Source of the DNA: an uncultured bacterium
Lineage (GTDB): Bacteria; Cyanobacteriota; Vampirovibrionia; Gastranaerophilales; Gastranaerophilaceae
DNA length: 55,842 bases
Assembly: GCA_902791985.1 (NCBI GenBank)
Contig: CADAYD010000020.1
Coordinates: 1 to 55,842 of the forward strand
Direction of reading: 5' to 3'
Shown: one piece after another, positions 1-55,842 of the stretch
Numbering within the stretch: the first letter of the stretch is position 1
Layout: each line of letters begins with the position of its first letter
Notes under the pieces: generated by a model
Told to the model about the DNA's origin: nothing
Database searches by the model: none
What the model saw: the letters and a program-made list of their open reading frames with translations, nothing else
Translations under genes and position numbers: made by a program

Positions 1-529
1 CGTGAGACCTGATTAATTGAACTTTTTTTATAAAATCATCATTCTTAAAATAATAATTTTTACTTTTGAAATATTTTATCAACCAATATCTCAAATTTGA
101 TGTTTTTTCCCAACTTTTAGTATCTTTTATATCAATATATACATTGTATATTTCACCATTTTTTAAAAAATGTTTTAGGGTATGATAATACATAATATAA
201 TAAAAATCATCATGAGTTCTTTTATATTTATTGTGGTTTAATATAGATTTATCAGGTATAACCAAACCCCTAAATTTTATTTTTTCATTTTGAAAAAAAT
301 ATTCAACTAATTCCAAATATAAATTTTTTTTTGATGGTGCTATTTTTGTCCATTTAATTTCGGCGTTTTTTTTAATCCCATACTTTTTTTTGATTTCTCT
401 AATATCTTTACATATTTGCATTCGTTCAGACTTAGGACACCATATAGAGCCAAAACCCATAACTTTTTGTCCATCGTTTTCTAAATGGCAACTTTCATCA
501 CAATAAATATTTATTTCTTCTGATAGCAT
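1..529 (-). CDS. DUF3800 domain protein, 5' part only
   Basis: The frame opens at the ATG complementary to 527-529 and stays open through the left edge, so 176 codons are visible and the C-terminus is missing. The N-terminus reads MLSEEINIYCDESCHLE, followed by GFGSIWCP and AEIKWTKI. This is the pattern of DUF3800 proteins, which begin with an aspartate-glutamate motif (here CDES) and are predicted to have an RNase H-like fold. Members are common in mobile elements and near defence genes, but their biochemical role is not established. A weak purine-rich site (AGGGAAA in the minus sense) precedes the ATG. It is divergent from the phage-like genes that start at 867, so it may be a neighbour of that element or part of it. 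Family call fairly sure; function unknown. Confidence 0.7.
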   Translation of the reverse strand, partial: MLSEEINIYCDESCHLENDGQKVMGFGSIWCPKSERMQICKDIREIKKKYGIKKNAEIKWTKIAPSKKNLYLELVEYFFQNEKIKFRGLVIPDKSILNHNKYKRTHDDFYYIMYYHTLKHFLKNGEIYNVYIDIKDTKSWEKTSNLRYWLIKYFKSKNYYFKNDDFIKKVQLIRSH

Positions 530-751
530 GATTTTTCCCTTTTGAATTTATTATAGCACATTATTGTTTATACCGAAATTTATATAATATGACCTTTGTT
601 TTTCGTATGTCAAAAAACTATTTATGCACATTTTAAAAGTGTGTTAATTTCAACAATATTAAAGATTTCAACGTTTTCTTTAATTTCTTTTATAAATTCA
701 TTTACATACAATTTTAAGTTCGAGTTTTGACACCTGCGGCCCAGATTAAAG

Positions 752-778
752 AAGACAGGATTAATACCTGTCTTTTTT
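752..778 (+). terminator. Rho-independent terminator-like hairpin
   Basis: AAGACAGG (752-759) pairs perfectly with CCTGTCTT (767-774) across a 7-base loop and is followed by further Ts. No plus-strand gene is visible upstream, so what it ends is unclear. The rest of 530-814 holds no convincing gene. Confidence 0.6.
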
Positions 779-814
779 ATTGAAATTTATAAATACAAGT
801 TTTTCTATTTTATG

Positions 815-843
815 TTTACAGGTTTTTAATTTTATTTTATAAT
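815..843 (+). promoter_or_regulatory. Sigma-70-type promoter
   Basis: TTTACA (815-820) and TATAAT (838-843) are separated by exactly 17 bases. A start near 850 would leave a very short leader before the AAAGGAG ribosome site (854-860) and the ATG at 867. It would serve the RHH-type gene and perhaps the lipoprotein gene behind it. Confidence 0.6.
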
Positions 844-866
844 ATAAAGAAGTAAAGGAGATTTAT

Positions 867-1307
867 ATGTATAAAAAGATAGTTAACTTTATAAAAAACA
901 ATATGACTTCAAATACTGAACAATTTAGTATGCGAATTCCAAGAGATTTAAAAAAGCCGTTAGAAAAGAAAGCAAAATCTTTAAGATTACCTTTACCGGA
1001 TTATGTCAGAGCAATTATGTTGAATTCTATTTTGCCTGAAATTTTAGATTCTGAATTAAAAAAAGTAACCTGTGAATGGATTACAAAGCAAGGTAAAGAT
1101 TCTATCGAAGTTCATTTTGGCGAAAAAATAAAAAGATTAAAAGAAATAGTTGATATAGCATCCTACGCAATTGAAGAAACCGAAAAACTTCAACAAAAGT
1201 TTCTTGATGCAGAACTTGAATATATGAATACACTAGATAGCAAGATGAACACAAGCCGAAATATAGGAGGGAATAGCGATGTAAAAAGTTTGAAAAATTT
1301 AATTTAA
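867..1307 (+). CDS. Ribbon-helix-helix-type small protein with coiled-coil tail
   Basis: The product is 146 residues. Residues about 19-52 (from EQFSMRIPRDLKK through LPDYVRAIML) have the beta-strand plus two-helix pattern of ribbon-helix-helix DNA-binding proteins, with alternating polar and hydrophobic residues in the strand and a helix-turn-helix after it. The rest is charged and helical and probably forms a coiled coil. The start is supported by AAAGGAG seven bases upstream and a good promoter at 815-843. It is the first plus-strand gene of the phage-like region and may be its regulator or a DNA-partitioning-type protein. The RHH call is by pattern only, and the target is unknown. Confidence 0.5.
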   Translation: MYKKIVNFIKNNMTSNTEQFSMRIPRDLKKPLEKKAKSLRLPLPDYVRAIMLNSILPEILDSELKKVTCEWITKQGKDSIEVHFGEKIKRLKEIVDIASYAIEETEKLQQKFLDAELEYMNTLDSKMNTSRNIGGNSDVKSLKNLI

Positions 1308-1324
1308 TTTTGTAAAATAATTGC

Positions 1325-1927
1325 ATGCAAAAAATATGGATTTTATTTTTAATATTTTTATTTATAACTTGTCCAGTTTTTGGTTGTAATTTGACAAAAA
1401 ACCAGCCAATTACTCATCCTGACGGAACTATTGAATACAATTTTTCTAAACAATCTCAAACCAAAGCAAGTAAAATATTATATAAATTTGTCTTGAAAGA
1501 ATTAAATAAAACTCCAAGAGAAGCACAAGATTTTGCAAATATAACCCACAAAACAGTAAGTGCTTTTGAAACCGATTTAAACGGTGACGGTAAAAAAGAA
1601 ATTATTGGTGTTGTTTTTTCAACATTATATTGGGGAACAGCGGGAATTTCTTTATTTATTCTTGAAGAAAAAGATAATAATTATCAAAATATTGCAAAGT
1701 ATATGATTAACATAGAAACAAATATGAAATTTTATGTTTTGCCGTATAAAACAAATGATTATAAAGATATAAAATATCATGGTTCTATTGCTTTTGATTT
1801 TAAATCAATGCAAGCAAAATTTAATGGTAAATATTATTATAATTATGAACAAGAAAAAAAATTCTTAGAATACTTAAAAAATTTTTCCGGATATGATGTA
1901 TCTGAAATAACAGGTATAAAAGAATAA
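1325..1927 (+). CDS. Putative lipoprotein, phage-region accessory protein
   Basis: The product is 200 residues. It starts with a hydrophobic signal (IWILFLIFLFITCPVFGC) ending in VFGC, an acceptable though imperfect lipobox with Cys21 as the predicted lipidated residue. A segment near residue 85, DLNGDGKKEIIG, looks like a single calcium-binding or FG-GAP-type loop. The last residues, FSGYDVSEITGIK, match a stretch inside the transglycosylase encoded next (FEGYDVSNVTGIK), which suggests shared ancestry or a shared docking segment. There is no good ribosome site before the ATG and only 17 bases after the previous gene, so translational coupling is possible. Function unknown. An envelope role linked to the neighbouring lysin, such as protection or exclusion, is only a guess. 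Confidence 0.5.
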   Translation: MQKIWILFLIFLFITCPVFGCNLTKNQPITHPDGTIEYNFSKQSQTKASKILYKFVLKELNKTPREAQDFANITHKTVSAFETDLNGDGKKEIIGVVFSTLYWGTAGISLFILEEKDNNYQNIAKYMINIETNMKFYVLPYKTNDYKDIKYHGSIAFDFKSMQAKFNGKYYYNYEQEKKFLEYLKNFSGYDVSEITGIKE

Positions 1928-2010
1928 TAGCCGTTTAAAAATATAAATAGTATAAGGGTATTTAAAATATTAAATACCTGAATTAGTGATAAAATCGAAA
2001 GGATAATTTT

Positions 2011-3114
2011 ATGACAAAAACATTGAATGATTTTTATAATGATTTAGGTGCTAGAGAATCAGGAGGCAATTATTCTTCTGTAAATAAATATGGTTATGTT
2101 GGCAAATATCAAATGGGTGAAGCTGCAATGATAGATGCTGGCTATTATAAAAAGCCTTCTGGGAAATACAATAATGATTGGTCTGGTCAATTTACAGGCA
2201 AAGATGGTGTATATAGTGTTCAAGATTTTCTAAAAAACAAACAGGCACAAGAAAATGCACAAAAAGCATTCAAGCAGGCTCAATGGAATCAATTAAAAGC
2301 TATTGGAGCTGATAAATATATTGGTAAAGAAATTAATGGAGTCAAAATAACGCAATCGGGCTTATTAGCTGCAGCTCACCTAAAAGGTCCTGGGGCAGTA
2401 AAAGAATATTTACAAAGTGATGGCAAAAATATTCCAAAGGATGCTTTTGGTACAAGTGTTGAAAGTTATATGAAAAAATTTGAAGGATATGATGTCTCAA
2501 ATGTTACAGGAATAAAAGATTCAAAAACTAATGATAATACCTCTAAAAGTGAACCAATTGAAAAAGGACCTTTAAATTATAATCAGAATGTTCCGTTTGA
2601 ATTAAGCATTCAATATAACGATTACCAACAAAACAACCTTCCTGATTTAAATGATTTAATGATAAATCCTATAAATCAACAACCTGATAATCCTTGGGAT
2701 ATGATCCCAATGGCAATACCTGAAAGTTTAAGGCAACCTTCAGGTCTTCCAACAGGTCAAGCTGCAAATTTTGATATCAATCAACTTGCAAATATTTTGG
2801 GCATTCAATTACCTGATGTACAATCTACAAATCAACCTAAACAAGATTCAGGTTTATTTGGATATACAAACCCATTAACTGGCAGCAATCATATCTACAC
2901 ACGTGAAGAAGTCGGACAAATGTCATCAGATGAATTTGCCAAACACGAAAAAGAGATTGACGCACAAACTCGTGTATTTAACGGAACTATGCCAACCAAT
3001 GGTGATTTGCAACGAGAAGCCATGACAGGTGGCGGTGTAGTTTATGTAAACTCCTACACCCGTTCTGATGGTACAGAAGTAAAAGGTTATTACCGCAGCA
3101 GGCCTAGTATTTAG
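2011..3114 (+). CDS. Lytic transglycosylase-like (lysozyme-fold) protein with phage-type tail
   Basis: The product is 367 residues. Residues 1-150 look like a lysozyme-fold transglycosylase: GARESGGNYSS carries the expected catalytic Glu16, then GYVGKYQMGEAAM and GLLAAAHLKGPGAV follow at the usual spacing. Such enzymes cut the glycan strands of peptidoglycan. Residues 155-280 are Asn/Gln/Pro-rich and probably disordered. The C-terminus has TREEVGQMSSDEFAKHE, shared with the protein at 8580-9179, and VYVNSYTRSDGTEVKGYY, shared with the start of the protein at 13312. This links it to the virion cluster and suggests a virion-associated or ejected wall-degrading protein. An AAAGGA site precedes the ATG. 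A weak inverted repeat (1957-1978) lies upstream. Confidence 0.7.
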   Translation: MTKTLNDFYNDLGARESGGNYSSVNKYGYVGKYQMGEAAMIDAGYYKKPSGKYNNDWSGQFTGKDGVYSVQDFLKNKQAQENAQKAFKQAQWNQLKAIGADKYIGKEINGVKITQSGLLAAAHLKGPGAVKEYLQSDGKNIPKDAFGTSVESYMKKFEGYDVSNVTGIKDSKTNDNTSKSEPIEKGPLNYNQNVPFELSIQYNDYQQNNLPDLNDLMINPINQQPDNPWDMIPMAIPESLRQPSGLPTGQAANFDINQLANILGIQLPDVQSTNQPKQDSGLFGYTNPLTGSNHIYTREEVGQMSSDEFAKHEKEIDAQTRVFNGTMPTNGDLQREAMTGGGVVYVNSYTRSDGTEVKGYYRSRPSI

Positions 3115-3218
3115 TTTTATACAGAGATGAATGGTAATAAAATCCTGTTCATCTCAATCTCATAGATAATTTAATCTTATTCTGAGTGTTAAATTATAAC
3201 AGACAGATTTATTTATGT

Positions 3219-4574
3219 TTAAAATTTTCTTGGATTTACACCATGTATCCAATTAATTTCAATTTTTTCAAGAGAGATACCTTTTGTTTCGGGAACAAGA
3301 AAATAAACAAATACTATACAGAAAAATGATACAATTCCAAATCCCCAGAAGGTCCATGCTCCGCCAATTTTTTCCAATAAAATAGGAAAACTGTAAACAA
3401 CAAAGAAATTAAAAGCGAAGTTAGCAACTGTACAGATACTCATTGCAATCCCTCTTATTTTTAACGGAAATACTTCTGATACCAATATCCAGCCAATAGG
3501 TCCAAGACTCATTGCAAAACAAACTATATATGTTACAAGACTTCCGACAGTTACCCACTTTAGATTTTCTCCAAAATAATCTGCAAATGAAAATCCGCAG
3601 CCCAATGCAATTAAACTAAGCATAACTCCTGTTAAACCAAAATATAATAATGGCTTTCGACCCAATCTATCGGTAAAGAATAATGCAACAATTGTCATAA
3701 GAAAATTTACTATGCCTATACCTGTAGTTGCATAAATTGCAGTAATATTACTGTCAAAACCTGCACTTTTAAATATTGTAGGTGCATAATAGATAATCGT
3801 GTTTATACCCGTACAAATTTGGGCAAACATTATTCCTATACCTACAACAAAAGGCATTATCATCCACTTTTGAAGTTTGAATTTTTCTCCGTTGTCGTTA
3901 TCCTTTAGGGTTAATTTAACTGCCTGAATTTCTTTTTCTGCATCTGCATTTGGTTCAATGGATGCAAAAACTTTTTCAGCTTCTTCTTCTCTTCCTTTTC
4001 TTACTAACCAACGAGGAGTATCGCTCATAAAACACATGCCAATGAATAATACTAATCCGGGTACGATACCTGCAAATAACATCCAGCGCCAATTATATAC
4101 GGCATGTGCAAATACTGCATTTATAAAATATGAGAATAATATCCCGGCTGTAATTGCCCATTGATATAAAGATACGAGGGTTCCTCTAAGATGCTTCGGA
4201 GAAATTTCAGATAAGTACAATGGAACAACAAAATTTACTATTCCGACAGCAAATCCGACAAAAATTCTTGAAGCAATTAATACTAACGGATTTGTTGCAA
4301 ATGCGCAAAAAATAGAGCCTAATATAAATATTACGGCTGTTGCCATTATAATTTTCTTACGCCCGAAAATGTCTGCTAAAATTCCATTAGTCGCAGCTCC
4401 AATTACTGCACCAATTAAAACGGCACTAACTATCATACCTTGAGCAGAAGCAGTCAAATCCCAAGTTTCTTTAATAAATAATAAAGCTCCAGATATAACA
4501 CCTGTGTCATATCCGGATAGTAATCCTCCTAATGATGCTATTATAGCAATAACGTACAACCATAAATACTTCAT
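3219..4574 (-). CDS. MFS sugar:proton symporter (sugar porter family)
   Basis: The product is 451 residues, the usual length for the family, with about twelve hydrophobic segments. Family signatures are visible: YDTGVISGALLFI in the first helix, GRKK at residues 71-74 after helix 2, RIFVGFAVGI, and PETKGISLEKIE after the last helix. These are marks of the XylE/GalP/AraE sugar porters, which import hexoses or pentoses with protons across the inner membrane. The exact sugar cannot be read from the sequence. An AAAGGAG site (4580-4586, minus sense) precedes the ATG. It runs against all its neighbours and sits between two phage-like lysis genes, so it looks inserted or carried as an accessory gene. 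Confidence 0.9.
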   Translation of the reverse strand: MKYLWLYVIAIIASLGGLLSGYDTGVISGALLFIKETWDLTASAQGMIVSAVLIGAVIGAATNGILADIFGRKKIIMATAVIFILGSIFCAFATNPLVLIASRIFVGFAVGIVNFVVPLYLSEISPKHLRGTLVSLYQWAITAGILFSYFINAVFAHAVYNWRWMLFAGIVPGLVLFIGMCFMSDTPRWLVRKGREEEAEKVFASIEPNADAEKEIQAVKLTLKDNDNGEKFKLQKWMIMPFVVGIGIMFAQICTGINTIIYYAPTIFKSAGFDSNITAIYATTGIGIVNFLMTIVALFFTDRLGRKPLLYFGLTGVMLSLIALGCGFSFADYFGENLKWVTVGSLVTYIVCFAMSLGPIGWILVSEVFPLKIRGIAMSICTVANFAFNFFVVYSFPILLEKIGGAWTFWGFGIVSFFCIVFVYFLVPETKGISLEKIEINWIHGVNPRKF

Positions 4575-4676
4575 ATTTTCTCCTTTAATAAACGCTAAAA
4601 ATAAATTCTATACTAGCATATTTTTATATTAAATGTAAATATTAAAATTTATATTTGGATTATTACAGACAGATTT

Positions 4677-4694
4677 GGTGCGAAACATCGCACC
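4677..4694. repeat. Small palindrome (GGTGCGA-AACA-TCGCACC)
   Basis: A perfect 7-bp stem with a 4-base loop lies in the gap between the transporter and the LuxR-type gene. It is GC-rich against AT-rich surroundings and resembles dispersed palindromic units. Confidence 0.5.
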
Positions 4695-4905
4695 CTACAA
4701 GCTTTCTGTTCAAAATTCTCAAACTGACTGTTATTTTAGGATAAAAATATTATTTAATGTGCTTTTTAACCATAAATTACTACTAAATAGTAGTGACGGA
4801 AAAGAGGAATTTTCATTTTCCCATAAATGTTTATACTTTTATATGTAATCTTTAAGAACTAAATTTTAATATCAACCCTAACATTCCAATACTCTAATTA
4901 TTAGT

Positions 4906-4943
4906 AAGGGGATTATTTTCCCTGAAAATCCCCTTTATTTTTT
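4906..4943 (+). terminator. Hairpin with T-run upstream of the LuxR-type gene
   Basis: AAGGGGATT (4906-4914) pairs with AATCCCCTT (4927-4935), followed by a run of seven Ts. No plus-strand gene ends just before it, so it may act as an attenuator in the leader of the gene at 5018 or as an insulating terminator. The rest of 4575-5017 shows only the small palindrome at 4677. Confidence 0.6.
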
Positions 4944-5017
4944 TAGAGTGGAAATATTATTAAGCGATTTAGATAATGCTTAATGTAATATTAAAGAGTA
5001 GTTCAAAAAGGAAGTTT

Positions 5018-5236
5018 ATGAAATTATCACAGCGAGAACACGATGTGCTATTGTGCATCGCGGATGGTTTAGTCGAAAAGGAAATAGCAAAAAAACTCAA
5101 AATAGGCAAAGGCACTGTTCATTCTTATATCACATCAATGATGAATAAAATGAGTGCTCTAACAAGAGCACATGCAGTATCAATTTACTACAGAGAATAT
5201 CCCAGATGGGATATTAAAGGAAAGTTAAAAATTTGA
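5018..5236 (+). CDS. Small LuxR-type helix-turn-helix protein
   Basis: The product is 72 residues and consists almost only of a LuxR/GerE-type DNA-binding domain: LSQREHDVLLCIADGL, then EIAKKLKIGKGTVHSYI with the recognition helix, then a dimerisation helix. There is no receiver or ligand-binding domain. The ATG at 5018 is preferred over the one at 4976 because AAGGAAG (5008-5014) lies just upstream and the extra 14 residues look unstructured. Its stop shares a base with the ATG of the amidase gene (TGATG), so the two are translationally coupled. It probably regulates the phage-like late genes. Small LuxR-type or sigma-like HTH proteins also occur as phage late regulators or terminase-like proteins, so the role is inferred. 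Confidence 0.65.
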   Translation: MKLSQREHDVLLCIADGLVEKEIAKKLKIGKGTVHSYITSMMNKMSALTRAHAVSIYYREYPRWDIKGKLKI

Positions 5237-5733
5237 TGAAACGAATTATAATCCACTGGAGTGCAGGTACATATTATCCGACTCTGCACGAAAAACAATG
5301 TTATCACTATCTTGTTGATAAAAACGGTAAAATTTATGACGGGCTTTATAAGCCGGAGGATAATATTGATTGTAAAGACGGAATATATGCTGCACATACA
5401 GGAGGTGGAAATACCTGTTCTATAGGGGTTGCAATGTGCGCAATGGCAGGGTTTAAAAATCCGTATCAAATCGGGGATTACCCTATAACCCCGATACAAT
5501 TTGAGGCTTGTATGAAGTTGTGTGCCCTGCTTTGTCTTAAATATTCGATAGAAATTGGTCCGAATCATGTTATGACTCATTATGAATTTGGACAAAAAAA
5601 TCCCAAAACATCCAGTTTTGGCAAAATTGATATAGTGTATCTTCCGCCATATCCTTGGGTACCTAGGGGAGAGGTTGGGAGTTTTATTCGTTCAAAAATC
5701 CGCTGGTATAAGAATAAATATTTTGGAGGTTAA
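5236..5733 (+). CDS. N-acetylmuramoyl-L-alanine amidase (amidase_2 family) endolysin
   Basis: The product is 165 residues from the ATG at 5236; a TTG one codon earlier is also open. The start KRIIIHWSAGTYYP places a metal-binding His at residue 7. AAHTGGGNTCSIGVAM (residues 52-67) matches the family core, MTHYEFG supplies His115, and GKID with Asp132 is the likely third ligand. This is the zinc amidase type that includes T7 lysozyme, which cleaves the bond between MurNAc and the stem peptide. It is one compact domain without a signal peptide, as in phage endolysins that need a holin. It is coupled to the LuxR-type gene before it, and its last codons contain the GGAGG ribosome site of the next gene. 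Confidence 0.88.
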   Translation: MKRIIIHWSAGTYYPTLHEKQCYHYLVDKNGKIYDGLYKPEDNIDCKDGIYAAHTGGGNTCSIGVAMCAMAGFKNPYQIGDYPITPIQFEACMKLCALLCLKYSIEIGPNHVMTHYEFGQKNPKTSSFGKIDIVYLPPYPWVPRGEVGSFIRSKIRWYKNKYFGG

Positions 5734-5735
5734 AT

Positions 5736-7253
5736 ATGGATATTAATTATTTTGATTTGTCGGGAGGTATAAACCAAAATTCTACAAAAACTGAACTGGG
5801 AATTCACAAAGGTCGATTATCTTGGGCCGATTCAAAAAATATTGAAATATATTCAGGAAAAGGAATCATTAAACAAAAAGGTAACACATTGTATTTTGAG
5901 CTGCCGGTTTCAGAAGCAATTACAGGCATGTGTGAAATGGAATCTGCAGGAGTTTATAAACTTGTAATCACTACTGTAAGCGGGAAAATCTATATTTATA
6001 ATGATAATTCTCAACAGTTGACGTTATTAAATAAAACTTTGTCCGGTGCAGATGTAAAGTTCGTGTGTTTTCTAAACGGTATGCTTGTTGCTACCGAATC
6101 CGATGCGATGTTTTATATTAAAAATGATGCGGAATACACAATAGAAAACTGTAATTTAAAGAACCTTAATAATGAAACAATTTATCCTGATTGTATTGCG
6201 GTATATAAAGGTAGAGTTTGGGCGGCAGATAATTCTACTATTTATTATTCTGCGCTTGGTAAATATGATGATTTTACAACAAGCAATGATGCGGGGTACA
6301 TAAATGATTTTCATACTGATACATCTTATATAACAGGTTTGCATAATTACAAAGATTGTTTGTCTATATATAAAAAAGACAAAGTATATTTGCTGCAGGG
6401 CTCAAGTCCGGATGATTTTAGGATTATACCGTTTGCCGATAAAGGTACTGTTTGCCAAAAATCGATTCTAAATGTTGATAACAAACAATATTTCGTCAGC
6501 AACGGAATATATGCGCTAGAACAAGTTGGCGAATTAAATCAAATACGTTTGGGGTCATCTATTTCAGAAAATATAACAGCAGAGTTTGACAATTTTGATA
6601 AAGCAAGATTTAGTGATACTATGGCTGTTCATTATCAAGATAGACATCAGATGTGGTTTTTATTTCCGTATAGAAACTATGAATATTATAAAACAATATG
6701 GATAAATGATTATGTGAACAGAGTTTGGTACAAAAGAGTGTTGCCTCAAAATATTACATATATGTGCATTTTTCATAATAACATTCTATCTTCAGACTCC
6801 TCGGGGAAAGTATACATAGAAGATTTAGGTACGACTTTTGATGGTCAAAGTATCGATTTTATGTGGAAATCCCCCTTTCTTTCTTTAAGCAATATTCATC
6901 ACAGGAAATTGATAGACGAATTTTATTTTGTGCTTGATGATGCACAGGATAATAAATTTGATTTTTATGTATATAAAGATTATGACGGTAATTGTCCTGA
7001 TGATAGAGAGCTTATTTATTCAAGGAATTTTACTCAATTAATATGGGCAAAAGATGACGAGAATTTAGATATTTCAAAATGGTGTATCGATACAAATGAT
7101 GCCCCTATTTGGACAATAAATGCTGACATTTTGGAAAAAGCCGAGATTTGCGGAAGTTGTTTCAGTGTTCAACTATGTGTTGAAGGGAATGCTGTTGATG
7201 ATAATTGCGCAATTATCGGTTTGCAATTCAGAGAAATATATAACGACGATTAA
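5736..7253 (+). CDS. Podovirus-type tail nozzle / DNA stabilisation protein
   Basis: The product is 505 residues. The opening INYFDLSGGINQNSTKTELG, repeated short beta-strand units, and the central IYKKDKVYLLQGSSPDDF are typical of phage proteins in the P22 gp10/T7 gp12 class. Those proteins form the beta-propeller tail tube or plug below the portal and keep packaged DNA in place. The last third, from about residue 370, is less conserved and may form the distal tip. GGAGG (5725-5729) lies inside the end of the amidase gene, six bases before the ATG. Assignment rests on motif pattern and on the neighbouring capsid, adaptor and portal genes, with no tape-measure gene, which fits a short tail. 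Confidence 0.65.
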   Translation: MDINYFDLSGGINQNSTKTELGIHKGRLSWADSKNIEIYSGKGIIKQKGNTLYFELPVSEAITGMCEMESAGVYKLVITTVSGKIYIYNDNSQQLTLLNKTLSGADVKFVCFLNGMLVATESDAMFYIKNDAEYTIENCNLKNLNNETIYPDCIAVYKGRVWAADNSTIYYSALGKYDDFTTSNDAGYINDFHTDTSYITGLHNYKDCLSIYKKDKVYLLQGSSPDDFRIIPFADKGTVCQKSILNVDNKQYFVSNGIYALEQVGELNQIRLGSSISENITAEFDNFDKARFSDTMAVHYQDRHQMWFLFPYRNYEYYKTIWINDYVNRVWYKRVLPQNITYMCIFHNNILSSDSSGKVYIEDLGTTFDGQSIDFMWKSPFLSLSNIHHRKLIDEFYFVLDDAQDNKFDFYVYKDYDGNCPDDRELIYSRNFTQLIWAKDDENLDISKWCIDTNDAPIWTINADILEKAEICGSCFSVQLCVEGNAVDDNCAIIGLQFREIYNDD

Positions 7254-7313
7254 AACATCACCATTCACTCATACATATACAGTTACACACTAATTAATGA
7301 AAGGACAAGAAAA

Positions 7314-8255
7314 ATGACAGATTTTTCAACAACTTATTCTGCTTTCATTCCGGAAGTATGGAGCCAAAAATTAAACACAATGCTTGAAAAAAAATGTGTT
7401 ATGATGCAGTGCGTAAACAAAAATTGGGAAGGAGAAATTTCTAAACAGGGTGACAAAGTAAAAATTATCACTCCGGCAAGTGTTTCCGTTTCTACTTTAA
7501 CCACTGGCAGTATTTCTTACTCTGCGCTTGAACCTAGTGCAAAAGAATTGGAAATTGATCAAAAGAAATTTTTTGCATTCAAGATTGATGATATTGCCAA
7601 AGCACAAGCAAATGTTGATATTATGGAAGCGCATTTGAATAATGCAAGAAAAGCAATCGAAGTAGTACAAGATTCATATTTATTGTCTTTACATACAGAT
7701 GTTCCGTCTGCTAATATTGTAGGCTCGGCAGAATCACCTGTTGCATTAAGTAAATCAACTATTTATGAAAAATTTGTACAATTAGCACTGGCATTAAAAA
7801 ATTCGGATGCTGTTTATGCTGGAGTGCGTCCTTGGGTGGTAATTAACCCGACTATTGAATCATATTTACTTCAAAGCTCTGAATTTATTTCTGCATATAA
7901 TGTTGCAGATACAACATTGAGAGAAGGTTCAATTGGCAGAATTGCAGGTATGGATGTGCTTGTCAGCACTAATTTGACCGCTGTAGACGGTAAATACTAC
8001 GTCTTAGCCGGCACAAACGATGCAATAACTTTCGCATCTCAACTTGCTAAAATTGAAAGTTTAAGAGATAAAGATTCATTCTCAGATTTGGTAAGAGGCT
8101 TATATTTATACGGTGCTAAAACAGTACAGCCAAATGCATTAGCAAAAATGATTGTTTCCGCATCAACATCAGATGATACAACAGAAGCTCCATCTGAAGC
8201 TGCATCTGATACTCCTAGCGAAACCCCTAGCGAAACCCCGTCAACAACTCCTTAG
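7314..8255 (+). CDS. Major capsid protein (HK97-fold, podovirus type)
   Basis: The product is 313 residues. The start TTYSAFIPEVWSQKLNTMLE is a typical phage coat opening. It is followed by GDKVKI, the spine-like helix LNNARKAIEVVQDSYLLSL, and a late GMDVLVSTNL block, as in P22-like coat proteins with the HK97 fold. The last 30 residues are an unusual Thr/Ser/Glu/Pro-rich tail with repeated SETP units, probably exposed on the particle or used in assembly. An AAAGGA site precedes the ATG. The gene is closed by a strong hairpin (8265-8303), as expected for a highly expressed capsid gene. The fold is inferred from sequence pattern. Confidence 0.75.
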   Translation: MTDFSTTYSAFIPEVWSQKLNTMLEKKCVMMQCVNKNWEGEISKQGDKVKIITPASVSVSTLTTGSISYSALEPSAKELEIDQKKFFAFKIDDIAKAQANVDIMEAHLNNARKAIEVVQDSYLLSLHTDVPSANIVGSAESPVALSKSTIYEKFVQLALALKNSDAVYAGVRPWVVINPTIESYLLQSSEFISAYNVADTTLREGSIGRIAGMDVLVSTNLTAVDGKYYVLAGTNDAITFASQLAKIESLRDKDSFSDLVRGLYLYGAKTVQPNALAKMIVSASTSDDTTEAPSEAASDTPSETPSETPSTTP

Positions 8256-8264
8256 TATTAAATA

Positions 8265-8303
8265 AAAATGTACTCTTTTTCTACCTGAAAAAGAGTACAT
8301 TTT
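8265..8303 (+). terminator. Strong hairpin after the capsid gene
   Basis: A perfect 17-bp stem (8265-8281 with 8287-8303) and 5-base loop ends in Ts. It lies ten bases after the capsid stop and would end or reduce transcription into the following genes, favouring capsid expression. Confidence 0.8.
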
Positions 8304-8330
8304 CCCTTAAAAAATCATAGGAGAAAATTT

Positions 8331-8576
8331 ATGTTTAAAACTATCAAAAATATAATTAAAAATTTGGCACAAAATGCAGTCCTTATTGCAGAAAAAGAAT
8401 TAGGTTCAGGCAATGGTCAAGCAAAAAAGAAAATGGCTGTAGAATACGTCGTAAATAATTTGCCATTTGCAGAGCCTGTTAAGCAAATTATTTCGTTTTT
8501 ACTTTCCAAAATGATAGATGAATTAATAGAATCTTCTGTAATGTGGCTGCATAACCAAAATAAACAAGGAGAATAA
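8331..8576 (+). CDS. LLH-holin-like small phage protein
   Basis: The product is 81 residues. AVLIAEKELGSGNGQAKKKMAV, then a hydrophobic helix and KMIDELIESSVMWLHN, resemble the soluble C-terminal part of LLH-type phage holins. The usual N-terminal transmembrane helix is absent: residues 1-20 are amphipathic and lysine-rich. The only hydrophobic stretch (PVKQIISFLLSKMI) is short. It may therefore be a truncated holin, a pinholin-like peptide or an unrelated virion protein. AGGAGA precedes the ATG, and its own stop is followed within four bases by the next ATG, so the two genes are coupled. Confidence 0.5.
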   Translation: MFKTIKNIIKNLAQNAVLIAEKELGSGNGQAKKKMAVEYVVNNLPFAEPVKQIISFLLSKMIDELIESSVMWLHNQNKQGE

Positions 8577-8579
8577 CTA

Positions 8580-9179
8580 ATGCAAAATCAACAATTTAAT
8601 GGTATTTCATCATCTGCCGTGACTCCGCAGATAAATTACCGAAATATTTTAGAGCAGCTTGTTTTGACGCTTGCGGCAAATGCACAACAAGAGCAACTAG
8701 CAAAACAACTAGGTAATAATGAGCAAATTCAGCAACTTATAAGTGCCTTTAACGAAACGAATAAAGTAAATCAAAATAATGTTGCTCCTCAAGTGCAAGC
8801 GCCTGTTCAAAGTCCATTAGAACTTTTTAACCAGGAACATCCGGGATTTTTTGAGAAAAGCTCAAGAGAAGATGTTTTGAAATATATTAGGAATTTTGAC
8901 ATGGACAAAGATGAAATTTCCAAAATAGCTAAAATGATTGAAACACTTGAGAATTCGGCCGTTGACAGCTATTTGAAACAATCCGTGCACGATAGGACAT
9001 TAAATGACGAAAACTCAGCTGCAAAAAGCAAATTGACATCATATGCTCAAAACGCTTCACTTGACAGCAATAATAACAAGGTCTTTACTCGTGAGGAAAT
9101 CGGCAAAATGAGTGGTGATGAGTTTGTCAAGAATGAAAAACTCATTATGGAGCAGGTAAGACAAGGTCTTATCAAGTAG
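8580..9179 (+). CDS. Scaffold-like phage protein (hypothetical)
   Basis: The product is 199 residues, rich in Gln, Asn, Lys and Glu and mostly helical, with a flexible middle (VAPQVQAPVQSPLE). There is no signal peptide or enzyme motif. Composition and position between capsid and adaptor genes suggest a scaffold or internal virion protein. The C-terminus, FTREEIGKMSGDEFVKNEK, matches a stretch in the transglycosylase at 2011-3114, so the two may share a binding surface. AAGGAG precedes the ATG and a terminator-like hairpin follows. No firm homology is claimed. Confidence 0.5.
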   Translation: MQNQQFNGISSSAVTPQINYRNILEQLVLTLAANAQQEQLAKQLGNNEQIQQLISAFNETNKVNQNNVAPQVQAPVQSPLELFNQEHPGFFEKSSREDVLKYIRNFDMDKDEISKIAKMIETLENSAVDSYLKQSVHDRTLNDENSAAKSKLTSYAQNASLDSNNNKVFTREEIGKMSGDEFVKNEKLIMEQVRQGLIK

Positions 9180-9205
9180 TTTTTGACAAAATACGGAAAA
9201 GTTTG

Positions 9206-9229
9206 AGGCAAGTCTATAAATCCTTGCCT
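9206..9229 (+). terminator. Hairpin after the scaffold-like gene
   Basis: AGGCAAG (9206-9212) pairs with CTTGCCT (9223-9229). Flanking GAAAAG and CTTTTC can extend the stem with a small internal loop, ending in Ts just before the next ribosome site. Confidence 0.5.
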
Positions 9230-9260
9230 TGAGCTTTTCTTCAAAGCAAAGGAGTAAATA

Positions 9261-9899
9261 ATGAATTATTTGGATATAATTAATAAATGCCTGCTGGAGT
9301 TGAACTACAGGCAGGTGAGCAGTTTTGCCGAGCTGGTAAAAAATGACCACAAAAGAATTAAGTCTATTATAAATATTATTAATCAAGAAATTTGTGCAGC
9401 CAGTAATTGGAATTTTCTGCTTAGAAAAACCACATTTACTATTCCTGCCAATACAACTGAGGTTAGTAAAACAATAAACGGAAGAATTTTGTATCTTTTG
9501 GTTGACGGTAAAAAATATCAATATGTTGATGATATAGAGCCGTTTTTAGTCGATGAAGCAAAAGACGGAACCTACACAGAATGTGCGGACAAATTTTTAT
9601 TTAAGCCCGCACAAAGTGCACGAAGCGCTCAAATAGTTTATTATACAAAAAATTGTGTAACTGATTCATTGGGTGGTGAAAAAATGGAAATGACAGAAGC
9701 TACGGATTGTTCTGTTATACCGTCACCGTTTGATTTACAGCTTTTAGTATACGGAACATGCTTGCGCTTAAAGGCTAATCCTTCTTATATAAGGTTTAGC
9801 TACTGGATGAGCATGTACAAAGAAGCGCTTGCAAATCTTAAATTTACATCTTCGATTAATTCTGAAGATGCTCCAGTAGTGCGTTTATTTAGGCAGTAA
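9261..9899 (+). CDS. Head-tail adaptor / tail tube A-type protein
   Basis: The product is 212 residues. The first helices (YLDIINKCLLELNYRQV, then INIINQEICAASNWNFLLRK) and a following beta-rich middle match phage adaptor proteins of the P22 gp4/T7 gp11 class. Those proteins form the ring between portal and tail. The C-terminal helix set (FDLQLLVYGTCLRL, then WMSMYKEAL) fits as well. AAAGGAG precedes the ATG. With the portal and the nozzle-like gene it supplies most of a short tail. The class is inferred by pattern. Confidence 0.6.
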   Translation: MNYLDIINKCLLELNYRQVSSFAELVKNDHKRIKSIINIINQEICAASNWNFLLRKTTFTIPANTTEVSKTINGRILYLLVDGKKYQYVDDIEPFLVDEAKDGTYTECADKFLFKPAQSARSAQIVYYTKNCVTDSLGGEKMEMTEATDCSVIPSPFDLQLLVYGTCLRLKANPSYIRFSYWMSMYKEALANLKFTSSINSEDAPVVRLFRQ

Positions 9900-10029
9900 A
9901 AAGACAAAAAAAACAGGAAGTCGTTTTCATTCCCCCCTGTTAAGATTTACACTAGCCGAAATATAAATAGCATGTTCATTATACAAGTTTTTTATAAAAA
10001 AGACAAATTTTAATAAGAAATGTAACAAG

Positions 10030-10470
10030 ATGAAACAATTAACAACTAAACAAAAACTCTTTGTATCTGAATATATTAAATCTTTAGATCCGGTAAATGC
10101 AATAAAATCCGCCGGATATAAAACTTCCAGACCGGAAGTAGCTGCGCATAGGCTGCTTGAAACTCCGTATATTATCAATGAAATAAAGAATCAATTAAAA
10201 AATCAAATAGAAATTCTTAATGTTTCAAAGGGATATGTCATCTGTCAATTATTGCGGATAGCAGAATTTTCACTTGAGCAGGAGGATGTTCTTGATAAGG
10301 ATGGGAATTATACCGGCAAAAAGAAGTTAAGAGATGCTTCAGCAGGTTTAAAAGCGCTCGAAAATCTCTGTAAATATCTTGGGTTTTCAGTGGTCAAAGA
10401 AGAGAAAAATAATGATTATAAAGAGGCCAAAATTATTACCATATCCAATTTGGATGATGAAAAGATATAG
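10030..10470 (+). CDS. Terminase small subunit
   Basis: The product is 146 residues. LTTKQKLFVSEYIKSLDPVNAIKSAGYK, read in sections, is the standard DNA-binding start of terminase_2-family small subunits, followed by VAAHRLLETPYI and then GYVICQLLRIAE and SAGLKALENLCKYLG. The protein binds the packaging site and hands DNA to the large subunit. The ribosome site is weak. No large-subunit gene follows, although it usually lies directly downstream; instead there is a 150-base gap and an unrecognised gene. Confidence 0.85.
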   Translation: MKQLTTKQKLFVSEYIKSLDPVNAIKSAGYKTSRPEVAAHRLLETPYIINEIKNQLKNQIEILNVSKGYVICQLLRIAEFSLEQEDVLDKDGNYTGKKKLRDASAGLKALENLCKYLGFSVVKEEKNNDYKEAKIITISNLDDEKI

Positions 10471-10621
10471 AAAAGTTAATAAGTCAGTTAAGTCCGATAA
10501 GTTCATTACAAGGATTAATTATTTCAATGAAGTACTATCAATAATATTAAATCCTATACGAACTTATTTACTTATAGACTTTTCAGCCTTATTCGACTTT
10601 ATTTAACGAAAGGATTTTCCA

Positions 10622-10969
10622 ATGAAACAAAATAACGATATAGAACAAATTTTATTGAATGATGAAAAGTACGAAAAATTCATCAAAAGAAAACAAGAAA
10701 AAGAATTTAAAAAAATTCTGGAAATTGCGACAAAAAATGAATCGACAATTATTACGGATTTAAAAAAAATGTCCAAAGATAAACTTTTTTCTAAAAATGC
10801 AACATATTTTGTTATAAACAAAAATAGCAAAACAAGTTCGTATATAAATGGTATTCAAGCAGAATCATTTTTGGTTTCGCCGGCGGAACGGGAAAAATTC
10901 CTCTCTGGCAAAACGGATTCGTTTATTTATCAGGATAACTATATAAAATTTTACAAATACAAAGGCTAA
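10622..10969 (+). CDS. Hypothetical phage-region protein
   Basis: The product is 115 residues and highly charged. Residues 1-65 are Lys/Glu-rich and helical, and the rest looks like a small beta-strand domain (ATYFVINKNSKTSSYINGI). AAAGGA precedes the ATG. The next gene starts nine bases after the stop, so it probably belongs to the same transcript as the GNAT and portal genes. I do not recognise a family. Confidence 0.5.
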   Translation: MKQNNDIEQILLNDEKYEKFIKRKQEKEFKKILEIATKNESTIITDLKKMSKDKLFSKNATYFVINKNSKTSSYINGIQAESFLVSPAEREKFLSGKTDSFIYQDNYIKFYKYKG

Positions 10970-10978
10970 TTTTAGTTT

Positions 10979-11575
10979 ATGTGTAAATTTAAACAAATTT
11001 ATCTGCGAAGCAAGCCGGTTGTTTTATCAATAACAAATGACCGGATTGCTTCACCCTATCAGACTTGCAATAACTGGAATTGTCCTAATTTACGCTATAT
11101 ACCTGATATCCTTAGCTGTTACGGTAAATACGCAAAATATTTGCAAGATGATTACGCAGGGGAATACGGCTTCTTAAATATGTTTGCATCGTACCCGAAT
11201 TTTTGGGTCATAACAGATATGTCTGACGAGTTTATGGGGTTTGTGTTTCTTGATAATTTCATCGGTAACGGCAGTACAAATTTCAGCGCTGAATTAACCG
11301 TATGCTTTGATAAAAAAGCGTGGGGGAGCTATAGCGCATATTGTGCAAAAATATTTTTGAAACAGTGTTTCGACCGATTTGGGTTTTATAAAATAAAAGT
11401 TCTTGTTTTCCCTGATAATTACCGTACAAAAACACTTATGAAAAAAGCCGGATTTGAATACGAAACGACTTTACCTTGCGAAACCTTGCGTAACGGACAA
11501 TTACAGGATATTGAGGTTTATTCGATTAAAAGAAAGTATTACTACAAAGATGAGGTGAACTATGTTAAACACTAA
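10979..11575 (+). CDS. GNAT-family acetyltransferase, phage type
   Basis: The product is 198 residues. The pattern from FMGFVFLDNFIGNG through ELTVCFDKKAWGSYSAYCA to KIKVLVFPDNYRTKTLMKKAGF is a GNAT fold with the usual strand 4, strand 5 and the helix carrying the KKAGF end motif. GNAT enzymes transfer acetyl groups from acetyl-CoA to amines or proteins. The target is unknown. The gene overlaps the portal gene by 14 bases, so the two are co-translated. Such genes are known next to portal genes in some podophages and may modify virion or host proteins. Confidence 0.7.
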   Translation: MCKFKQIYLRSKPVVLSITNDRIASPYQTCNNWNCPNLRYIPDILSCYGKYAKYLQDDYAGEYGFLNMFASYPNFWVITDMSDEFMGFVFLDNFIGNGSTNFSAELTVCFDKKAWGSYSAYCAKIFLKQCFDRFGFYKIKVLVFPDNYRTKTLMKKAGFEYETTLPCETLRNGQLQDIEVYSIKRKYYYKDEVNYVKH

Positions 11576-13235
11576 TGATACTACATTAACTGCTCAAGAT
11601 TATTACAATGAGCAAAATATTTTGAAAAATATTGTTTCAAAATATGATTACTACAATGATGCAAGAAATTCCCAGCGTGTAGATAATAGGCTGATTTCTT
11701 ACGCTATATATAATGCTGATATTCCGCAAATTAATGACTGGAATTGCAGAATACAACTTCCTGAGATTTATGAATTATCTCAAACTCTAAAATCTCATAT
11801 TGTCCAGAATCTTTATTCTCACCCTGATGGGATGTTTGATGTATCCGGCAGTGATTTGAAATCTCAAAAATATGCAAATCGCCAAAAAGCGATGCTCGTA
11901 AATACTTTTGAAGATATGAAAATTTCCGATGAAATGGAAAAAATAATAGATTCTGTCGTAGAAACCGGTGAGGTCACTCTATTTGTCGGCTGGGAAACAA
12001 AAACAAGAAAAGTTCGCAGAGCACTTTCTTTGCAGGAACAACTGGAATTAAATACCGATAAATCTTTTGCAGTTGAAGATAAGGTTATTTATGACAACGC
12101 AAAAGTCAAGTTTATTCATTACGAAGATTTTGTTTTTGACAGAACCGGTGTAAATAATTGGGATTCATGTCCTAAGATTTATCGAACTTATCAGACGCTT
12201 GATGATATTAAATCAAACAAATCAAATAACATGCTAAATACAGAAAAACTGGAAATATTGAAAGGAGTGGTGGCAAATAAAAAAGGACAAGCAGATTCAA
12301 AATATTCAATACCTAATGTAGAAGTATTGGAATATTGGGGGGATATTGAATTGCCGTCAGGAGAGATACTTAAAAACCAACTAATTTGTGTTGCGGGCAG
12401 AAGTGTGATTATCAGATTTGAGGATAATCCGTTTGTAATTAATCCGTTTATACATGCAAACATTATAGAGAACCCGTCAACAGGACGCGGGATTTCGCCA
12501 TTGAGGGTTGCTTTAATTTTAAACAACATATCTTCAACAATTCTCAATAAACAGCTCGATGCGCTTGCCTTGATGATGAATCCGCCTTATCTTGCCCCGA
12601 AAGGATGCTTTATGGGCACTCAGGAAGTTAAACCAGGCAAGATTATTGAATATGATTCAACACTTATGACTACGAGCCCGATACCGTTGTCGTTCGATAA
12701 AGCAATGACCGGCTGGGATTTCTTGAATTACTTTAAAAATACAACAGAAAGTGCTACGGGAATTTTCAAAAATATGGCCGGAAATATTCAAAGTGCTCAA
12801 CGCAGTGCAACAGAAATTAATTATTCTGTTAACGGTCAGGAAGCGCGGCTCAATATGATTTTAGAGTCCATAAATCGTAAGGTTATCGTTCCTATGGTAG
12901 AAAAGACGGCGCAATTGATTTCTTATTTCAAAATCGGTAAAGAAAGCATTATGGTGAACGACCATGGTAAAACAGAATTTGTTGATATAGATGACGATAT
13001 AAGAAATTCAAATTATGTTTACCGTTATGGTGACAGGAAGGCATCATTTGAGCGCAAATCGAAGTTCAAAGAAATGTTTGATGTCTTAACTAATTTTGTA
13101 CAAGTCAGCGAAGTCGCCCAGCGCATAAATTGGATTGAATGTTTCAAGTTTGCACTGGAGCAATACGGAGTTGAGAACTCTAATAATTTCTTAAAGGATG
13201 AGCCTGCTTCAGACCAAGTATCAAATCTATTATAA
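11562..13235 (+). CDS. Portal / head-tail connector protein
   Basis: The product is 557 residues, the usual size for podovirus portals. Features include an N-terminal helical part with a short basic/acidic wing, a stem region with FKNMAGNIQSAQRSATEIN, and a long C-terminal helix (RRSATE-like heptads, QEARLNMILESINRKVIVP). This pattern is typical of T7/P22-type connectors, dodecamers at one capsid vertex through which DNA enters and leaves. GAGGTG precedes the ATG inside the end of the GNAT gene. A large terminase is expected beside it but none is present. Confidence 0.75.
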   Translation: MLNTNDTTLTAQDYYNEQNILKNIVSKYDYYNDARNSQRVDNRLISYAIYNADIPQINDWNCRIQLPEIYELSQTLKSHIVQNLYSHPDGMFDVSGSDLKSQKYANRQKAMLVNTFEDMKISDEMEKIIDSVVETGEVTLFVGWETKTRKVRRALSLQEQLELNTDKSFAVEDKVIYDNAKVKFIHYEDFVFDRTGVNNWDSCPKIYRTYQTLDDIKSNKSNNMLNTEKLEILKGVVANKKGQADSKYSIPNVEVLEYWGDIELPSGEILKNQLICVAGRSVIIRFEDNPFVINPFIHANIIENPSTGRGISPLRVALILNNISSTILNKQLDALALMMNPPYLAPKGCFMGTQEVKPGKIIEYDSTLMTTSPIPLSFDKAMTGWDFLNYFKNTTESATGIFKNMAGNIQSAQRSATEINYSVNGQEARLNMILESINRKVIVPMVEKTAQLISYFKIGKESIMVNDHGKTEFVDIDDDIRNSNYVYRYGDRKASFERKSKFKEMFDVLTNFVQVSEVAQRINWIECFKFALEQYGVENSNNFLKDEPASDQVSNLL

Positions 13236-13311
13236 CCCTTTCTTCACATCTATAAGATGGGCGGGCGGGTTGGATTTTTATTAAAGAAAGATAAAAACGA
13301 AAGGATAACTT

Positions 13312-13665
13312 ATGCAAAAAACAATACATGTCAACGCATATAAAAAGCGAGACGGAACACAGGTAAAAGAACATGACAGAATAATAGATGTAGTATTAAA
13401 TCCAAAAGGTTGTTACCCTCAAGAACCGGAGCTCCCCAGAGTTGACGTACCGGATGTAATAATGAATATGGCTCCTGTATTGGAGGGCGGTGTTTCTGTG
13501 GATGTTTACCCCACAGGTGCCGGTGGTAGTGAAGGTGGTGGCTTGGGAGATATCTTGTCAGGAGCAGGAGGAGTAGTTTCTTCTGTTATTTCACTATTAC
13601 CAACGGCATTTCCACAATGCCGTAAAATGTCTTGCAAACGCAAAGACTCAGAGCGAGTACACTAA
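13312..13665 (+). CDS. Conserved N-terminal part of a phage-region effector-like protein (frame broken)
   Basis: This open frame codes for 117 residues. It begins with IHVNAYKKRDGTQVKEHDR, similar to the C-terminus of the transglycosylase at 2011. A Gly/Ser-rich hydrophobic segment follows (GGGLGDILSGAGGVVSSVIS), then LLPTAFPQCRKM. If one T near 13630 is skipped, the frame continues as LANAKTQSEYTKIYNPLTQ and on into the frame of 13718-14542, giving one protein of about 409 residues. The last residues as translated here (SCKRKDSERVH) are therefore probably a frameshift artefact. AAAGGA precedes the ATG. The same segment recurs at 15389-15706. It is probably the carrier domain of the variable domain behind it. 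Confidence 0.6.
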   Translation: MQKTIHVNAYKKRDGTQVKEHDRIIDVVLNPKGCYPQEPELPRVDVPDVIMNMAPVLEGGVSVDVYPTGAGGSEGGGLGDILSGAGGVVSSVISLLPTAFPQCRKMSCKRKDSERVH

Positions 13666-13781
13666 AATATATAATCCGCTAACCCAAATCCACCGGCAAT
13701 ATTTAAAAAGCGGGGATTTGTTGAATAAAATAAAACAGTATTCGGCTAATAATGATTACCGCTCTATTGCCAATGAATTGG
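13462..13781 (+). repeat. Direct repeat, copy 1 (about 320 bp)
   Basis: It matches 15389-15686 almost base for base. Differences include a 27-base segment (13611-13637) absent from copy 2 and one C missing in copy 2 near the TTTACC. The repeats enclose the variable domain and the membrane protein gene. Confidence 0.9.
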
Positions 13782-14542
13782 GTAATTTTGTGAGTAGTAA
13801 TAATCAAAATCAGATTATATCAGATATATTACAACCTGATGTTAGATTGCAAAATAATATAGATAATGCAAAAGCACTCATTAATAATTATAATCTGGAT
13901 GATAAATTTAAATATGCATTGATTAACAATACAAGTGGTATAAGCCGCAATGCAGATTTTACTGATTACGGTAATGGAAATATAAAAATAAATAATTTAT
14001 TAAATAAAAATAGACCAAATGCAAAAGAAATGGCAAATATATTTTTGGCAAAACCACAAAATATCCCATTGAGTAAAGAATACAGTTATATACCTAAATG
14101 GAATGCAAATATTATCAATATTAAATACAATTTGACGGGTAATAAGGTTATTTCTCAGGATTGGGAAGGTATTGTATTTAATCAAGATAGTTCGTTGTCT
14201 AAAAATATTTCTAATTCTATTGAAATGCAAAATGAAATAAGAAATCAGTTTAATATTATGAGAACAGATACTTTTAATGACAAATTAGAAGTTGATTTTT
14301 CACAGGATTCAAATTTGCATTTATCCATAGGTCATGCAACTATTCTTGAACCATATATTGACTCACAAGGTTATTTTCATGGAATACTATTTGATAAATA
14401 TGATTTTGATTGGTTTGAATTTTATAAAAGTCTCAATTATTATAATATAATTGCTTATTTTGCAAATGATTATTTTAGGATTATTCAGCTATTTAAAGGG
14501 CATAATTATTACATTCTTGCACCAATTATTTTTAAGTGGTAA
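13718..14542 (+). CDS. Variable C-terminal, toxin-like domain (continues the frame-broken protein)
   Basis: This frame gives 274 residues from a TTG at 13718, but it is open further upstream and reads EYTKIYNPLTQIHRQYLKSG, matching copy 2 of the repeat. The first 20 residues belong to the repeated carrier; everything after IANELG is unique. The unique part is Asn-rich. It ends in a compact block with GHATILEPYIDSQGYFHG, then DKYDFDWFEF and a final YYILAPIIFKW. The DxYD signature and placement before a membrane protein recall C-terminal domains of polymorphic toxins. Colicin M has DxYD followed by His-Arg, which is not present here. I therefore call it toxin-like only from architecture. Catalytic nature unknown. 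Confidence 0.5.
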   Translation: MLNKIKQYSANNDYRSIANELGNFVSSNNQNQIISDILQPDVRLQNNIDNAKALINNYNLDDKFKYALINNTSGISRNADFTDYGNGNIKINNLLNKNRPNAKEMANIFLAKPQNIPLSKEYSYIPKWNANIINIKYNLTGNKVISQDWEGIVFNQDSSLSKNISNSIEMQNEIRNQFNIMRTDTFNDKLEVDFSQDSNLHLSIGHATILEPYIDSQGYFHGILFDKYDFDWFEFYKSLNYYNIIAYFANDYFRIIQLFKGHNYYILAPIIFKW

Positions 14543-14554
14543 AAATTTTGCTGT

Positions 14555-14594
14555 AATATATACCAAAGTATAATTTTATACTTTGGTATATATT
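14555..14594. promoter_or_regulatory. 19-bp perfect palindrome between toxin-like and membrane-protein genes
   Basis: 14555-14573 pairs base for base with 14576-14594 over a 2-base centre, making a 40-base palindrome. It is AT-rich with CCAAAG/CTTTGG in the arms. It could be a terminator-like hairpin between the two genes or an operator. Confidence 0.7.
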
Positions 14595-14628
14595 TACATA
14601 ATTAGTTAAACATTATACTATTATAATT

Positions 14629-15357
14629 ATGAATAAAACTTGTGTATTTTATAAAAATCCAATTAGAATATTTGGTTTGGGGGTATTAATTTTTGCATTA
14701 ATATTGTTTTTATTTTTTGGTTTTAAAATGCCTGACTATTTTACTAATATAGATATGGCAAATCAAATTATAGGAAATATTCATATTGTGGATAAAACAA
14801 AAGCATTAAAACCTTTTATTAATACATCATTTTATATTTGCAATTATATACATCATATCTTTGCTTGGTTAATTGCACTATTTATATTTTCTACAATATA
14901 CAGGATTAATACTTTTTCTGACTTTAAAAATATTAAAATGTTTAGTAGTACTCTATTTCTATATATTTGGGTGAATTTTTCATATGTAATATATGGGATT
15001 TGTTCATTTTACTTTTTTATAGCTGATTTTGAATCTCCAATTTATACTGAATTACCTGATAATCTTGGAACATTAATTCCTGTATTTTGTATGTTATTTC
15101 CATTTCTTGTTGCAATTTTTTATTATCCGATTATGAATTTTATATTATCATTGACATATAATATGCAAATTAAAAATAAATTTCTTAAATATTTTTGGAT
15201 TTTATGTTTGCTTATTCTTATATATGCTATTTTAGTGAATTTCAATAGCTATTTTACATATTTATACATTATTGTGTATTTATATTATATTTTTTGGTTT
15301 GTAATAATATTTTATTCTATTAATCAAGTAAGATCAGGCATTTGCCTAACACAATAA
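14629..15357 (+). CDS. Polytopic membrane protein, candidate immunity protein
   Basis: The product is 242 residues with about six hydrophobic helices, near residues 14-33, 72-92, 104-128, 146-167, 182-203 and 208-231, and no recognisable enzyme motif. It is strongly AT-rich, even for this window, which suggests recent transfer. It lies 86 bases after the toxin-like domain and inside the same pair of direct repeats, the position of an immunity gene in polymorphic toxin loci. An inner-membrane immunity protein is usual where the toxin forms pores or acts in the periplasm. No family recognised and no strong ribosome site; assignment is by context. Confidence 0.5.
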   Translation: MNKTCVFYKNPIRIFGLGVLIFALILFLFFGFKMPDYFTNIDMANQIIGNIHIVDKTKALKPFINTSFYICNYIHHIFAWLIALFIFSTIYRINTFSDFKNIKMFSSTLFLYIWVNFSYVIYGICSFYFFIADFESPIYTELPDNLGTLIPVFCMLFPFLVAIFYYPIMNFILSLTYNMQIKNKFLKYFWILCLLILIYAILVNFNSYFTYLYIIVYLYYIFWFVIIFYSINQVRSGICLTQ

Positions 15358-15388
15358 GTGAGAAACATCACATCTTTTTATAACTGTT

Positions 15389-15706
15389 ATGAATATGGAT
15401 TCAGGTCCTGTATTGGATGGCGGTGTTTCTGTGGATGTTTACCCACAGGTGCCGGTGGTAGTGAAGGTGGTGGCTTGGGAGATATCTTGTCAGGAGCAGG
15501 AGGAGTAGTTTCTTCTGTTATTTCACTATTACCAACGGCAAAACGCAAAGACTCAGAGCGAGTACACTAAAATATATAATCCGCTAACCCAAATGCACCG
15601 GCAATATTTAAAAAGCGGGGACTTGTTGAATAAAATAAAACAGTATTCGGCTAATAATGATTACCGCTCCATTGCTAATGAGCTTGGAAGGTCTGCTTTA
15701 GTCTGA
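15389..15706 (+). pseudogene. Decayed second copy of the carrier segment with its own short tail
   Basis: The sequence repeats 13462-13781 and then ends in a different short tail (ANELGRSALV and stop, TGA at 15704-15706). It lacks the N-terminal start region, has lost one C in the TTTACC region, and has a 27-base deletion relative to copy 1. The Gly-rich block and the KTQSEYTKIYNP block are again in different frames, so it cannot make the full protein. It looks like the old, displaced C-terminus left behind when a new C-terminal module was inserted. Confidence 0.75.
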
Positions 15707-15885
15707 CGTAATTGCTCTGAAACTTGGGACCTTAGTATCTTAATGCTTTATTGCTTTAAAATATTACTAATCCTTAATCCACTTAACAAAAAAACTTTGG
15801 TGTGTTAATATATGGGTAAATTGTATGGTGCAATTTTTTGTACCGGTTAGTTTTCGGTGTTTACCAAACAAAAAGGAGAGTTGAA

Positions 15886-16563
15886 ATGAAAAAATTTTTT
15901 GCGATAATTTTAGGTTTATTATTTACAATGCAGGTTACTATGGCTGCACCGTTTAGCGGAAATGCTAAGACAAAACGCATACCCGCAGGTACTATCTTAT
16001 CTTTGAAAATGTTAAATACATTGAATACTGCATATAATACTTCAGGAAATGAATTTAAAGCTATGCTTATTACTGACCAAAAAGCCGATGAAACTGATGA
16101 TGTCATTCTTCCTATGGGCTCAATTGTAAGAGGTTCAGTCAGAGGTATAACTCCGGCTAAAAGGCTTTCAAGAGGTGCTGTTTTGTATCTCGATTTTGAT
16201 CATGTCGTAACTCCAAACGGCAGACAAATACCGTTGACCTTGAATATAAAGGGTCGTACAGATATGACATATGATGGAGGGATAACAACTACTGCAGGGT
16301 ATAAAGATGCATGGCTTAAAACTTGTCAGAAATCAGGTCATATTACCCGTAATGCTATTAGATGGGGTGAAGGTGTTACAGATAACGGGTTTAAATATGT
16401 CATAGTACCATTTGCTGCTTTCGGCGGAGCTATGGGAACTGCCGGTTATTTTGTATATGACAGTGTCGCAGATGCAATAAGAAAAGGTAAGGATGTTCAA
16501 ATATATCAAGGAGATATAATTAATGTTGAACTTCTTGAACCTGTAGATGTACCTGTAATATAG
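15886..16563 (+). CDS. Exported protein with beta-rich domain, unknown function
   Basis: The start at 15886 is preferred over 15838 because AAAGGAG lies seven bases upstream and the product then begins with a clean signal peptide (KKFFAIILGLLFTMQVTMAA, cleavage after AMA-like MAA). The mature part begins IPAGTILSLKMLNTLNTAY and has ILPMGSIVRGSVRGITPAKR and LYLDFDHVVTPNGRQIPLT. This pattern recurs in periplasmic beta-domain proteins loosely like the TrbI/VirB10 outer domain. A later GGAMGTAGYFVYDSVADAI may be a short amphipathic helix. It stands just outside the phage-like region, with its own ribosome site. Function unknown. Confidence 0.6.
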   Translation: MKKFFAIILGLLFTMQVTMAAPFSGNAKTKRIPAGTILSLKMLNTLNTAYNTSGNEFKAMLITDQKADETDDVILPMGSIVRGSVRGITPAKRLSRGAVLYLDFDHVVTPNGRQIPLTLNIKGRTDMTYDGGITTTAGYKDAWLKTCQKSGHITRNAIRWGEGVTDNGFKYVIVPFAAFGGAMGTAGYFVYDSVADAIRKGKDVQIYQGDIINVELLEPVDVPVI

Positions 16564-16661
16564 AAAGCCGCTAAAATGCTATAATTCCTATATTTAGGAC
16601 TCTTTCGGAAATTAATAACATTATAAGAACTTATCCGGTTATTTAATTTATAATAAAAACT

Positions 16662-17588
16662 ATGTCCAAATTAGATAAAATAGAAGAATTACAAAATTTA
16701 TTAAGAGAAGATTCTCAAAATTTTCAGGCGCGCAGGCAACTTGCGGTGCTGTTAACTGATTGCGGTTTTAATGAAGAAGCATTAAAAAATTTAATTTATT
16801 TGTCAAAAACATTTGATGACGATAGCGGAATTTTTTATAATTTAGGTATTGTTTACGAAAAATTGAAAAATCTTAAAAAAGCAAAGGAAAGTTATCAAAA
16901 AGCCATAGAAATAGAACCTGAAGCTATTGATGCCATATATAATTTGGGGCTTGTGTGCACAGATTTAGGAGAATTTGAAACTGCGATAAATTGTTTTGAA
17001 AAAGTAATTTCAACTGATGCTGATGATTCAAATTCGTATTTTAATCTCGGATTAGTGTATTTTAAGATGGGTGATTATCCTAAGGCTTTAGAGAATTTTC
17101 AAATTACTGTTGATTTAAATGATGACGATATTTATGCGCATTTTTATATGGCTAATATATTTAAAGAAATTGGAATGAATGAGGATGCAAGACAAGAATT
17201 TAATAAAGTTTTAGAAATTTCTCCGGATTATAGTTGGGCATATTACAATCTTGCGGTTTTAGATTACGAAAATTCTGATTTCGACAGTGCTTTAGCAAAT
17301 TTGAACAAAACAATAGAATTTAATCCGGCGGATGTAGAAGCATATAAGGTTTTGATAAAAATTTATGCAAAAATGGGCAATTATGATTATGCTAATGATA
17401 TTTTAAAACAAGCAATGGAAATTAGTCCGAATAATGGTGATTTGTACTATTTTTCGGGCAGACTTGCAGCATTACAGGGTAATAATGAAAATTATCGTGC
17501 AAATTTGCAAAATGCTTTGAAAAATTATAAAACTTTGTCCATGTCAGTTCCTGCATTAAAAACTGAATTAAGTAAAATTCCTATGTAA
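16662..17588 (+). CDS. TPR-repeat protein
   Basis: The product is 308 residues built of about eight 34-residue tetratricopeptide repeats, for example AIYNLGLVCTDLGEFETA and SYFNLGLVYFKMGDYPKALE, each with the W/Y-x2-L-G and A-x-x-x-F/Y pattern. TPR arrays form protein-binding superhelices. There is no signal peptide or catalytic domain, so it is a cytoplasmic scaffold of unknown partner. No clear ribosome site precedes the ATG. It converges on nadE with only seven bases between the stops. Confidence 0.85.
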   Translation: MSKLDKIEELQNLLREDSQNFQARRQLAVLLTDCGFNEEALKNLIYLSKTFDDDSGIFYNLGIVYEKLKNLKKAKESYQKAIEIEPEAIDAIYNLGLVCTDLGEFETAINCFEKVISTDADDSNSYFNLGLVYFKMGDYPKALENFQITVDLNDDDIYAHFYMANIFKEIGMNEDARQEFNKVLEISPDYSWAYYNLAVLDYENSDFDSALANLNKTIEFNPADVEAYKVLIKIYAKMGNYDYANDILKQAMEISPNNGDLYYFSGRLAALQGNNENYRANLQNALKNYKTLSMSVPALKTELSKIPM

Positions 17589-17595
17589 AATTTAT

Positions 17596-19347
17596 TTATA
17601 TTCCTTTGTAGTTTATTGAACAGGAAGTAATAGGTTGTTTTGAATTGTATGATGGTGAATCTACAATTACGTAAGGGGGCATAATAGATTTTTTATAAAG
17701 TGCTGTAGACATTCTGCGATAGAACTTATCGAGCCATTGCATCTTTTGTTCTTTGCTCAAGTTATGAGTTTTTTCATACAAAAATTCACTTTTAAGCATA
17801 TCTTTATAATTTTCTTTTTTATTTTCAATACGCCAAATAACTTCATCAAGAAATTCATAAGGCATCAGTGCATCTTCAGCAATCAATGGCTTTCCTGTTT
17901 TAGGATTAATCGCAAGTTCAGCACCGGGACGTTTTTCAATGACACTTTGCGGAATAACGTCTTTTTGTTCTCTATTTTTATTTAGCCATTTTGCAAGTGC
18001 AAAAAGTTTTGTCTTTGTAATATCTGCAATTGGTGCAAATCCGCCCGACATATCACCGTTTATTGTCGCATATCCCATATACGCCTCAGATTTGTCAGAA
18101 GTTGCAATTGGCAGGCAACTGTCAAATTCGTTACTTACCCCCCATAAAAATATTGCTCGTGAGCGTGCTTGAATGTTATCCGCAGTAAACGACTGTTTAT
18201 AACGACAATCCCAGTGTTTTTCAACATTAGTAAATAAATTTTGCAGGCAATTATTGGTTGTGTCAAACATATCTTTAATTGGTGCAACGCTAAAACCAAT
18301 ACCCAAATTCTGTGCCAAAATTTGTGCATCGTCTTTGCTTGTCTGAGAAGTTATTTTTGAAGGCATACTTACTCCGTAAACATTTTCTTTTCCCAGAGCA
18401 TCAACAAGTAGCACTGCACAAACCGTAGAATCTAATCCTCCGGAAAGCCCCAAAACGGCACGTTTAAATCCTGTTTTACCAAAATAGTCCTTTATTCCTT
18501 GAATTAACGTTTTATAAGTTCTTGCCATATCAGGTTCATAATCAAGGCTGAAGTCAATTTGTGCAAGTTGGGTGGATAAAATTTCAGAATGATAAATTTC
18601 ACCCGAATTATTATGCAGATTAACAATTAAAAGTTGTTCTTCAAATGATTTTGCGCAGGCAAAAAGTTTACCGTTTTTATCAAATGCTCTTGATGTCCCG
18701 TCAAAAGATGCTCTATCATTTGCCCCGACCTGATTTACATATACAAAAGTCTGCGAATATTTTTTAGCAAGTGTTGATAAGAATTTGTGTTTTTCAGACT
18801 CATTCTTTATTCGTGTAGGAAACGCACAAAGGTTTAATATTACATCTGAATTTTGTTCAATATTATTGTAATCTTTACCGATTATAATTTGGTATTTAAT
18901 GCCGTTGATGTTTATGATTTTATTTGAAGAATTTGAAGGTGTAATACAATTGAAATCATTAAATTCGCAGTGTACAGGAATAGTGGATTTTCTTATTACG
19001 TCAATAATTTGGCCATTCTTTAACACCGCAACAGAATCATAATACTTGCGTTGTGTAATATTTTCGCATTCACAAGGTTCAACAAATCCGACAAGAGCAG
19101 TTGTTTCTGTTGTAACTTTAGCAACGTTGTCTAGCCATTTAAGGTTCTCATCCGCAATAATCGGATGGTTTTCTATAGCATTTTCAAGCGGAAATCCTGT
19201 CAAAGTGAGTTCAGGAAATACTATCAAATCAAGTCCAATGCTTTGTGCTTGATTAATGTATTTAATTACTTTTTTTGAATTATATTCAATATCACCGGCT
19301 TTGGTGTTAATTTGTGCTATGCCGATTAAATTATTTGTTTCAGTCAT
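17596..19347 (-). CDS. nadE: Glutamine-dependent NAD+ synthetase
   Basis: The product is 583 residues, right for the two-domain enzyme. Residues 1-270 are a nitrilase-type glutaminase with Glu46 (IVFPELTLTG), Lys120 (VIRKSTIP) and Cys174 (ILNLCAFP) as the likely catalytic triad. Residues 275-583 are the synthetase, with the ATP-binding LSGGLDST at 301-308. The enzyme converts deamido-NAD to NAD+ in the cytoplasm using ammonia released from glutamine. It is the last gene of a minus-strand group with plsC-like and ispF genes (gaps 39 and 51 bases), so it is probably in an operon. Confidence 0.95.
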   Translation of the reverse strand: MTETNNLIGIAQINTKAGDIEYNSKKVIKYINQAQSIGLDLIVFPELTLTGFPLENAIENHPIIADENLKWLDNVAKVTTETTALVGFVEPCECENITQRKYYDSVAVLKNGQIIDVIRKSTIPVHCEFNDFNCITPSNSSNKIININGIKYQIIIGKDYNNIEQNSDVILNLCAFPTRIKNESEKHKFLSTLAKKYSQTFVYVNQVGANDRASFDGTSRAFDKNGKLFACAKSFEEQLLIVNLHNNSGEIYHSEILSTQLAQIDFSLDYEPDMARTYKTLIQGIKDYFGKTGFKRAVLGLSGGLDSTVCAVLLVDALGKENVYGVSMPSKITSQTSKDDAQILAQNLGIGFSVAPIKDMFDTTNNCLQNLFTNVEKHWDCRYKQSFTADNIQARSRAIFLWGVSNEFDSCLPIATSDKSEAYMGYATINGDMSGGFAPIADITKTKLFALAKWLNKNREQKDVIPQSVIEKRPGAELAINPKTGKPLIAEDALMPYEFLDEVIWRIENKKENYKDMLKSEFLYEKTHNLSKEQKMQWLDKFYRRMSTALYKKSIMPPYVIVDSPSYNSKQPITSCSINYKGI

Positions 19348-19386
19348 AATAATCCTCTTTTTGTATAATTATAACTGAAACAAAAT

Positions 19387-20208
19387 TTAAACATCTGCAA
19401 CTTCGGGTAAATCAATACTTTTTAATCTCTGTTCAATGCGTCTATACCATTTTAAATGTTGTTTGAACAGAATCTTATAATCTTCAACTTTACCTGTTGA
19501 AATGTTGTGGAATTGCTCATCGCAAGTTTGGGTTAATGCTTGTTCTAATAATTTTGTATATTCATGTCTGTTGATATTTTTGTCCGTTAATTCAATGCAT
19601 TTACCAAAATCAGCTACAACTTCCGGTCTGTTATCTCTAAAGAAACAGTATTCAATTGCGCATGGAATTAAATTTACTTTACCATACTTTTTAACAGCAT
19701 TTTGTGCAATATATGCAAGTCCTGTTTGAAACTCGATTGGTCTGTAGTGAGGCGGTCGAATTATCCCTTGAGGGAATATACATAATAAATTTCTCAAATC
19801 TCCAAGCAAATCAACTGAATATTTTAACGCCTGCATCGCAGATTGTGGGGATTTTTTGTTGACAGAATAAGCTCCTCCCCGTCTCAAAAGCGGAAATCTG
19901 TTGAGTTCCTCAACCATTAAGCGAATTTCTTTTTTACAAATTCTGTGTGCAATATTATACAAAACAATTCCATCCCACCAGTTTGAATGAGGTGCAAAAA
20001 GAATTGTCGGAACGGAAGTTTCACGATTTGCGTAATTCTCATATCCGTTATATCTGAACGCGTAAAATCTATTTTGAAGCATATTAAAGAAAAACAAACT
20101 AGCTATAGTAAGCCAAAACTTGCTTGTTTTAGCCGGTTTAAATGCTTCTTCTTTACCCCTTAGTCGTGTCGGAGGAACATCCGAATATAATTTTTCTTTA
20201 ACTACCAT
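19387..20208 (-). CDS. PlsC-like 1-acylglycerol-3-phosphate/lysophospholipid acyltransferase
   Basis: The product is 273 residues. The acyltransferase signature HX4D is present as HSNWWD (His74, Asp79), and the second block reads IFPQGIIRPPHY where many relatives have an EGTR motif. An N-terminal hydrophobic stretch (FWLTIASLFFFNM) probably anchors it to the membrane. Members move a fatty acyl chain from acyl-ACP or acyl-CoA to a glycerolipid. The altered second block leaves the acceptor uncertain. It lies between ispF and nadE on one strand. Family call firm, substrate not. Confidence 0.8.
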   Translation of the reverse strand: MVVKEKLYSDVPPTRLRGKEEAFKPAKTSKFWLTIASLFFFNMLQNRFYAFRYNGYENYANRETSVPTILFAPHSNWWDGIVLYNIAHRICKKEIRLMVEELNRFPLLRRGGAYSVNKKSPQSAMQALKYSVDLLGDLRNLLCIFPQGIIRPPHYRPIEFQTGLAYIAQNAVKKYGKVNLIPCAIEYCFFRDNRPEVVADFGKCIELTDKNINRHEYTKLLEQALTQTCDEQFHNISTGKVEDYKILFKQHLKWYRRIEQRLKSIDLPEVADV

Positions 20209-20259
20209 AAGACCATCTTACTCCAATTATTTATAAAATAAAACCCTTTATAAAGAAAT

Positions 20260-20739
20260 TTAACTGTTTTTTTCTAAAAGTATAACAGCATTGGCTTCGA
20301 TTGCCAACTTTTGTCCGACTGCATCAAGATTTTCTTTCGTTTTTGCCTTGATTGAAATATTTTGCGGCTCTATTTCTAATATTTTAGCCAGTGCCGTTTT
20401 CATTTTCGGGATATACGGCATCATTTTAGGTTCTTGAGCAATAATATTGCTGTCAATGTTTACAATCGAATACCCCTTTTCTTTAACAAGTTCAAAAACT
20501 TTTTTTAATAAAATTGTGCTGTCTATGTTTTTGTAATTTGCATCGGTATCTGGAAACAGTGTGCCGATATCATCAAGCGCAAGAGCACCGAGCATGGCAT
20601 CAATCAGAGCATGAATCAATACGTCGGCATCAGAATGACCAAGCAGACCTTTTTCGTGGGTAATTTTTACTCCTCCGATAATTAAATCTCTGCCCTCAAT
20701 CAATTTGTGAATATCGTAACCTGTACCAATTCTGTACAT
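20260..20739 (-). CDS. ispF: 2-C-methyl-D-erythritol 2,4-cyclodiphosphate synthase
   Basis: The product is 159 residues, the usual length. RIGTGYDIHKL holds the zinc ligands Asp9 and His11. GLLGHSDADVLIHALIDA adds His43, with the typical GHSDAD motif. DDIGTLFPDTD follows. The enzyme cyclises CDP-ME2P to MEcPP in the MEP pathway for isoprenoids. Its presence fits a bacterium using the MEP route. It is the first gene of the minus-strand ispF-plsC-nadE group. Confidence 0.96.
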   Translation of the reverse strand: MYRIGTGYDIHKLIEGRDLIIGGVKITHEKGLLGHSDADVLIHALIDAMLGALALDDIGTLFPDTDANYKNIDSTILLKKVFELVKEKGYSIVNIDSNIIAQEPKMMPYIPKMKTALAKILEIEPQNISIKAKTKENLDAVGQKLAIEANAVILLEKNS

Positions 20740-20800
20740 AACAACTCCTCGAGGATTATTATAACATATTATTTGGATTTGTTAAGAGATTAATATTTTA

Positions 20801-20874
20801 TTTAACCCTCACCCGCAGTTGTACGGCTCACAAGTTCGCCTACAACTGTTCCCTCTCCCTCTGAGAGGGTTAAA
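20801..20874. repeat. 74-bp dispersed palindromic element
   Basis: TTTAACCCTC (20801-20810) and GAGGGTTAAA (20865-20874) form perfect 10-bp terminal inverted repeats. CAGTTGTA (20816-20823) and TACAACTG (20841-20848) form an inner stem. It lies between ispF and the 891-residue gene. The CCCTCACCC/CCCTCTCCC style is common in dispersed non-coding bacterial repeats and resembles the insert within the helicase at 25101-25138. Confidence 0.7.
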
Positions 20875-20878
20875 CAAC

Positions 20879-20905
20879 AAAGCCGGAGATGAAATCTCCG
20901 GCTTT
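20879..20905 (-). terminator. Terminator of the 891-residue gene
   Basis: AAAGCCGGAGAT (20879-20890) pairs with ATCTCCGGCTTT (20894-20905) over a GAA loop. In the minus sense it is followed by TTTGTTGTTT and lies 34 bases after the stop of the gene at 20939. Confidence 0.8.
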
Positions 20906-20938
20906 GCTTCTTATCTCAAGATTATTGTTCGTGTGTGT

Positions 20939-23614
20939 TTATTGGTTGCGTTCTGCTTTTAATTTAGCCAAGTTAGCTTTTGCTTCTGCTTCTGTACGTC
21001 CTTCTGCAACCAAAGTAGGATCGCAACCGTCTTGTGCTCTCCAATAATCTCTTTGACTGCTTAAGTTATTAGATCTGCCGTTTCCAAGATTTGTTCTTGT
21101 AACAATTACGCCATCTTTGTTAAAATCACAATCCAGCAACGTCGGTGGGTAAGTGAATGATTTTGGAATATCTTTTAATTTTCTAAATTCGTTCCAAGAC
21201 ATATCCATTTGTTCTGCGATAGCTTTTTTCAAGGCTGTTCTTGCTGCATCCAAACCATGTTTTTCAACGCAATCAGGATACATTGCTTTAACGATTTCAT
21301 CCCATGTTTCACCGCCGTGTCTTGTGAATTGTACGGATCTGTTTTGTGTAATAGGTTCTTCTGTACATTCGGTTGGTTCCGGACTTGGAGGTATAGGTGC
21401 TGTTGTTGGCTCCTCTGTCGGTTCAGGTACAGGTCTTGGTTCATATTTATCAACAATGTCTTTTAATGCAAGTTTTACACCTGTCAATTCTGTAAGAGTC
21501 ATTACGTCGTTTTGTACACCGTCTGATTGTCTGTATAAATCAACAATGTATTGATTTGCTTCTGCTACAGGACAGCCTTTCTTTATCAATTCACGTTTTA
21601 ATTGAATTATTTCTTGTGCAACTCCTCTGGCACTTGGGCCTTTGTGCATATTGATAAATTGTGCGTTCTTATATTCTTCTGCGCCTTCTGTTCCGACTCC
21701 GCGTTCTCTGCCTTTACTTGTCAAGAAGTCATAGGCTGCGCCTACTACAAGAACAGTACCTGCTGCAGTTAATGCTGTTTTCCAGTCATGATTTTTGATT
21801 TTTTCTGCTGTTGATTCTACAGTGCTTGTTGCAGTGGAGGTTGCATCTTGTTCAGGAATATGGACATGAACTTCTGCAATAGCTTTTGCTACAGCTTCAA
21901 CTGTTTGCTCATCATATTGACCTGCAACTCGTTTAAGAATTTCTTCCATTGTATCAGGGTCTATGGTTGTGTAACTAAATCCCGGAACTGACGCTTCGGC
22001 ATGAGCGTATGCTGTTGCAACCTCTTCAACAACTTTATCAATGTTTATAGCATCAATGTGTGCTGTTGCTGTCGCTGTTGCCGTCGCAATGGCTTTTGCT
22101 GTTACACTGATTTCTTTGAAGTATGCCAGTGCGCCTGCTGATAGTGCCGGACCTGCATTTCTTGCCAAGCCTTCAAACATATCTCTGAATTTGTATCTCA
22201 TTCTTTGAGTATTATCTAAACCGTAGGTATTGAATAATCTGTTAATTTCTGTACGTAGACCTTTTGACTTAAAGCCTTCATATTTGTCAGGATTAACTGA
22301 TTTTAATGCTTTAATCATAACATTCTTTTCAGTCGGGTCAATGGTGTTGCCCATACCTGCAAGTGCTTTCAAAGCCTTTTGAGTGGCTCTTGTTTTTGCT
22401 TCAACAGTTGCTTCATCATCACCGGGTTCAGGGAGCTGGATTTGTACAATATCGCCCCATTTTTGAACTAATTCAAGTTGAGCTTCACTTAATTCTTGCC
22501 CTTCTGCAATACCTGTGCCGTTTTCATTCAGTTTAATTCCGGCATCTTCTAAGGTGCGCATAGCAAAAGTTTGCATATCAATAAGTATATCCGCACCCAT
22601 CTGGTCTAAGTGACCGACATGACCTTTCAAGGCTTCATTGCCTTTAAGCGCCTCATTTTGTTCTTCTTTTGTAAAGTAAACGTGACTTCTTTGAGCAACT
22701 TTGTTTTCTGACTCAATAATGTCTCTTTCGCGGGCAGCCATTGCTCTTGTTCCGTTACCTCGAGCTGTTTTTAATGCTCTGTTTGTTTCAATATATGCTT
22801 CTGCTGCATCGTGAACAGCTTTCACTTCTACGCCTAATTCTGCACCGATTGCTTTATATTTTTCTTGTGCAGCTTTTAATTCTGCTTCACTTGCACCGCT
22901 TCTGCGGAGTTTGTAATATTCGTTGCGTGCTTCATTATATTTTTTATTTAAGTCTTTAAGTTTGTCAGTTGCTTCATTGCGTTTTGCTTTGACTTCCGCA
23001 CGTGCTTTCTTAAGGTTATCTTTGCCTCTGACGTAACCATCTTCATCTTTTAATGATTCATCAATCAATCCGTACGGGTCATCATAACGTGCATTAGCTT
23101 TAATATCCTGACGAATTTCTTTTTTAGACCTTACTGTTTGTTGTTCTGTCGGAACATGCGGAGAATATATTGCTTTTCCGTTTTCATACACGTCAATATC
23201 ATAGTATTTGGTATGAATTGTATGTAATTTTTTGAATTTCTTTACTTCATTCTCATTTCTATTGTTTTGTGGTTGTTCTTCCGGTTTAAAATCAGGATGA
23301 GCAGCCTTAAATTCGTCAACTTTTCTTCTTGCTTCGGCAATTTTTGCTTCATCGCCGCTCATTATTGCGGCTACCAATTCATTTGAAATGTTTTCAAACA
23401 GTTTTTTTACAGGATCTGTTCTTCCTGCAGGAGCAGGTCCATCGGCAGGCTGTACTGATGTCCCCGGTCTTTCCTCTTCTACAGGAGGAAATAGTGCCTT
23501 AAATTGATTTGCTTGTGCTTCTGTAATTTTGTTAGCTTTCAATGCCGCTTCAACATCTTGAGGGCTGGCCAAAACTAATCCGTTTACATTTAAGCTCACA
23601 CTTTGTGTACTCAT
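20939..23614 (-). CDS. Large unrecognised protein with coiled-coil and proline-rich linker
   Basis: The product is 891 residues. I do not recognise a family. Residues about 195-320 are heptad-like and charged (RAEVKAKRNEATDKLKDLNK and following), so a coiled coil is likely. Residues about 505-525 are an Ala/Thr run (TAKAIATATATATAH). Near residue 640 one hydrophobic segment (ALTAAGTVLVVGAAYDFL) could be a membrane helix. A linker near 750 is Pro/Glu/Thr-rich, then a C-terminal domain begins with a GETWDEIVKAMYP block, loosely LysM-like. There is no signal peptide. AAAGGATG precedes the ATG and a strong terminator follows. It stands alone between housekeeping genes. Confidence 0.7.
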   Translation of the reverse strand: MSTQSVSLNVNGLVLASPQDVEAALKANKITEAQANQFKALFPPVEEERPGTSVQPADGPAPAGRTDPVKKLFENISNELVAAIMSGDEAKIAEARRKVDEFKAAHPDFKPEEQPQNNRNENEVKKFKKLHTIHTKYYDIDVYENGKAIYSPHVPTEQQTVRSKKEIRQDIKANARYDDPYGLIDESLKDEDGYVRGKDNLKKARAEVKAKRNEATDKLKDLNKKYNEARNEYYKLRRSGASEAELKAAQEKYKAIGAELGVEVKAVHDAAEAYIETNRALKTARGNGTRAMAARERDIIESENKVAQRSHVYFTKEEQNEALKGNEALKGHVGHLDQMGADILIDMQTFAMRTLEDAGIKLNENGTGIAEGQELSEAQLELVQKWGDIVQIQLPEPGDDEATVEAKTRATQKALKALAGMGNTIDPTEKNVMIKALKSVNPDKYEGFKSKGLRTEINRLFNTYGLDNTQRMRYKFRDMFEGLARNAGPALSAGALAYFKEISVTAKAIATATATATAHIDAINIDKVVEEVATAYAHAEASVPGFSYTTIDPDTMEEILKRVAGQYDEQTVEAVAKAIAEVHVHIPEQDATSTATSTVESTAEKIKNHDWKTALTAAGTVLVVGAAYDFLTSKGRERGVGTEGAEEYKNAQFINMHKGPSARGVAQEIIQLKRELIKKGCPVAEANQYIVDLYRQSDGVQNDVMTLTELTGVKLALKDIVDKYEPRPVPEPTEEPTTAPIPPSPEPTECTEEPITQNRSVQFTRHGGETWDEIVKAMYPDCVEKHGLDAARTALKKAIAEQMDMSWNEFRKLKDIPKSFTYPPTLLDCDFNKDGVIVTRTNLGNGRSNNLSSQRDYWRAQDGCDPTLVAEGRTEAEAKANLAKLKAERNQ

Positions 23615-23957
23615 GTTTTCATCCTTTCTTTCTATTCGAAATTGATTAATAATTCACTATAAATTTATAAACGTTTTTTCGATTTTAAAATTGACTAAAT
23701 TTATTTACTTTTTATATACTCGATATCTAAAAATCAAATATATTGTATGTTTTGCGTATGTAAAGAAATGTTACAAAGCCAATTTTGATTTATCCTTCCT
23801 AATCACGGAGGACTTTAATTTTTATTGTGGTTTACCTCTTACACAGTAATTCATTTTTTGCCTTTCTAAAAGTATAAACTTCTACACCAGTCATGTATTC
23901 GGCCATTTTTTTCATGAACTTTAACATGTTTGTGTGAATGTTAAGAAAGGTTTACAA

Positions 23958-23990
23958 AAAGGCTCATATCGGTAATAGATATGAGCCTTT
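23958..23990 (-). terminator. Bidirectional hairpin terminator
   Basis: AAAGGCTCATATC (23958-23970) pairs with GATATGAGCCTTT (23978-23990), with Ts on both sides. It ends the small winged-helix gene on the minus strand and could also stop plus-strand transcripts. The rest of the gap 23615-24036 shows nothing convincing. Confidence 0.8.
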
Positions 23991-24036
23991 TGTTTTGTTT
24001 ATTGATATATATCTTAATAGTGGTGAATCCGGTTAA

Positions 24037-24264
24037 CTATCTCAAACTAACCTTTACTGCAGGTCCTTTTTGCTGAATGTCTACTTTGTTTTCTCTTGCT
24101 AACCATCCTAAACCTAAATCAGCAAAATTACCTTTTAAATCTAAATCTTTTTTCATTTTAGCGAATGTTGTTGTTCCGTTTGTATGAAGATATTCATAAA
24201 TTTCTCCAGCGCTAAAACCGATTTGTTCTTCTAATGTCAAATTAACTTTTCTTGATGTTGCCAT
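24037..24264 (-). CDS. Small winged-helix protein (DUF2582-like)
   Basis: The product is 75 residues from the ATG at 24264, which has a GGAGAAA site upstream; a longer frame up to 24345 has no such support. It reads LTLEEQIGFSAGEIYEYLH, then TFAKMKKDLDLK and LGLGWLARENKVDI, the compact winged-helix pattern of DUF2582 proteins. The target is not known. It may bind DNA as a small regulator. The hairpin at 23958 ends it. It is divergent from the helicase gene at 24424. Confidence 0.75.
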   Translation of the reverse strand: MATSRKVNLTLEEQIGFSAGEIYEYLHTNGTTTFAKMKKDLDLKGNFADLGLGWLARENKVDIQQKGPAVKVSLR

Positions 24265-24423
24265 AATTTTGTTTCTCCTTCCATTCTTCAAAAATAATTG
24301 TATCCGTAACACTTTTTCAATACTCAAATGATATGACATTTTCAATTTTTAAACATCATATTAAGGGTGTACTTTTTTGGAGGTTTTTCGTGATAAAATA
24401 CTTCATAAGGAGTATTGCTCTAT

Positions 24424-27400
24424 ATGTTTATTGAGGGAAGTTTAGTATCTGATAAAACGGAAATTCTTATTGATAAATATGTACAACTGCTGCAAAACGG
24501 GGTGAGTGCGGCACAAATTCTTGTGTTGGTTCAAAATTCTACCCTTAAAAATCAATTTATAAATAAAGTGCTTGAAAATCTGGATGTTGATTGCGTTGAA
24601 AAGTTTCAAATACATTCGTTTTATTCGCTTGTTTATAATACAGTGAGCGATAATTGGGCATTTTTAGAGGATAGGAATGTATTTGATAACCCTGTGATTT
24701 TGCCGAATTTGTCAGGATTAGAGGTTTCGCAGTTTATACTAAAAGATATTTTGAAAGAAGTACCGTTTAAGGGCTACAATTCGCGTATGTCATTGATTCA
24801 GCAAATTTTCAGGAGATATTCACTCATTATTCAAAATAATCTGTCGCAGAGTCAAATTGATGAACGTGCAAAGATTTTGAAAGAAGGATTTAGTGAAGAT
24901 GCTTCGCTTGCAATAAAAAAACTTATGCGCAAAACACTTGAATTAAGAGGATTTGACTATTTGAGGCAGTGTCTTTTATTTAATTTTATATATAAAAATA
25001 CTGATTATTTTAAAAATATAAAATACTTGTTTATTGATGATGCGGATGAATGTACTCCAATTTGTATTGATTTTATAGAATATTTGGCAAATAAAGTTCC
25101 ACCTCTTTCTAACCCTCCCCCACAAGGGGCGAGGGGACTATGCGATTTTTATATCGCAATAGATCCTTTGGGTTCAAGTAGATGCGGGTATTTGAGTGCT
25201 GATAAAAATAATTATGAACGACTGAAAGGTATTTTTGGTAAATACGATGTCGGCGCAGCAACACTAACCTGTAGTATTCCTTGTCATGACGACAAATATA
25301 AAAGTAGGTCAGGTTTGCTATCCAGACATGAAACTGTTTCAGACAAACTCTTTGCGAATGTTGTAAATGGTGAGTTTAATAAACTTGAAAATTTTTCTTA
25401 CGATTCATTTTCAAAGCGCTCACAAATGGCGCAAAGTGTGATAAATAAAATCAACGAATTGTTAAAAAATGGTACAAAGCCCTGCGAAATATCAATTATC
25501 AGCCCTGTTATTGATGACATGCTGAAATTCACTCTCAAAAATACTTTTAAAACCATTAATTTAACATTTTTAACGGGCAGTGAAAAACTTATACAAAACA
25601 GGCTTGTACTTGGTGCGATAACTATTCTTAAACTAAATACAAACTTAAAAAATTCACTGAGCGAATTTGATATAAGAGTAATTTTGTCGGAATTTTTAAA
25701 AATTCCTATCAAATATTGCGAAAAAATTCTCTCTCATTTTGAAAAAACAAAGGAGCTTATTCCGTTTGAATTTGAGGACAGTGAATACACTCAAAAATAT
25801 GACAAATTTTTGAATTTAGTGCAAACTTTATCGGTGTCTGATAAAAAAATATCAGAGCAGATAATTAATATTTTTGATGAATTATTTATCTCGGAAAAAT
25901 TTGATAAAAATGAGGTCAATAAATTCAATTTTTTTGTTAAGCAAATTCGCGATTTTGAAGATATTTTCGGTGCGGAATTTAACAAACGCAAAACAGATAT
26001 AATTTTGCAGACCGAAAACTCTGTTATCTCCGAAAATCCCTATTCCGTTCTTGATATAGAACGAAATGACCTTGTAATTTCCACCCCTCAAAAGATTATA
26101 GACAATCATATTCAGACAAAGTATCAATTTTGGCTTGATATATCAAGCAGTGAGTGGATAAAATCAGACACAGGACCATTATACAATGCGTGGGTGTTCC
26201 AAAAAGACTGGGATAAGGACACGTATACCATTGACGATAATATTAAACTTTCAGCGGACAAAAATGCAAGAGTTCTTCGCAAACTCTCATTTTGCGCAAG
26301 TGAGCATATTTATTGTTATTCAAGCCTTTTTGACTCAAACGGAGTCGAAAACTATGGTGGAATTGAGGAATATATAGTAACTTCTGTCAATGAAAATTCT
26401 GTTAATATTAGCGAACAAAGTTTCAAAATTGTTCCACGTCCGGACCAAAAGCCCGTACTTGACTATGAAAAAGGTTATATGGGAATATCCGCAGTTCCCG
26501 GAGCAGGAAAAACGACCATTTTGCTTGCACTTATAATAAAATTGCTTGATAAAGGGATAAATCCTGAGAATATATTTGTTTTGACCTATATGGATTCTGC
26601 TGCAAGAAATTTTAGAGAACGCATAAAAAATGTTCGTAAAAATTCGTCAAAGCTGCCTAATATCAGTACAATTCACGGACTTGCACTGCGAATACTGAAA
26701 GAAAACGGTAATTATGAAAAACTAGGACTTAGCGCGGATTTTGAAATTTGTGACGATTCTCAGCGTGGCCGAATTTTAAGAGAAATTTCACAGAGGCTTA
26801 AATTAGACCAAAAGACGGCGGATGAGTTTGACAGAGCCATTTCTACCTTTAAAATGAATGGCGGAATATTACCAAAAATTATTACTGATCAAAAACTTAA
26901 AAATTTTGTCAATTTTTACAAATTTTATTCGGAAAATCTCAAAGAATTTAATCTGATTGATTATGATGATATGCTCGCAGGTTCGGTCAAATTATTGAAA
27001 GAAAATCCCGATATTCTGTCTTACTACCAAAACATTTGCCAATATATTATTGAAGACGAGGCGCAGGATTCATCACTAATTCAGCAAAAACTTATTGCGC
27101 TTTTGGGCGGGAAATATAAAAATATAATCAGATGCGGAGATGTGAATCAATCTATTACTGCGACATTTTCAAATGCGGATGTTGAAGGTTTCAGAAAATT
27201 CATAACCGAAAATTATAATGTGAGCATGAACTGTTCTCAAAGATGCACAAAAGATGTCTGGGAACTTGCAAACAGGCTTGTGGCTACTTCTTTGGCTGAT
27301 GAAACTACAAAAAATGCTTTCTTTAAGATGTTTATGGAACCTGTTGAGGGGAAAAATCCGGTTGAAAAAAATGCAGTTGTTTCAGAAATTTTTGATACTT

Positions 27401-28452
27401 CACAAGAAGAGAAAAGTCACGTATTAAAAGTTATTAAGGAAATTTTATCAAAACATCCTGAGTATACGGTCGGAATACTTTTGAGAAATAACTATCAGGT
27501 TGAAGCGTGGCAGAATTTAATTGAAAATGCAGGGTTTAAAGTCATTACAAGAAACCAGTGTCTAGCACAAAAATCGGTTTTTAAGGCAATTTTTGCAGTA
27601 ATGAAAATTATTCTTCATCCGTTTGATAATGATGTTTTAGGGCAAAATTACGATATTTTGGCTGAAATCGGACGCTACAAATACGGGCTTGGGGATGAGA
27701 TTAAAAAGTATGAAAATCCTTTTATCAATTTGAATTGCGACAATTTAAACAACCAGAGTTTAGAGCAGTTTTATTGGGATGTAAATTATTGGATTAGTCT
27801 TTGTGCTTTGGCACCAAACGAGCTTGCAGTTAAAGTTGCGCAGGATTTAGGGCTATTGAAATCTGAAATAGACAAATCTAATATTCACCTGATTTCAACA
27901 CTGATAAAAAGAATCTGCATCAATAACAATTCGCTTTCTTATGCGGTCGAGCGTCTTGGTGAACTTGCTAAACGTCCAAATTTGAGTGGTTTCAAGTTTT
28001 TCTCTGAGGAAGATGAGGATGATAAAAAATCGCTGCAAGGTAAAGTGCAAATTATGACAATGCACAAGTCTAAAGGGGATGAATTCAACCTTGTTTTCAT
28101 TCCGGAAATGAGTGAAAAAAATCTTCCTCTCACAATTGAATCTATAAATCTTAAAAATGCGGATTTCATTGAACAAATTAAGAGCCTGAACCCAAATTAT
28201 AAGAAAAAATCTGATTTTGAGCTTAAAAAAGAGATTTTGGAAGAAAATTGGCGGCTTTTATATGTGGCAATAACAAGGGCAAAAAACCACTTGTATATTA
28301 GCGCAAGCACCAAAGAACAAACTCGCTACGGGAAACTTAAAGACTCAGAACCAAGTATAGTTTTTGAGGAATTACTTTCTGATATCTGCCATTTTGGTGG
28401 GAAGTCAGGAGGTGAACCTATAAAGACTACGGAGGCTATAACGCATGAATAA
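24424..28452 (+). CDS. UvrD/AddA-type helicase fused to a degenerate AddB-like helicase domain
   Basis: The product is 1,342 residues from the ATG at 24424 (AAGGAG at 24407-24412); a TTG at 24415 is open but too close to that site. Residue numbers here count from the TTG. The N-terminal ~650 residues look like an inactive superfamily 1 helicase: a spoiled Walker A (EGSLVSDKTE), a Walker B-like LFIDDADE, and AIDPLGSSRCGY where GDPxQSIYxF is usual. The second half is active-looking: AVPGAGKTT at 693-701, EDEAQD near 881, TMHKSKGDEF, and LLYVAITRAKNHLY near 1280. This pairs an AddB-like part with an AddA-like motor for double-strand break repair. It overlaps the nuclease gene by eight bases. An in-frame palindromic insert lies at residues 229-241. 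Confidence 0.8.
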   Translation: MFIEGSLVSDKTEILIDKYVQLLQNGVSAAQILVLVQNSTLKNQFINKVLENLDVDCVEKFQIHSFYSLVYNTVSDNWAFLEDRNVFDNPVILPNLSGLEVSQFILKDILKEVPFKGYNSRMSLIQQIFRRYSLIIQNNLSQSQIDERAKILKEGFSEDASLAIKKLMRKTLELRGFDYLRQCLLFNFIYKNTDYFKNIKYLFIDDADECTPICIDFIEYLANKVPPLSNPPPQGARGLCDFYIAIDPLGSSRCGYLSADKNNYERLKGIFGKYDVGAATLTCSIPCHDDKYKSRSGLLSRHETVSDKLFANVVNGEFNKLENFSYDSFSKRSQMAQSVINKINELLKNGTKPCEISIISPVIDDMLKFTLKNTFKTINLTFLTGSEKLIQNRLVLGAITILKLNTNLKNSLSEFDIRVILSEFLKIPIKYCEKILSHFEKTKELIPFEFEDSEYTQKYDKFLNLVQTLSVSDKKISEQIINIFDELFISEKFDKNEVNKFNFFVKQIRDFEDIFGAEFNKRKTDIILQTENSVISENPYSVLDIERNDLVISTPQKIIDNHIQTKYQFWLDISSSEWIKSDTGPLYNAWVFQKDWDKDTYTIDDNIKLSADKNARVLRKLSFCASEHIYCYSSLFDSNGVENYGGIEEYIVTSVNENSVNISEQSFKIVPRPDQKPVLDYEKGYMGISAVPGAGKTTILLALIIKLLDKGINPENIFVLTYMDSAARNFRERIKNVRKNSSKLPNISTIHGLALRILKENGNYEKLGLSADFEICDDSQRGRILREISQRLKLDQKTADEFDRAISTFKMNGGILPKIITDQKLKNFVNFYKFYSENLKEFNLIDYDDMLAGSVKLLKENPDILSYYQNICQYIIEDEAQDSSLIQQKLIALLGGKYKNIIRCGDVNQSITATFSNADVEGFRKFITENYNVSMNCSQRCTKDVWELANRLVATSLADETTKNAFFKMFMEPVEGKNPVEKNAVVSEIFDTSQEEKSHVLKVIKEILSKHPEYTVGILLRNNYQVEAWQNLIENAGFKVITRNQCLAQKSVFKAIFAVMKIILHPFDNDVLGQNYDILAEIGRYKYGLGDEIKKYENPFINLNCDNLNNQSLEQFYWDVNYWISLCALAPNELAVKVAQDLGLLKSEIDKSNIHLISTLIKRICINNNSLSYAVERLGELAKRPNLSGFKFFSEEDEDDKKSLQGKVQIMTMHKSKGDEFNLVFIPEMSEKNLPLTIESINLKNADFIEQIKSLNPNYKKKSDFELKKEILEENWRLLYVAITRAKNHLYISASTKEQTRYGKLKDSEPSIVFEELLSDICHFGGKSGGEPIKTTEAITHE
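25101..25138. repeat. Palindromic element inserted in frame in the helicase gene
   Basis: CCCTCCCCC and GGGGCGAGGGG, separated by ACAA, make a GC-rich hairpin that encodes PPLSNPPPQGARG within otherwise ordinary helicase sequence (codons 229-241). The style matches the dispersed element at 20801-20874. Confidence 0.65.
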
Positions 28453-29104
28453 CTTTTCACCAAACATGATAAAAACTTATCAGGCATGTCCGAAAAAGTA
28501 CTATTTTCAATACGTCGAAAATATCAATGTGCCAAAATCCGCTGTACCCTTTGAAAAAGGAAAAAAAATCCATGCGCTTGCAAATTATTATCTTCAAAAA
28601 ATTAAAATTGACCGAATAGAAACTGCGTTAACAGGTGCAGAGCACGAAATATGGGAACTTTTGAAACAAAATCCGTTCTATAACATGGAGTGTGTTAAAT
28701 CAGAATTTGCTTTGAGTATTAAATTAGGATATTTGTCTCCTGAAAATGATTGTGCCAGTTATTGGCTTGGAGGGCGTCTTGATGCGCTGGTGCATTCAGG
28801 CGGCGACTATTTTATTCTTGATTACAAAACCGGTTCTATTCCAAAAAATCCTCGATATGACCCGCAAACTATGGTTTATCTATTGTGTGCGGACAGATAT
28901 TTAAAGGATTATAATTTGCTCTCGTTTGTTTATATTGACTTAAAAAACAAGCAAAATCACGTTATAGAATTTAATTCTGTACTCAAAACTCAATATGAAC
29001 AGGAACTGTATAAAATTTGTACGCAAATAACTTCTGACTCACTATACAAATGTAATCCAGAATTTTGCAAATTCTGTGAGTTTAATAAGATTTGTCGCAG
29101 GTGA
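28445..29104 (+). CDS. RecB/AddB-type PD-(D/E)XK nuclease with Fe-S cluster
   Basis: The product is 219 residues. It starts FSPNMIKTYQACPKKYYF, as in Cas4/AddB nucleases. His43, Asp113 (GGRLDAL), Asp126-x-Lys128 (LDYKTG) and Gln141 form the expected nuclease site. Cys15 with Cys208, Cys211 and Cys217 at the C-terminus matches the four-cysteine iron-sulfur site of AddB and Cas4. It overlaps the helicase gene by eight bases, so the two are translationally coupled and probably form one complex. This would be the nuclease arm of an AddAB-like end-processing enzyme, here a separate polypeptide. No cas genes are nearby. Confidence 0.85.
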   Translation: MNNFSPNMIKTYQACPKKYYFQYVENINVPKSAVPFEKGKKIHALANYYLQKIKIDRIETALTGAEHEIWELLKQNPFYNMECVKSEFALSIKLGYLSPENDCASYWLGGRLDALVHSGGDYFILDYKTGSIPKNPRYDPQTMVYLLCADRYLKDYNLLSFVYIDLKNKQNHVIEFNSVLKTQYEQELYKICTQITSDSLYKCNPEFCKFCEFNKICRR

Positions 29105-29211
29105 TAAGACTTGCAAGTTGGATAAAGTTTCATTGCCTTAAATAACTATTGCCTTTTTCATGTTTATGTTAGACTTATTATATATAAACTTGAGGATGAG
29201 GTATCTTAGTT

Positions 29212-31860
29212 ATGTTGAAATGGTTACTCAAAATATTAGGTGACCCCAATGAGAAAAAAATAAAATCGATGATGGGGATTGTCGAACATATAAATGCATT
29301 AGAACCTGAATTTGCGGCGATGACTGATGAGCAGCTTCGTGCAAAAACAGATGAATTTAAAGAAATTCTTGCACAACGTCCGCGTTCTAATAATTTTAAA
29401 GAGGATTTAAAACTTGAAAAAGAAGCATTGGATAAACTTTTGCCCGAAGCGTTTGCAACGGTTCGTGAAGCAGGTAAAAGAGTTCTTAATATGCGTCATT
29501 TTGATGTCCAGTTGATAGGCGGATATTTCTTGCATAACGGGCATATTGCAGAAATGCGAACAGGTGAAGGTAAAACCTTAGTTGCCACCTTGCCGGCATA
29601 CCTTAATGCGCTGACAGGAAAAGGAGTTCACGTTATTACGGTAAACGATTATTTGGCAAAACGTGACAGCGAATGGATGGGGAAAATCTATGAATTTTTA
29701 GGTCTAACTGTCGGATGTGTCTTATCAAACGGCGAAGGTGCAAGAGATTTTGCGCTTAAGTATGATGCCTATAGATGTGATATTACATATGGAACGAACA
29801 ACGAGTTCGGGTTTGATTATTTAAGAGATAATATGGCATCATCTGAAGCCATGCTTGTACAAAGACCGTTTAATTACGCAATAATCGACGAAGTTGACTC
29901 GATTTTGATAGACGAAGCAAGAACCCCGCTTATTATAAGTGGCAGGCTTGCTCAATCTGAAGATACTTATCGCACAATGGCAAAAATAGCGCCGCAACTT
30001 GAAAAAGAAGTTGATTATACGGTTGATGAAAAGAATAAAAACGTTATATTAACCGAAGAAGGTATTGATAAAGCACAAGAACTTCTCGGGGTAAAAGATT
30101 TGTTTGATATTAAAACAAACCTTGCACATCACCTTTTGCAGGCATTGAAAGCGAAAGAACTATTTGAAAAAGATACTGATTATGTTGTCAAAAATGGTGA
30201 AGTAATGATTGTCGACGAGTTCACCGGCCGCATAATGGAAGGTCGTCGTTGGTCTGATGGTTTGCATCAGGCTATTGAAGCTAAAGAAGAAGTAGAAATT
30301 CAGGATGAAACACAAACTCTTGCAAGTATTACTTTTCAAAATTTATTCAGGCTTTATCCGAAATTATCCGGTATGACAGGTACAGCAATGACTGAAGAAG
30401 CGGAATTTGGCAAGATATATAACCTTGAAGTTACTGCTATTCCGACAAACAAACCGGATATAAGAATTGATTATCCTGATGTTATTTATAAAACAGAAGT
30501 TCAGAAATATTTGGCGGTTATTGACGATATTATTAAACAACATAAACTTGGTCGTCCGGTACTTGTTGGTACTGTAAGTATTGAAAAATCCGAATATTTG
30601 TCTGCATTGTTGAAACAACGCGGGATTAAACATAATGTTTTGAACGCAAAACACCATGAAAAAGAAGCCTACATTATTGCTCAGGCAGGCAGATTTGGTG
30701 CGGTTACGATTGCAACAAATATGGCAGGGCGAGGAACGGATATTCTTCTTGGGGGTAATGCCGAATATCTTGCAAAATCAACACTTGATGAGCAAGGCAT
30801 TGATGAAAGTAATCCGGATTATGAAAACTTGAAAAATCAAGCACTTGCTGAAGCACGAAAAATAACAGAGCAAGAACACGAACAAGTTGTAAAAGCAGGC
30901 GGATTACACGTTATCGGAACTGAACGTCATGAATCGCGTCGTATTGATAACCAGTTAAGAGGTCGTGCCGCACGTCAGGGTGATCCCGGGTCAACAAGAT
31001 TTTTCTTGTCTTTGGAAGATAATCTTATGAGAATATTTGGCGGTGAGGCGATTAAAAATCTTATGAATATGCTCAATTTGCCTGAAAATACCGCTATTGA
31101 TCATCCGATGATTACAAAGCGTATTAAATCAGCCCAAAAACGTGTTGAAACCTTCCATTTTGATATCAGAAAACAAGTTTTGGATTATGACGATGTTATA
31201 AATATCCAGCGTGAAAAATTCTATCATCAACGTAAAAGAGTTCTTGCCGGAAAAGGTTTGTATGCTGATATAATCTACATGATAGAACAAGAAGTCGACA
31301 GAATATTAAGCAGTTACATTTCTCCTGAAATGAAAGTCGAAGAATACAGTTATGATGAACTTGATAAAATGATAAAAGAACTTCATTCAATAGTTCCGCC
31401 TTTGACAGGTGTTATTGAAGTTAAAGACATTCAAAACATGCGTTATGCGCCAATGTATGAAAAAATTAAGGATTTTGTACTTCAGGCATACAAAGACCAT
31501 GAAGTAGAGATTATTGAATTTTATAATAAAATTATTGCGGATTATAATTCCGATACTCCTATGCAAGAACCGTTCAGTGACGATAATGTTGTAAGGCAGC
31601 TTGAAAAAGATGTGCTATTGAAAGTTGTTGACGCTAAATGGATAGACCATTTGACAAATGTAAGGATGTTGCAAGATAGTATCGGACTTCGTGCTTACGG
31701 TCAAAAAGATCCGCTTATTGAGTACAAAAAAGAATGTTTTGACCTGTTTAACAAGATGATGTTTGAAATTCAATCGGAAACGGTTCAATATTTGTTCAGA
31801 ACACGTTTCGGGGTTCAGGTTGTAAACCCTGACGACATTGATCCTGATATGATGGTGTAA
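29212..31860 (+). CDS. secA: Preprotein translocase ATPase SecA
   Basis: The product is 882 residues. MRTGEGKTLVATLPAYL gives Walker A at about 118-122, IDEVDSILIDEARTPL is the DEAD-type block, and IATNMAGRGTDI and GTERHESRRIDNQLRG are the conserved later motifs. SecA drives Sec-dependent export through SecYEG using ATP. The C-terminus stops at VQVVNPDDIDPDMMV and lacks the zinc-binding Cys-rich tail found in many SecA proteins. The single-copy essential gene marks core chromosome. Its stop abuts the stop of an opposing XRE gene. Confidence 0.97.
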   Translation: MLKWLLKILGDPNEKKIKSMMGIVEHINALEPEFAAMTDEQLRAKTDEFKEILAQRPRSNNFKEDLKLEKEALDKLLPEAFATVREAGKRVLNMRHFDVQLIGGYFLHNGHIAEMRTGEGKTLVATLPAYLNALTGKGVHVITVNDYLAKRDSEWMGKIYEFLGLTVGCVLSNGEGARDFALKYDAYRCDITYGTNNEFGFDYLRDNMASSEAMLVQRPFNYAIIDEVDSILIDEARTPLIISGRLAQSEDTYRTMAKIAPQLEKEVDYTVDEKNKNVILTEEGIDKAQELLGVKDLFDIKTNLAHHLLQALKAKELFEKDTDYVVKNGEVMIVDEFTGRIMEGRRWSDGLHQAIEAKEEVEIQDETQTLASITFQNLFRLYPKLSGMTGTAMTEEAEFGKIYNLEVTAIPTNKPDIRIDYPDVIYKTEVQKYLAVIDDIIKQHKLGRPVLVGTVSIEKSEYLSALLKQRGIKHNVLNAKHHEKEAYIIAQAGRFGAVTIATNMAGRGTDILLGGNAEYLAKSTLDEQGIDESNPDYENLKNQALAEARKITEQEHEQVVKAGGLHVIGTERHESRRIDNQLRGRAARQGDPGSTRFFLSLEDNLMRIFGGEAIKNLMNMLNLPENTAIDHPMITKRIKSAQKRVETFHFDIRKQVLDYDDVINIQREKFYHQRKRVLAGKGLYADIIYMIEQEVDRILSSYISPEMKVEEYSYDELDKMIKELHSIVPPLTGVIEVKDIQNMRYAPMYEKIKDFVLQAYKDHEVEIIEFYNKIIADYNSDTPMQEPFSDDNVVRQLEKDVLLKVVDAKWIDHLTNVRMLQDSIGLRAYGQKDPLIEYKKECFDLFNKMMFEIQSETVQYLFRTRFGVQVVNPDDIDPDMMV

Positions 31861-32070
31861 TTATTCAAATAACTCATTTATTTCGACATTGAAACATTTG
31901 CAAAAAGCATCTATGTGAGAAATGAATATTCTCTTTGCTTTAGCCTGCTCAATTTTAATTAAAAAGCATGCGTTTATTCCTGTTTTTTGTGATAATTCCT
32001 TGATGGTCAGATTATTTATTTTTCTCAATTTTTTGATATTATTTGCAAGATTTTGTGCATAATTTTTCAT
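31861..32070 (-). CDS. XRE-type HTH regulator
   Basis: The product is 69 residues, a single Cro/C1-type helix-turn-helix: NIKKLRKINNLTIKELSQKTGI, then a recognition helix ending FLIKIEQAKAKR. It consists of nothing but the DNA-binding domain. It converges on secA with no base between the two stop codons. It is divergent from another XRE gene at 32325, with a palindromic repeat in between. Confidence 0.8.
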   Translation of the reverse strand: MKNYAQNLANNIKKLRKINNLTIKELSQKTGINACFLIKIEQAKAKRIFISHIDAFCKCFNVEINELFE

Positions 32071-32131
32071 GATTTTTCCTTTAATAATTTGTAGGTCTGT
32101 GTTGCTACGCCGACAATTAATTCTTCATGTC

Positions 32132-32227
32132 ATTGCGAGCCCGACAGGGCATGGCAATCCCGCCATTTTTGGAAATTACAATAAGATGCGGGATTGCTTC
32201 GTCGGCAATCTTTTGCCTCCTCGCAAT
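32132..32227. repeat. Nested palindromic repeat element
   Basis: ATTGCGAG (32132-32139) and CTCGCAAT (32220-32227) are outer inverted repeats, and GCAATCCCGC (32154-32163) with GCGGGATTGC (32188-32197) are inner ones. The TCATTGCGAG and GGATTGCTTC words are those of a widespread bacterial dispersed repeat. It fills most of the gap between the two XRE genes. No gene is seen in 32071-32324. Confidence 0.8.
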
Positions 32228-32324
32228 AACACGATTATTATATATTATACTAAATTATATTATATGATAACAAATTATTATATATCATATTGTAATTATA
32301 AAGTCAAGTATATAAAATTAAACT

Positions 32325-32546
32325 ATGGACGAACAAAAAATACTTGAAACATTTGGTTTTAATCTTAAAATGTATAGAACTAAATTAAAGTTGTCACAGG
32401 ATAATATTGTTGATAAAACAGGAATGAGCAAGGCATACATCAGCAATATTGAGAATGGAAAGCACAATTTGTCTTTGATAAATGCACTCAAATTATCCGA
32501 TGCAGTCGGTAAAAATATTGAGAGTATGCTGAAAGAGATAGAATAA
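32325..32546 (+). CDS. XRE-type HTH regulator
   Basis: The product is 73 residues: FGFNLKMYRTKLKLSQDNIV, then MSKAYISNIENGKHNLSL, a textbook Cro/C1 helix-turn-helix with the ISNIENGK recognition end. It has no other domain. No clear ribosome site precedes the ATG. Together with the minus-strand XRE gene it flanks the palindromic element at 32132. Its targets are unknown; phage-type or restriction-type control is common for such proteins. Confidence 0.8.
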   Translation: MDEQKILETFGFNLKMYRTKLKLSQDNIVDKTGMSKAYISNIENGKHNLSLINALKLSDAVGKNIESMLKEIE

Positions 32547-32581
32547 ATTATTTCTTTTATAAATTATAATTTTATAAACAA

Positions 32582-32624
32582 CCCCCTACGGCACTTCGTG
32601 CCACTTCCCCCTTTATTAAGGGGG
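32582..32624. repeat. Two-hairpin repeat ahead of tgt
   Basis: GGCAC-TTC-GTGCC (32590-32602) and CCCCCTT/AAGGGGG (32607-32613 with 32618-32624) form two adjacent hairpins, ending seven bases before the AGGAGAG ribosome site of tgt. It resembles other GC-rich dispersed elements here and could affect tgt expression. Confidence 0.6.
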
Positions 32625-32639
32625 CAGACAGGAGAGTAG

Positions 32640-33758
<1,119 letters not shown>

Positions 33759-33842
33759 AAATTTATTAATTTTTTGTTTTTCTCAGTATATTTATGCTAT
33801 TATTCACATTATTAAAGGGATATAGTATTTTAAGGAGTTATA

Positions 33843-34832
33843 ATGACTGTGATTATGGATAAAGATGTTTCAGCACAAAGTATTGTGGATATAAATAGTG
33901 CGGTTCGTACCGTAAATATGGAAATAGATACTATAGAGAAACTGCGTGACAGCCTTGACTCAACTTTAACCAAAGCGCTTAATCTTATGCAGAATGCTAA
34001 AGGAAGAATAATTATTACCGGTATGGGTAAATCAGGTCACATAGGGAAAAAAATCGCAGCATCTTTAGCTTCAACCGGAACTCCATCATTTTTTGTTCAT
34101 CCGGCAGAAGCGAGTCACGGGGATTTGGGGATGATAACAGACGAAGATGTTGTTATTGCAATATCAAACAGCGGAGAATCAAAAGAGCTTGTGGATATTT
34201 TGAATTACTGTAAAAGGTTTGGGATTCCGCTTATTGCAATCACAAAAAATCCTGAAAGTTCGCTTGGAAAAGCCGGTGATATAGTGTTGAAATTGCCTAA
34301 TAACGGAGAGGCTTGCCCTCTTGGTCTTGCTCCTACAAGTTCAACAACCGCAACCTTAGTTTTGGGTGATATTTTAACAACTTGTATGATTGAAAGAAAA
34401 GGATTTACAAAAACTGATTTCAATGACAGACATCCGGGCGGAAAACTCGGGTCAATCCTGCAAAGGGTTTCCGATTTAATGCATGTAGGTGAGGAAATGC
34501 CGTTATTAGACGAAAATGCTGATATGCAGGCTGTTTTACTTGAAATGACATCAAAACGCTTAGGATGTGTTGGGTTTGTTAATACACAAGGATTACTGAC
34601 CGGAATGCTTACGGATGGTGACCTTAGAAGATGGTTATCTCCGCAAATTCTTGAAAAACACGCTAATGAGCTTATGACTAAAAATCCGAAAACAGTTTCT
34701 AAAGATATTATGGCTTCAGAAGCAATGAAGATTATGCATGATAAAAAGATTACAAATCTTTTTGTTGTTGAAAACGGTTATCCTGTCGGAGTAATCCATA
34801 TTCATGATTTGTTGAATCATGGTGTTATGTAA
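33843..34832 (+). CDS. kdsD: Arabinose-5-phosphate isomerase
   Basis: The product is 329 residues. Residues 50-190 form a SIS sugar-isomerase domain (GMGKSGHIGKKIAASLASTG, HPAEASHGDLGM, and ISNSGESKEL), followed by two CBS domains (about 215-329). This is the KdsD/KpsF arrangement, which turns ribulose-5-phosphate into arabinose-5-phosphate for Kdo. The gene therefore implies an LPS-type outer membrane. AAGGAG (33832-33837) precedes the ATG by five bases. The next gene begins ten bases after the stop. Confidence 0.93.
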   Translation: MTVIMDKDVSAQSIVDINSAVRTVNMEIDTIEKLRDSLDSTLTKALNLMQNAKGRIIITGMGKSGHIGKKIAASLASTGTPSFFVHPAEASHGDLGMITDEDVVIAISNSGESKELVDILNYCKRFGIPLIAITKNPESSLGKAGDIVLKLPNNGEACPLGLAPTSSTTATLVLGDILTTCMIERKGFTKTDFNDRHPGGKLGSILQRVSDLMHVGEEMPLLDENADMQAVLLEMTSKRLGCVGFVNTQGLLTGMLTDGDLRRWLSPQILEKHANELMTKNPKTVSKDIMASEAMKIMHDKKITNLFVVENGYPVGVIHIHDLLNHGVM

Positions 34833-34842
34833 GTAATTATTT

Positions 34843-35667
34843 ATGAAGAAATGGCGAAAATTACTGGGTTATTTTGTTCTGATATTCATTGCAATTAGCA
34901 TGTTATATCCGTTTTTTGCTATGTTGAATTTATCGTTTGTTCCAAACGGTGAAATTTTTAATCAGGGAGGAAAACTCTTTTATTCTCCATTAACTGTTGA
35001 TAATTACAAAAGTGTATTTGAAAAAATTCCGTTATGGCAATATTTTGCAAACAGTTTGTTTGTTGCTGTAGTTACAACTTTGGGACAGGTTGTTATAAGT
35101 GCATTTGCGGGGTACGCATTTGCAAGATTGCATTTTAAATTTCGTGACGGATTGTTTTTGATTGTCCTGATAACAATGCTGGCTCCTCCTCAGGTGAATA
35201 TTATCCCGTTGTTTTTTTTAATGCGTCAGCTAGGATGGATAAATACTTATCAGGCGCTTATTATTCCCGGACTTTTTGGAGGGTTTGGGATTTTTATGAT
35301 GCGACAATATTTCTTGGGTTTGCCAAAAGATTTGGAAGAATCCGCACGAATTGACGGTTGTAATATTTTTCAAATGTTTGTTAAGGTTATTCTACCGCTT
35401 TCTGTGCCTGTCATTTCAACTCTGGCGATATTCACATTCGTTTCAAGCTGGAATAGTTTTATGTGGCCGTTAATTGTTACAAATACCGAAAGTATGCGGA
35501 CTTTGCCTGTTGGGCTTGCAATTTTTAAAGGTAGTTTTAGAGAAATCACTTTGTGGGGAGATTTACTTGCGTGCTCTGTTATTTGTACTTTGCCTGTTAT
35601 TGGGGTATTTTTGCTTGGTAAAAAATATCTTATCAATGATATTATGCAAGGCGGAGTTAAGGAATAG
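34843..35667 (+). CDS. ABC sugar transporter permease (MalG/UgpE type)
   Basis: The product is 274 residues with six hydrophobic helices. The EAA loop reads LEESARIDGCNIFQMFVKVI, a good match to the consensus that contacts the ATPase. The final WNSFMWPLIVT block is typical of carbohydrate uptake permeases. It would import a sugar or glycerol-phosphate across the inner membrane with a partner permease, a binding protein and an ATPase, none of which is in the window. It is ten bases after kdsD and probably in the same transcript. Confidence 0.88.
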   Translation: MKKWRKLLGYFVLIFIAISMLYPFFAMLNLSFVPNGEIFNQGGKLFYSPLTVDNYKSVFEKIPLWQYFANSLFVAVVTTLGQVVISAFAGYAFARLHFKFRDGLFLIVLITMLAPPQVNIIPLFFLMRQLGWINTYQALIIPGLFGGFGIFMMRQYFLGLPKDLEESARIDGCNIFQMFVKVILPLSVPVISTLAIFTFVSSWNSFMWPLIVTNTESMRTLPVGLAIFKGSFREITLWGDLLACSVICTLPVIGVFLLGKKYLINDIMQGGVKE

Positions 35668-35958
35668 TTGAACAAAGGTGTTAATGCCCTAAGTTTGTAT
35701 GTGTCAGTTGATCAAAATCCCTCTAAAATTTTCTCAAAATTTTATCTCAAAAATTCATGTTAAGTTTTGTTAAATCTTTAGTCGAAAATGTGGGTCGCAA
35801 ACCCTTGTCATTACAGGTCTTTAGCCATGTTAAGAAATTGTTACAATTCATTTATAAATGTTTAATTAATTATATAGTATTATTAAGTCGAAAAGCCCCT
35901 CTGCATAAGGCTTTACAGTCGCTATTAAATTTCTGCCAAAAAATGCCGATTAATAGTA

Positions 35959-35987
35959 TTGAGAAGTGCATGAAAATAGTCTATAAT
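35959..35987 (+). promoter_or_regulatory. Sigma-70-type promoter of the giant repeat protein
   Basis: TTGAGA (35959-35964) and TATAAT (35982-35987) have a 17-base spacer. A start near 35994 gives a leader of about 90 bases. The gap 35668-36082 otherwise shows no convincing gene. Confidence 0.65.
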
Positions 35988-36004
35988 GTTATTGAGGACA
36001 AGTG

Positions 36005-36023
36005 TACGAAGAACCGCTTCGTA
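36005..36023 (+). promoter_or_regulatory. Leader hairpin before the giant repeat protein
   Basis: TACGAAG (36005-36011) pairs with CTTCGTA (36017-36023) and is followed within a few bases by five Ts. It lies in the predicted leader and could act as an attenuator or stabilise the message. Confidence 0.4.
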
Positions 36024-36082
36024 TAAGTTTTTACATGCGGAAGTATTAAATAAATTTTTACAAAAAATATTAGCTAATAATT

Positions 36083-39000
36083 ATGAGTAAAGAAGTCGGA
36101 AATAACAAGAATATTGATATTTCTCAGGGCATCCTTAGCAGACAGGATGTTATTTCCGATGAGCATTTATCCCAAAATGAAGAAAAAAATACGATGAAAA
36201 ATACACTTGACTCAACAGGAAGAGAGAGCACTACTTCCGTTGATTCGTCCTCAAGTGTTCAGAAAGGTTTTTCTTCAACAAAGCAGTCTGCAATGGTTCA
36301 GCGTGCAATGAAGTTTGCGGCTGTGCTGGCATTGGCTGTCGGAACTTCGGCTTTCGGCGCCGATAACGATTTGGCTACGGCGGGTTCTGCCGTTAATATC
36401 AGGGGATTAAGTGATCTTGATGCCGAAGAAGAAAAAGCTAAGCAAACTCCTGTAATGAACCAGCAAACAAAGCGTCGTTACACGTTGTTTATGCTCAAAC
36501 GCGGCTATGGCAGGGGCTCAGTGCCTACCAGTGCGGATGCTTCTGCATCTATCCGCAATCTTTCGAGCGGCTCAAATACTTTGAGTGTCAGTACCAAGTC
36601 TTTTGATGCGTTAAAAAGCAGTATTGTGCCGGAATCCGAAATGAGTTCGGTTTCCAAGCACGCTCTTGTTTTGGGTGGAGGGGATAGCCTCACTATTTCT
36701 TCCAGTGACATATCTGCTGATAGCGTTTCAATCATTGCAAATAGCGACATTAAGATTACAAAAAACCTTACTATCAATTTGTCGCCTGATGCTGCAGGGA
36801 TTGCGCAGAGCGTAAATGATGGCGTACTTGTTGATGACGGCAACGCACGTGTTGATGAGCAGATTATTGATTTTATCAACGCAAGTGCGAAGTTTGTCAG
36901 ACAGGACAAGGTTGTTGCTGATTCAGGTGCGACAAGACAGCAACTGCTGGTACCTCTGTTTAGAGCAGTGCCGGTTGAAAGCGGCTATGCTGAATTTACT
37001 CCGTCCCAACTTTCCCTAAATGTATGGAAGGGAATTGCAGGTACTCCGACCGGGTTTGCGGCGCCGACGAGCAAAGGCAGCTTAAAATGGACAAAGAGTG
37101 ACAAGTCAGGTACGAGCTCCTACACTTGGTCAGATACGACCACGTTCCCGTTGGCATCGACCATCAACTATACGGGTACATTGACCCGCGCATCGGGTGC
37201 AGTCCGTTTCTATGACTATGTTGGCGGCGAACAAACTCCAATGTACTACATCTACAACTATACCACTCCGGCAGGATATACTAGCTCATCAAGAGTAACC
37301 AGTATCGGCAGCGATATTATTGCTAAATACTTCTATAACCGGTCAGGGCAGACAAATGGTAGTGCTATCTACAACACAGGTACCGGCGGATACAATATTA
37401 CGGCTGATTTTATCAAAAATTCTGCAACTCAGAAAGGCGGAGCTATCTACAATACAGGTACTATTGGTAAGATAGCAGGTTATTTTATCGGGAATAGCCA
37501 AACAGCGACTGGACCAAGTAATGGCGGAGGTGCTATTTACAGTTCCGGTACAATAAAGTACATTGATGCTTCTTTTGTAGCGAATAGTTCTGCTTACGCG
37601 GGTGCTGCTATTTATCTTGGGAGTGGCGGTACAATTGATACTATCACGGGTGATTTTATCGGGAATAGTACGACTGATATTGGAGGTGGAATTAAAACCG
37701 ATAGTAATTCTTCAATAAAGTCAATCACAGGGAATTTTATTGGCAATACTTCTATCACAGGTGGAGGTATTTTTGCCAGCGGGACAATATCTTCAATTGC
37801 CGGTGATTTTATCGGGAATAAAGTGCTTGCAGGTTCACCCTTTGGCGGAGGTATTTATTCCGGTGGCGGAACAATTTATTCAATCGAGGGTGATTTTATC
37901 GAGAATAATGCCAATTTCAGCGGAGGAGGTATTTACCTCTATAATGCTACTGTATCGTCTATTGTAGGCGATTTTATCGGTAATACTGCTAATTCGGGAG
38001 CAGGGATTAGCATTGATTCTAATAATGCTACTATTTCATCTGTTGTAGGTAATTTTATCGAGAATGTAGGATCTGATTATGGAGGAGGGATTTATAACTA
38101 CGGAACAATTTCTTCCATTTTCGGGGATGTTGTTGGGAATAGTGCATCAGGTTTCGGAGGTGCTGGTATCCATAATACTAAAAATATTGCATTTATACAG
38201 GGTGATTTTATCGGAAACTCTGCATTTTACACAAATAATTATACAAGAGGCAGTGCTATATATAATGGAACAACTATTGCTATCTTCAATCAAATCATTG
38301 GGGATTTTGTCAACAACTATGCAAAAAATACCGGTAATACATCTCAAGGAGGTGCAGTATACAACGAAGGCAGGGTTGACTCTATCACGGGTGATTTTGT
38401 CGGGAATAGTGCGAGTGGTTCATCATCAGCTTTGGGAGGAGCTATCTATAATACCGGTTCAATCAGTTCGATTGTTGGGGATTTTGTAAGAAACAGCGCA
38501 ACAGTCAGTTCCGGTAGTAGTGCTGCAGGAGGTGCTATCTATAGCGCAGGCCGTGCCGCCGTTATTTCATCCGTTATAGGTGATTTTGTCAAGAACAATT
38601 CGGTTTATGCTGCAGGGATAAATAACTTATCTAGTTCAACTATTTCGTCTGTAATGGGTGATTTTGTTGAGAATACCGCTACTTATGCTACAGCGATAGA
38701 TAATAATGCTACAATGGGCTCTATAGTTGGTGATTTTGTCAGAAATACTACTACGCTTGACGGGATAATAAAAAATAGTGATACTATAGAATTTATCCAT
38801 GGTGATATTGTTGGGAATAGAGGGAATAAAAGTGCTGGAATTTATAATGTTTCAGGTACAATCGGGTCAATTGTAGGTGATTTTGTCGGGAATGTTAGTG
38901 AAAGTTTCTCTTCTGCTATCACGGCTGGAGATACAAATAATGGTGCTATAATAAATTCAATTAAAGGTGATTTTGTCTGGAATCATTCATCAGACAGTAC

Positions 39001-42000
39001 TGTTTTTGCCGGTAAAACTACTTCTATTGGATTAATCGAAGGTGATTTTGTCGGAAATATAGATAACTCAGGTGATTCTGTTATAATTCGTATTAAAGAG
39101 AGCGCAAATGTAGGTTCTATTAAAGGTGATTTTGTAAATAATACCGGTGTCGGGATTGCGATTAACCATGATAATACAATTGATTCAATTACAGGCGATT
39201 TTGTCGGAAATAGCGGCAAAAAAGGTGGAGGAATTGCTGTTTGGAGCGGAGGCTCAGCAACTATTGGAGATGTAACAGGTAATTTCTTCTTTAATACAGC
39301 TTCTCAAGGTGGAGGTGCTGTTTATGTTAGTAATGACACCTCGTCGGATTCATTTGATGGACATTTCAACGCCGATACTCAAGATATGTATTTTTATGGT
39401 AACAAGTATGGTTCTGCTTATAACGATATATATTCTACAACATCTTCAAGTGGAACAAATCTTTACCTCAATGCAGGGCGCGGCAAGTCGATGGTGTTCG
39501 GGGGTACTGTTACCGGTTCAGGCAGCAACAGTTACAAGCCTAACATAATCATCAACGACGGAACCGATGTGTACGGCGGAAATTATGTATTTACCGGGAT
39601 TTCGGGCAGTTTAGCACTGAGCATCAAAAACGGCGCAAATATCAGGTTTGACGGACTTCAGCAGAGTGACGGAACGATTTATCAGGCCGGATTGTATTTG
39701 GGAACAGACAGCACGTTTACCAATGACGCTAATGGCGGGTTTGTCAATTTAGCAGACTCATACGATGATTCTTATAATTTTGAGGCTCTCACGCTTAACA
39801 GTGACCTCAAAGTCGGGATTGATGTTGTTGATGGTGATTATGATGTATTAAATGCAACTTCTATTACCGATAATGGGCACAAAATTCTTATCGATTATAT
39901 CAATGTTACGGATGAGGCTGATGGCAATTCTTATGAGATTGCCAATTCCACATTAGCGCCCTATATCGACTTATCCAAGAATGTGAGAATCAACTCCGAC
40001 TACGAATGGGATGGGTACAAGGCCAGCTATGATGCGTCAACTGGCGATATTTCTTTTGAAAAAGTCGATACGGGCAGAGAAAACTTAGCCGGGTTCTTGT
40101 ATCAGCGTTCAGAAGAAGGCTCTTACGACATGGTTGGCGAAGAACAGATGCTGGTCGACGGAGACGATACTCTTTCCAATAAGGTTGTTAATGCTAACGG
40201 ATATTCGATTATAGGGAATTTACACAGAGGAATTCAGGTTTATGGCAGTGATTTTACAATAAATAACGGTAATTTGACCGGATTTAGGCGTGTTGAAGAG
40301 ACACAGAATCCAAGCGGCAATGTTGATATTTATGCAGGGAGTGCGATGTATAATGATGCCGGTGAAGTATACCTCAACAACACATCGATTACCAATAACG
40401 GGTACTACTCCAACCTCTCATTGACTACGACGGGCAGTAAGAGTGTCTACAATAACGGCGGGATTATCTATAACAACGGCACGCTGGGGAATGTCGGAGA
40501 TATTATAGCAAACAGTGTTTATGTTAAAGCGAATTCAACAGCAGGAAATGCTAATAACTATATCTATGGAGGAATTCTTCTCAATTATGGTACCGTAAGC
40601 GCTATAAATGGGGATATCAAAGGGAATAGTGTTACGGATGCTGTAAACGGGAGTAATGCAAATACATATACCCGAGGCGGGATTATTTTTAATGACAGTA
40701 CAATCGGGAATATCAACGGTGAAATCTCAGGCAACAGCATAACTTCAGCAGGCAATATCGGTGGCGGAATTTATTATGGTACTGACAGTCCATCTCGTCT
40801 TGGCAATATCACAGAAGGAGTCAAGAATAATATTATCACGGCTGCTAAATCTGTTTATGGCGGATTATTTGAGATCCAAGGAGAAGCTTATGTCGGGAAT
40901 ATCAACGGGATAAGGAATAATTTTATTACGGCTGGTGATGGTAATGTTTTAGGAGGATTATTAAATATATACCAAGCCGCAGATGTTGGGAATATCAACG
41001 GAATAGAGAATAACAGTATTTCCGGGAGAGGTGTTGGTGGAGGTCTAGTTGTTAACTACATTGAGAATGATCAAACAATTTCTATAGGTAATATTTACGG
41101 AGGGATTAATAATAACCTTATAACTTCTTCCCGTTATATTAATGGCGGATTGTTTGATAATGAAGCGACAGACCAAGATTCTACTATCCACATCGGCACA
41201 ATATACGGGATGAAGAATAATACGGTTACGGTTAATGATGGTGCTGGTAATAGTATTGGCGGCGGTCTTGTATACAATTATGCGTATTCTACAGATGCAC
41301 AGATTCAGATGGCTATCCAAGGAGATGTCAAGAATAATACGATTAGTAATACACAGGGTACTATCTGGGGCGGATTATTCCAAAACGTTATAGATGGTGA
41401 CGGGGATAATACATCTATCACTATCAATACTCATGATGTTTCGCTGAATAATAACAGTGTAACTGTAGGAGGAAACAATATTTATGGCGGATTAATCTAC
41501 AATCAAGGCGGAAATGAATCTCAAATTTCTGTCGGAAATCTGTCAAGTATTTCGAATAACACAATTAGCGCAGGAGATGAGATTTGGGGCGGATTAATTG
41601 CTAACAGTACTGAGGATGGGAATGGGGTTTTAGCAAATGTATCCATCGGAAATATCACTCAAGGGATTAAAAACAATACGGTTTCCGGTGATTCAATTTT
41701 CGGTGGTCTTATTAACCAAGGCGGCGACGGAGAAGACGCAACTCTTTCTATAGGAAAAATCAGCGAAATATCTAATAATACGGTCGAATCTGCAGCCAAC
41801 GTGACCGGCGGACTTGTAAATGTTGATGCTGAATCCTCAGGTCAAGATTTTCATATCGAAAATATCGGAAAAATCAAGAATAATACGGTCAGTGCGAATG
41901 GTACTTTGTCAGGCGGTCTTGTATATAACAAAGCAACCGAAAGTTCGAACACTTACATAAACATAGGCGAAATCAAGAATAATACGATAACAAATACTTC

Positions 42001-45000
42001 GAATAATTGGAATAGCGGTTCTCTTATTCAAAACTCAGGCTTGGGTGGGAATGCGACAATAAATTTGTCCGGAGATATTTCGTATAATACCGTTACTGAC
42101 GGAAATGAAGGCAAGGGTGACCATACTTCGCTTATCAGGAATTTGGCAACTAGCGCTGCGTCAACATTGAACATCAAAAATTCGGATATTAAATTCAACA
42201 ATATCAATACCTATTATTTCAGCGGGATAATTGATAATAGCCGTACACTCAGCGCTAATGCAACGGTTAACCTGACAGATACATCGATTGTCAACAACAC
42301 AATCACGACAGGAAGTTGGAACGGCGGAGTGTGGACTGCAGGTGCAGGAACGGTTGATGCAGGACTTATATATAACAATGCCACTGCCAATGTCTATGCG
42401 GTAAACAGGGATGTTGAATTTAAAGATAATACGATTAACAATAACGGAACAAAAACCGAAGCAGCGATTTATAACGGCAGCACAATGTCCCTAATGGCTT
42501 ACGGCAACCGCTCGATTACCATAGATAGCCCAATTACCGGCTCCGGAACACTGAATATTGGGCAGGCATCACAAATGGGGACTTATAGCGGAGGTTACCG
42601 CGGTGATGTGTATCTTAACGGGAATGTTACTCAAGACGTATTGAATTTGAATAACGGCCGTTTGATTCTCGGGTCGGGCGATTTGATTAACAATGTTTAT
42701 ACAGTCAATGTTAATGACTCCGGAACATCATCCACTCTCCCATCTACTCTTGATACAACAGACGGTATTATTGCCAATACAACTTTCAAGACTTTGACTT
42801 TGAACGACAATATGGGACTTGCTCTTGATGTCGACCTGACAAGTGGTACGGCAGACTTTTTCGATGCTACGACGTTCAATGCCAACGGACACAAGATTGT
42901 TATCAATAATATCAATGTATTAGGAGACATCAATGTATTAGGAGACAGTTCGGGTAAGGTTGATAAGGTTGGTAAGGTTGGTCTAATAAATATTGCAGAT
43001 TCGACATTGAAAGGCGCAATTGAGCTTGCTTCGACGGATTTTAGAGTAAACAGCAGCACGAAATCTTATGCTGTAGAGTATGCAAACGCCAGCACATACG
43101 GTACTTTGAGATTCTCAATTGGTACATACACTCTTGCTAATACTCTTGCATCTACTGCAGGTTCGCGCATTTACGGTATCGGAGTTTCGGGCGAAAATGT
43201 TACGGCTGATTTGGGTACGATGGGCGGAACAGGCGCGACAATGACCATAAATGGTAATGGTAATGCTATTTACGGTAACGGACACAGTGGTATTACTGTT
43301 GACGGCAGCAATGTTTTAAGGCTCGTAGATACAAATTGGGTTGATTTTGCTAAAACCGAAAGCACTACAAATCCTGCAAGTGCTTATACTTTTGCAGGTG
43401 GGGCTGTGTTTAAATTCGCACCTACCGGAACCGGAAGTTCTTTGGTTTTGAGTAATATCGGCGAAAATACTATTCGTGACAGCAGTTATCAGAGTACGGT
43501 TTCGAGTACATCGTCAGGCTCCAAAACCGGTAAAACATACGGCGGGTTGGTTTCTATAGATGAACAATCCAGTGCGTCGGATCAGGTTCATGACTCATTT
43601 AGTTTCAATTTCAGAAACAATACAATTAAAAACCTTGCAACAGCAACGTCGGGATTTGCTTATAACCTTCTTTACGGTGCGTTACTCGCTTTAAAATCAG
43701 GTACTCTCGGGGTTTTCTCAGGTGATGTTTCTGCAAATACTGTCACCGGTTCGGGCATCAGTAATTCAAATGCTTACTCACGTCTTTTTGGTTTGATGTA
43801 TGTTGGTGGCGGAGCCAAAACGGATATTCGCGGGGACTTTACCGCTAACAAAATTGACTCGATGTACAATGTATATGGCGGACTTATCCATAATGACAGC
43901 GGTAATATCGCTCAAATCTCCGGTGATATGATGGTAAATACTGTTTCGGGATATACTATTCGTGGAGGATTAATTGATAATGATGCCGGTACTGTAGGAG
44001 ATATTACCGGAAATATCATAGGAAATACTGCTACAGCATCTAATTATGTAACCGGAGGATTAATTTCCAGTATGGATTCCGCTTCTATCGGGGATATTAC
44101 CGGTGAAATTTCCGGTAATACGGTTACAAATACCGATACGGGTAGTATTTCAGGTGGTCTAATTTATAATCAGTATTCTACTATCGGAGATATTTCGGGT
44201 ATAGATAACAATACAATCAACGCTACTTCATCAGCTTCTATCTGGGGCGGCTTGATATACAACGAAACCGATGAGTCTGGTGATTCTGTTGTCGGAGATA
44301 TAGGCAGTCTTGATAATAACACTGTCACCGCAAATACGGGTACTATAAACGGCGGTTTAGTCTATAATGAAGCTTTTGGGGGTGTTGATGTTACCTTCGG
44401 TACAATTTCGAATATCAAAAACAATACCATAAAACGTACAGGAACAACAAGTGGTGTTATTCAAGGCGGATTGATTTATAACCTTGCTTATGATGAAAAA
44501 TCTGAGGCTACTCTCACTATCGCAGGCAAAGTGATAAATAACACAGTATCAAATGCGACTGGTAATATCTCCGGCGGGTTGATAAAGAATTTTATTGCAA
44601 GTGATGGTGTTGGTACAACCGTAACAATCAACACTCAAGATGCGTCGCTGGTGGCAAACACAGTTACTGCTTCATCAGGCGATATTGAAGGCGGATTGAT
44701 ATATAACTACAGCGATGGTGCTTATAGTGAACCATATGGTTTGGATTCAGAGGCGATAATCGGAAACCTCAATGCGATTTCTAATAATACAATTACCGCA
44801 TCAAACACAATTTCAGGCGGTCTGGTATATAATCATACAGATTCGGATGCTGCTCATGCAGTTGCAACTATTGGTAATATCGGAAGTATTACCGATAATA
44901 CGATTACTGCCGGATCAAATCTCCATGGCGGGTTAATATATAACGATGGGTATTCCAACACTTCAAGAATCGGAACTATTGGTAATATTAGTCGTAATAC

Positions 45001-47719
45001 TATTAATTCCCTTTACATTAATGGAGGATTAATTTCTAACTATGCCGATGATGACCAACATTATGGTACTTCCGGTGCTTATATAGGTAACATCAATCAG
45101 ATAGATAATAATACTATCGTTTCTTCAAATTATATTGAAGGAGGTCTAATAAACCATTATTCTGATGTTCAATCCGGTACTATGACTATCGGCAACATTG
45201 CAAACGGCATCATCAATAATACCATTATTGCCGGATCTCATGTCTACGGAGGCTTAATTCAGAACTCTACAGAGGGAGAGAATACAACCGTAACTATTGG
45301 AGATATTTCACTAATCAAAGGTAATGAAGTTAGTGCTGCCGGCTTAGTCGGAGGCGGGTTACTGAGTTCTTATGCATATGCTGATGATTCGGAAGCACGA
45401 ATCGGTAATATCAACTCGATATCAGAAAATACGGTTTCAACTTCCCCGGAAAACGAAACCTTAATTCAAGGCGGGTTGCTAAATCTGGATTCGGAATCCT
45501 TAGTAGCGATTGGTAATATTGGCAAGATTTCCGGAAATACAGTAACTAACACCCACGGTACAATCGAGGGCGGGATTATCTATAGTAATGGGCATATAGA
45601 ATGGGGTGGTATTGGTTCCATTGATAATAACTCAGTCATATCAAATAATGATGCTATTACAGGTGGTATTATCAATAACCGTTCAGATAATTTTTATAAT
45701 ATCGGGTCAATCAGTGGCAATACCGTATTAAGTAATGAAGAACTTCGAGGCGGAGTGATTTATAACGATAATGAAATGGGCGTTATTACCAGTATCAATT
45801 CAAATACGGTTTTATCTACGGGTGCTATCTATGGCGGAGTGATTCAAAATAATGGCTCCATGGAGGACCTCAGAGGTATTGCAAACAATTATATTGAAAA
45901 TATTAATGGTAATGCTATCGAAGGCGGGGTGATATACAATACCGGCGGAATGTATTTTGGATCTGGAGGGACTATCTCAGACAACGTTGTCAAAACAAGC
46001 GATGGTATAACAGGCGGGGTTATTTATAACACTGCTACGATTGATTTGTGCGGTGCTGCTCTTGCATACAACGAAATCTCCGGCAGCTCAATCACCGGTG
46101 GTCTAATGTATAACTATGAAGATACTGCCGGCAAAACGGCGGCAATAAGTGATATCGGTGACCTGCGCGGAAATATCATAACTTCCTCCGGCACTCTCAA
46201 CGGCGGTCTAGTGTATAACACAACAGGTTATAACGGTAGCGGATCTACAAGAACTGCAACCATCGGTACCATATCTTCTGTGACAAACAATCAGATTGCC
46301 GCAAGTGGGAATATTCAAGGCGGATTGATATACAATGATAACACTCAAGTCCAAGGCGTGGCAAATATTGGTAATATAGGTGATATTAGAGGGAATACTG
46401 TAACTACCGGCGGTACTGTTACCGGAGGATTAATTCATAATTCCTCTGGTCAAGGTTCTCCGGCACATGTCGCTACGATTGACTCTATTTCAGATAATGA
46501 AATTACTGCAACCGGAACTATCTCAGGCGGATTAATCAACAATAACAGAGTCTCCGGAGGAAGCGGCACTTTAGGTAATATTGGTGATATCACAAACAAC
46601 TCTGTATCCTCGGGAGGTCAAATCACTGGTGGTCTGATAAGATATTATATTTATCAGGGTTCTGCTACAAACGGCACTTTGGGTATAATTTCAGGGAATA
46701 CTGTATCTGCAAATACCTATCTTTCTGGTGGGATTATCTATTATGATGGTGTTTCAAATATAAGTCTTACAAATAATATAACCGGAAATACAATTACTGC
46801 GGGAACTCAAATTCAAGGCGGGTTAATACGTCATACAGGATCTTCCAGCTATGGCACAGGGACTCTAAGCCTTGAAAATATGACTATTAATAATAACTCA
46901 TTGACTTCAAATGGCACTGTTTTGGGAGGGCTAATTCATAATGCTATTGGAATGGGTGGTACAGAAACAGCAAGTATTTCAGGTTCTTCAATAACAGGCA
47001 ATGTTGTTTCCGGTACTACGATAGATGGCGGTGTGATTTCTAATACAAGTGCTTATGGTGCTACCGCAATATTTAATATTACAGATTCTTCTATAACAAA
47101 CAACTATATCTTATCAACAGGTACGGCTACCGGTGCATTGATTAAAAACTTTTTAGATCAGAATGGTACTGATGCAATCCTCAACATCACTGCTGATAGT
47201 GCGAATGTCGACATCACAGGCAACAAACTCAACCCGACCATTAATCGCGACGGTTCTGGCAACATCACATCTGTCACCGGCGGAACCGCGGCTGATATCT
47301 ATTCGTCTGCAAAATTTAACCTCAAAGCAAAAGACGGCCATACTATCACCATCGATTCCCCAATCACTGATGCTGCTACCCATGCAGGCACAATGACAAT
47401 TGGTAACACAGGTACTGAGACAGCTTACACAGGTACGGTTGATTTTAATAACACCGTTACCCAAAATGCATTGAATATTAACTCGGGCACAGTCAATGTT
47501 GCAGCCGGCAACCTCAAGATAACCAATGCAATTTCTAACGCAGGAACTTTGAACTTGAGTGGTACAAGTGCATTAACAAGCGCAATCACCGGCGCCGGTA
47601 CAACTAACGTTAAAGATAGCTTCTCGACCGCAAAAGATATTTCTCAAGGCACATTTACTGTTGCAAGCGGTAAGACATTTACAACAAGCGGCAATCAATC
47701 GCAAATACAGGCACCTTGA
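36083..47719 (+). CDS. Giant beta-helix repeat surface protein, part 1
   Basis: This open frame codes for 3,878 residues. It starts with a 70-residue hydrophilic extension, then Met71 with a classic signal core (MKFAAVLALAVGTSAFGA). The passenger begins near 94. Residues about 405-1085 are repeats of the type GDFIGN, GGGIYN, GTISSI. Residues about 1450-2010 and 2560-3680 are a second type (GNI, NNTI, GGLIYN). Between lie longer beta-rich blocks such as NGANIRFDGLQQS. These short repeats predict a right-handed beta-helix, as in autotransporter and Pmp-like adhesins. No strong ribosome site precedes the ATG. The frame ends in CAG GCA CCT TGA, while the repeat text continues in another frame, so this is the front part of a longer gene. 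No C-terminal barrel is seen here. Confidence 0.75.
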   Translation: MSKEVGNNKNIDISQGILSRQDVISDEHLSQNEEKNTMKNTLDSTGRESTTSVDSSSSVQKGFSSTKQSAMVQRAMKFAAVLALAVGTSAFGADNDLATAGSAVNIRGLSDLDAEEEKAKQTPVMNQQTKRRYTLFMLKRGYGRGSVPTSADASASIRNLSSGSNTLSVSTKSFDALKSSIVPESEMSSVSKHALVLGGGDSLTISSSDISADSVSIIANSDIKITKNLTINLSPDAAGIAQSVNDGVLVDDGNARVDEQIIDFINASAKFVRQDKVVADSGATRQQLLVPLFRAVPVESGYAEFTPSQLSLNVWKGIAGTPTGFAAPTSKGSLKWTKSDKSGTSSYTWSDTTTFPLASTINYTGTLTRASGAVRFYDYVGGEQTPMYYIYNYTTPAGYTSSSRVTSIGSDIIAKYFYNRSGQTNGSAIYNTGTGGYNITADFIKNSATQKGGAIYNTGTIGKIAGYFIGNSQTATGPSNGGGAIYSSGTIKYIDASFVANSSAYAGAAIYLGSGGTIDTITGDFIGNSTTDIGGGIKTDSNSSIKSITGNFIGNTSITGGGIFASGTISSIAGDFIGNKVLAGSPFGGGIYSGGGTIYSIEGDFIENNANFSGGGIYLYNATVSSIVGDFIGNTANSGAGISIDSNNATISSVVGNFIENVGSDYGGGIYNYGTISSIFGDVVGNSASGFGGAGIHNTKNIAFIQGDFIGNSAFYTNNYTRGSAIYNGTTIAIFNQIIGDFVNNYAKNTGNTSQGGAVYNEGRVDSITGDFVGNSASGSSSALGGAIYNTGSISSIVGDFVRNSATVSSGSSAAGGAIYSAGRAAVISSVIGDFVKNNSVYAAGINNLSSSTISSVMGDFVENTATYATAIDNNATMGSIVGDFVRNTTTLDGIIKNSDTIEFIHGDIVGNRGNKSAGIYNVSGTIGSIVGDFVGNVSESFSSAITAGDTNNGAIINSIKGDFVWNHSSDSTVFAGKTTSIGLIEGDFVGNIDNSGDSVIIRIKESANVGSIKGDFVNNTGVGIAINHDNTIDSITGDFVGNSGKKGGGIAVWSGGSATIGDVTGNFFFNTASQGGGAVYVSNDTSSDSFDGHFNADTQDMYFYGNKYGSAYNDIYSTTSSSGTNLYLNAGRGKSMVFGGTVTGSGSNSYKPNIIINDGTDVYGGNYVFTGISGSLALSIKNGANIRFDGLQQSDGTIYQAGLYLGTDSTFTNDANGGFVNLADSYDDSYNFEALTLNSDLKVGIDVVDGDYDVLNATSITDNGHKILIDYINVTDEADGNSYEIANSTLAPYIDLSKNVRINSDYEWDGYKASYDASTGDISFEKVDTGRENLAGFLYQRSEEGSYDMVGEEQMLVDGDDTLSNKVVNANGYSIIGNLHRGIQVYGSDFTINNGNLTGFRRVEETQNPSGNVDIYAGSAMYNDAGEVYLNNTSITNNGYYSNLSLTTTGSKSVYNNGGIIYNNGTLGNVGDIIANSVYVKANSTAGNANNYIYGGILLNYGTVSAINGDIKGNSVTDAVNGSNANTYTRGGIIFNDSTIGNINGEISGNSITSAGNIGGGIYYGTDSPSRLGNITEGVKNNIITAAKSVYGGLFEIQGEAYVGNINGIRNNFITAGDGNVLGGLLNIYQAADVGNINGIENNSISGRGVGGGLVVNYIENDQTISIGNIYGGINNNLITSSRYINGGLFDNEATDQDSTIHIGTIYGMKNNTVTVNDGAGNSIGGGLVYNYAYSTDAQIQMAIQGDVKNNTISNTQGTIWGGLFQNVIDGDGDNTSITINTHDVSLNNNSVTVGGNNIYGGLIYNQGGNESQISVGNLSSISNNTISAGDEIWGGLIANSTEDGNGVLANVSIGNITQGIKNNTVSGDSIFGGLINQGGDGEDATLSIGKISEISNNTVESAANVTGGLVNVDAESSGQDFHIENIGKIKNNTVSANGTLSGGLVYNKATESSNTYINIGEIKNNTITNTSNNWNSGSLIQNSGLGGNATINLSGDISYNTVTDGNEGKGDHTSLIRNLATSAASTLNIKNSDIKFNNINTYYFSGIIDNSRTLSANATVNLTDTSIVNNTITTGSWNGGVWTAGAGTVDAGLIYNNATANVYAVNRDVEFKDNTINNNGTKTEAAIYNGSTMSLMAYGNRSITIDSPITGSGTLNIGQASQMGTYSGGYRGDVYLNGNVTQDVLNLNNGRLILGSGDLINNVYTVNVNDSGTSSTLPSTLDTTDGIIANTTFKTLTLNDNMGLALDVDLTSGTADFFDATTFNANGHKIVINNINVLGDINVLGDSSGKVDKVGKVGLINIADSTLKGAIELASTDFRVNSSTKSYAVEYANASTYGTLRFSIGTYTLANTLASTAGSRIYGIGVSGENVTADLGTMGGTGATMTINGNGNAIYGNGHSGITVDGSNVLRLVDTNWVDFAKTESTTNPASAYTFAGGAVFKFAPTGTGSSLVLSNIGENTIRDSSYQSTVSSTSSGSKTGKTYGGLVSIDEQSSASDQVHDSFSFNFRNNTIKNLATATSGFAYNLLYGALLALKSGTLGVFSGDVSANTVTGSGISNSNAYSRLFGLMYVGGGAKTDIRGDFTANKIDSMYNVYGGLIHNDSGNIAQISGDMMVNTVSGYTIRGGLIDNDAGTVGDITGNIIGNTATASNYVTGGLISSMDSASIGDITGEISGNTVTNTDTGSISGGLIYNQYSTIGDISGIDNNTINATSSASIWGGLIYNETDESGDSVVGDIGSLDNNTVTANTGTINGGLVYNEAFGGVDVTFGTISNIKNNTIKRTGTTSGVIQGGLIYNLAYDEKSEATLTIAGKVINNTVSNATGNISGGLIKNFIASDGVGTTVTINTQDASLVANTVTASSGDIEGGLIYNYSDGAYSEPYGLDSEAIIGNLNAISNNTITASNTISGGLVYNHTDSDAAHAVATIGNIGSITDNTITAGSNLHGGLIYNDGYSNTSRIGTIGNISRNTINSLYINGGLISNYADDDQHYGTSGAYIGNINQIDNNTIVSSNYIEGGLINHYSDVQSGTMTIGNIANGIINNTIIAGSHVYGGLIQNSTEGENTTVTIGDISLIKGNEVSAAGLVGGGLLSSYAYADDSEARIGNINSISENTVSTSPENETLIQGGLLNLDSESLVAIGNIGKISGNTVTNTHGTIEGGIIYSNGHIEWGGIGSIDNNSVISNNDAITGGIINNRSDNFYNIGSISGNTVLSNEELRGGVIYNDNEMGVITSINSNTVLSTGAIYGGVIQNNGSMEDLRGIANNYIENINGNAIEGGVIYNTGGMYFGSGGTISDNVVKTSDGITGGVIYNTATIDLCGAALAYNEISGSSITGGLMYNYEDTAGKTAAISDIGDLRGNIITSSGTLNGGLVYNTTGYNGSGSTRTATIGTISSVTNNQIAASGNIQGGLIYNDNTQVQGVANIGNIGDIRGNTVTTGGTVTGGLIHNSSGQGSPAHVATIDSISDNEITATGTISGGLINNNRVSGGSGTLGNIGDITNNSVSSGGQITGGLIRYYIYQGSATNGTLGIISGNTVSANTYLSGGIIYYDGVSNISLTNNITGNTITAGTQIQGGLIRHTGSSSYGTGTLSLENMTINNNSLTSNGTVLGGLIHNAIGMGGTETASISGSSITGNVVSGTTIDGGVISNTSAYGATAIFNITDSSITNNYILSTGTATGALIKNFLDQNGTDAILNITADSANVDITGNKLNPTINRDGSGNITSVTGGTAADIYSSAKFNLKAKDGHTITIDSPITDAATHAGTMTIGNTGTETAYTGTVDFNNTVTQNALNINSGTVNVAAGNLKITNAISNAGTLNLSGTSALTSAITGAGTTNVKDSFSTAKDISQGTFTVASGKTFTTSGNQSQIQAP
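37300..39340 (+). repeat. Beta-helix repeat array A
   Basis: The array has about 25-30 degenerate units of roughly 75-100 bases, coding for I-x-GDF-[IV]-x-N followed by GG-[AG]-I-Y-N and GTI. The same type returns at 51400-54060. Confidence 0.8.
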
Positions 47720-49211
47720 AGATAACCGGAGCAACTGCAAATGCAGGTACAATCAGCGAAACGGGCACACTTGACCTTGACAACAACTTCACCAACAATG
47801 GTACAATCACTCAAGGTACAGTTGACCTTGCAAGCGGTAAGACCTTAACCAATAGTGCAAGTAAGACAATTACGGTATCTTCAACTCTTACAAACGCAGG
47901 AACAATCGCAAACGCAGGCACCTTGAAGATAACCGGAGCAACTGCAAACGCAGGCACAATCGACGGAACGGGCACACTTGACCTTGACAACAACTTCACC
48001 AACAACGGTACAATTACTCAAGGCACAGTTGACCTTGCAAGCGGCAAGACCTTAACCAACAGTGCAAGTAAGACTATCACTATATCTTCAACACTTACTA
48101 ATGCAGGTACAATTTCTAACGCAGGCACCTTGAAGATAACCGGCGCAACTGCAAACGCAGGTACAATCAGCGGAACGGGTACACTTGATCTCGACAACAA
48201 CTTCACAAATAACGGTACAATTACTCAAAGTACAATTGACCTTGCAAGCGGCAAGACCTTAACCAATAGTGCAAGCAAGACTAACTATACTATTACTGTC
48301 TCTAAAGCCCTCAAAAATTCCGGCACAATCTCTAACGCAGGCACCTTAAAGATAACAGGCTCAACTGCAAATGCAGGCACAATCAGCGGAACGGGTATAC
48401 TTGACCTTGATAACAACTTCACCAACGATGGTACAATTACCCAAGCAATAGTTGACCTTGCAAGCGGCAATACCCTTACCAACAGTGCAAGTAAGTCTAT
48501 TACAGTCAACACGACATTAACTAATGCCGGAACAATTACAAACGCAGGCTCGTTGTATGTCAAAGGTGCAAACCAAACTCTCGGCGCGATTAACGACGCA
48601 TCAACCGCGACCGGTACGTTGTACTTACAGGGTAGCGGAACCAAGACCGCAAATTCTGCGATTACTCAAAGTGCTGTCCAAATCGCAAGTGGCGTAACAC
48701 TAGATAACAATGCAGCATTGACAGCAGCAATCACCAATGCCGGTACCGTATATTCAACTGCTGCAAATCTTAAAGGTAATGTTACAAATACCGGCACATT
48801 GTACTTAGAGGGTGGAACTTATGGCGCTTATACAATCAGCGGCGCCGGAACAACTATTCTCAATGCTGATACAACCAATAGCGGCACAATTACTCAAGGT
48901 ATTTTAAATACAAATTCAAAAACTCTTACAAATAGTTCCGGCAAGACTATCACTGTAAGTTCGATTTTGACCAACTCCGGTACAATCGCAAATTCAGGCA
49001 CATTAAAGATAACCGGCTCAACCGCAAACGCAGGTACAATCAGCGGAACGGGCACACTTGACCTTGATAATAACTTCACTAACAACGGTACGATTACTCA
49101 AGGTACAGTTGACCTTGCAAGTGGTAAGACTTTAACCAACAGTGTAAGTAAGACTATCACGGTATCTTCGACTTTAACTAACAGTGGTACGATTGCAAAC
49201 GACGGCACAAT
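47711..49211 (+). repeat. 207-bp tandem repeat array C
   Basis: Near-identical units begin at 47711, 47918, 48125, 48341, 48548, 48998 and 49205. Four of the six spacings are exactly 207 bases (69 codons) and one is 216. The unit encodes GTLKITGATANAGTI, DLDNNFTNNGTITQ and DLASGKTLTNSASKTI. High DNA identity means recent expansion. Confidence 0.9.
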
Positions 49212-49518
49212 GTATGTTCTTGGCAATACAAGCCTTGGTTCAATCACCGGTACAGGTACGTTGCAAACGTTTAATGATTCCTCTACTTCGTTGTCCAATG
49301 TAACTGTTAATAAGGCTATTACCCAAAATAAGGTTATTAATAGTTACGGTTATTTATATGCTAATGCAGATATCAATGCTGAAATAGAAAACCGTTCTAT
49401 TTATGGTCTTTATGGTAGTGCAGATTACTTTAAAGGTAATATCGCTAACGTCAAAGGCACTAATGCCATAGGTGCGACAACAACGACCTTTACCGGTGGT
49501 ACTTATGGTGCTGATTAA
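47716..49518 (+). CDS. Giant repeat protein, part 2 (after frame break 1)
   Basis: This frame continues the repeat text of part 1 in the next register, overlapping its last bases. It codes for 600 residues of array C units and ends in TYGAD and TAA at 49516-49518. It has no ribosome site of its own and starts at a TTG within a repeat, so it is a fragment of one long gene, not a separate one. The register changes near the tandem AATCAATC (47693-47700). Confidence 0.65.
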   Translation: MKITGATANAGTISETGTLDLDNNFTNNGTITQGTVDLASGKTLTNSASKTITVSSTLTNAGTIANAGTLKITGATANAGTIDGTGTLDLDNNFTNNGTITQGTVDLASGKTLTNSASKTITISSTLTNAGTISNAGTLKITGATANAGTISGTGTLDLDNNFTNNGTITQSTIDLASGKTLTNSASKTNYTITVSKALKNSGTISNAGTLKITGSTANAGTISGTGILDLDNNFTNDGTITQAIVDLASGNTLTNSASKSITVNTTLTNAGTITNAGSLYVKGANQTLGAINDASTATGTLYLQGSGTKTANSAITQSAVQIASGVTLDNNAALTAAITNAGTVYSTAANLKGNVTNTGTLYLEGGTYGAYTISGAGTTILNADTTNSGTITQGILNTNSKTLTNSSGKTITVSSILTNSGTIANSGTLKITGSTANAGTISGTGTLDLDNNFTNNGTITQGTVDLASGKTLTNSVSKTITVSSTLTNSGTIANDGTMYVLGNTSLGSITGTGTLQTFNDSSTSLSNVTVNKAITQNKVINSYGYLYANADINAEIENRSIYGLYGSADYFKGNIANVKGTNAIGATTTTFTGGTYGAD

Positions 49519-50183
49519 ATAGCGGTAAGACATTCACCAACAGCGGTTCAACCAGTGTTACAGGTACTTTAACTAACTCCGGTACAATCACCAACAGCGG
49601 CTCGTTGACGATTCAGGGCGGGAACCAAACTCTTGGCTCAATCAATGACGCTGAAACCCCGACCGGCACATTGTACTTACAAGGCAGCGGAACTAAGACT
49701 GCAAACAGTGCGATTACTCAAAGCGCAGTCCAAATCGCATCCGGCGTAACCTTAGACAATAATGCAATGCTCAATGCAGCAGTACTTAACAAAGGTACAT
49801 TGTATACAAATGCTTCCAACCTTGGCGGACTGGTTGGGAACGACCATGGACTTGTATATCTTGAAGGCGGTTCATTGAATCAACCGATTAGGGCAAATCT
49901 TGTAAATCAGGCGCTTGGTGCCGGTTCTGTTACTGTTACGGCAGATACGACAGTTAATGCATTTTTATTAGCCGGTAATACTTTAACCATAAATGATTCC
50001 GTTAAAATAACTAATAATTCAAATATATATGTTGGTCAACTTGTAAATAATGGCACTATACAGAATGATGATTGGATAGGTTTTTATGGCGGTACAAGTA
50101 ATCTTGGTACGGTCACCGGTACAGGGCAAATATTAGTTGGTTATGATTCGTCAAGCTTTGCACAAAACCTAACTGTTGATTAA
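49518..50183 (+). CDS. Giant repeat protein, part 3 (after frame break 2)
   Basis: Beginning with NSGKTFTNSGSTSV, this frame carries on the same style of text (GSLTIQGGNQTLGSI, TLYLQGSGTKTANSA) up to NLTVD and TAA at 50181-50183. An internal ATG/TTG-type start at 49605 is possible but has no ribosome site. The segment TLYLQGSGTKTANSAITQ also occurs in part 2, another sign of one repetitive gene. Both of the last two breaks fall in a GATTAAA heptamer. Confidence 0.6.
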   Translation, partial: NSGKTFTNSGSTSVTGTLTNSGTITNSGSLTIQGGNQTLGSINDAETPTGTLYLQGSGTKTANSAITQSAVQIASGVTLDNNAMLNAAVLNKGTLYTNASNLGGLVGNDHGLVYLEGGSLNQPIRANLVNQALGAGSVTVTADTTVNAFLLAGNTLTINDSVKITNNSNIYVGQLVNNGTIQNDDWIGFYGGTSNLGTVTGTGQILVGYDSSSFAQNLTVD

Positions 50184-50184
50184 A

Positions 50185-53100
50185 CTTCTAAACTCCGGCA
50201 CATTGAATATCAATAGTGGAACTTTGAGTTCAACCATTGGTAATTACAACTCAACCGTTGGTACAACAAATATTAATGGCAATGTTATTGCAAATGCGAA
50301 TATTGGTGGCAACACGGTTAACTTAACCAGTGGAACCCTTACTTTGAATAACGGTACGTTCTCATCAATCGCAGGTTTAACAACTGCAGGCGGTCACTTA
50401 TCTACAATTAACAACACAACCAGCGCAACCGTTCTTGGCGCAGTGGCACTCAATAGCGCAACAAACTTCAACATCGATGTTGCACTCGGTACTGCTACAG
50501 CCGACACTTTCAGCGCATCAAGCGTCACAGGCTCATCAAGTATAACCTTAAAGACTATCAATTTGGTATCTGATTCGAGCGCAAACAGTCTTGACTTAAC
50601 ATTGACAACAACCAATGCGCTCAAATCGGCACTTCAACTGAGTTCAAATGTTGTTTATACCGGTGTAAGAAATTCTTATGACTCTGTGACTTTGAATAAC
50701 GGTGTTTTGAGTTTCCGCAGAACCGTTGGAGATGCAACATTAGATGCTGCAAACACTGCAAGCAGAGCATATTTAAGTGGTGCACACGACGTAATCGAAC
50801 TTTCAAGCACAACGGTTGACAACGATAAGATTGCCGTTACAATCGGCGCAACGACCTACTATTTTGAGGCTCCGGAAGGTCAGGACGGCGTATTGCGTAA
50901 CCTTGTAAACACAGGCTATGACGCACTTAGAGTCGCAGATAGCGCAACGGGCGCAGTATTCAAGGTTGGTAGCACATATTATACTTACGACCCTGCATAT
51001 TTGCCTTACAGTGCTTGGTATTCAACCGATGGTACTTCAACGGATTACAATTATACGTTAACTGATGGCACAACAAGAACCTTCAAGAATATCAACATTA
51101 AGCCTGCAAAACTGGGCACTTCGACATATATTAACTGGGCAGAATCAGGCAGTGAAGTTGTTGCTCCTGTTTGGAACGGTACAACCAATACTGCAACAGG
51201 CACAATCCAGGTTGATTTGCCGCATACATCGATTAGCGGTGAACAAGTCGTTGACAATACTCCGCAAACCAAGTATTACACCTATACTTACACAATGCCT
51301 GATGGGTATACGGTAGTACAAGATTATACTAAGACTGCCACGACATCTGCAGCAGGCACAAGTTCATCGCCAAAAATCCCTGCAACAGGCGGTGGAGTTG
51401 TATACAATTCCGCTTCCGGTGTATCATTTAATGGCAATACTTATGTAAATAACGTTCTGACCTTAAATCCAACCCACGCGTGGAATCATATGGGCGGTGG
51501 CGCTATAGAAAATGTTGGCACAATAACAAGTATTAATTCCGACTTCATTAATAACGGTGTTATAGCCAGCACTGCTGCAAGTTTGAACACAAGAAGTGTC
51601 GGCGGTGCTATATTCTCCAATAACGGTACAATTAATGCTATTGACGGTAGTTTCATCGGTAACTATATTTCTACTGCGGATTATGCTTATGGTGGTGCGA
51701 TAGGCACTTATGGCGGTACGATAGGCAGCGTAGTCGGTGATTTCATATCCAACCATGTTGAAAGTTCCGGTGCTAATACTATAGGTGGTGCGGTAATATT
51801 GGTTGGCACTAACTTGACCTCTTTGACCGGTGATTTTGTCGGCAACTGGGCATCTTCGTCAGCAGGATATGCATACGGTGGCGCACTGGAATCTGAAGGT
51901 GCAGCAAAAGTCATCTCCATAAATTCTAACTTCATCGGTAACCATGCTGAGTCTTCAGGGGGTGTGGCTTACGGTGGTGCGATATACTGGGCTAATACAA
52001 CAAACGGTCTGAAAACGAGCATCACAGGTGATTTCATCGGCAACTGGGCATCTTCGTCTAAGAGTACTTCATATGGTGGTGCGTTGTTCCAGAACGGTAA
52101 TAACACCAAGTTAGGCAGCATAACAGGCGACTTTATCGGTAACTATGTATCGACCAGTGCAGGAACTCATACTTACGGTGGCGCATTAGCCTTATCTGGT
52201 ACAAATGCTACCATCAACACTATTACCGGCGACTTTATCGGTAACTATGCTTATACAAACAAAGCTTCAACGTATGCATATGGCGGTGCGATTTATAAAT
52301 CAGGTACAAGTTCGTTAATCAACCAAATTACCGGCGACTTCATCGGCAACTATGCTAAAACGATGCTGGGTAGCTCATACGCGTATGGTGGTGCAATATT
52401 TAATACAGGTACAGATTCAAAAATCAACAAGATTACAGGTAATTTCATAGAAAACCATGTTGATTCTGTTAAATATCCTGTATATGGTGGTGCGATTTAT
52501 AACAGCGGTACCCGTGCACAGGTCAATGTTGACGGAAACTTTATCAACAACAACATAACTTCTAATACCCATTATGTTTATGGTGGTGCAATCTTTAATA
52601 GCGGTACTGATGCAAAAGTTACGGTAAACGGCGACTTTATCGGCAACAGTGCTATTTCAAAAGGCACGAGCCAATATGCAGTTGGTGGTGCGTTCTATAA
52701 TGAAGGTACAAATGCGGCTGTAAACGTTGTGGGTAATTTCATCGGCAACTATGCACAAACCTCAGGAAATTATGCAGGTGGTGGTGCGATTTATAATACT
52801 GCAAGAGCCAAGATAAATTCTATTGTAGGGAATTTCACCGGTAACTATGCTAAAACTACAGGTAGTTCCTATGCTAACGGTGGTGCAATATTCAACTACA
52901 GTACTGCAGCTATCGAAAGTATCACAGGTGACTTCACCGGAAACTATGCTGATTCATTGAAATCTTATGCTCTAGGTGGTGCAATAGGAAATTCAACAAA
53001 AACTTTGATAGGGGACATTGACGGTGATTTTATCGGCAACTATGCTACTACTGCTGCAAACTCTTATGCGTTTGGTGGTGCGATATACAATTACAGTTCT

Positions 53101-55842
53101 TCAATGACAAATGTTTATGACACAAGAGAAGTTGTCACAATTACAAAATACACAGCAACTCATAAAGATGCTGAAGGTAACACAGAAACTATTATATACT
53201 GGACAAAAGCGCAAAAAGATGTAATGGACGCTGCTCTGGCTGCAGGCAAAAAAGTTGTAATCTATAATGCTTCATCCAGCCAAACAAACAGAACGGATGC
53301 GCAGTGGCAAACTATTCAAGACAATATTGAAGCCGGGACCTATTTGACTGTCAACCCTGAGTCTTCATTGCAGGCAAGCGATTACTGGAAGGCTACATCG
53401 GGCGGCGCTCTCACCCACAACAACCTGTTCCAAGATAACTACGCACAGGCTCTCGGCTCAGGCGCATCAACCTACGCTCAAGGTGGTGCGATACGTAACT
53501 CCGGTGATGCATATCTTGGGGATGTTGTTGCAAACTTCCAAGGCAACTATGTTTATGCGCCGAATTCAACTGCTACCGCAACATATTATGATACGGCAGG
53601 TGGTGCTATTGCCAATTTCAACTACAATAATAACCTTGCTGCCGAAATACCGTCTATTACAGGGAACTTTACCGGCAACTGGGCTTATGGTAAGAACTAT
53701 ACATACGGTGGTGCGATACTTAACCAGGCATTTTCAAACTCTGCTTCATATGCTCCGGTGGCTACTATCGGCTCTATCGAGGGTGACTTCTCCGGAAACA
53801 GTGCGTATTCTGCTTCTTATGGCGCATATGGCGGTGCGATATTCAACTATGTAAACGGTGCAACAGCAAGAGCAACAATCGATTTAATCAAAGGGAACTT
53901 TACAAATAACTATGTTTCCGGCTCTTCTATGGGTCATGGTGGTGCGATAGCTATTTATAACAGTGTAAATACCCCTGCAAATGCATCTGTCACTATTGTT
54001 GACTCGAACTTTACAGGTAACGCTGCAAAAACAGATGGTGGTGCTATACACAACCACTACGGTACAATCAACCTCATTGCTGATGCTGCAAACGTAACAT
54101 TTAGCAACAACAAGATCGGCATAACCGCAACCCTTGATGAAAAAGGGAAAATTACCTCAGTTTCAGGCGGCAGCCTCAACGATGTCTATAATGATGCAAC
54201 CTTTAACCTCAAAGCAAAATCGGGCAAATCCATCACATTTGCCGGCACAATCACCGATGCATCGACTCCGACCGGTACAATGACTATCGGTAATGTTGGC
54301 GAAGAAACCGCTTACACAGGTACGGTCGACTTCAACAATACTGTTACTCAAAAAGCGTTGAATATCAACTCAGGCAGCGTATATATCGGCGCAGGCAATC
54401 TTAACATTACAAATGGTGTGGCTAACGCAGGTACATTGAACCTTGAATCCGGTACCCTCGCTGCGAAGAACGCAATTTCAGGCGCAGGCACGACTGTCAT
54501 TGTTAGCGGCACTTCATCGGCGCCGACAATTGTCATTTCTAACGCAACTATCTCACAAACAGGCGGTTTGAGTATCGGTTCATCAACCACGAACAAATAT
54601 GCAAACTTCACTTCGAACGCCGCAATCACCGGCAATGTTACCAACTACGGTACATTTGATAACAATGCGATGGTTACGGGTAATATTGATGTCAAATCAG
54701 GCGCTAAATTGTATACCAATGGTGATAATGTCAGCGGTTATATCTATAACCGTCAAGGCGCAACAGTTTATTTAGAAGGCGGTACGGTTGCACATAATCT
54801 TACTCAAACTGGTAGCACTGCAATTGGCGGCAGTGTCATAGTTACTGCGGATACTACAAATAATGGTTTATTATATGCAGGTAGTTTGACGGTTAATGAA
54901 GGTGTAACCCTTACGGCTCAAGGTGCTCTTGATGTAGTAAATTTGAATAACAGTGGTTTAATTAACAATAATGCTACATTTTACTTCTTAAATTCTTCTT
55001 CTAACACCGGTAAAATATCCGGTACAGGGCGTATATTACTATATAACACAGGAACCTCAAATGTAACAATAAATGATACTGTTCATCAGAGTAATGTTGG
55101 TATACAATCAAAAAGTACTCTCAATATCAATGATGCAAGTTTGTTAACGACTACTGCTGCAACAGGTATTCAAAACTCCGGTACAGTCAATATCTTGGGT
55201 GGTACCTTGTCTTCAAAAATTGGTAATTATGATTCTGTTGTGGGTACAACATACATCAAGGGTAATGTTACGGCGAATGCTAATATTTCAGGCAATACTG
55301 TTAACTTAACATCAGGAACATTAACTCTTAATAGCGGCACATTTGATTCAATCGCAGGCTTAACAACCGCAGGCGGCCACTTATCTACAATTAACAACGC
55401 AACATCTGCAACCGTTCTTGGCGCAGTGGCACTCAATAGCGCAACCAACTTCAACCTCGATGTCGCTCTTGCTGCCGGCGAAGCAGATACCTTCAGCGCA
55501 AGCGGCACTCCTACCGGCTCAGGTACAATTACAATCAGCAGCCTGAATATGGTTGGCGGCGGCAAATCGGGCTCTGTCAATGTATTTGACTCTAACTTGA
55601 AAGGCAAAGCACAGTTAGCAAGCGGTTTGAACACTTACACTTCCGGCGGATATAAATATAACGTATCTTATGACTCATCTACCGGTAATTTGAATTTTAC
55701 CAACGCAAACCTCTATTCAGCAGTTCATGATGCGACAGCAACCAGAACTTACACAATGACCGCAGATGAACCGGCACTCGGCGCAGGCTTGACCGGCTAC
55801 GGCACAATGGACGGCACAACCTTGACAATCAACGGCGGCGGG
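50185..55842 (+). CDS. Giant repeat protein, part 4, runs off the window
   Basis: From 50185 the frame beginning LLNSGTLNINSG is open without a stop to the right edge, 1,886 codons, so it is partial at both ends. It begins with a block (TVLGAVALNSATNF) that recurs at the far end. Then comes a non-repeat block near 50640-51400 (SAWYSTDGTSTDYNYTL, YTYTMPDGYTV), then a second array A (51400-54060; GGAIYN, GDFIGNYA). Then there are blocks that copy 47190-47640 (ATFNLKAKSGKSIT, YTGTVDFNNTVTQ). No autotransporter barrel has been reached. It is the continuation of parts 1-3. Confidence 0.7.
51400..54060 (+). repeat. Beta-helix repeat array A', second block
   Basis: Units coding YGGAIYN, GT and GDFIGNYA recur about every 95-120 bases, more regular than at 37300-39340. 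A non-repeat island (53105-53400) interrupts it. Confidence 0.8.

Follow-up and report, generated by a model that had tools for sequence, protein, structure and literature searches.

Gene content and order of the block

The window analyzed here is a 55,842-nucleotide stretch from the genome of an uncultured bacterium of the family Gastranaerophilaceae. Close to its left end, the plus strand carries a block of virion and lysis genes which, judged by its gene content, is of short-tailed phage ancestry, flanked on the left by a predicted effector with its partner gene and on the right by an effector remnant.

1325 to 1927, plus strand: putative immunity gene encoding a secreted protein or lipoprotein, the partner of the lysozyme-like effector (relatives adjoin lysozyme-like genes in loci L085, L086 and L089)
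2011 to 3114, plus strand: predicted effector with a lysozyme/transglycosylase-like domain, a scaffold-type module and a Y-RSDGTxVKGYYRSR module (phrog_27932, 4.6e-21, residues 7-159)
4905 to 4963, plus strand: leader, with a terminator-like hairpin and T-run at about 4905-4948, followed by the conserved box GGAAATATTATTAA at 4950-4963
4976 to 5236, plus strand: stand-alone LuxR-type HTH protein of 86 aa, likely regulator, encoded at the start of the block (Pfam GerE, 3.7e-15)
5233 to 5733, plus strand: N-acetylmuramoyl-L-alanine amidase, lysis (Pfam Amidase_2, 1.4e-14; phrog_5867 endolysin, 6e-32)
5736 to 7253, plus strand: tail nozzle of the P22 gp10/T7 gp12 class (phrog_3287, 5e-20; predicted structure)
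7314 to 8255, plus strand: major capsid protein, MCP (phrog_267, 1.3e-53; PDB 8e16 capsid, 2e-43)
8331 to 8576, plus strand: LLH-type holin (phrog_6918, 9e-9; Pfam Phage_holin_6_1, 1.1e-4)
8580 to 9179, plus strand: scaffolding protein (C-terminal module as in the scaffolds of relatives and of phage A-4L)
9261 to 9899, plus strand: head-tail adaptor of the T7 gp11/P22 gp4 class (predicted structure)
10030 to 10470, plus strand: small terminase, TerS (Pfam Terminase_2, 1.3e-15)
10622 to 10969, plus strand: conserved 115-aa protein with no role assigned, always between terS and GNAT/portal (family-wide alignment)
10979 to 11575, plus strand: GNAT-family acetyltransferase (Pfam Acetyltransf_3, 1.2e-6)
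11562 to 13235, plus strand: portal (phrog_332, 3.7e-28; profile match of 3.9e-64 to the portal of 9k09, the cyanophage A4 portal-tail entry)
13312 to 14542, plus strand: remnant of another effector gene, broken into two ORFs (117 and 274 aa) where relative L098 has a single ORF of 469 aa

The ten genes named in a preliminary description of this DNA are all intact, on the plus strand and where it had placed them; its range began at 4976, the start of the LuxR-type HTH gene that it left unnamed. The nozzle alignment, used as a profile against PDB sequences, gave only a chance match, and the class was assigned by structure prediction: the top Foldseek matches of the nozzle model (pLDDT 79.5) are phage nozzles, with TM scores of up to 0.70. 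For the adaptor model (pLDDT 90.4), the best match is the cyanophage A4 adaptor (9k09_d, 3e-9). The predicted structures thus confirm the P22 gp10/T7 gp12 class of the nozzle and the T7 gp11/P22 gp4 class of the adaptor.

In relatives, the block comprises 12 genes over about 9.5 kb, with the large terminase gene (TerL) last, directly after the portal. A comparison of gene order in related genomes, as the preliminary description had proposed, showed that the order does not vary across the family: regulator, amidase, nozzle, capsid, holin, scaffold, adaptor, terS, unknown, GNAT, portal and TerL. The claim that rotating the canonical arrangement does not yield this order also holds; in cyanophage A-4L, the genes run terL-portal-scaffold-MCP-adaptor-nozzle. 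Locus comparison places the LuxR-type HTH gene at the same position across the family; upstream of it, the hairpin-then-box layout is kept across the genus, where the genomes searched have the exact GGAAATATTATTAA box at the operon; other genera have a variant of it. Within the block, neither a tail fibre gene nor one for receptor binding was found. As the preliminary description had noted, the conserved unit contains no integrase, replication gene or repressor, and host genes flank it directly.

Distribution, inheritance and selection

The hosts of the block are Candidatus Gastranaerophilales. It is present in a single copy, between the same host genes, in 44 of the 45 other genomes of the genus, where the portals show 71-93% identity, and portals from many other genera of the family share 53-68% identity. 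Gene order is fixed in 80 named loci, except at contig ends and where effector cassettes have been inserted. The neighbourhood is dxr-kinase-block-CorC in the genus and ZIP-rSAM-block-MGLAASQ protein in other genera. The block is missing from G007, a member of the genus, and from five other family members and is therefore dispensable. Matches in IMG/VR at >70% identity correspond only to the block itself (L283, L287).

The trees of the block and of the host gene alaS share 11 of 29 splits, compared with 0.19 (maximum 2) by shuffling. In a comparison over 15 splits, eight were common to the block and alaS, the same number as for dxr plus the kinase against alaS, so that the fit of the block's tree to a host gene equals that between two host markers. 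The block and alaS trees disagree at six well-supported block splits and, therefore, some recombination or transfer occurs.

Purifying selection by itself is also seen in active phages. Across the block genes, dN/dS ranges from 0.04 to 0.21. The measurement that had been suggested for capsid and portal gave 0.062 and 0.049, respectively; with TerL at 0.043 and alaS at 0.047, TerL and portal are as constrained as this host gene.

Separation of the large terminase in the window's clade

The preliminary description reported no large terminase, which is correct for the window, the left end of which is the contig end, but not for the genome: the search of the remaining contigs that it had recommended uncovered an intact TerL of 429 aa on contig C14, after alaS. 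The layout named there as a refutation, terL and an integrase immediately left of position 1, had no room to occur, since the sequence of the contig stops at that point and terL lies elsewhere. TerL is likewise present in 44 of the 45 other genomes of the genus, and its Walker A, acidic Walker B and nuclease motifs are invariant in 32 TerLs. An earlier reading, in which TerL had moved to alaS, was revised: this TerL retains its ancestral right-hand neighbours, and it is the other block genes, together with the left flank, that were rearranged away. The upstream Zn-ribbon gene (F0) was sought in this genome and not found. As the gene neighbourhoods indicate, a chromosomal rearrangement in the window's clade parted the portal from TerL, which is why terL lies outside the window, and both halves are still under selection. 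With block genes on two contigs, a single packaged fragment would probably not contain them all. The clade is a natural experiment on whether the particle works when its genes are unlinked.

A scaffold module shared with dispersed effectors

The C-terminal ~36 aa of the scaffold constitute a module that recurs on effectors. The same module occurs in class-level relatives, in the scaffold whose gene precedes that of the capsid, and in A-4L, in the protein annotated as head scaffolding protein. Elsewhere on the chromosome, it is carried by dispersed peptidoglycan hydrolases (GH108 and lysozyme-like), lipases, PBECR1 nuclease, DUF6973 and Mu_F proteins, and many genomes of the genus thus encode tagged enzymes predicted to kill bacteria. 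Mu_F occurs in only one of the scanned tagged proteins (L147); the part common to them is the scaffold module, not the MuF domain. Several tagged genes adjoin immunity-like genes, and in two cases LprI lysozyme-inhibitor genes lie beside GH108 effectors; a DUF6973 effector has a small membrane protein as neighbour. In the window, the product of the putative immunity gene next to the lysozyme-like effector matched no Pfam family.

Tagged genes are more common in particle-bearing genomes (Fisher p=6e-4). At the order and class levels, the association of tag and portal is partly trivial, the scaffold itself carrying the module; the family-level count alone leaves the scaffold out. Two particle-bearing genomes (G006 and G058) have no tagged effector besides the scaffold. 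The idea that the GGAAATATTATTAA box co-regulates the block and the effectors found no support: in the genus genomes searched, the box was not found at effector genes, its other matches lie elsewhere, and one genome lacking the block has equally many. The enrichment suggests that the tagged proteins may be particle cargo.

A probable gene transfer agent-like viriform

We compared the block with the six features that characterize gene transfer agents (GTAs) according to Kogay et al. 2022 (PMC9662315). Its proteins derive, by profile and fold, from caudoviricetes (capsid, portal, adaptor, nozzle, TerS, TerL, holin and amidase); it is fully endogenized, occupying the same site in the family and, as is often the case for GTAs, two loci in the window's clade; and it is mostly inherited vertically and co-diversifies with the host, some splits conflicting. 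On the features that concern the packaged DNA, namely random host fragments and incomplete packaging of the agent's own genome, the sequence shows an intact TerS and TerL without replication genes and, in the window's clade, block genes on two contigs. Because of the vertical inheritance, fixed order, single chromosomal neighbourhood, purifying selection and lack of integrase and replication genes, we favor the domesticated, GTA-like option among the three put forward in the preliminary description. The block is probably an endogenized, vertically inherited, podovirus-derived GTA-like viriform of Candidatus Gastranaerophilales, with DNA transfer as its predicted function. We read it as previously undescribed; the literature searched yielded no relevant paper on GTAs in Gastranaerophilales or Melainabacteria.

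Under this scenario, some signal would lead the LuxR-type regulator to switch the block on, a procapsid would be built from capsid and scaffold, TerS and TerL would pump DNA in via the portal, and adaptor and nozzle would close the particle. Holin and amidase would then lyse a few cells, and the particles set free would take host DNA to relatives. With lower confidence, module-bearing proteins may be drawn into the procapsid at assembly, so that the particle would also deliver lytic enzymes or toxins. Tentatively, then, the block might encode a combined gene-transfer and killing particle: a domesticated short-tailed capsid with two cargoes. One would be DNA, loaded by the element's own terminase; the other would be antibacterial effectors from scattered genes, variable in composition and accompanied by immunity partners, for which the capsid-binding C-terminal module of the scaffold would serve as loading tag.

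On balance, we consider it unlikely that the particle is instead a headed antibacterial weapon, which mainly delivers scaffold-tagged enzymes and toxins to competitors and packages DNA for assembly or pressure instead of gene transfer. Such a function would fit the range of enzymes bearing the module, the LprI and other immunity-like neighbours, and the enrichment in particle-bearing genomes. It fits less well with the two genomes devoid of tagged effectors and with the lack of a promoter box common to effectors and block, and the effectors could instead aid DNA entry, as do transglycosylases of phage virions.

An active temperate phage, or repeated hot-spot insertions, appearing vertical through phages restricted to one host species is very improbable. 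Order-level relatives (L072, L073, L080), and also G002, do have related virion genes, arranged differently, which may belong to phages, and there is the tree conflict noted above, but the block spans only about 9.5 kb between host genes, is single-copy and near-universal in the genus, and lacks the integrase, repressor and replication genes that accompany the virion genes of temperate prophages. A decaying prophage, with frames intact by chance, would explain these absences, the separate TerL and the broken downstream gene at 13312-14542. Its residual probability is slight, this option being refuted by 12 intact genes kept in dozens of species in one order and at one site, with dN/dS of 0.04-0.21 and a host-like tree; decay would not leave TerL constrained like alaS. 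A PICI-like satellite borrowing the packaging motor of a helper phage, as the TerS without TerL in the window might imply, has practically no probability left, given the cognate TerL, which adjoins the block as its final gene in most relatives and is still intact in the genome studied here, the lack of integrase and satellite replication genes, and vertical inheritance at one site.

To our knowledge, few GTAs have been described outside the Alphaproteobacteria. If the GTA-like reading is true, the block would represent an independent origin of a short-tailed GTA in a sister group of cyanobacteria that does not photosynthesize, as well as a path for gene flow in an uncultured lineage, Gastranaerophilales being common in rumen and gut. 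If the tagged proteins are cargo, the repertoire would be a natural counterpart of packaging by scaffold fusion, as practised with engineered capsids, and the tag a novel type of signal for toxin trafficking, searchable in other phages and GTAs.

Comparison with known systems

The block resembles RcGTA (Rhodogtaviriformidae) in consisting of endogenized virion and lysis genes, sometimes at several loci, that are vertically inherited under purifying selection and include no replication genes. RcGTA is long-tailed, alphaproteobacterial and descended from a different phage ancestor (PMC9662315), whereas the block, known from its genes, is short-tailed, resides in Cyanobacteriota-related gut bacteria, and is associated with tagged effectors and a LuxR-HTH protein encoded within the operon. 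Another similar system is FpGTA of Faecalibacterium, reported in 2026 as the first short-tailed GTA (PMC12946183): this podovirus-like element of a gut anaerobe spans about 10 kb with TerS, TerL, portal, scaffold and MCP, and has a second locus in some strains. Its host, in contrast, is a Firmicute, particles and packaged DNA were demonstrated there as opposed to genes here, and the section consulted mentions no tagged effectors (PMC12946183).

The Saffermanviridae cyanophages (A-4L and its relatives Pf-WMP3 and PP) have the nearest portals among isolate phages, at about 20% identity, together with the same virion gene types and the same scaffold C-terminal module. Their autonomous genomes follow the canonical terL-portal-scaffold-MCP-adaptor-nozzle order and encode tail fibres, whereas the block is permuted, without a fibre, and set in a host chromosome. 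Finally, the tagged effectors recall the MuF polymorphic toxins of temperate phages, in which toxin domains are fused to a virion-linked domain and delivery by the phage particle has been proposed (PMC5576092). In the present case, however, the trafficking part is the scaffold C-terminal module rather than MuF, and the tagged genes are dispersed on the host chromosome, where they would serve a domesticated particle.

Twelve-Gene Block Predicted to Encode a Short-Tailed Virion

All ten virion genes listed in the preliminary description, from amidase to portal, were found on one strand with intact frames, and profile searches supported nine of them, the exception being the gene called unknown; the scaffold-like assignment in the window depends on comparison with relatives. 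An eleventh gene opens the block:

4976-5236, stand-alone LuxR-type helix-turn-helix protein, first gene of the block

The structural model of the adaptor (pLDDT 90) matches phage adaptors of the T7 gp11/P22 gp4 class, with that of cyanophage A4 as the best match, the nozzle model matches P22 gp10, T7 gp12, and the nozzles of cyanophages Pam1 and Pan3, and the portal profile matches the portal of the cyanophage A4 portal-tail complex (entry 9k09; 3.9e-64). From these three matches, the gene set is predicted to encode a short-tailed virion; no receptor-binding protein was found in the block. The gene order had been judged not to be a rotation of the canonical one, in agreement with comparison to phage A-4L (terL-portal-scaffold-MCP-adaptor-nozzle; MCP, major capsid protein). 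Comparison with relatives, as the same description proposed, revealed one common order: across 80 named loci, every contig of sufficient length has twelve genes arranged identically, apart from occasional inserted effector cassettes.

The twelfth gene encodes the large terminase (TerL), whose reported absence holds for the window but not for the genome. Because the window is the complete contig (C20; 55,842 bases of a 1.9-Mb genome), no sequence is available to the left of position 1, and an intact 429-aa TerL, traced from a weak family match, lies on another contig (C14), directly 3' of alaS. This TerL also occurs in 44 of the 45 other genus genomes; it directly follows the portal in most genus genomes having it, and nine species of the window's clade have it apart from the block. 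The window's genome retains, 3' of TerL, the genes that follow it at the ancestral site, which encode the MGLAASQ protein and a small membrane protein; thus, the break fell between portal and TerL, which stayed with its right flank. The TerL motifs GGYGSGKT, VEIEEM, CDFNVDP, NGDASGDN, and HPFDAASYL are invariant or nearly so among 32 genomes. In one genome with 8% contamination (G002), an additional, divergent portal (38%) and two more TerLs (57%) are found on contigs C41 and C51, which are either foreign or part of a genuine related prophage.

The leader (4905-4963) consists of a terminator-like hairpin with a T-run and then a conserved box, GGAAATATTATTAA; a TAATAT-like sequence comes next. 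Relatives have the same layout upstream of the regulator, with the box variant GGAAATATTATGAAT in other genera. The leader may be controlled by antitermination, which the title of PMC11150451 names as a control of the Caulobacter gene transfer agent (GTA). Just before the regulator, most relatives (55 loci; e.g., L088 and L096) conserve a zinc-ribbon-like gene of ~120 aa (MGYIHCCGGL...CPVCGH), which was not found in the window's genome.

Chromosomal Location, Inheritance, and Selection

According to the named records, the hosts are Candidatus Gastranaerophilales (Melainabacteria) from rumen and gut. The portal is single-copy in almost every genus genome (71-93% identity) and is also found in many of the family's other genera. 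The flanks are conserved host genes: in the genus, dxr and a sensor kinase precede the block and CorC follows it, and in other family genera the flanking genes encode a ZIP transporter, radical-SAM protein, and MGLAASQ protein; one genome (G007) has no block at the dxr-kinase site. Two IMG/VR contigs (L283 and L287) are the chromosomal block itself, filed as virus. Loci L117, L143, L176, and L179 carry the Gastranaerophilales block under the titles Muribaculaceae, Fusobacterium, Brachyspira, and Heliobacteriaceae, and these assemblies are likely mislabelled.

The nine-gene concatenate and the alaS tree share 11 of 29 splits (32 genomes), with a mean of 0.19 and a maximum of 2 in the shuffled control. 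When 18 genomes are compared, block and alaS agree on 8 of 15 splits, the same number as for alaS and the two-gene host marker dxr plus kinase; block and marker, which are linked, agree on 13 of 15. Six well-supported splits conflict; therefore, some recombination exists. Across the twelve genes, NG86 dN/dS values, which are rough owing to high dS in some pairs, range from 0.04 to 0.21; those of TerL (0.043) and portal (0.049) are near that of alaS (0.047).

Related genes also occur outside the block. Loci L069-L073 and L080, from other families of the order, and viral contig L284 contain TerL, portal, MCP, amidase, holin, and GNAT genes in other orders; these looser sets may be phages or further or older domesticated clusters. 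Microcystis phage MaAM05 (MW495066.1, 274 kb) encodes relatives of the capsid (43%) and portal (20%) close together at 212663-216271. In family member G052 (L067 and L081), particle genes are scattered across two contigs.

Scaffold Module Shared with Putative Effectors

The C-terminal ~36 residues of the scaffold-like protein (FTREEIGKMSGDEFVKNEKLIMEQ...) reappear in many other proteins, where a second module, YTRSDGTxVKGYYRSR, usually follows. A recognisable version of the ~36-residue module (AFSQSQINTMGADEYRANADAIAKAYASGRV) forms the C terminus of the A-4L protein annotated as a head scaffolding protein; therefore, the module belongs to scaffolds. In the proteins that acquired this module as a tag, the remaining domains are unrelated (lysozyme-like, GH108, class 3 lipase, DUF6973, PBECR1 nuclease, and Mu_F) and are predicted to be enzymatic or toxin-like. 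The window holds one such protein:

2011-3114, lysozyme-like tagged protein

LprI lysozyme inhibitor genes adjoin two GH108 proteins, and small membrane or secreted proteins recur beside the DUF6973 and lipase proteins; these neighbors look like immunity genes. At the family level, with the scaffold itself excluded and matches merged by hand, particle-bearing genomes contain a median of 4 tagged genes (range, 0-7; two genomes with none), distributed over as many as four contigs, and genomes lacking the block contain 0-1 (two or more tagged genes: Fisher p=6e-4). G052 has 15 matches to the tag profile and repeated effector modules. Two ORFs of the window (13312-14542) represent a split version of an effector-like gene that encodes 469 aa in relatives (L098), and a fragment of this gene is repeated at 15358-15570 (82% identity over ~50 aa). 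Engineered P22 capsids load cargo fused to the C-terminal part of the scaffold, so the plainest reading is that the tagged proteins would be loaded into the procapsid.

Comparison with Gene Transfer Agents

Endogenized, vertically inherited, constrained, equipped with its own motor, and containing no replication or integration genes, the block has the appearance of a GTA. Three of the six features by which Kogay et al. 2022 define GTAs (PMC9662315) are recognisable in it from sequence, hence the term GTA-like; random host DNA and delivery are matters for experiment. A literature search returned no report of a GTA in Gastranaerophilales/Melainabacteria. The nearest known case in kind, likened by description, is FpGTA of Faecalibacterium, described in 2026 as the first podovirus-like GTA (PMC12946183).

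Follow-up and report, generated by a model that had tools for sequence, protein, structure and literature searches.

The last 19,760 bases of the window (the whole 55,842-base stretch that we analysed, contig C20 of genome G000) probably encode roughly the N-terminal three-quarters of a single giant autotransporter of a type Va-like kind. The remainder, beyond a gap, would lie on another G000 contig, C17, whose opening 6,613 bases would hold the end of the passenger, the barrel and a tail. On our best reading, which joins the two contigs by exclusion and synteny, this giant autotransporter has at least about 8,790 codons in G000 and at least 11,532 in a second genome of the genus, G049 (RUG12313).

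Positions 36083–55842 (6,586 codons) are coding-like over their full length and encode a chain of which Gly, Thr, Asn, Ser and Ile make up 57%, with a single Cys. Shuffling the same 19.7 kb 100 times gave no open frame above 192 codons, and the longest on the antisense strand was 159, ruling out a chance origin for the 3,878 codons of the first frame (Table 1). The earlier note had described one open frame exceeding 6,500 codons; the reading frame is instead broken three times, near 47.70, 49.52 and 50.18 kb, and the first ORF reaches only 3,878 codons. Its broader description, a repetitive passenger-like coding sequence across 36083–55842 that continues off the contig, is borne out, the contig ending exactly at 55842 with the last frame still open. 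ORFs 2–4 are best read as pieces of one gene rather than separate genes, because nothing resembling a signal occurs within their first 200 residues (Kyte–Doolittle mean at most 1.14) and the kinds of repeat carry on in them. The window's ORFs matched no family in Pfam or NCBIfam.

Table 1. Features of the giant gene and its upstream flank, in window coordinates
Feature	Position	Strand	Remarks
ABC-transporter permease, PF00528	34843..35667	+	upstream marker of the locus in 42 of 46 genomes of the genus
Conserved element directly 5' of the start codon, GCGGAAGTAT...	36037..36082	+	common to three orthologs (all four N-terminal loci compared)
Frame 1	36083..47719	+	3,878 codons; start MSKEVGNN; signal followed by a beta-helix passenger; G049 ortholog aligned residue 1 to residue 1
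Hydrophilic N-extension, 77 residues	36083..36313	+	ahead of the hydrophobic core
Hydrophobic signal core FAAVLALAVGTSAFGA, residues 78–93	36314..36361	+	Kyte–Doolittle mean 1.88; by hydropathy only
FxxN/GGAI block, period about 26	37391..38353	+	model: right-handed parallel beta-helix
GGLIxN-type repeats, period about 35	43580..47182	+	from autocorrelation of residues 2500–3700
Frame 2	47686..49518	+	about 600–610 codons open; 69-residue NxGT repeats
Frame 3	49521..50183	+	about 192–220 codons open; 55% identity to part of frame 2
Frame 4	50173..55842	+	about 1,890 codons open, as far as the contig end; holds the second FxxN/GGAI block

The start codon is supported by the conserved upstream element and by the opening residues MSK, which are found in four genomes. 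By hydropathy, a Sec-type signal, with its core placed after a basic stretch, is kept in all four N-terminal loci, and among the four ORFs no other segment of this kind lies close to a start. The hydrophilic extension ahead of it measures 84, 95 and 121 residues in the three orthologs and is of low complexity, varying among them in both length and sequence. The earlier note rightly saw a long extension here, but the comparison gives no support for counting it among the known extended signals of type V secretion, such as that of EspP (55 residues in total with a 26-residue N-domain) in the pertinent part of PMC2805444. Compared by eye, the 77 residues are unlike the conserved ESPR of about 26 residues in length, composition and conservation.

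The passenger is built from at least three types of repeat and not, as had been claimed, in one style: FxxN/GGAI units with a period of about 26 or 33 residues, GGLIxN units of about 35 and 69-residue NxGT units. Paired FxxN and GGA[ILV] motifs occur 12 times in frame 1 and 23 times in frame 4, against shuffled means of at most 0.3 each. A 321-residue block was modelled as a right-handed beta-helix (pLDDT 92.1, pTM 0.92), which supports the fold that the earlier note had suggested, for this block; the remaining passenger probably folds likewise. Foldseek returned no match to the model at E < 0.001, and we took the ranking from VIA-align instead, where the passenger of Bordetella Vag8 (7akv) matched with a Z of 23.5 over 284 aligned residues (rmsd 3.2, 11% identity). 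Vag8 shares the right-handed beta-helix but is a single short passenger at this low identity to the giant's block. Phage tailspikes and polysaccharide-acting enzymes scored only 1 to 3 Z units lower, and the match therefore speaks to fold and not to function.

Comparison with relatives bears on how the frame changes should be read. In G049 the gene occupies the corresponding locus and stays open through 8,438 codons, until the contig end cuts it. The C-terminal pieces of G000 and G002 are 51% identical over 2,392 columns, and dN/dS values of 0.07–0.26 in five comparisons of such pieces indicate purifying selection. Short-read assembly is prone to error in repeats, and the first break, near 47.70 kb, borders on a 207-base repeat; the other two are not placed at any exact repeat of at least 18 bases. 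The frame changes reflect either misassembly within repeats or genuine indels of recent origin. Were all three real in this strain, a former giant autotransporter would now be decaying and its full-length protein no longer made, a reading suggested by the crowding of three changes into 2.5 kb and by further breaks in G016 and in the C-terminal parts of RUG12313, RUG14818, RUG12020 and RUG11085. We consider it unlikely, as some 610, 220 and 1,890 codons follow the breaks without further stops, the orthologs' C-terminal parts are under purifying selection, the long ortholog is unbroken over its N-terminal piece, and the repeat edge is a place where assembly may err. Still less probable is a phase-variable giant, in which slippage or recombination in repeats would shift the frame and leave the full filament to part of the population: breaks do recur in repeat-rich stretches of several orthologs, the lysine-rich tail included, but no simple short-unit tract is seen at the breaks, two of which avoid exact repeats, and mixed-strain short-read assembly would look alike.

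The C-terminal end of the giant would be supplied by C17, which begins at base 2 within a passenger frame and runs for 2,204 codons into an autotransporter-type barrel and a lysine-rich tail. Contig C15 of G049 has the same layout, also from base 2 (3,094 codons), and the same 5'-nucleotidase-like gene follows the tail in both genomes. The barrels of G049, G002 and G004 are 67–68% identical to that of G000 and orthologous to it. A profile comparison by hhalign aligned the giant barrel with others from its order at a probability of 100 (E 2.1e-78). Of these, 13 of 17 match PF03797, but the giant barrel draws no Pfam match even at E 10, and a PF03797 search of G000 found nothing. Sequence searches of solved structures with barrel profiles A1 and A3 gave no match at E 0.1, and AlphaFold modelled an orthologous barrel at pLDDT 39 from only 6 sequences. 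The giant barrels also depart from a usual type Va trait, the placing of the last strand at or near the C-terminus, which is customary and not required according to the portion of PMC3419190 consulted. Beyond the last strand come another 210 to 467 residues in six of the seven giant barrels and 83 in the seventh; the tail in G000 measures about 207. Post-barrel extensions are rich in lysine, valine and proline, and their conserved motif, K[VI][ILV]K[QS][LM], often lies some 25 residues before the C-terminus.

Contig ends do not overlap in any of the pairs C20/C17, C7/C15 and C33/C26, and the final 600 bases of C20 share no 17-mer with the 12 kb of C17 that were compared; the join of C20 to C17 therefore rests on exclusion and synteny. 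Neither the N-terminal part, nor the 949 residues that close the window, nor the initial 1,500 residues of C17 had a match on any other contig of G000, so that no paralogous giant was found elsewhere in the genome. Besides C17, barrel matches in G000 are confined to C21, which carries a complete gene of 1,514 codons including a signal, and C8, a 115-residue remnant with a stop. Both pieces in G002 are flanked by genes that lie close together in G048, where the gene is absent from that site, and in smaller members of the genus a single frame (6,185 and 5,248 codons) spans passenger and barrel. The absence of any sequence linking C20 to C17 would also suit two unrelated genes, a secreted or two-partner filament ending without a barrel soon after 55842 and the end of another autotransporter on C17, but this is highly unlikely given the same pairing in G049 with exactly one barrel in its genome, the G002 flanks and empty G048 site, the lack of any other headless or tailless piece in G000 and the absence of a two-partner domain by Pfam. 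The type V secretion that the earlier note proposed is thus backed by C17 and the orthologs, and its proviso that a secretion domain should follow probably holds, because the barrel follows on another contig.

Among known systems one of the closest is BigE, a type Va autotransporter of 10,429 residues that was named the largest in 2012; its barrel is EstA-like in type and the relatives given for it in PMC3419190 are beta-proteobacterial. An N-terminal signal, a very long repetitive beta-rich passenger and, on our best reading, a C-terminal barrel are common to BigE and the giant. The giant differs in coming from a cyanobacteria-related lineage and in a barrel that the Pfam autotransporter model misses and that bears a long tail; the G049 ortholog would also be longer. 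The earlier claim of a passenger longer than nearly all known agrees with this one length record, and we judge 'longest known' against PMC3419190 and literature searches on length only. Repeated FxxN and GGA[ILV] motifs also occur in the passengers of chlamydial Pmp proteins, which are several times shorter than the giant. The Pmp models in Pfam and NCBIfam did not match the window ORFs, and the motif is all that is shared. Inverse autotransporters have a domain order opposite to that of the giant, in which the barrel is C-terminal and the extension comes after it. One of them, YeeJ, is reported to bind peptidoglycan through a periplasmic wall-binding part (PMC5595812), a possible parallel for the giant's tail. 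Pfam found no TPS domain of two-partner (type Vb) secretion in the window ORFs, and three C-terminal pieces of the giant showed no YadA-type anchor of trimeric (type Vc) autotransporters, with no Pfam match at E 10.

The 16S sequences of genus mates group with Cyanobacteria; an Alphaproteobacterial origin is not supported, given this tree and the absence of the ALF968 target from L144. The giant may, as the earlier note suggested, be the main adhesin of a host-associated bacterium, the host association being based on relatives from rumen genome sets. Our literature searches found no paper joining autotransporters with Gastranaerophilales, one review that names autotransporters and Melainabacteria once each, and, for wider lineage names, at least one paper, on lysine methylation, in which autotransporters are mentioned; the sections seen of the Vampirovibrio paper PMC4451040 do not mention 'autotransporter', and those of PMC4793230 and PMC11573180 describe none from this lineage. 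What is unusual in the giant is its cyanobacteria-related lineage together with a long post-barrel extension that carries a conserved motif.

A plausible working follows from these parts. The long N-extension and the Sec-type signal, recognized by hydrophobicity, would take the chain over the inner membrane; BAM would then insert the C-terminal barrel in the outer membrane, the passenger leaving C-terminal end first as in its family. Outside the cell the passenger may fold as a right-handed beta-helix throughout, as modelled for the one 321-residue block. Beta-helices rise 0.48 nm per turn, which at about 27 residues per turn would give a length of roughly 150 nm. The tail after the last strand would, by its expected topology, lie in the periplasm, where it may, speculatively, tether the protein, and in the rumen the cell could use the whole protein as a long filament on its surface, for attachment or for contact between cells. 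Going further, we tentatively propose, as a possibility more doubtful than probable, a separate autotransporter branch in the non-photosynthetic relatives of Cyanobacteria, whose K/V/P-rich periplasmic extension with its conserved motif would hold the protein to the cell wall and keep filaments attached whose length runs from 9,000 to beyond 11,000 residues, the giant being the extreme of the branch and the longest autotransporter known.

Such genes appear to be easily overlooked: all seven orthologs with the barrel run off a contig edge, and no relative has the whole gene in one contig. If the reading is true, the largest size of a secretion system made of a single protein would rise to about 11,500 residues or more, raising the question of how BAM-dependent export handles such length. 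It would also add a cyanobacteria-related gut lineage with many autotransporters, in which PF03797 mostly misses the barrel, and a post-barrel extension.

An earlier note read the last 19.7 kb of the window as a giant beta-helix surface protein of more than 6,500 codons, and a giant surface protein is indeed encoded there. The window is one entire contig, C20, of draft genome G000 (34 contigs, 1.9 Mb, 97.8% complete), and terminates at 55842. From 36083 to that end, the plus strand carries four open frames listed at 3,878, 600, 192 and 1,889+ codons (3,878, 610, 220 and 1,890 when counted from the points of frame change), with shifts near 47.70, 49.52 and 50.18 kb; the longest open frame in 100 shuffles of the 19.7 kb was 192 codons. 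The repetitive part, which would be exported as the passenger, has a composition of the beta-solenoid type (Gly 13.8, Thr 12.3, Asn 11.4, Ser 10.8 and Ile 9.0%, with one Cys) and is built in three repeat styles: FxxN...GGA[ILVF], counted 12 times in frame 1 and 23 times in frame 4, where shuffled sequence averages no more than 0.3; GGLIxN, repeating about every 35 residues; and a 69-residue NxGT unit in frame 2. Frame breaks recur in orthologues of the gene, mostly within repeats (loci L085, L137, L138, L139 and L141), and may reflect assembly error or phase variation. Far upstream of the gene, the window also contains a prophage-like cluster encoding an endolysin, an amidase, a major head protein (E 1.3e-53) and a head-tail adaptor.

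Structure prediction of a single passenger block bears out the proposed fold. Six further blocks of the window were aligned with it as model input, two of which overlap the modelled block or one another; the resulting model is all beta (pLDDT 92.1, pTM 0.92). Foldseek returned no significant match to it (best E 0.057), and on realignment the Vag8 passenger, itself a right-handed beta-helix, ranked best (Z 23.5); tailspikes, epimerases and lyases came next (Z 18-23). The block is thus modelled as a right-handed beta-helix, a likeness of fold that implies no function.

The hydrophilic extension described ahead of the signal core likewise holds up, with the signal-like core at residues 78-93. A mis-called start was ruled out as its source: the gene starts with MSK[ED] in four genomes, which have similar bases ahead of it, and the extension is therefore genuine. 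It measures 84, 95 and 121 residues in genomes G049 (RUG12313), G016 and G002, respectively. In G002 it holds an in-frame 22-base repeat element, found at two places in that genome including the extension itself (up to 2 mismatches allowed) and at none in the window's genome. A permease directly upstream of the giant gene is present in 42 of 46 genus genomes, and its flanks were read in 20 of these 42. At this locus G049 is open from the start through the contig end for 8,438 codons, with residues 1-970 aligning to window residues 1-831 at 30.5%; N-terminal pieces also occur in G002 and G016.

The Pfam autotransporter barrel PF03797 has no match in the window's genome and is detected in 24 of the 98 order genomes. 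A profile of 17 order barrels (13 of which match PF03797) picked up barrels in 44 of the 46 genomes of the genus, among them contig C17 of the window's genome (E 9.6e-94) and contig C15 of G049 (E 3.5e-108), the sole barrel of G049. On both contigs the passenger frame is open from base 2, for 2,204 and 3,094 codons, respectively, and is followed by a 5′-nucleotidase-like gene (Pfam was run on the copy from the window's genome). The other two matches in the window's genome are a complete 1,514-codon autotransporter on C21 and a remnant on C8. With a profile of the giant's orthologous barrels, seven of 46 genomes score above 700 bits (G004, G002, G049, G017, G012, G000 and G045), and in all seven the gene runs past a contig edge. 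Because the structure model of the barrel is poor (pLDDT 39), its putative identity is assigned by sequence homology (hhalign between the two profiles, probability 100, E 2.1e-78).

No sequence join was found between the N- and C-terminal contigs. In G048 the permease and an AsmA-like gene (labelled by eye; Pfam gave no match) are followed by other genes as far as a gene we take to be ComM-like. This ComM-like gene also follows the barrel pieces in G002 and G004, and the giant gene there therefore occupies the interval between the permease/AsmA-like pair and the ComM-like gene. We infer that the two pieces form one gene; placed together, they give minimum lengths of about 8,790 codons here (6,586 + 2,204) and 11,532 in G049 (8,438 + 3,094), if they join. 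Crude Nei-Gojobori dN/dS was 0.21, 0.15, 0.26 and 0.14 in four pairwise comparisons of C-terminal pieces, and a single comparison of barrels gave 0.07; dS exceeded 1 in one of the five comparisons, making that ratio rough.

Among 44 barrel frames caught by a first pattern, the stretch beyond the last barrel strand measures 2 to 111 residues. A second pattern, which also picks up the giants, puts the tail at 210-467 residues for six of them; that of the seventh (hRUG901) has 83. Related sequence closes each of the seven giant genes, and in three (RUG12313, RUG14818 and RUG12020) it lies in a frame other than that of the barrel. The motif [KR][KREV]?[VIL][ILV]K[QSA][LMVYI] occurs in 16 of 31 distinct tails of at least 20 residues, against 0.3 expected from shuffles, an optimistic figure for a post hoc pattern. 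From barrel topology, the tail would be periplasmic.

Coordinates of further features and of other giant autotransporters of the genus
Feature	Locus	Location	Detail
Prophage-like cluster		window 2011-13235	
Modelled passenger block		window 37391-38353	
22-base repeat element	L017	G002:C33:50929-50950	in N-extension
Barrel remnant	L136	G000:C8:121147-121497	115 residues, internal TGA
Lysine-rich tail, conserved motif near C-terminus	L122	6000-6613	
Lysine-rich tail, conserved motif near C-terminus	L124, L137, L138		
Giant autotransporter	L126	G015:C9	6,185 codons, unbroken frame
Giant autotransporter	L128	G044:C32	5,248 codons, unbroken frame
Giant autotransporter	L131	G059:C1	4,817 codons, unbroken frame

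The window's genome yielded no 16S gene, and four of 46 genus genomes gave a match. The 16S of G060 is 80-81% identical to three cyanobacteria versus 71-79% to ten others; in an unrooted tree leaving out the archaeon, two queries and the three cyanobacteria split from the rest at 99.9/100, and a haloarchaeon outgroup left the root position ambiguous. Relatives belong to the RUG (presumably rumen genomes) and RGIG sets, one titled roe deer rumen. Both lines are compatible with bacteria of the Gastranaerophilales type.

On the weight of this evidence the giant protein is probably a type Va-like autotransporter, its two pieces joined by inference, and is unusual in its length, lineage and tail. 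Other giant autotransporters of the genus carry a signal-like start and a barrel in one unbroken frame. Most barrels of the genus are missed by PF03797, and Pfam-based annotation undercounts its autotransporters.
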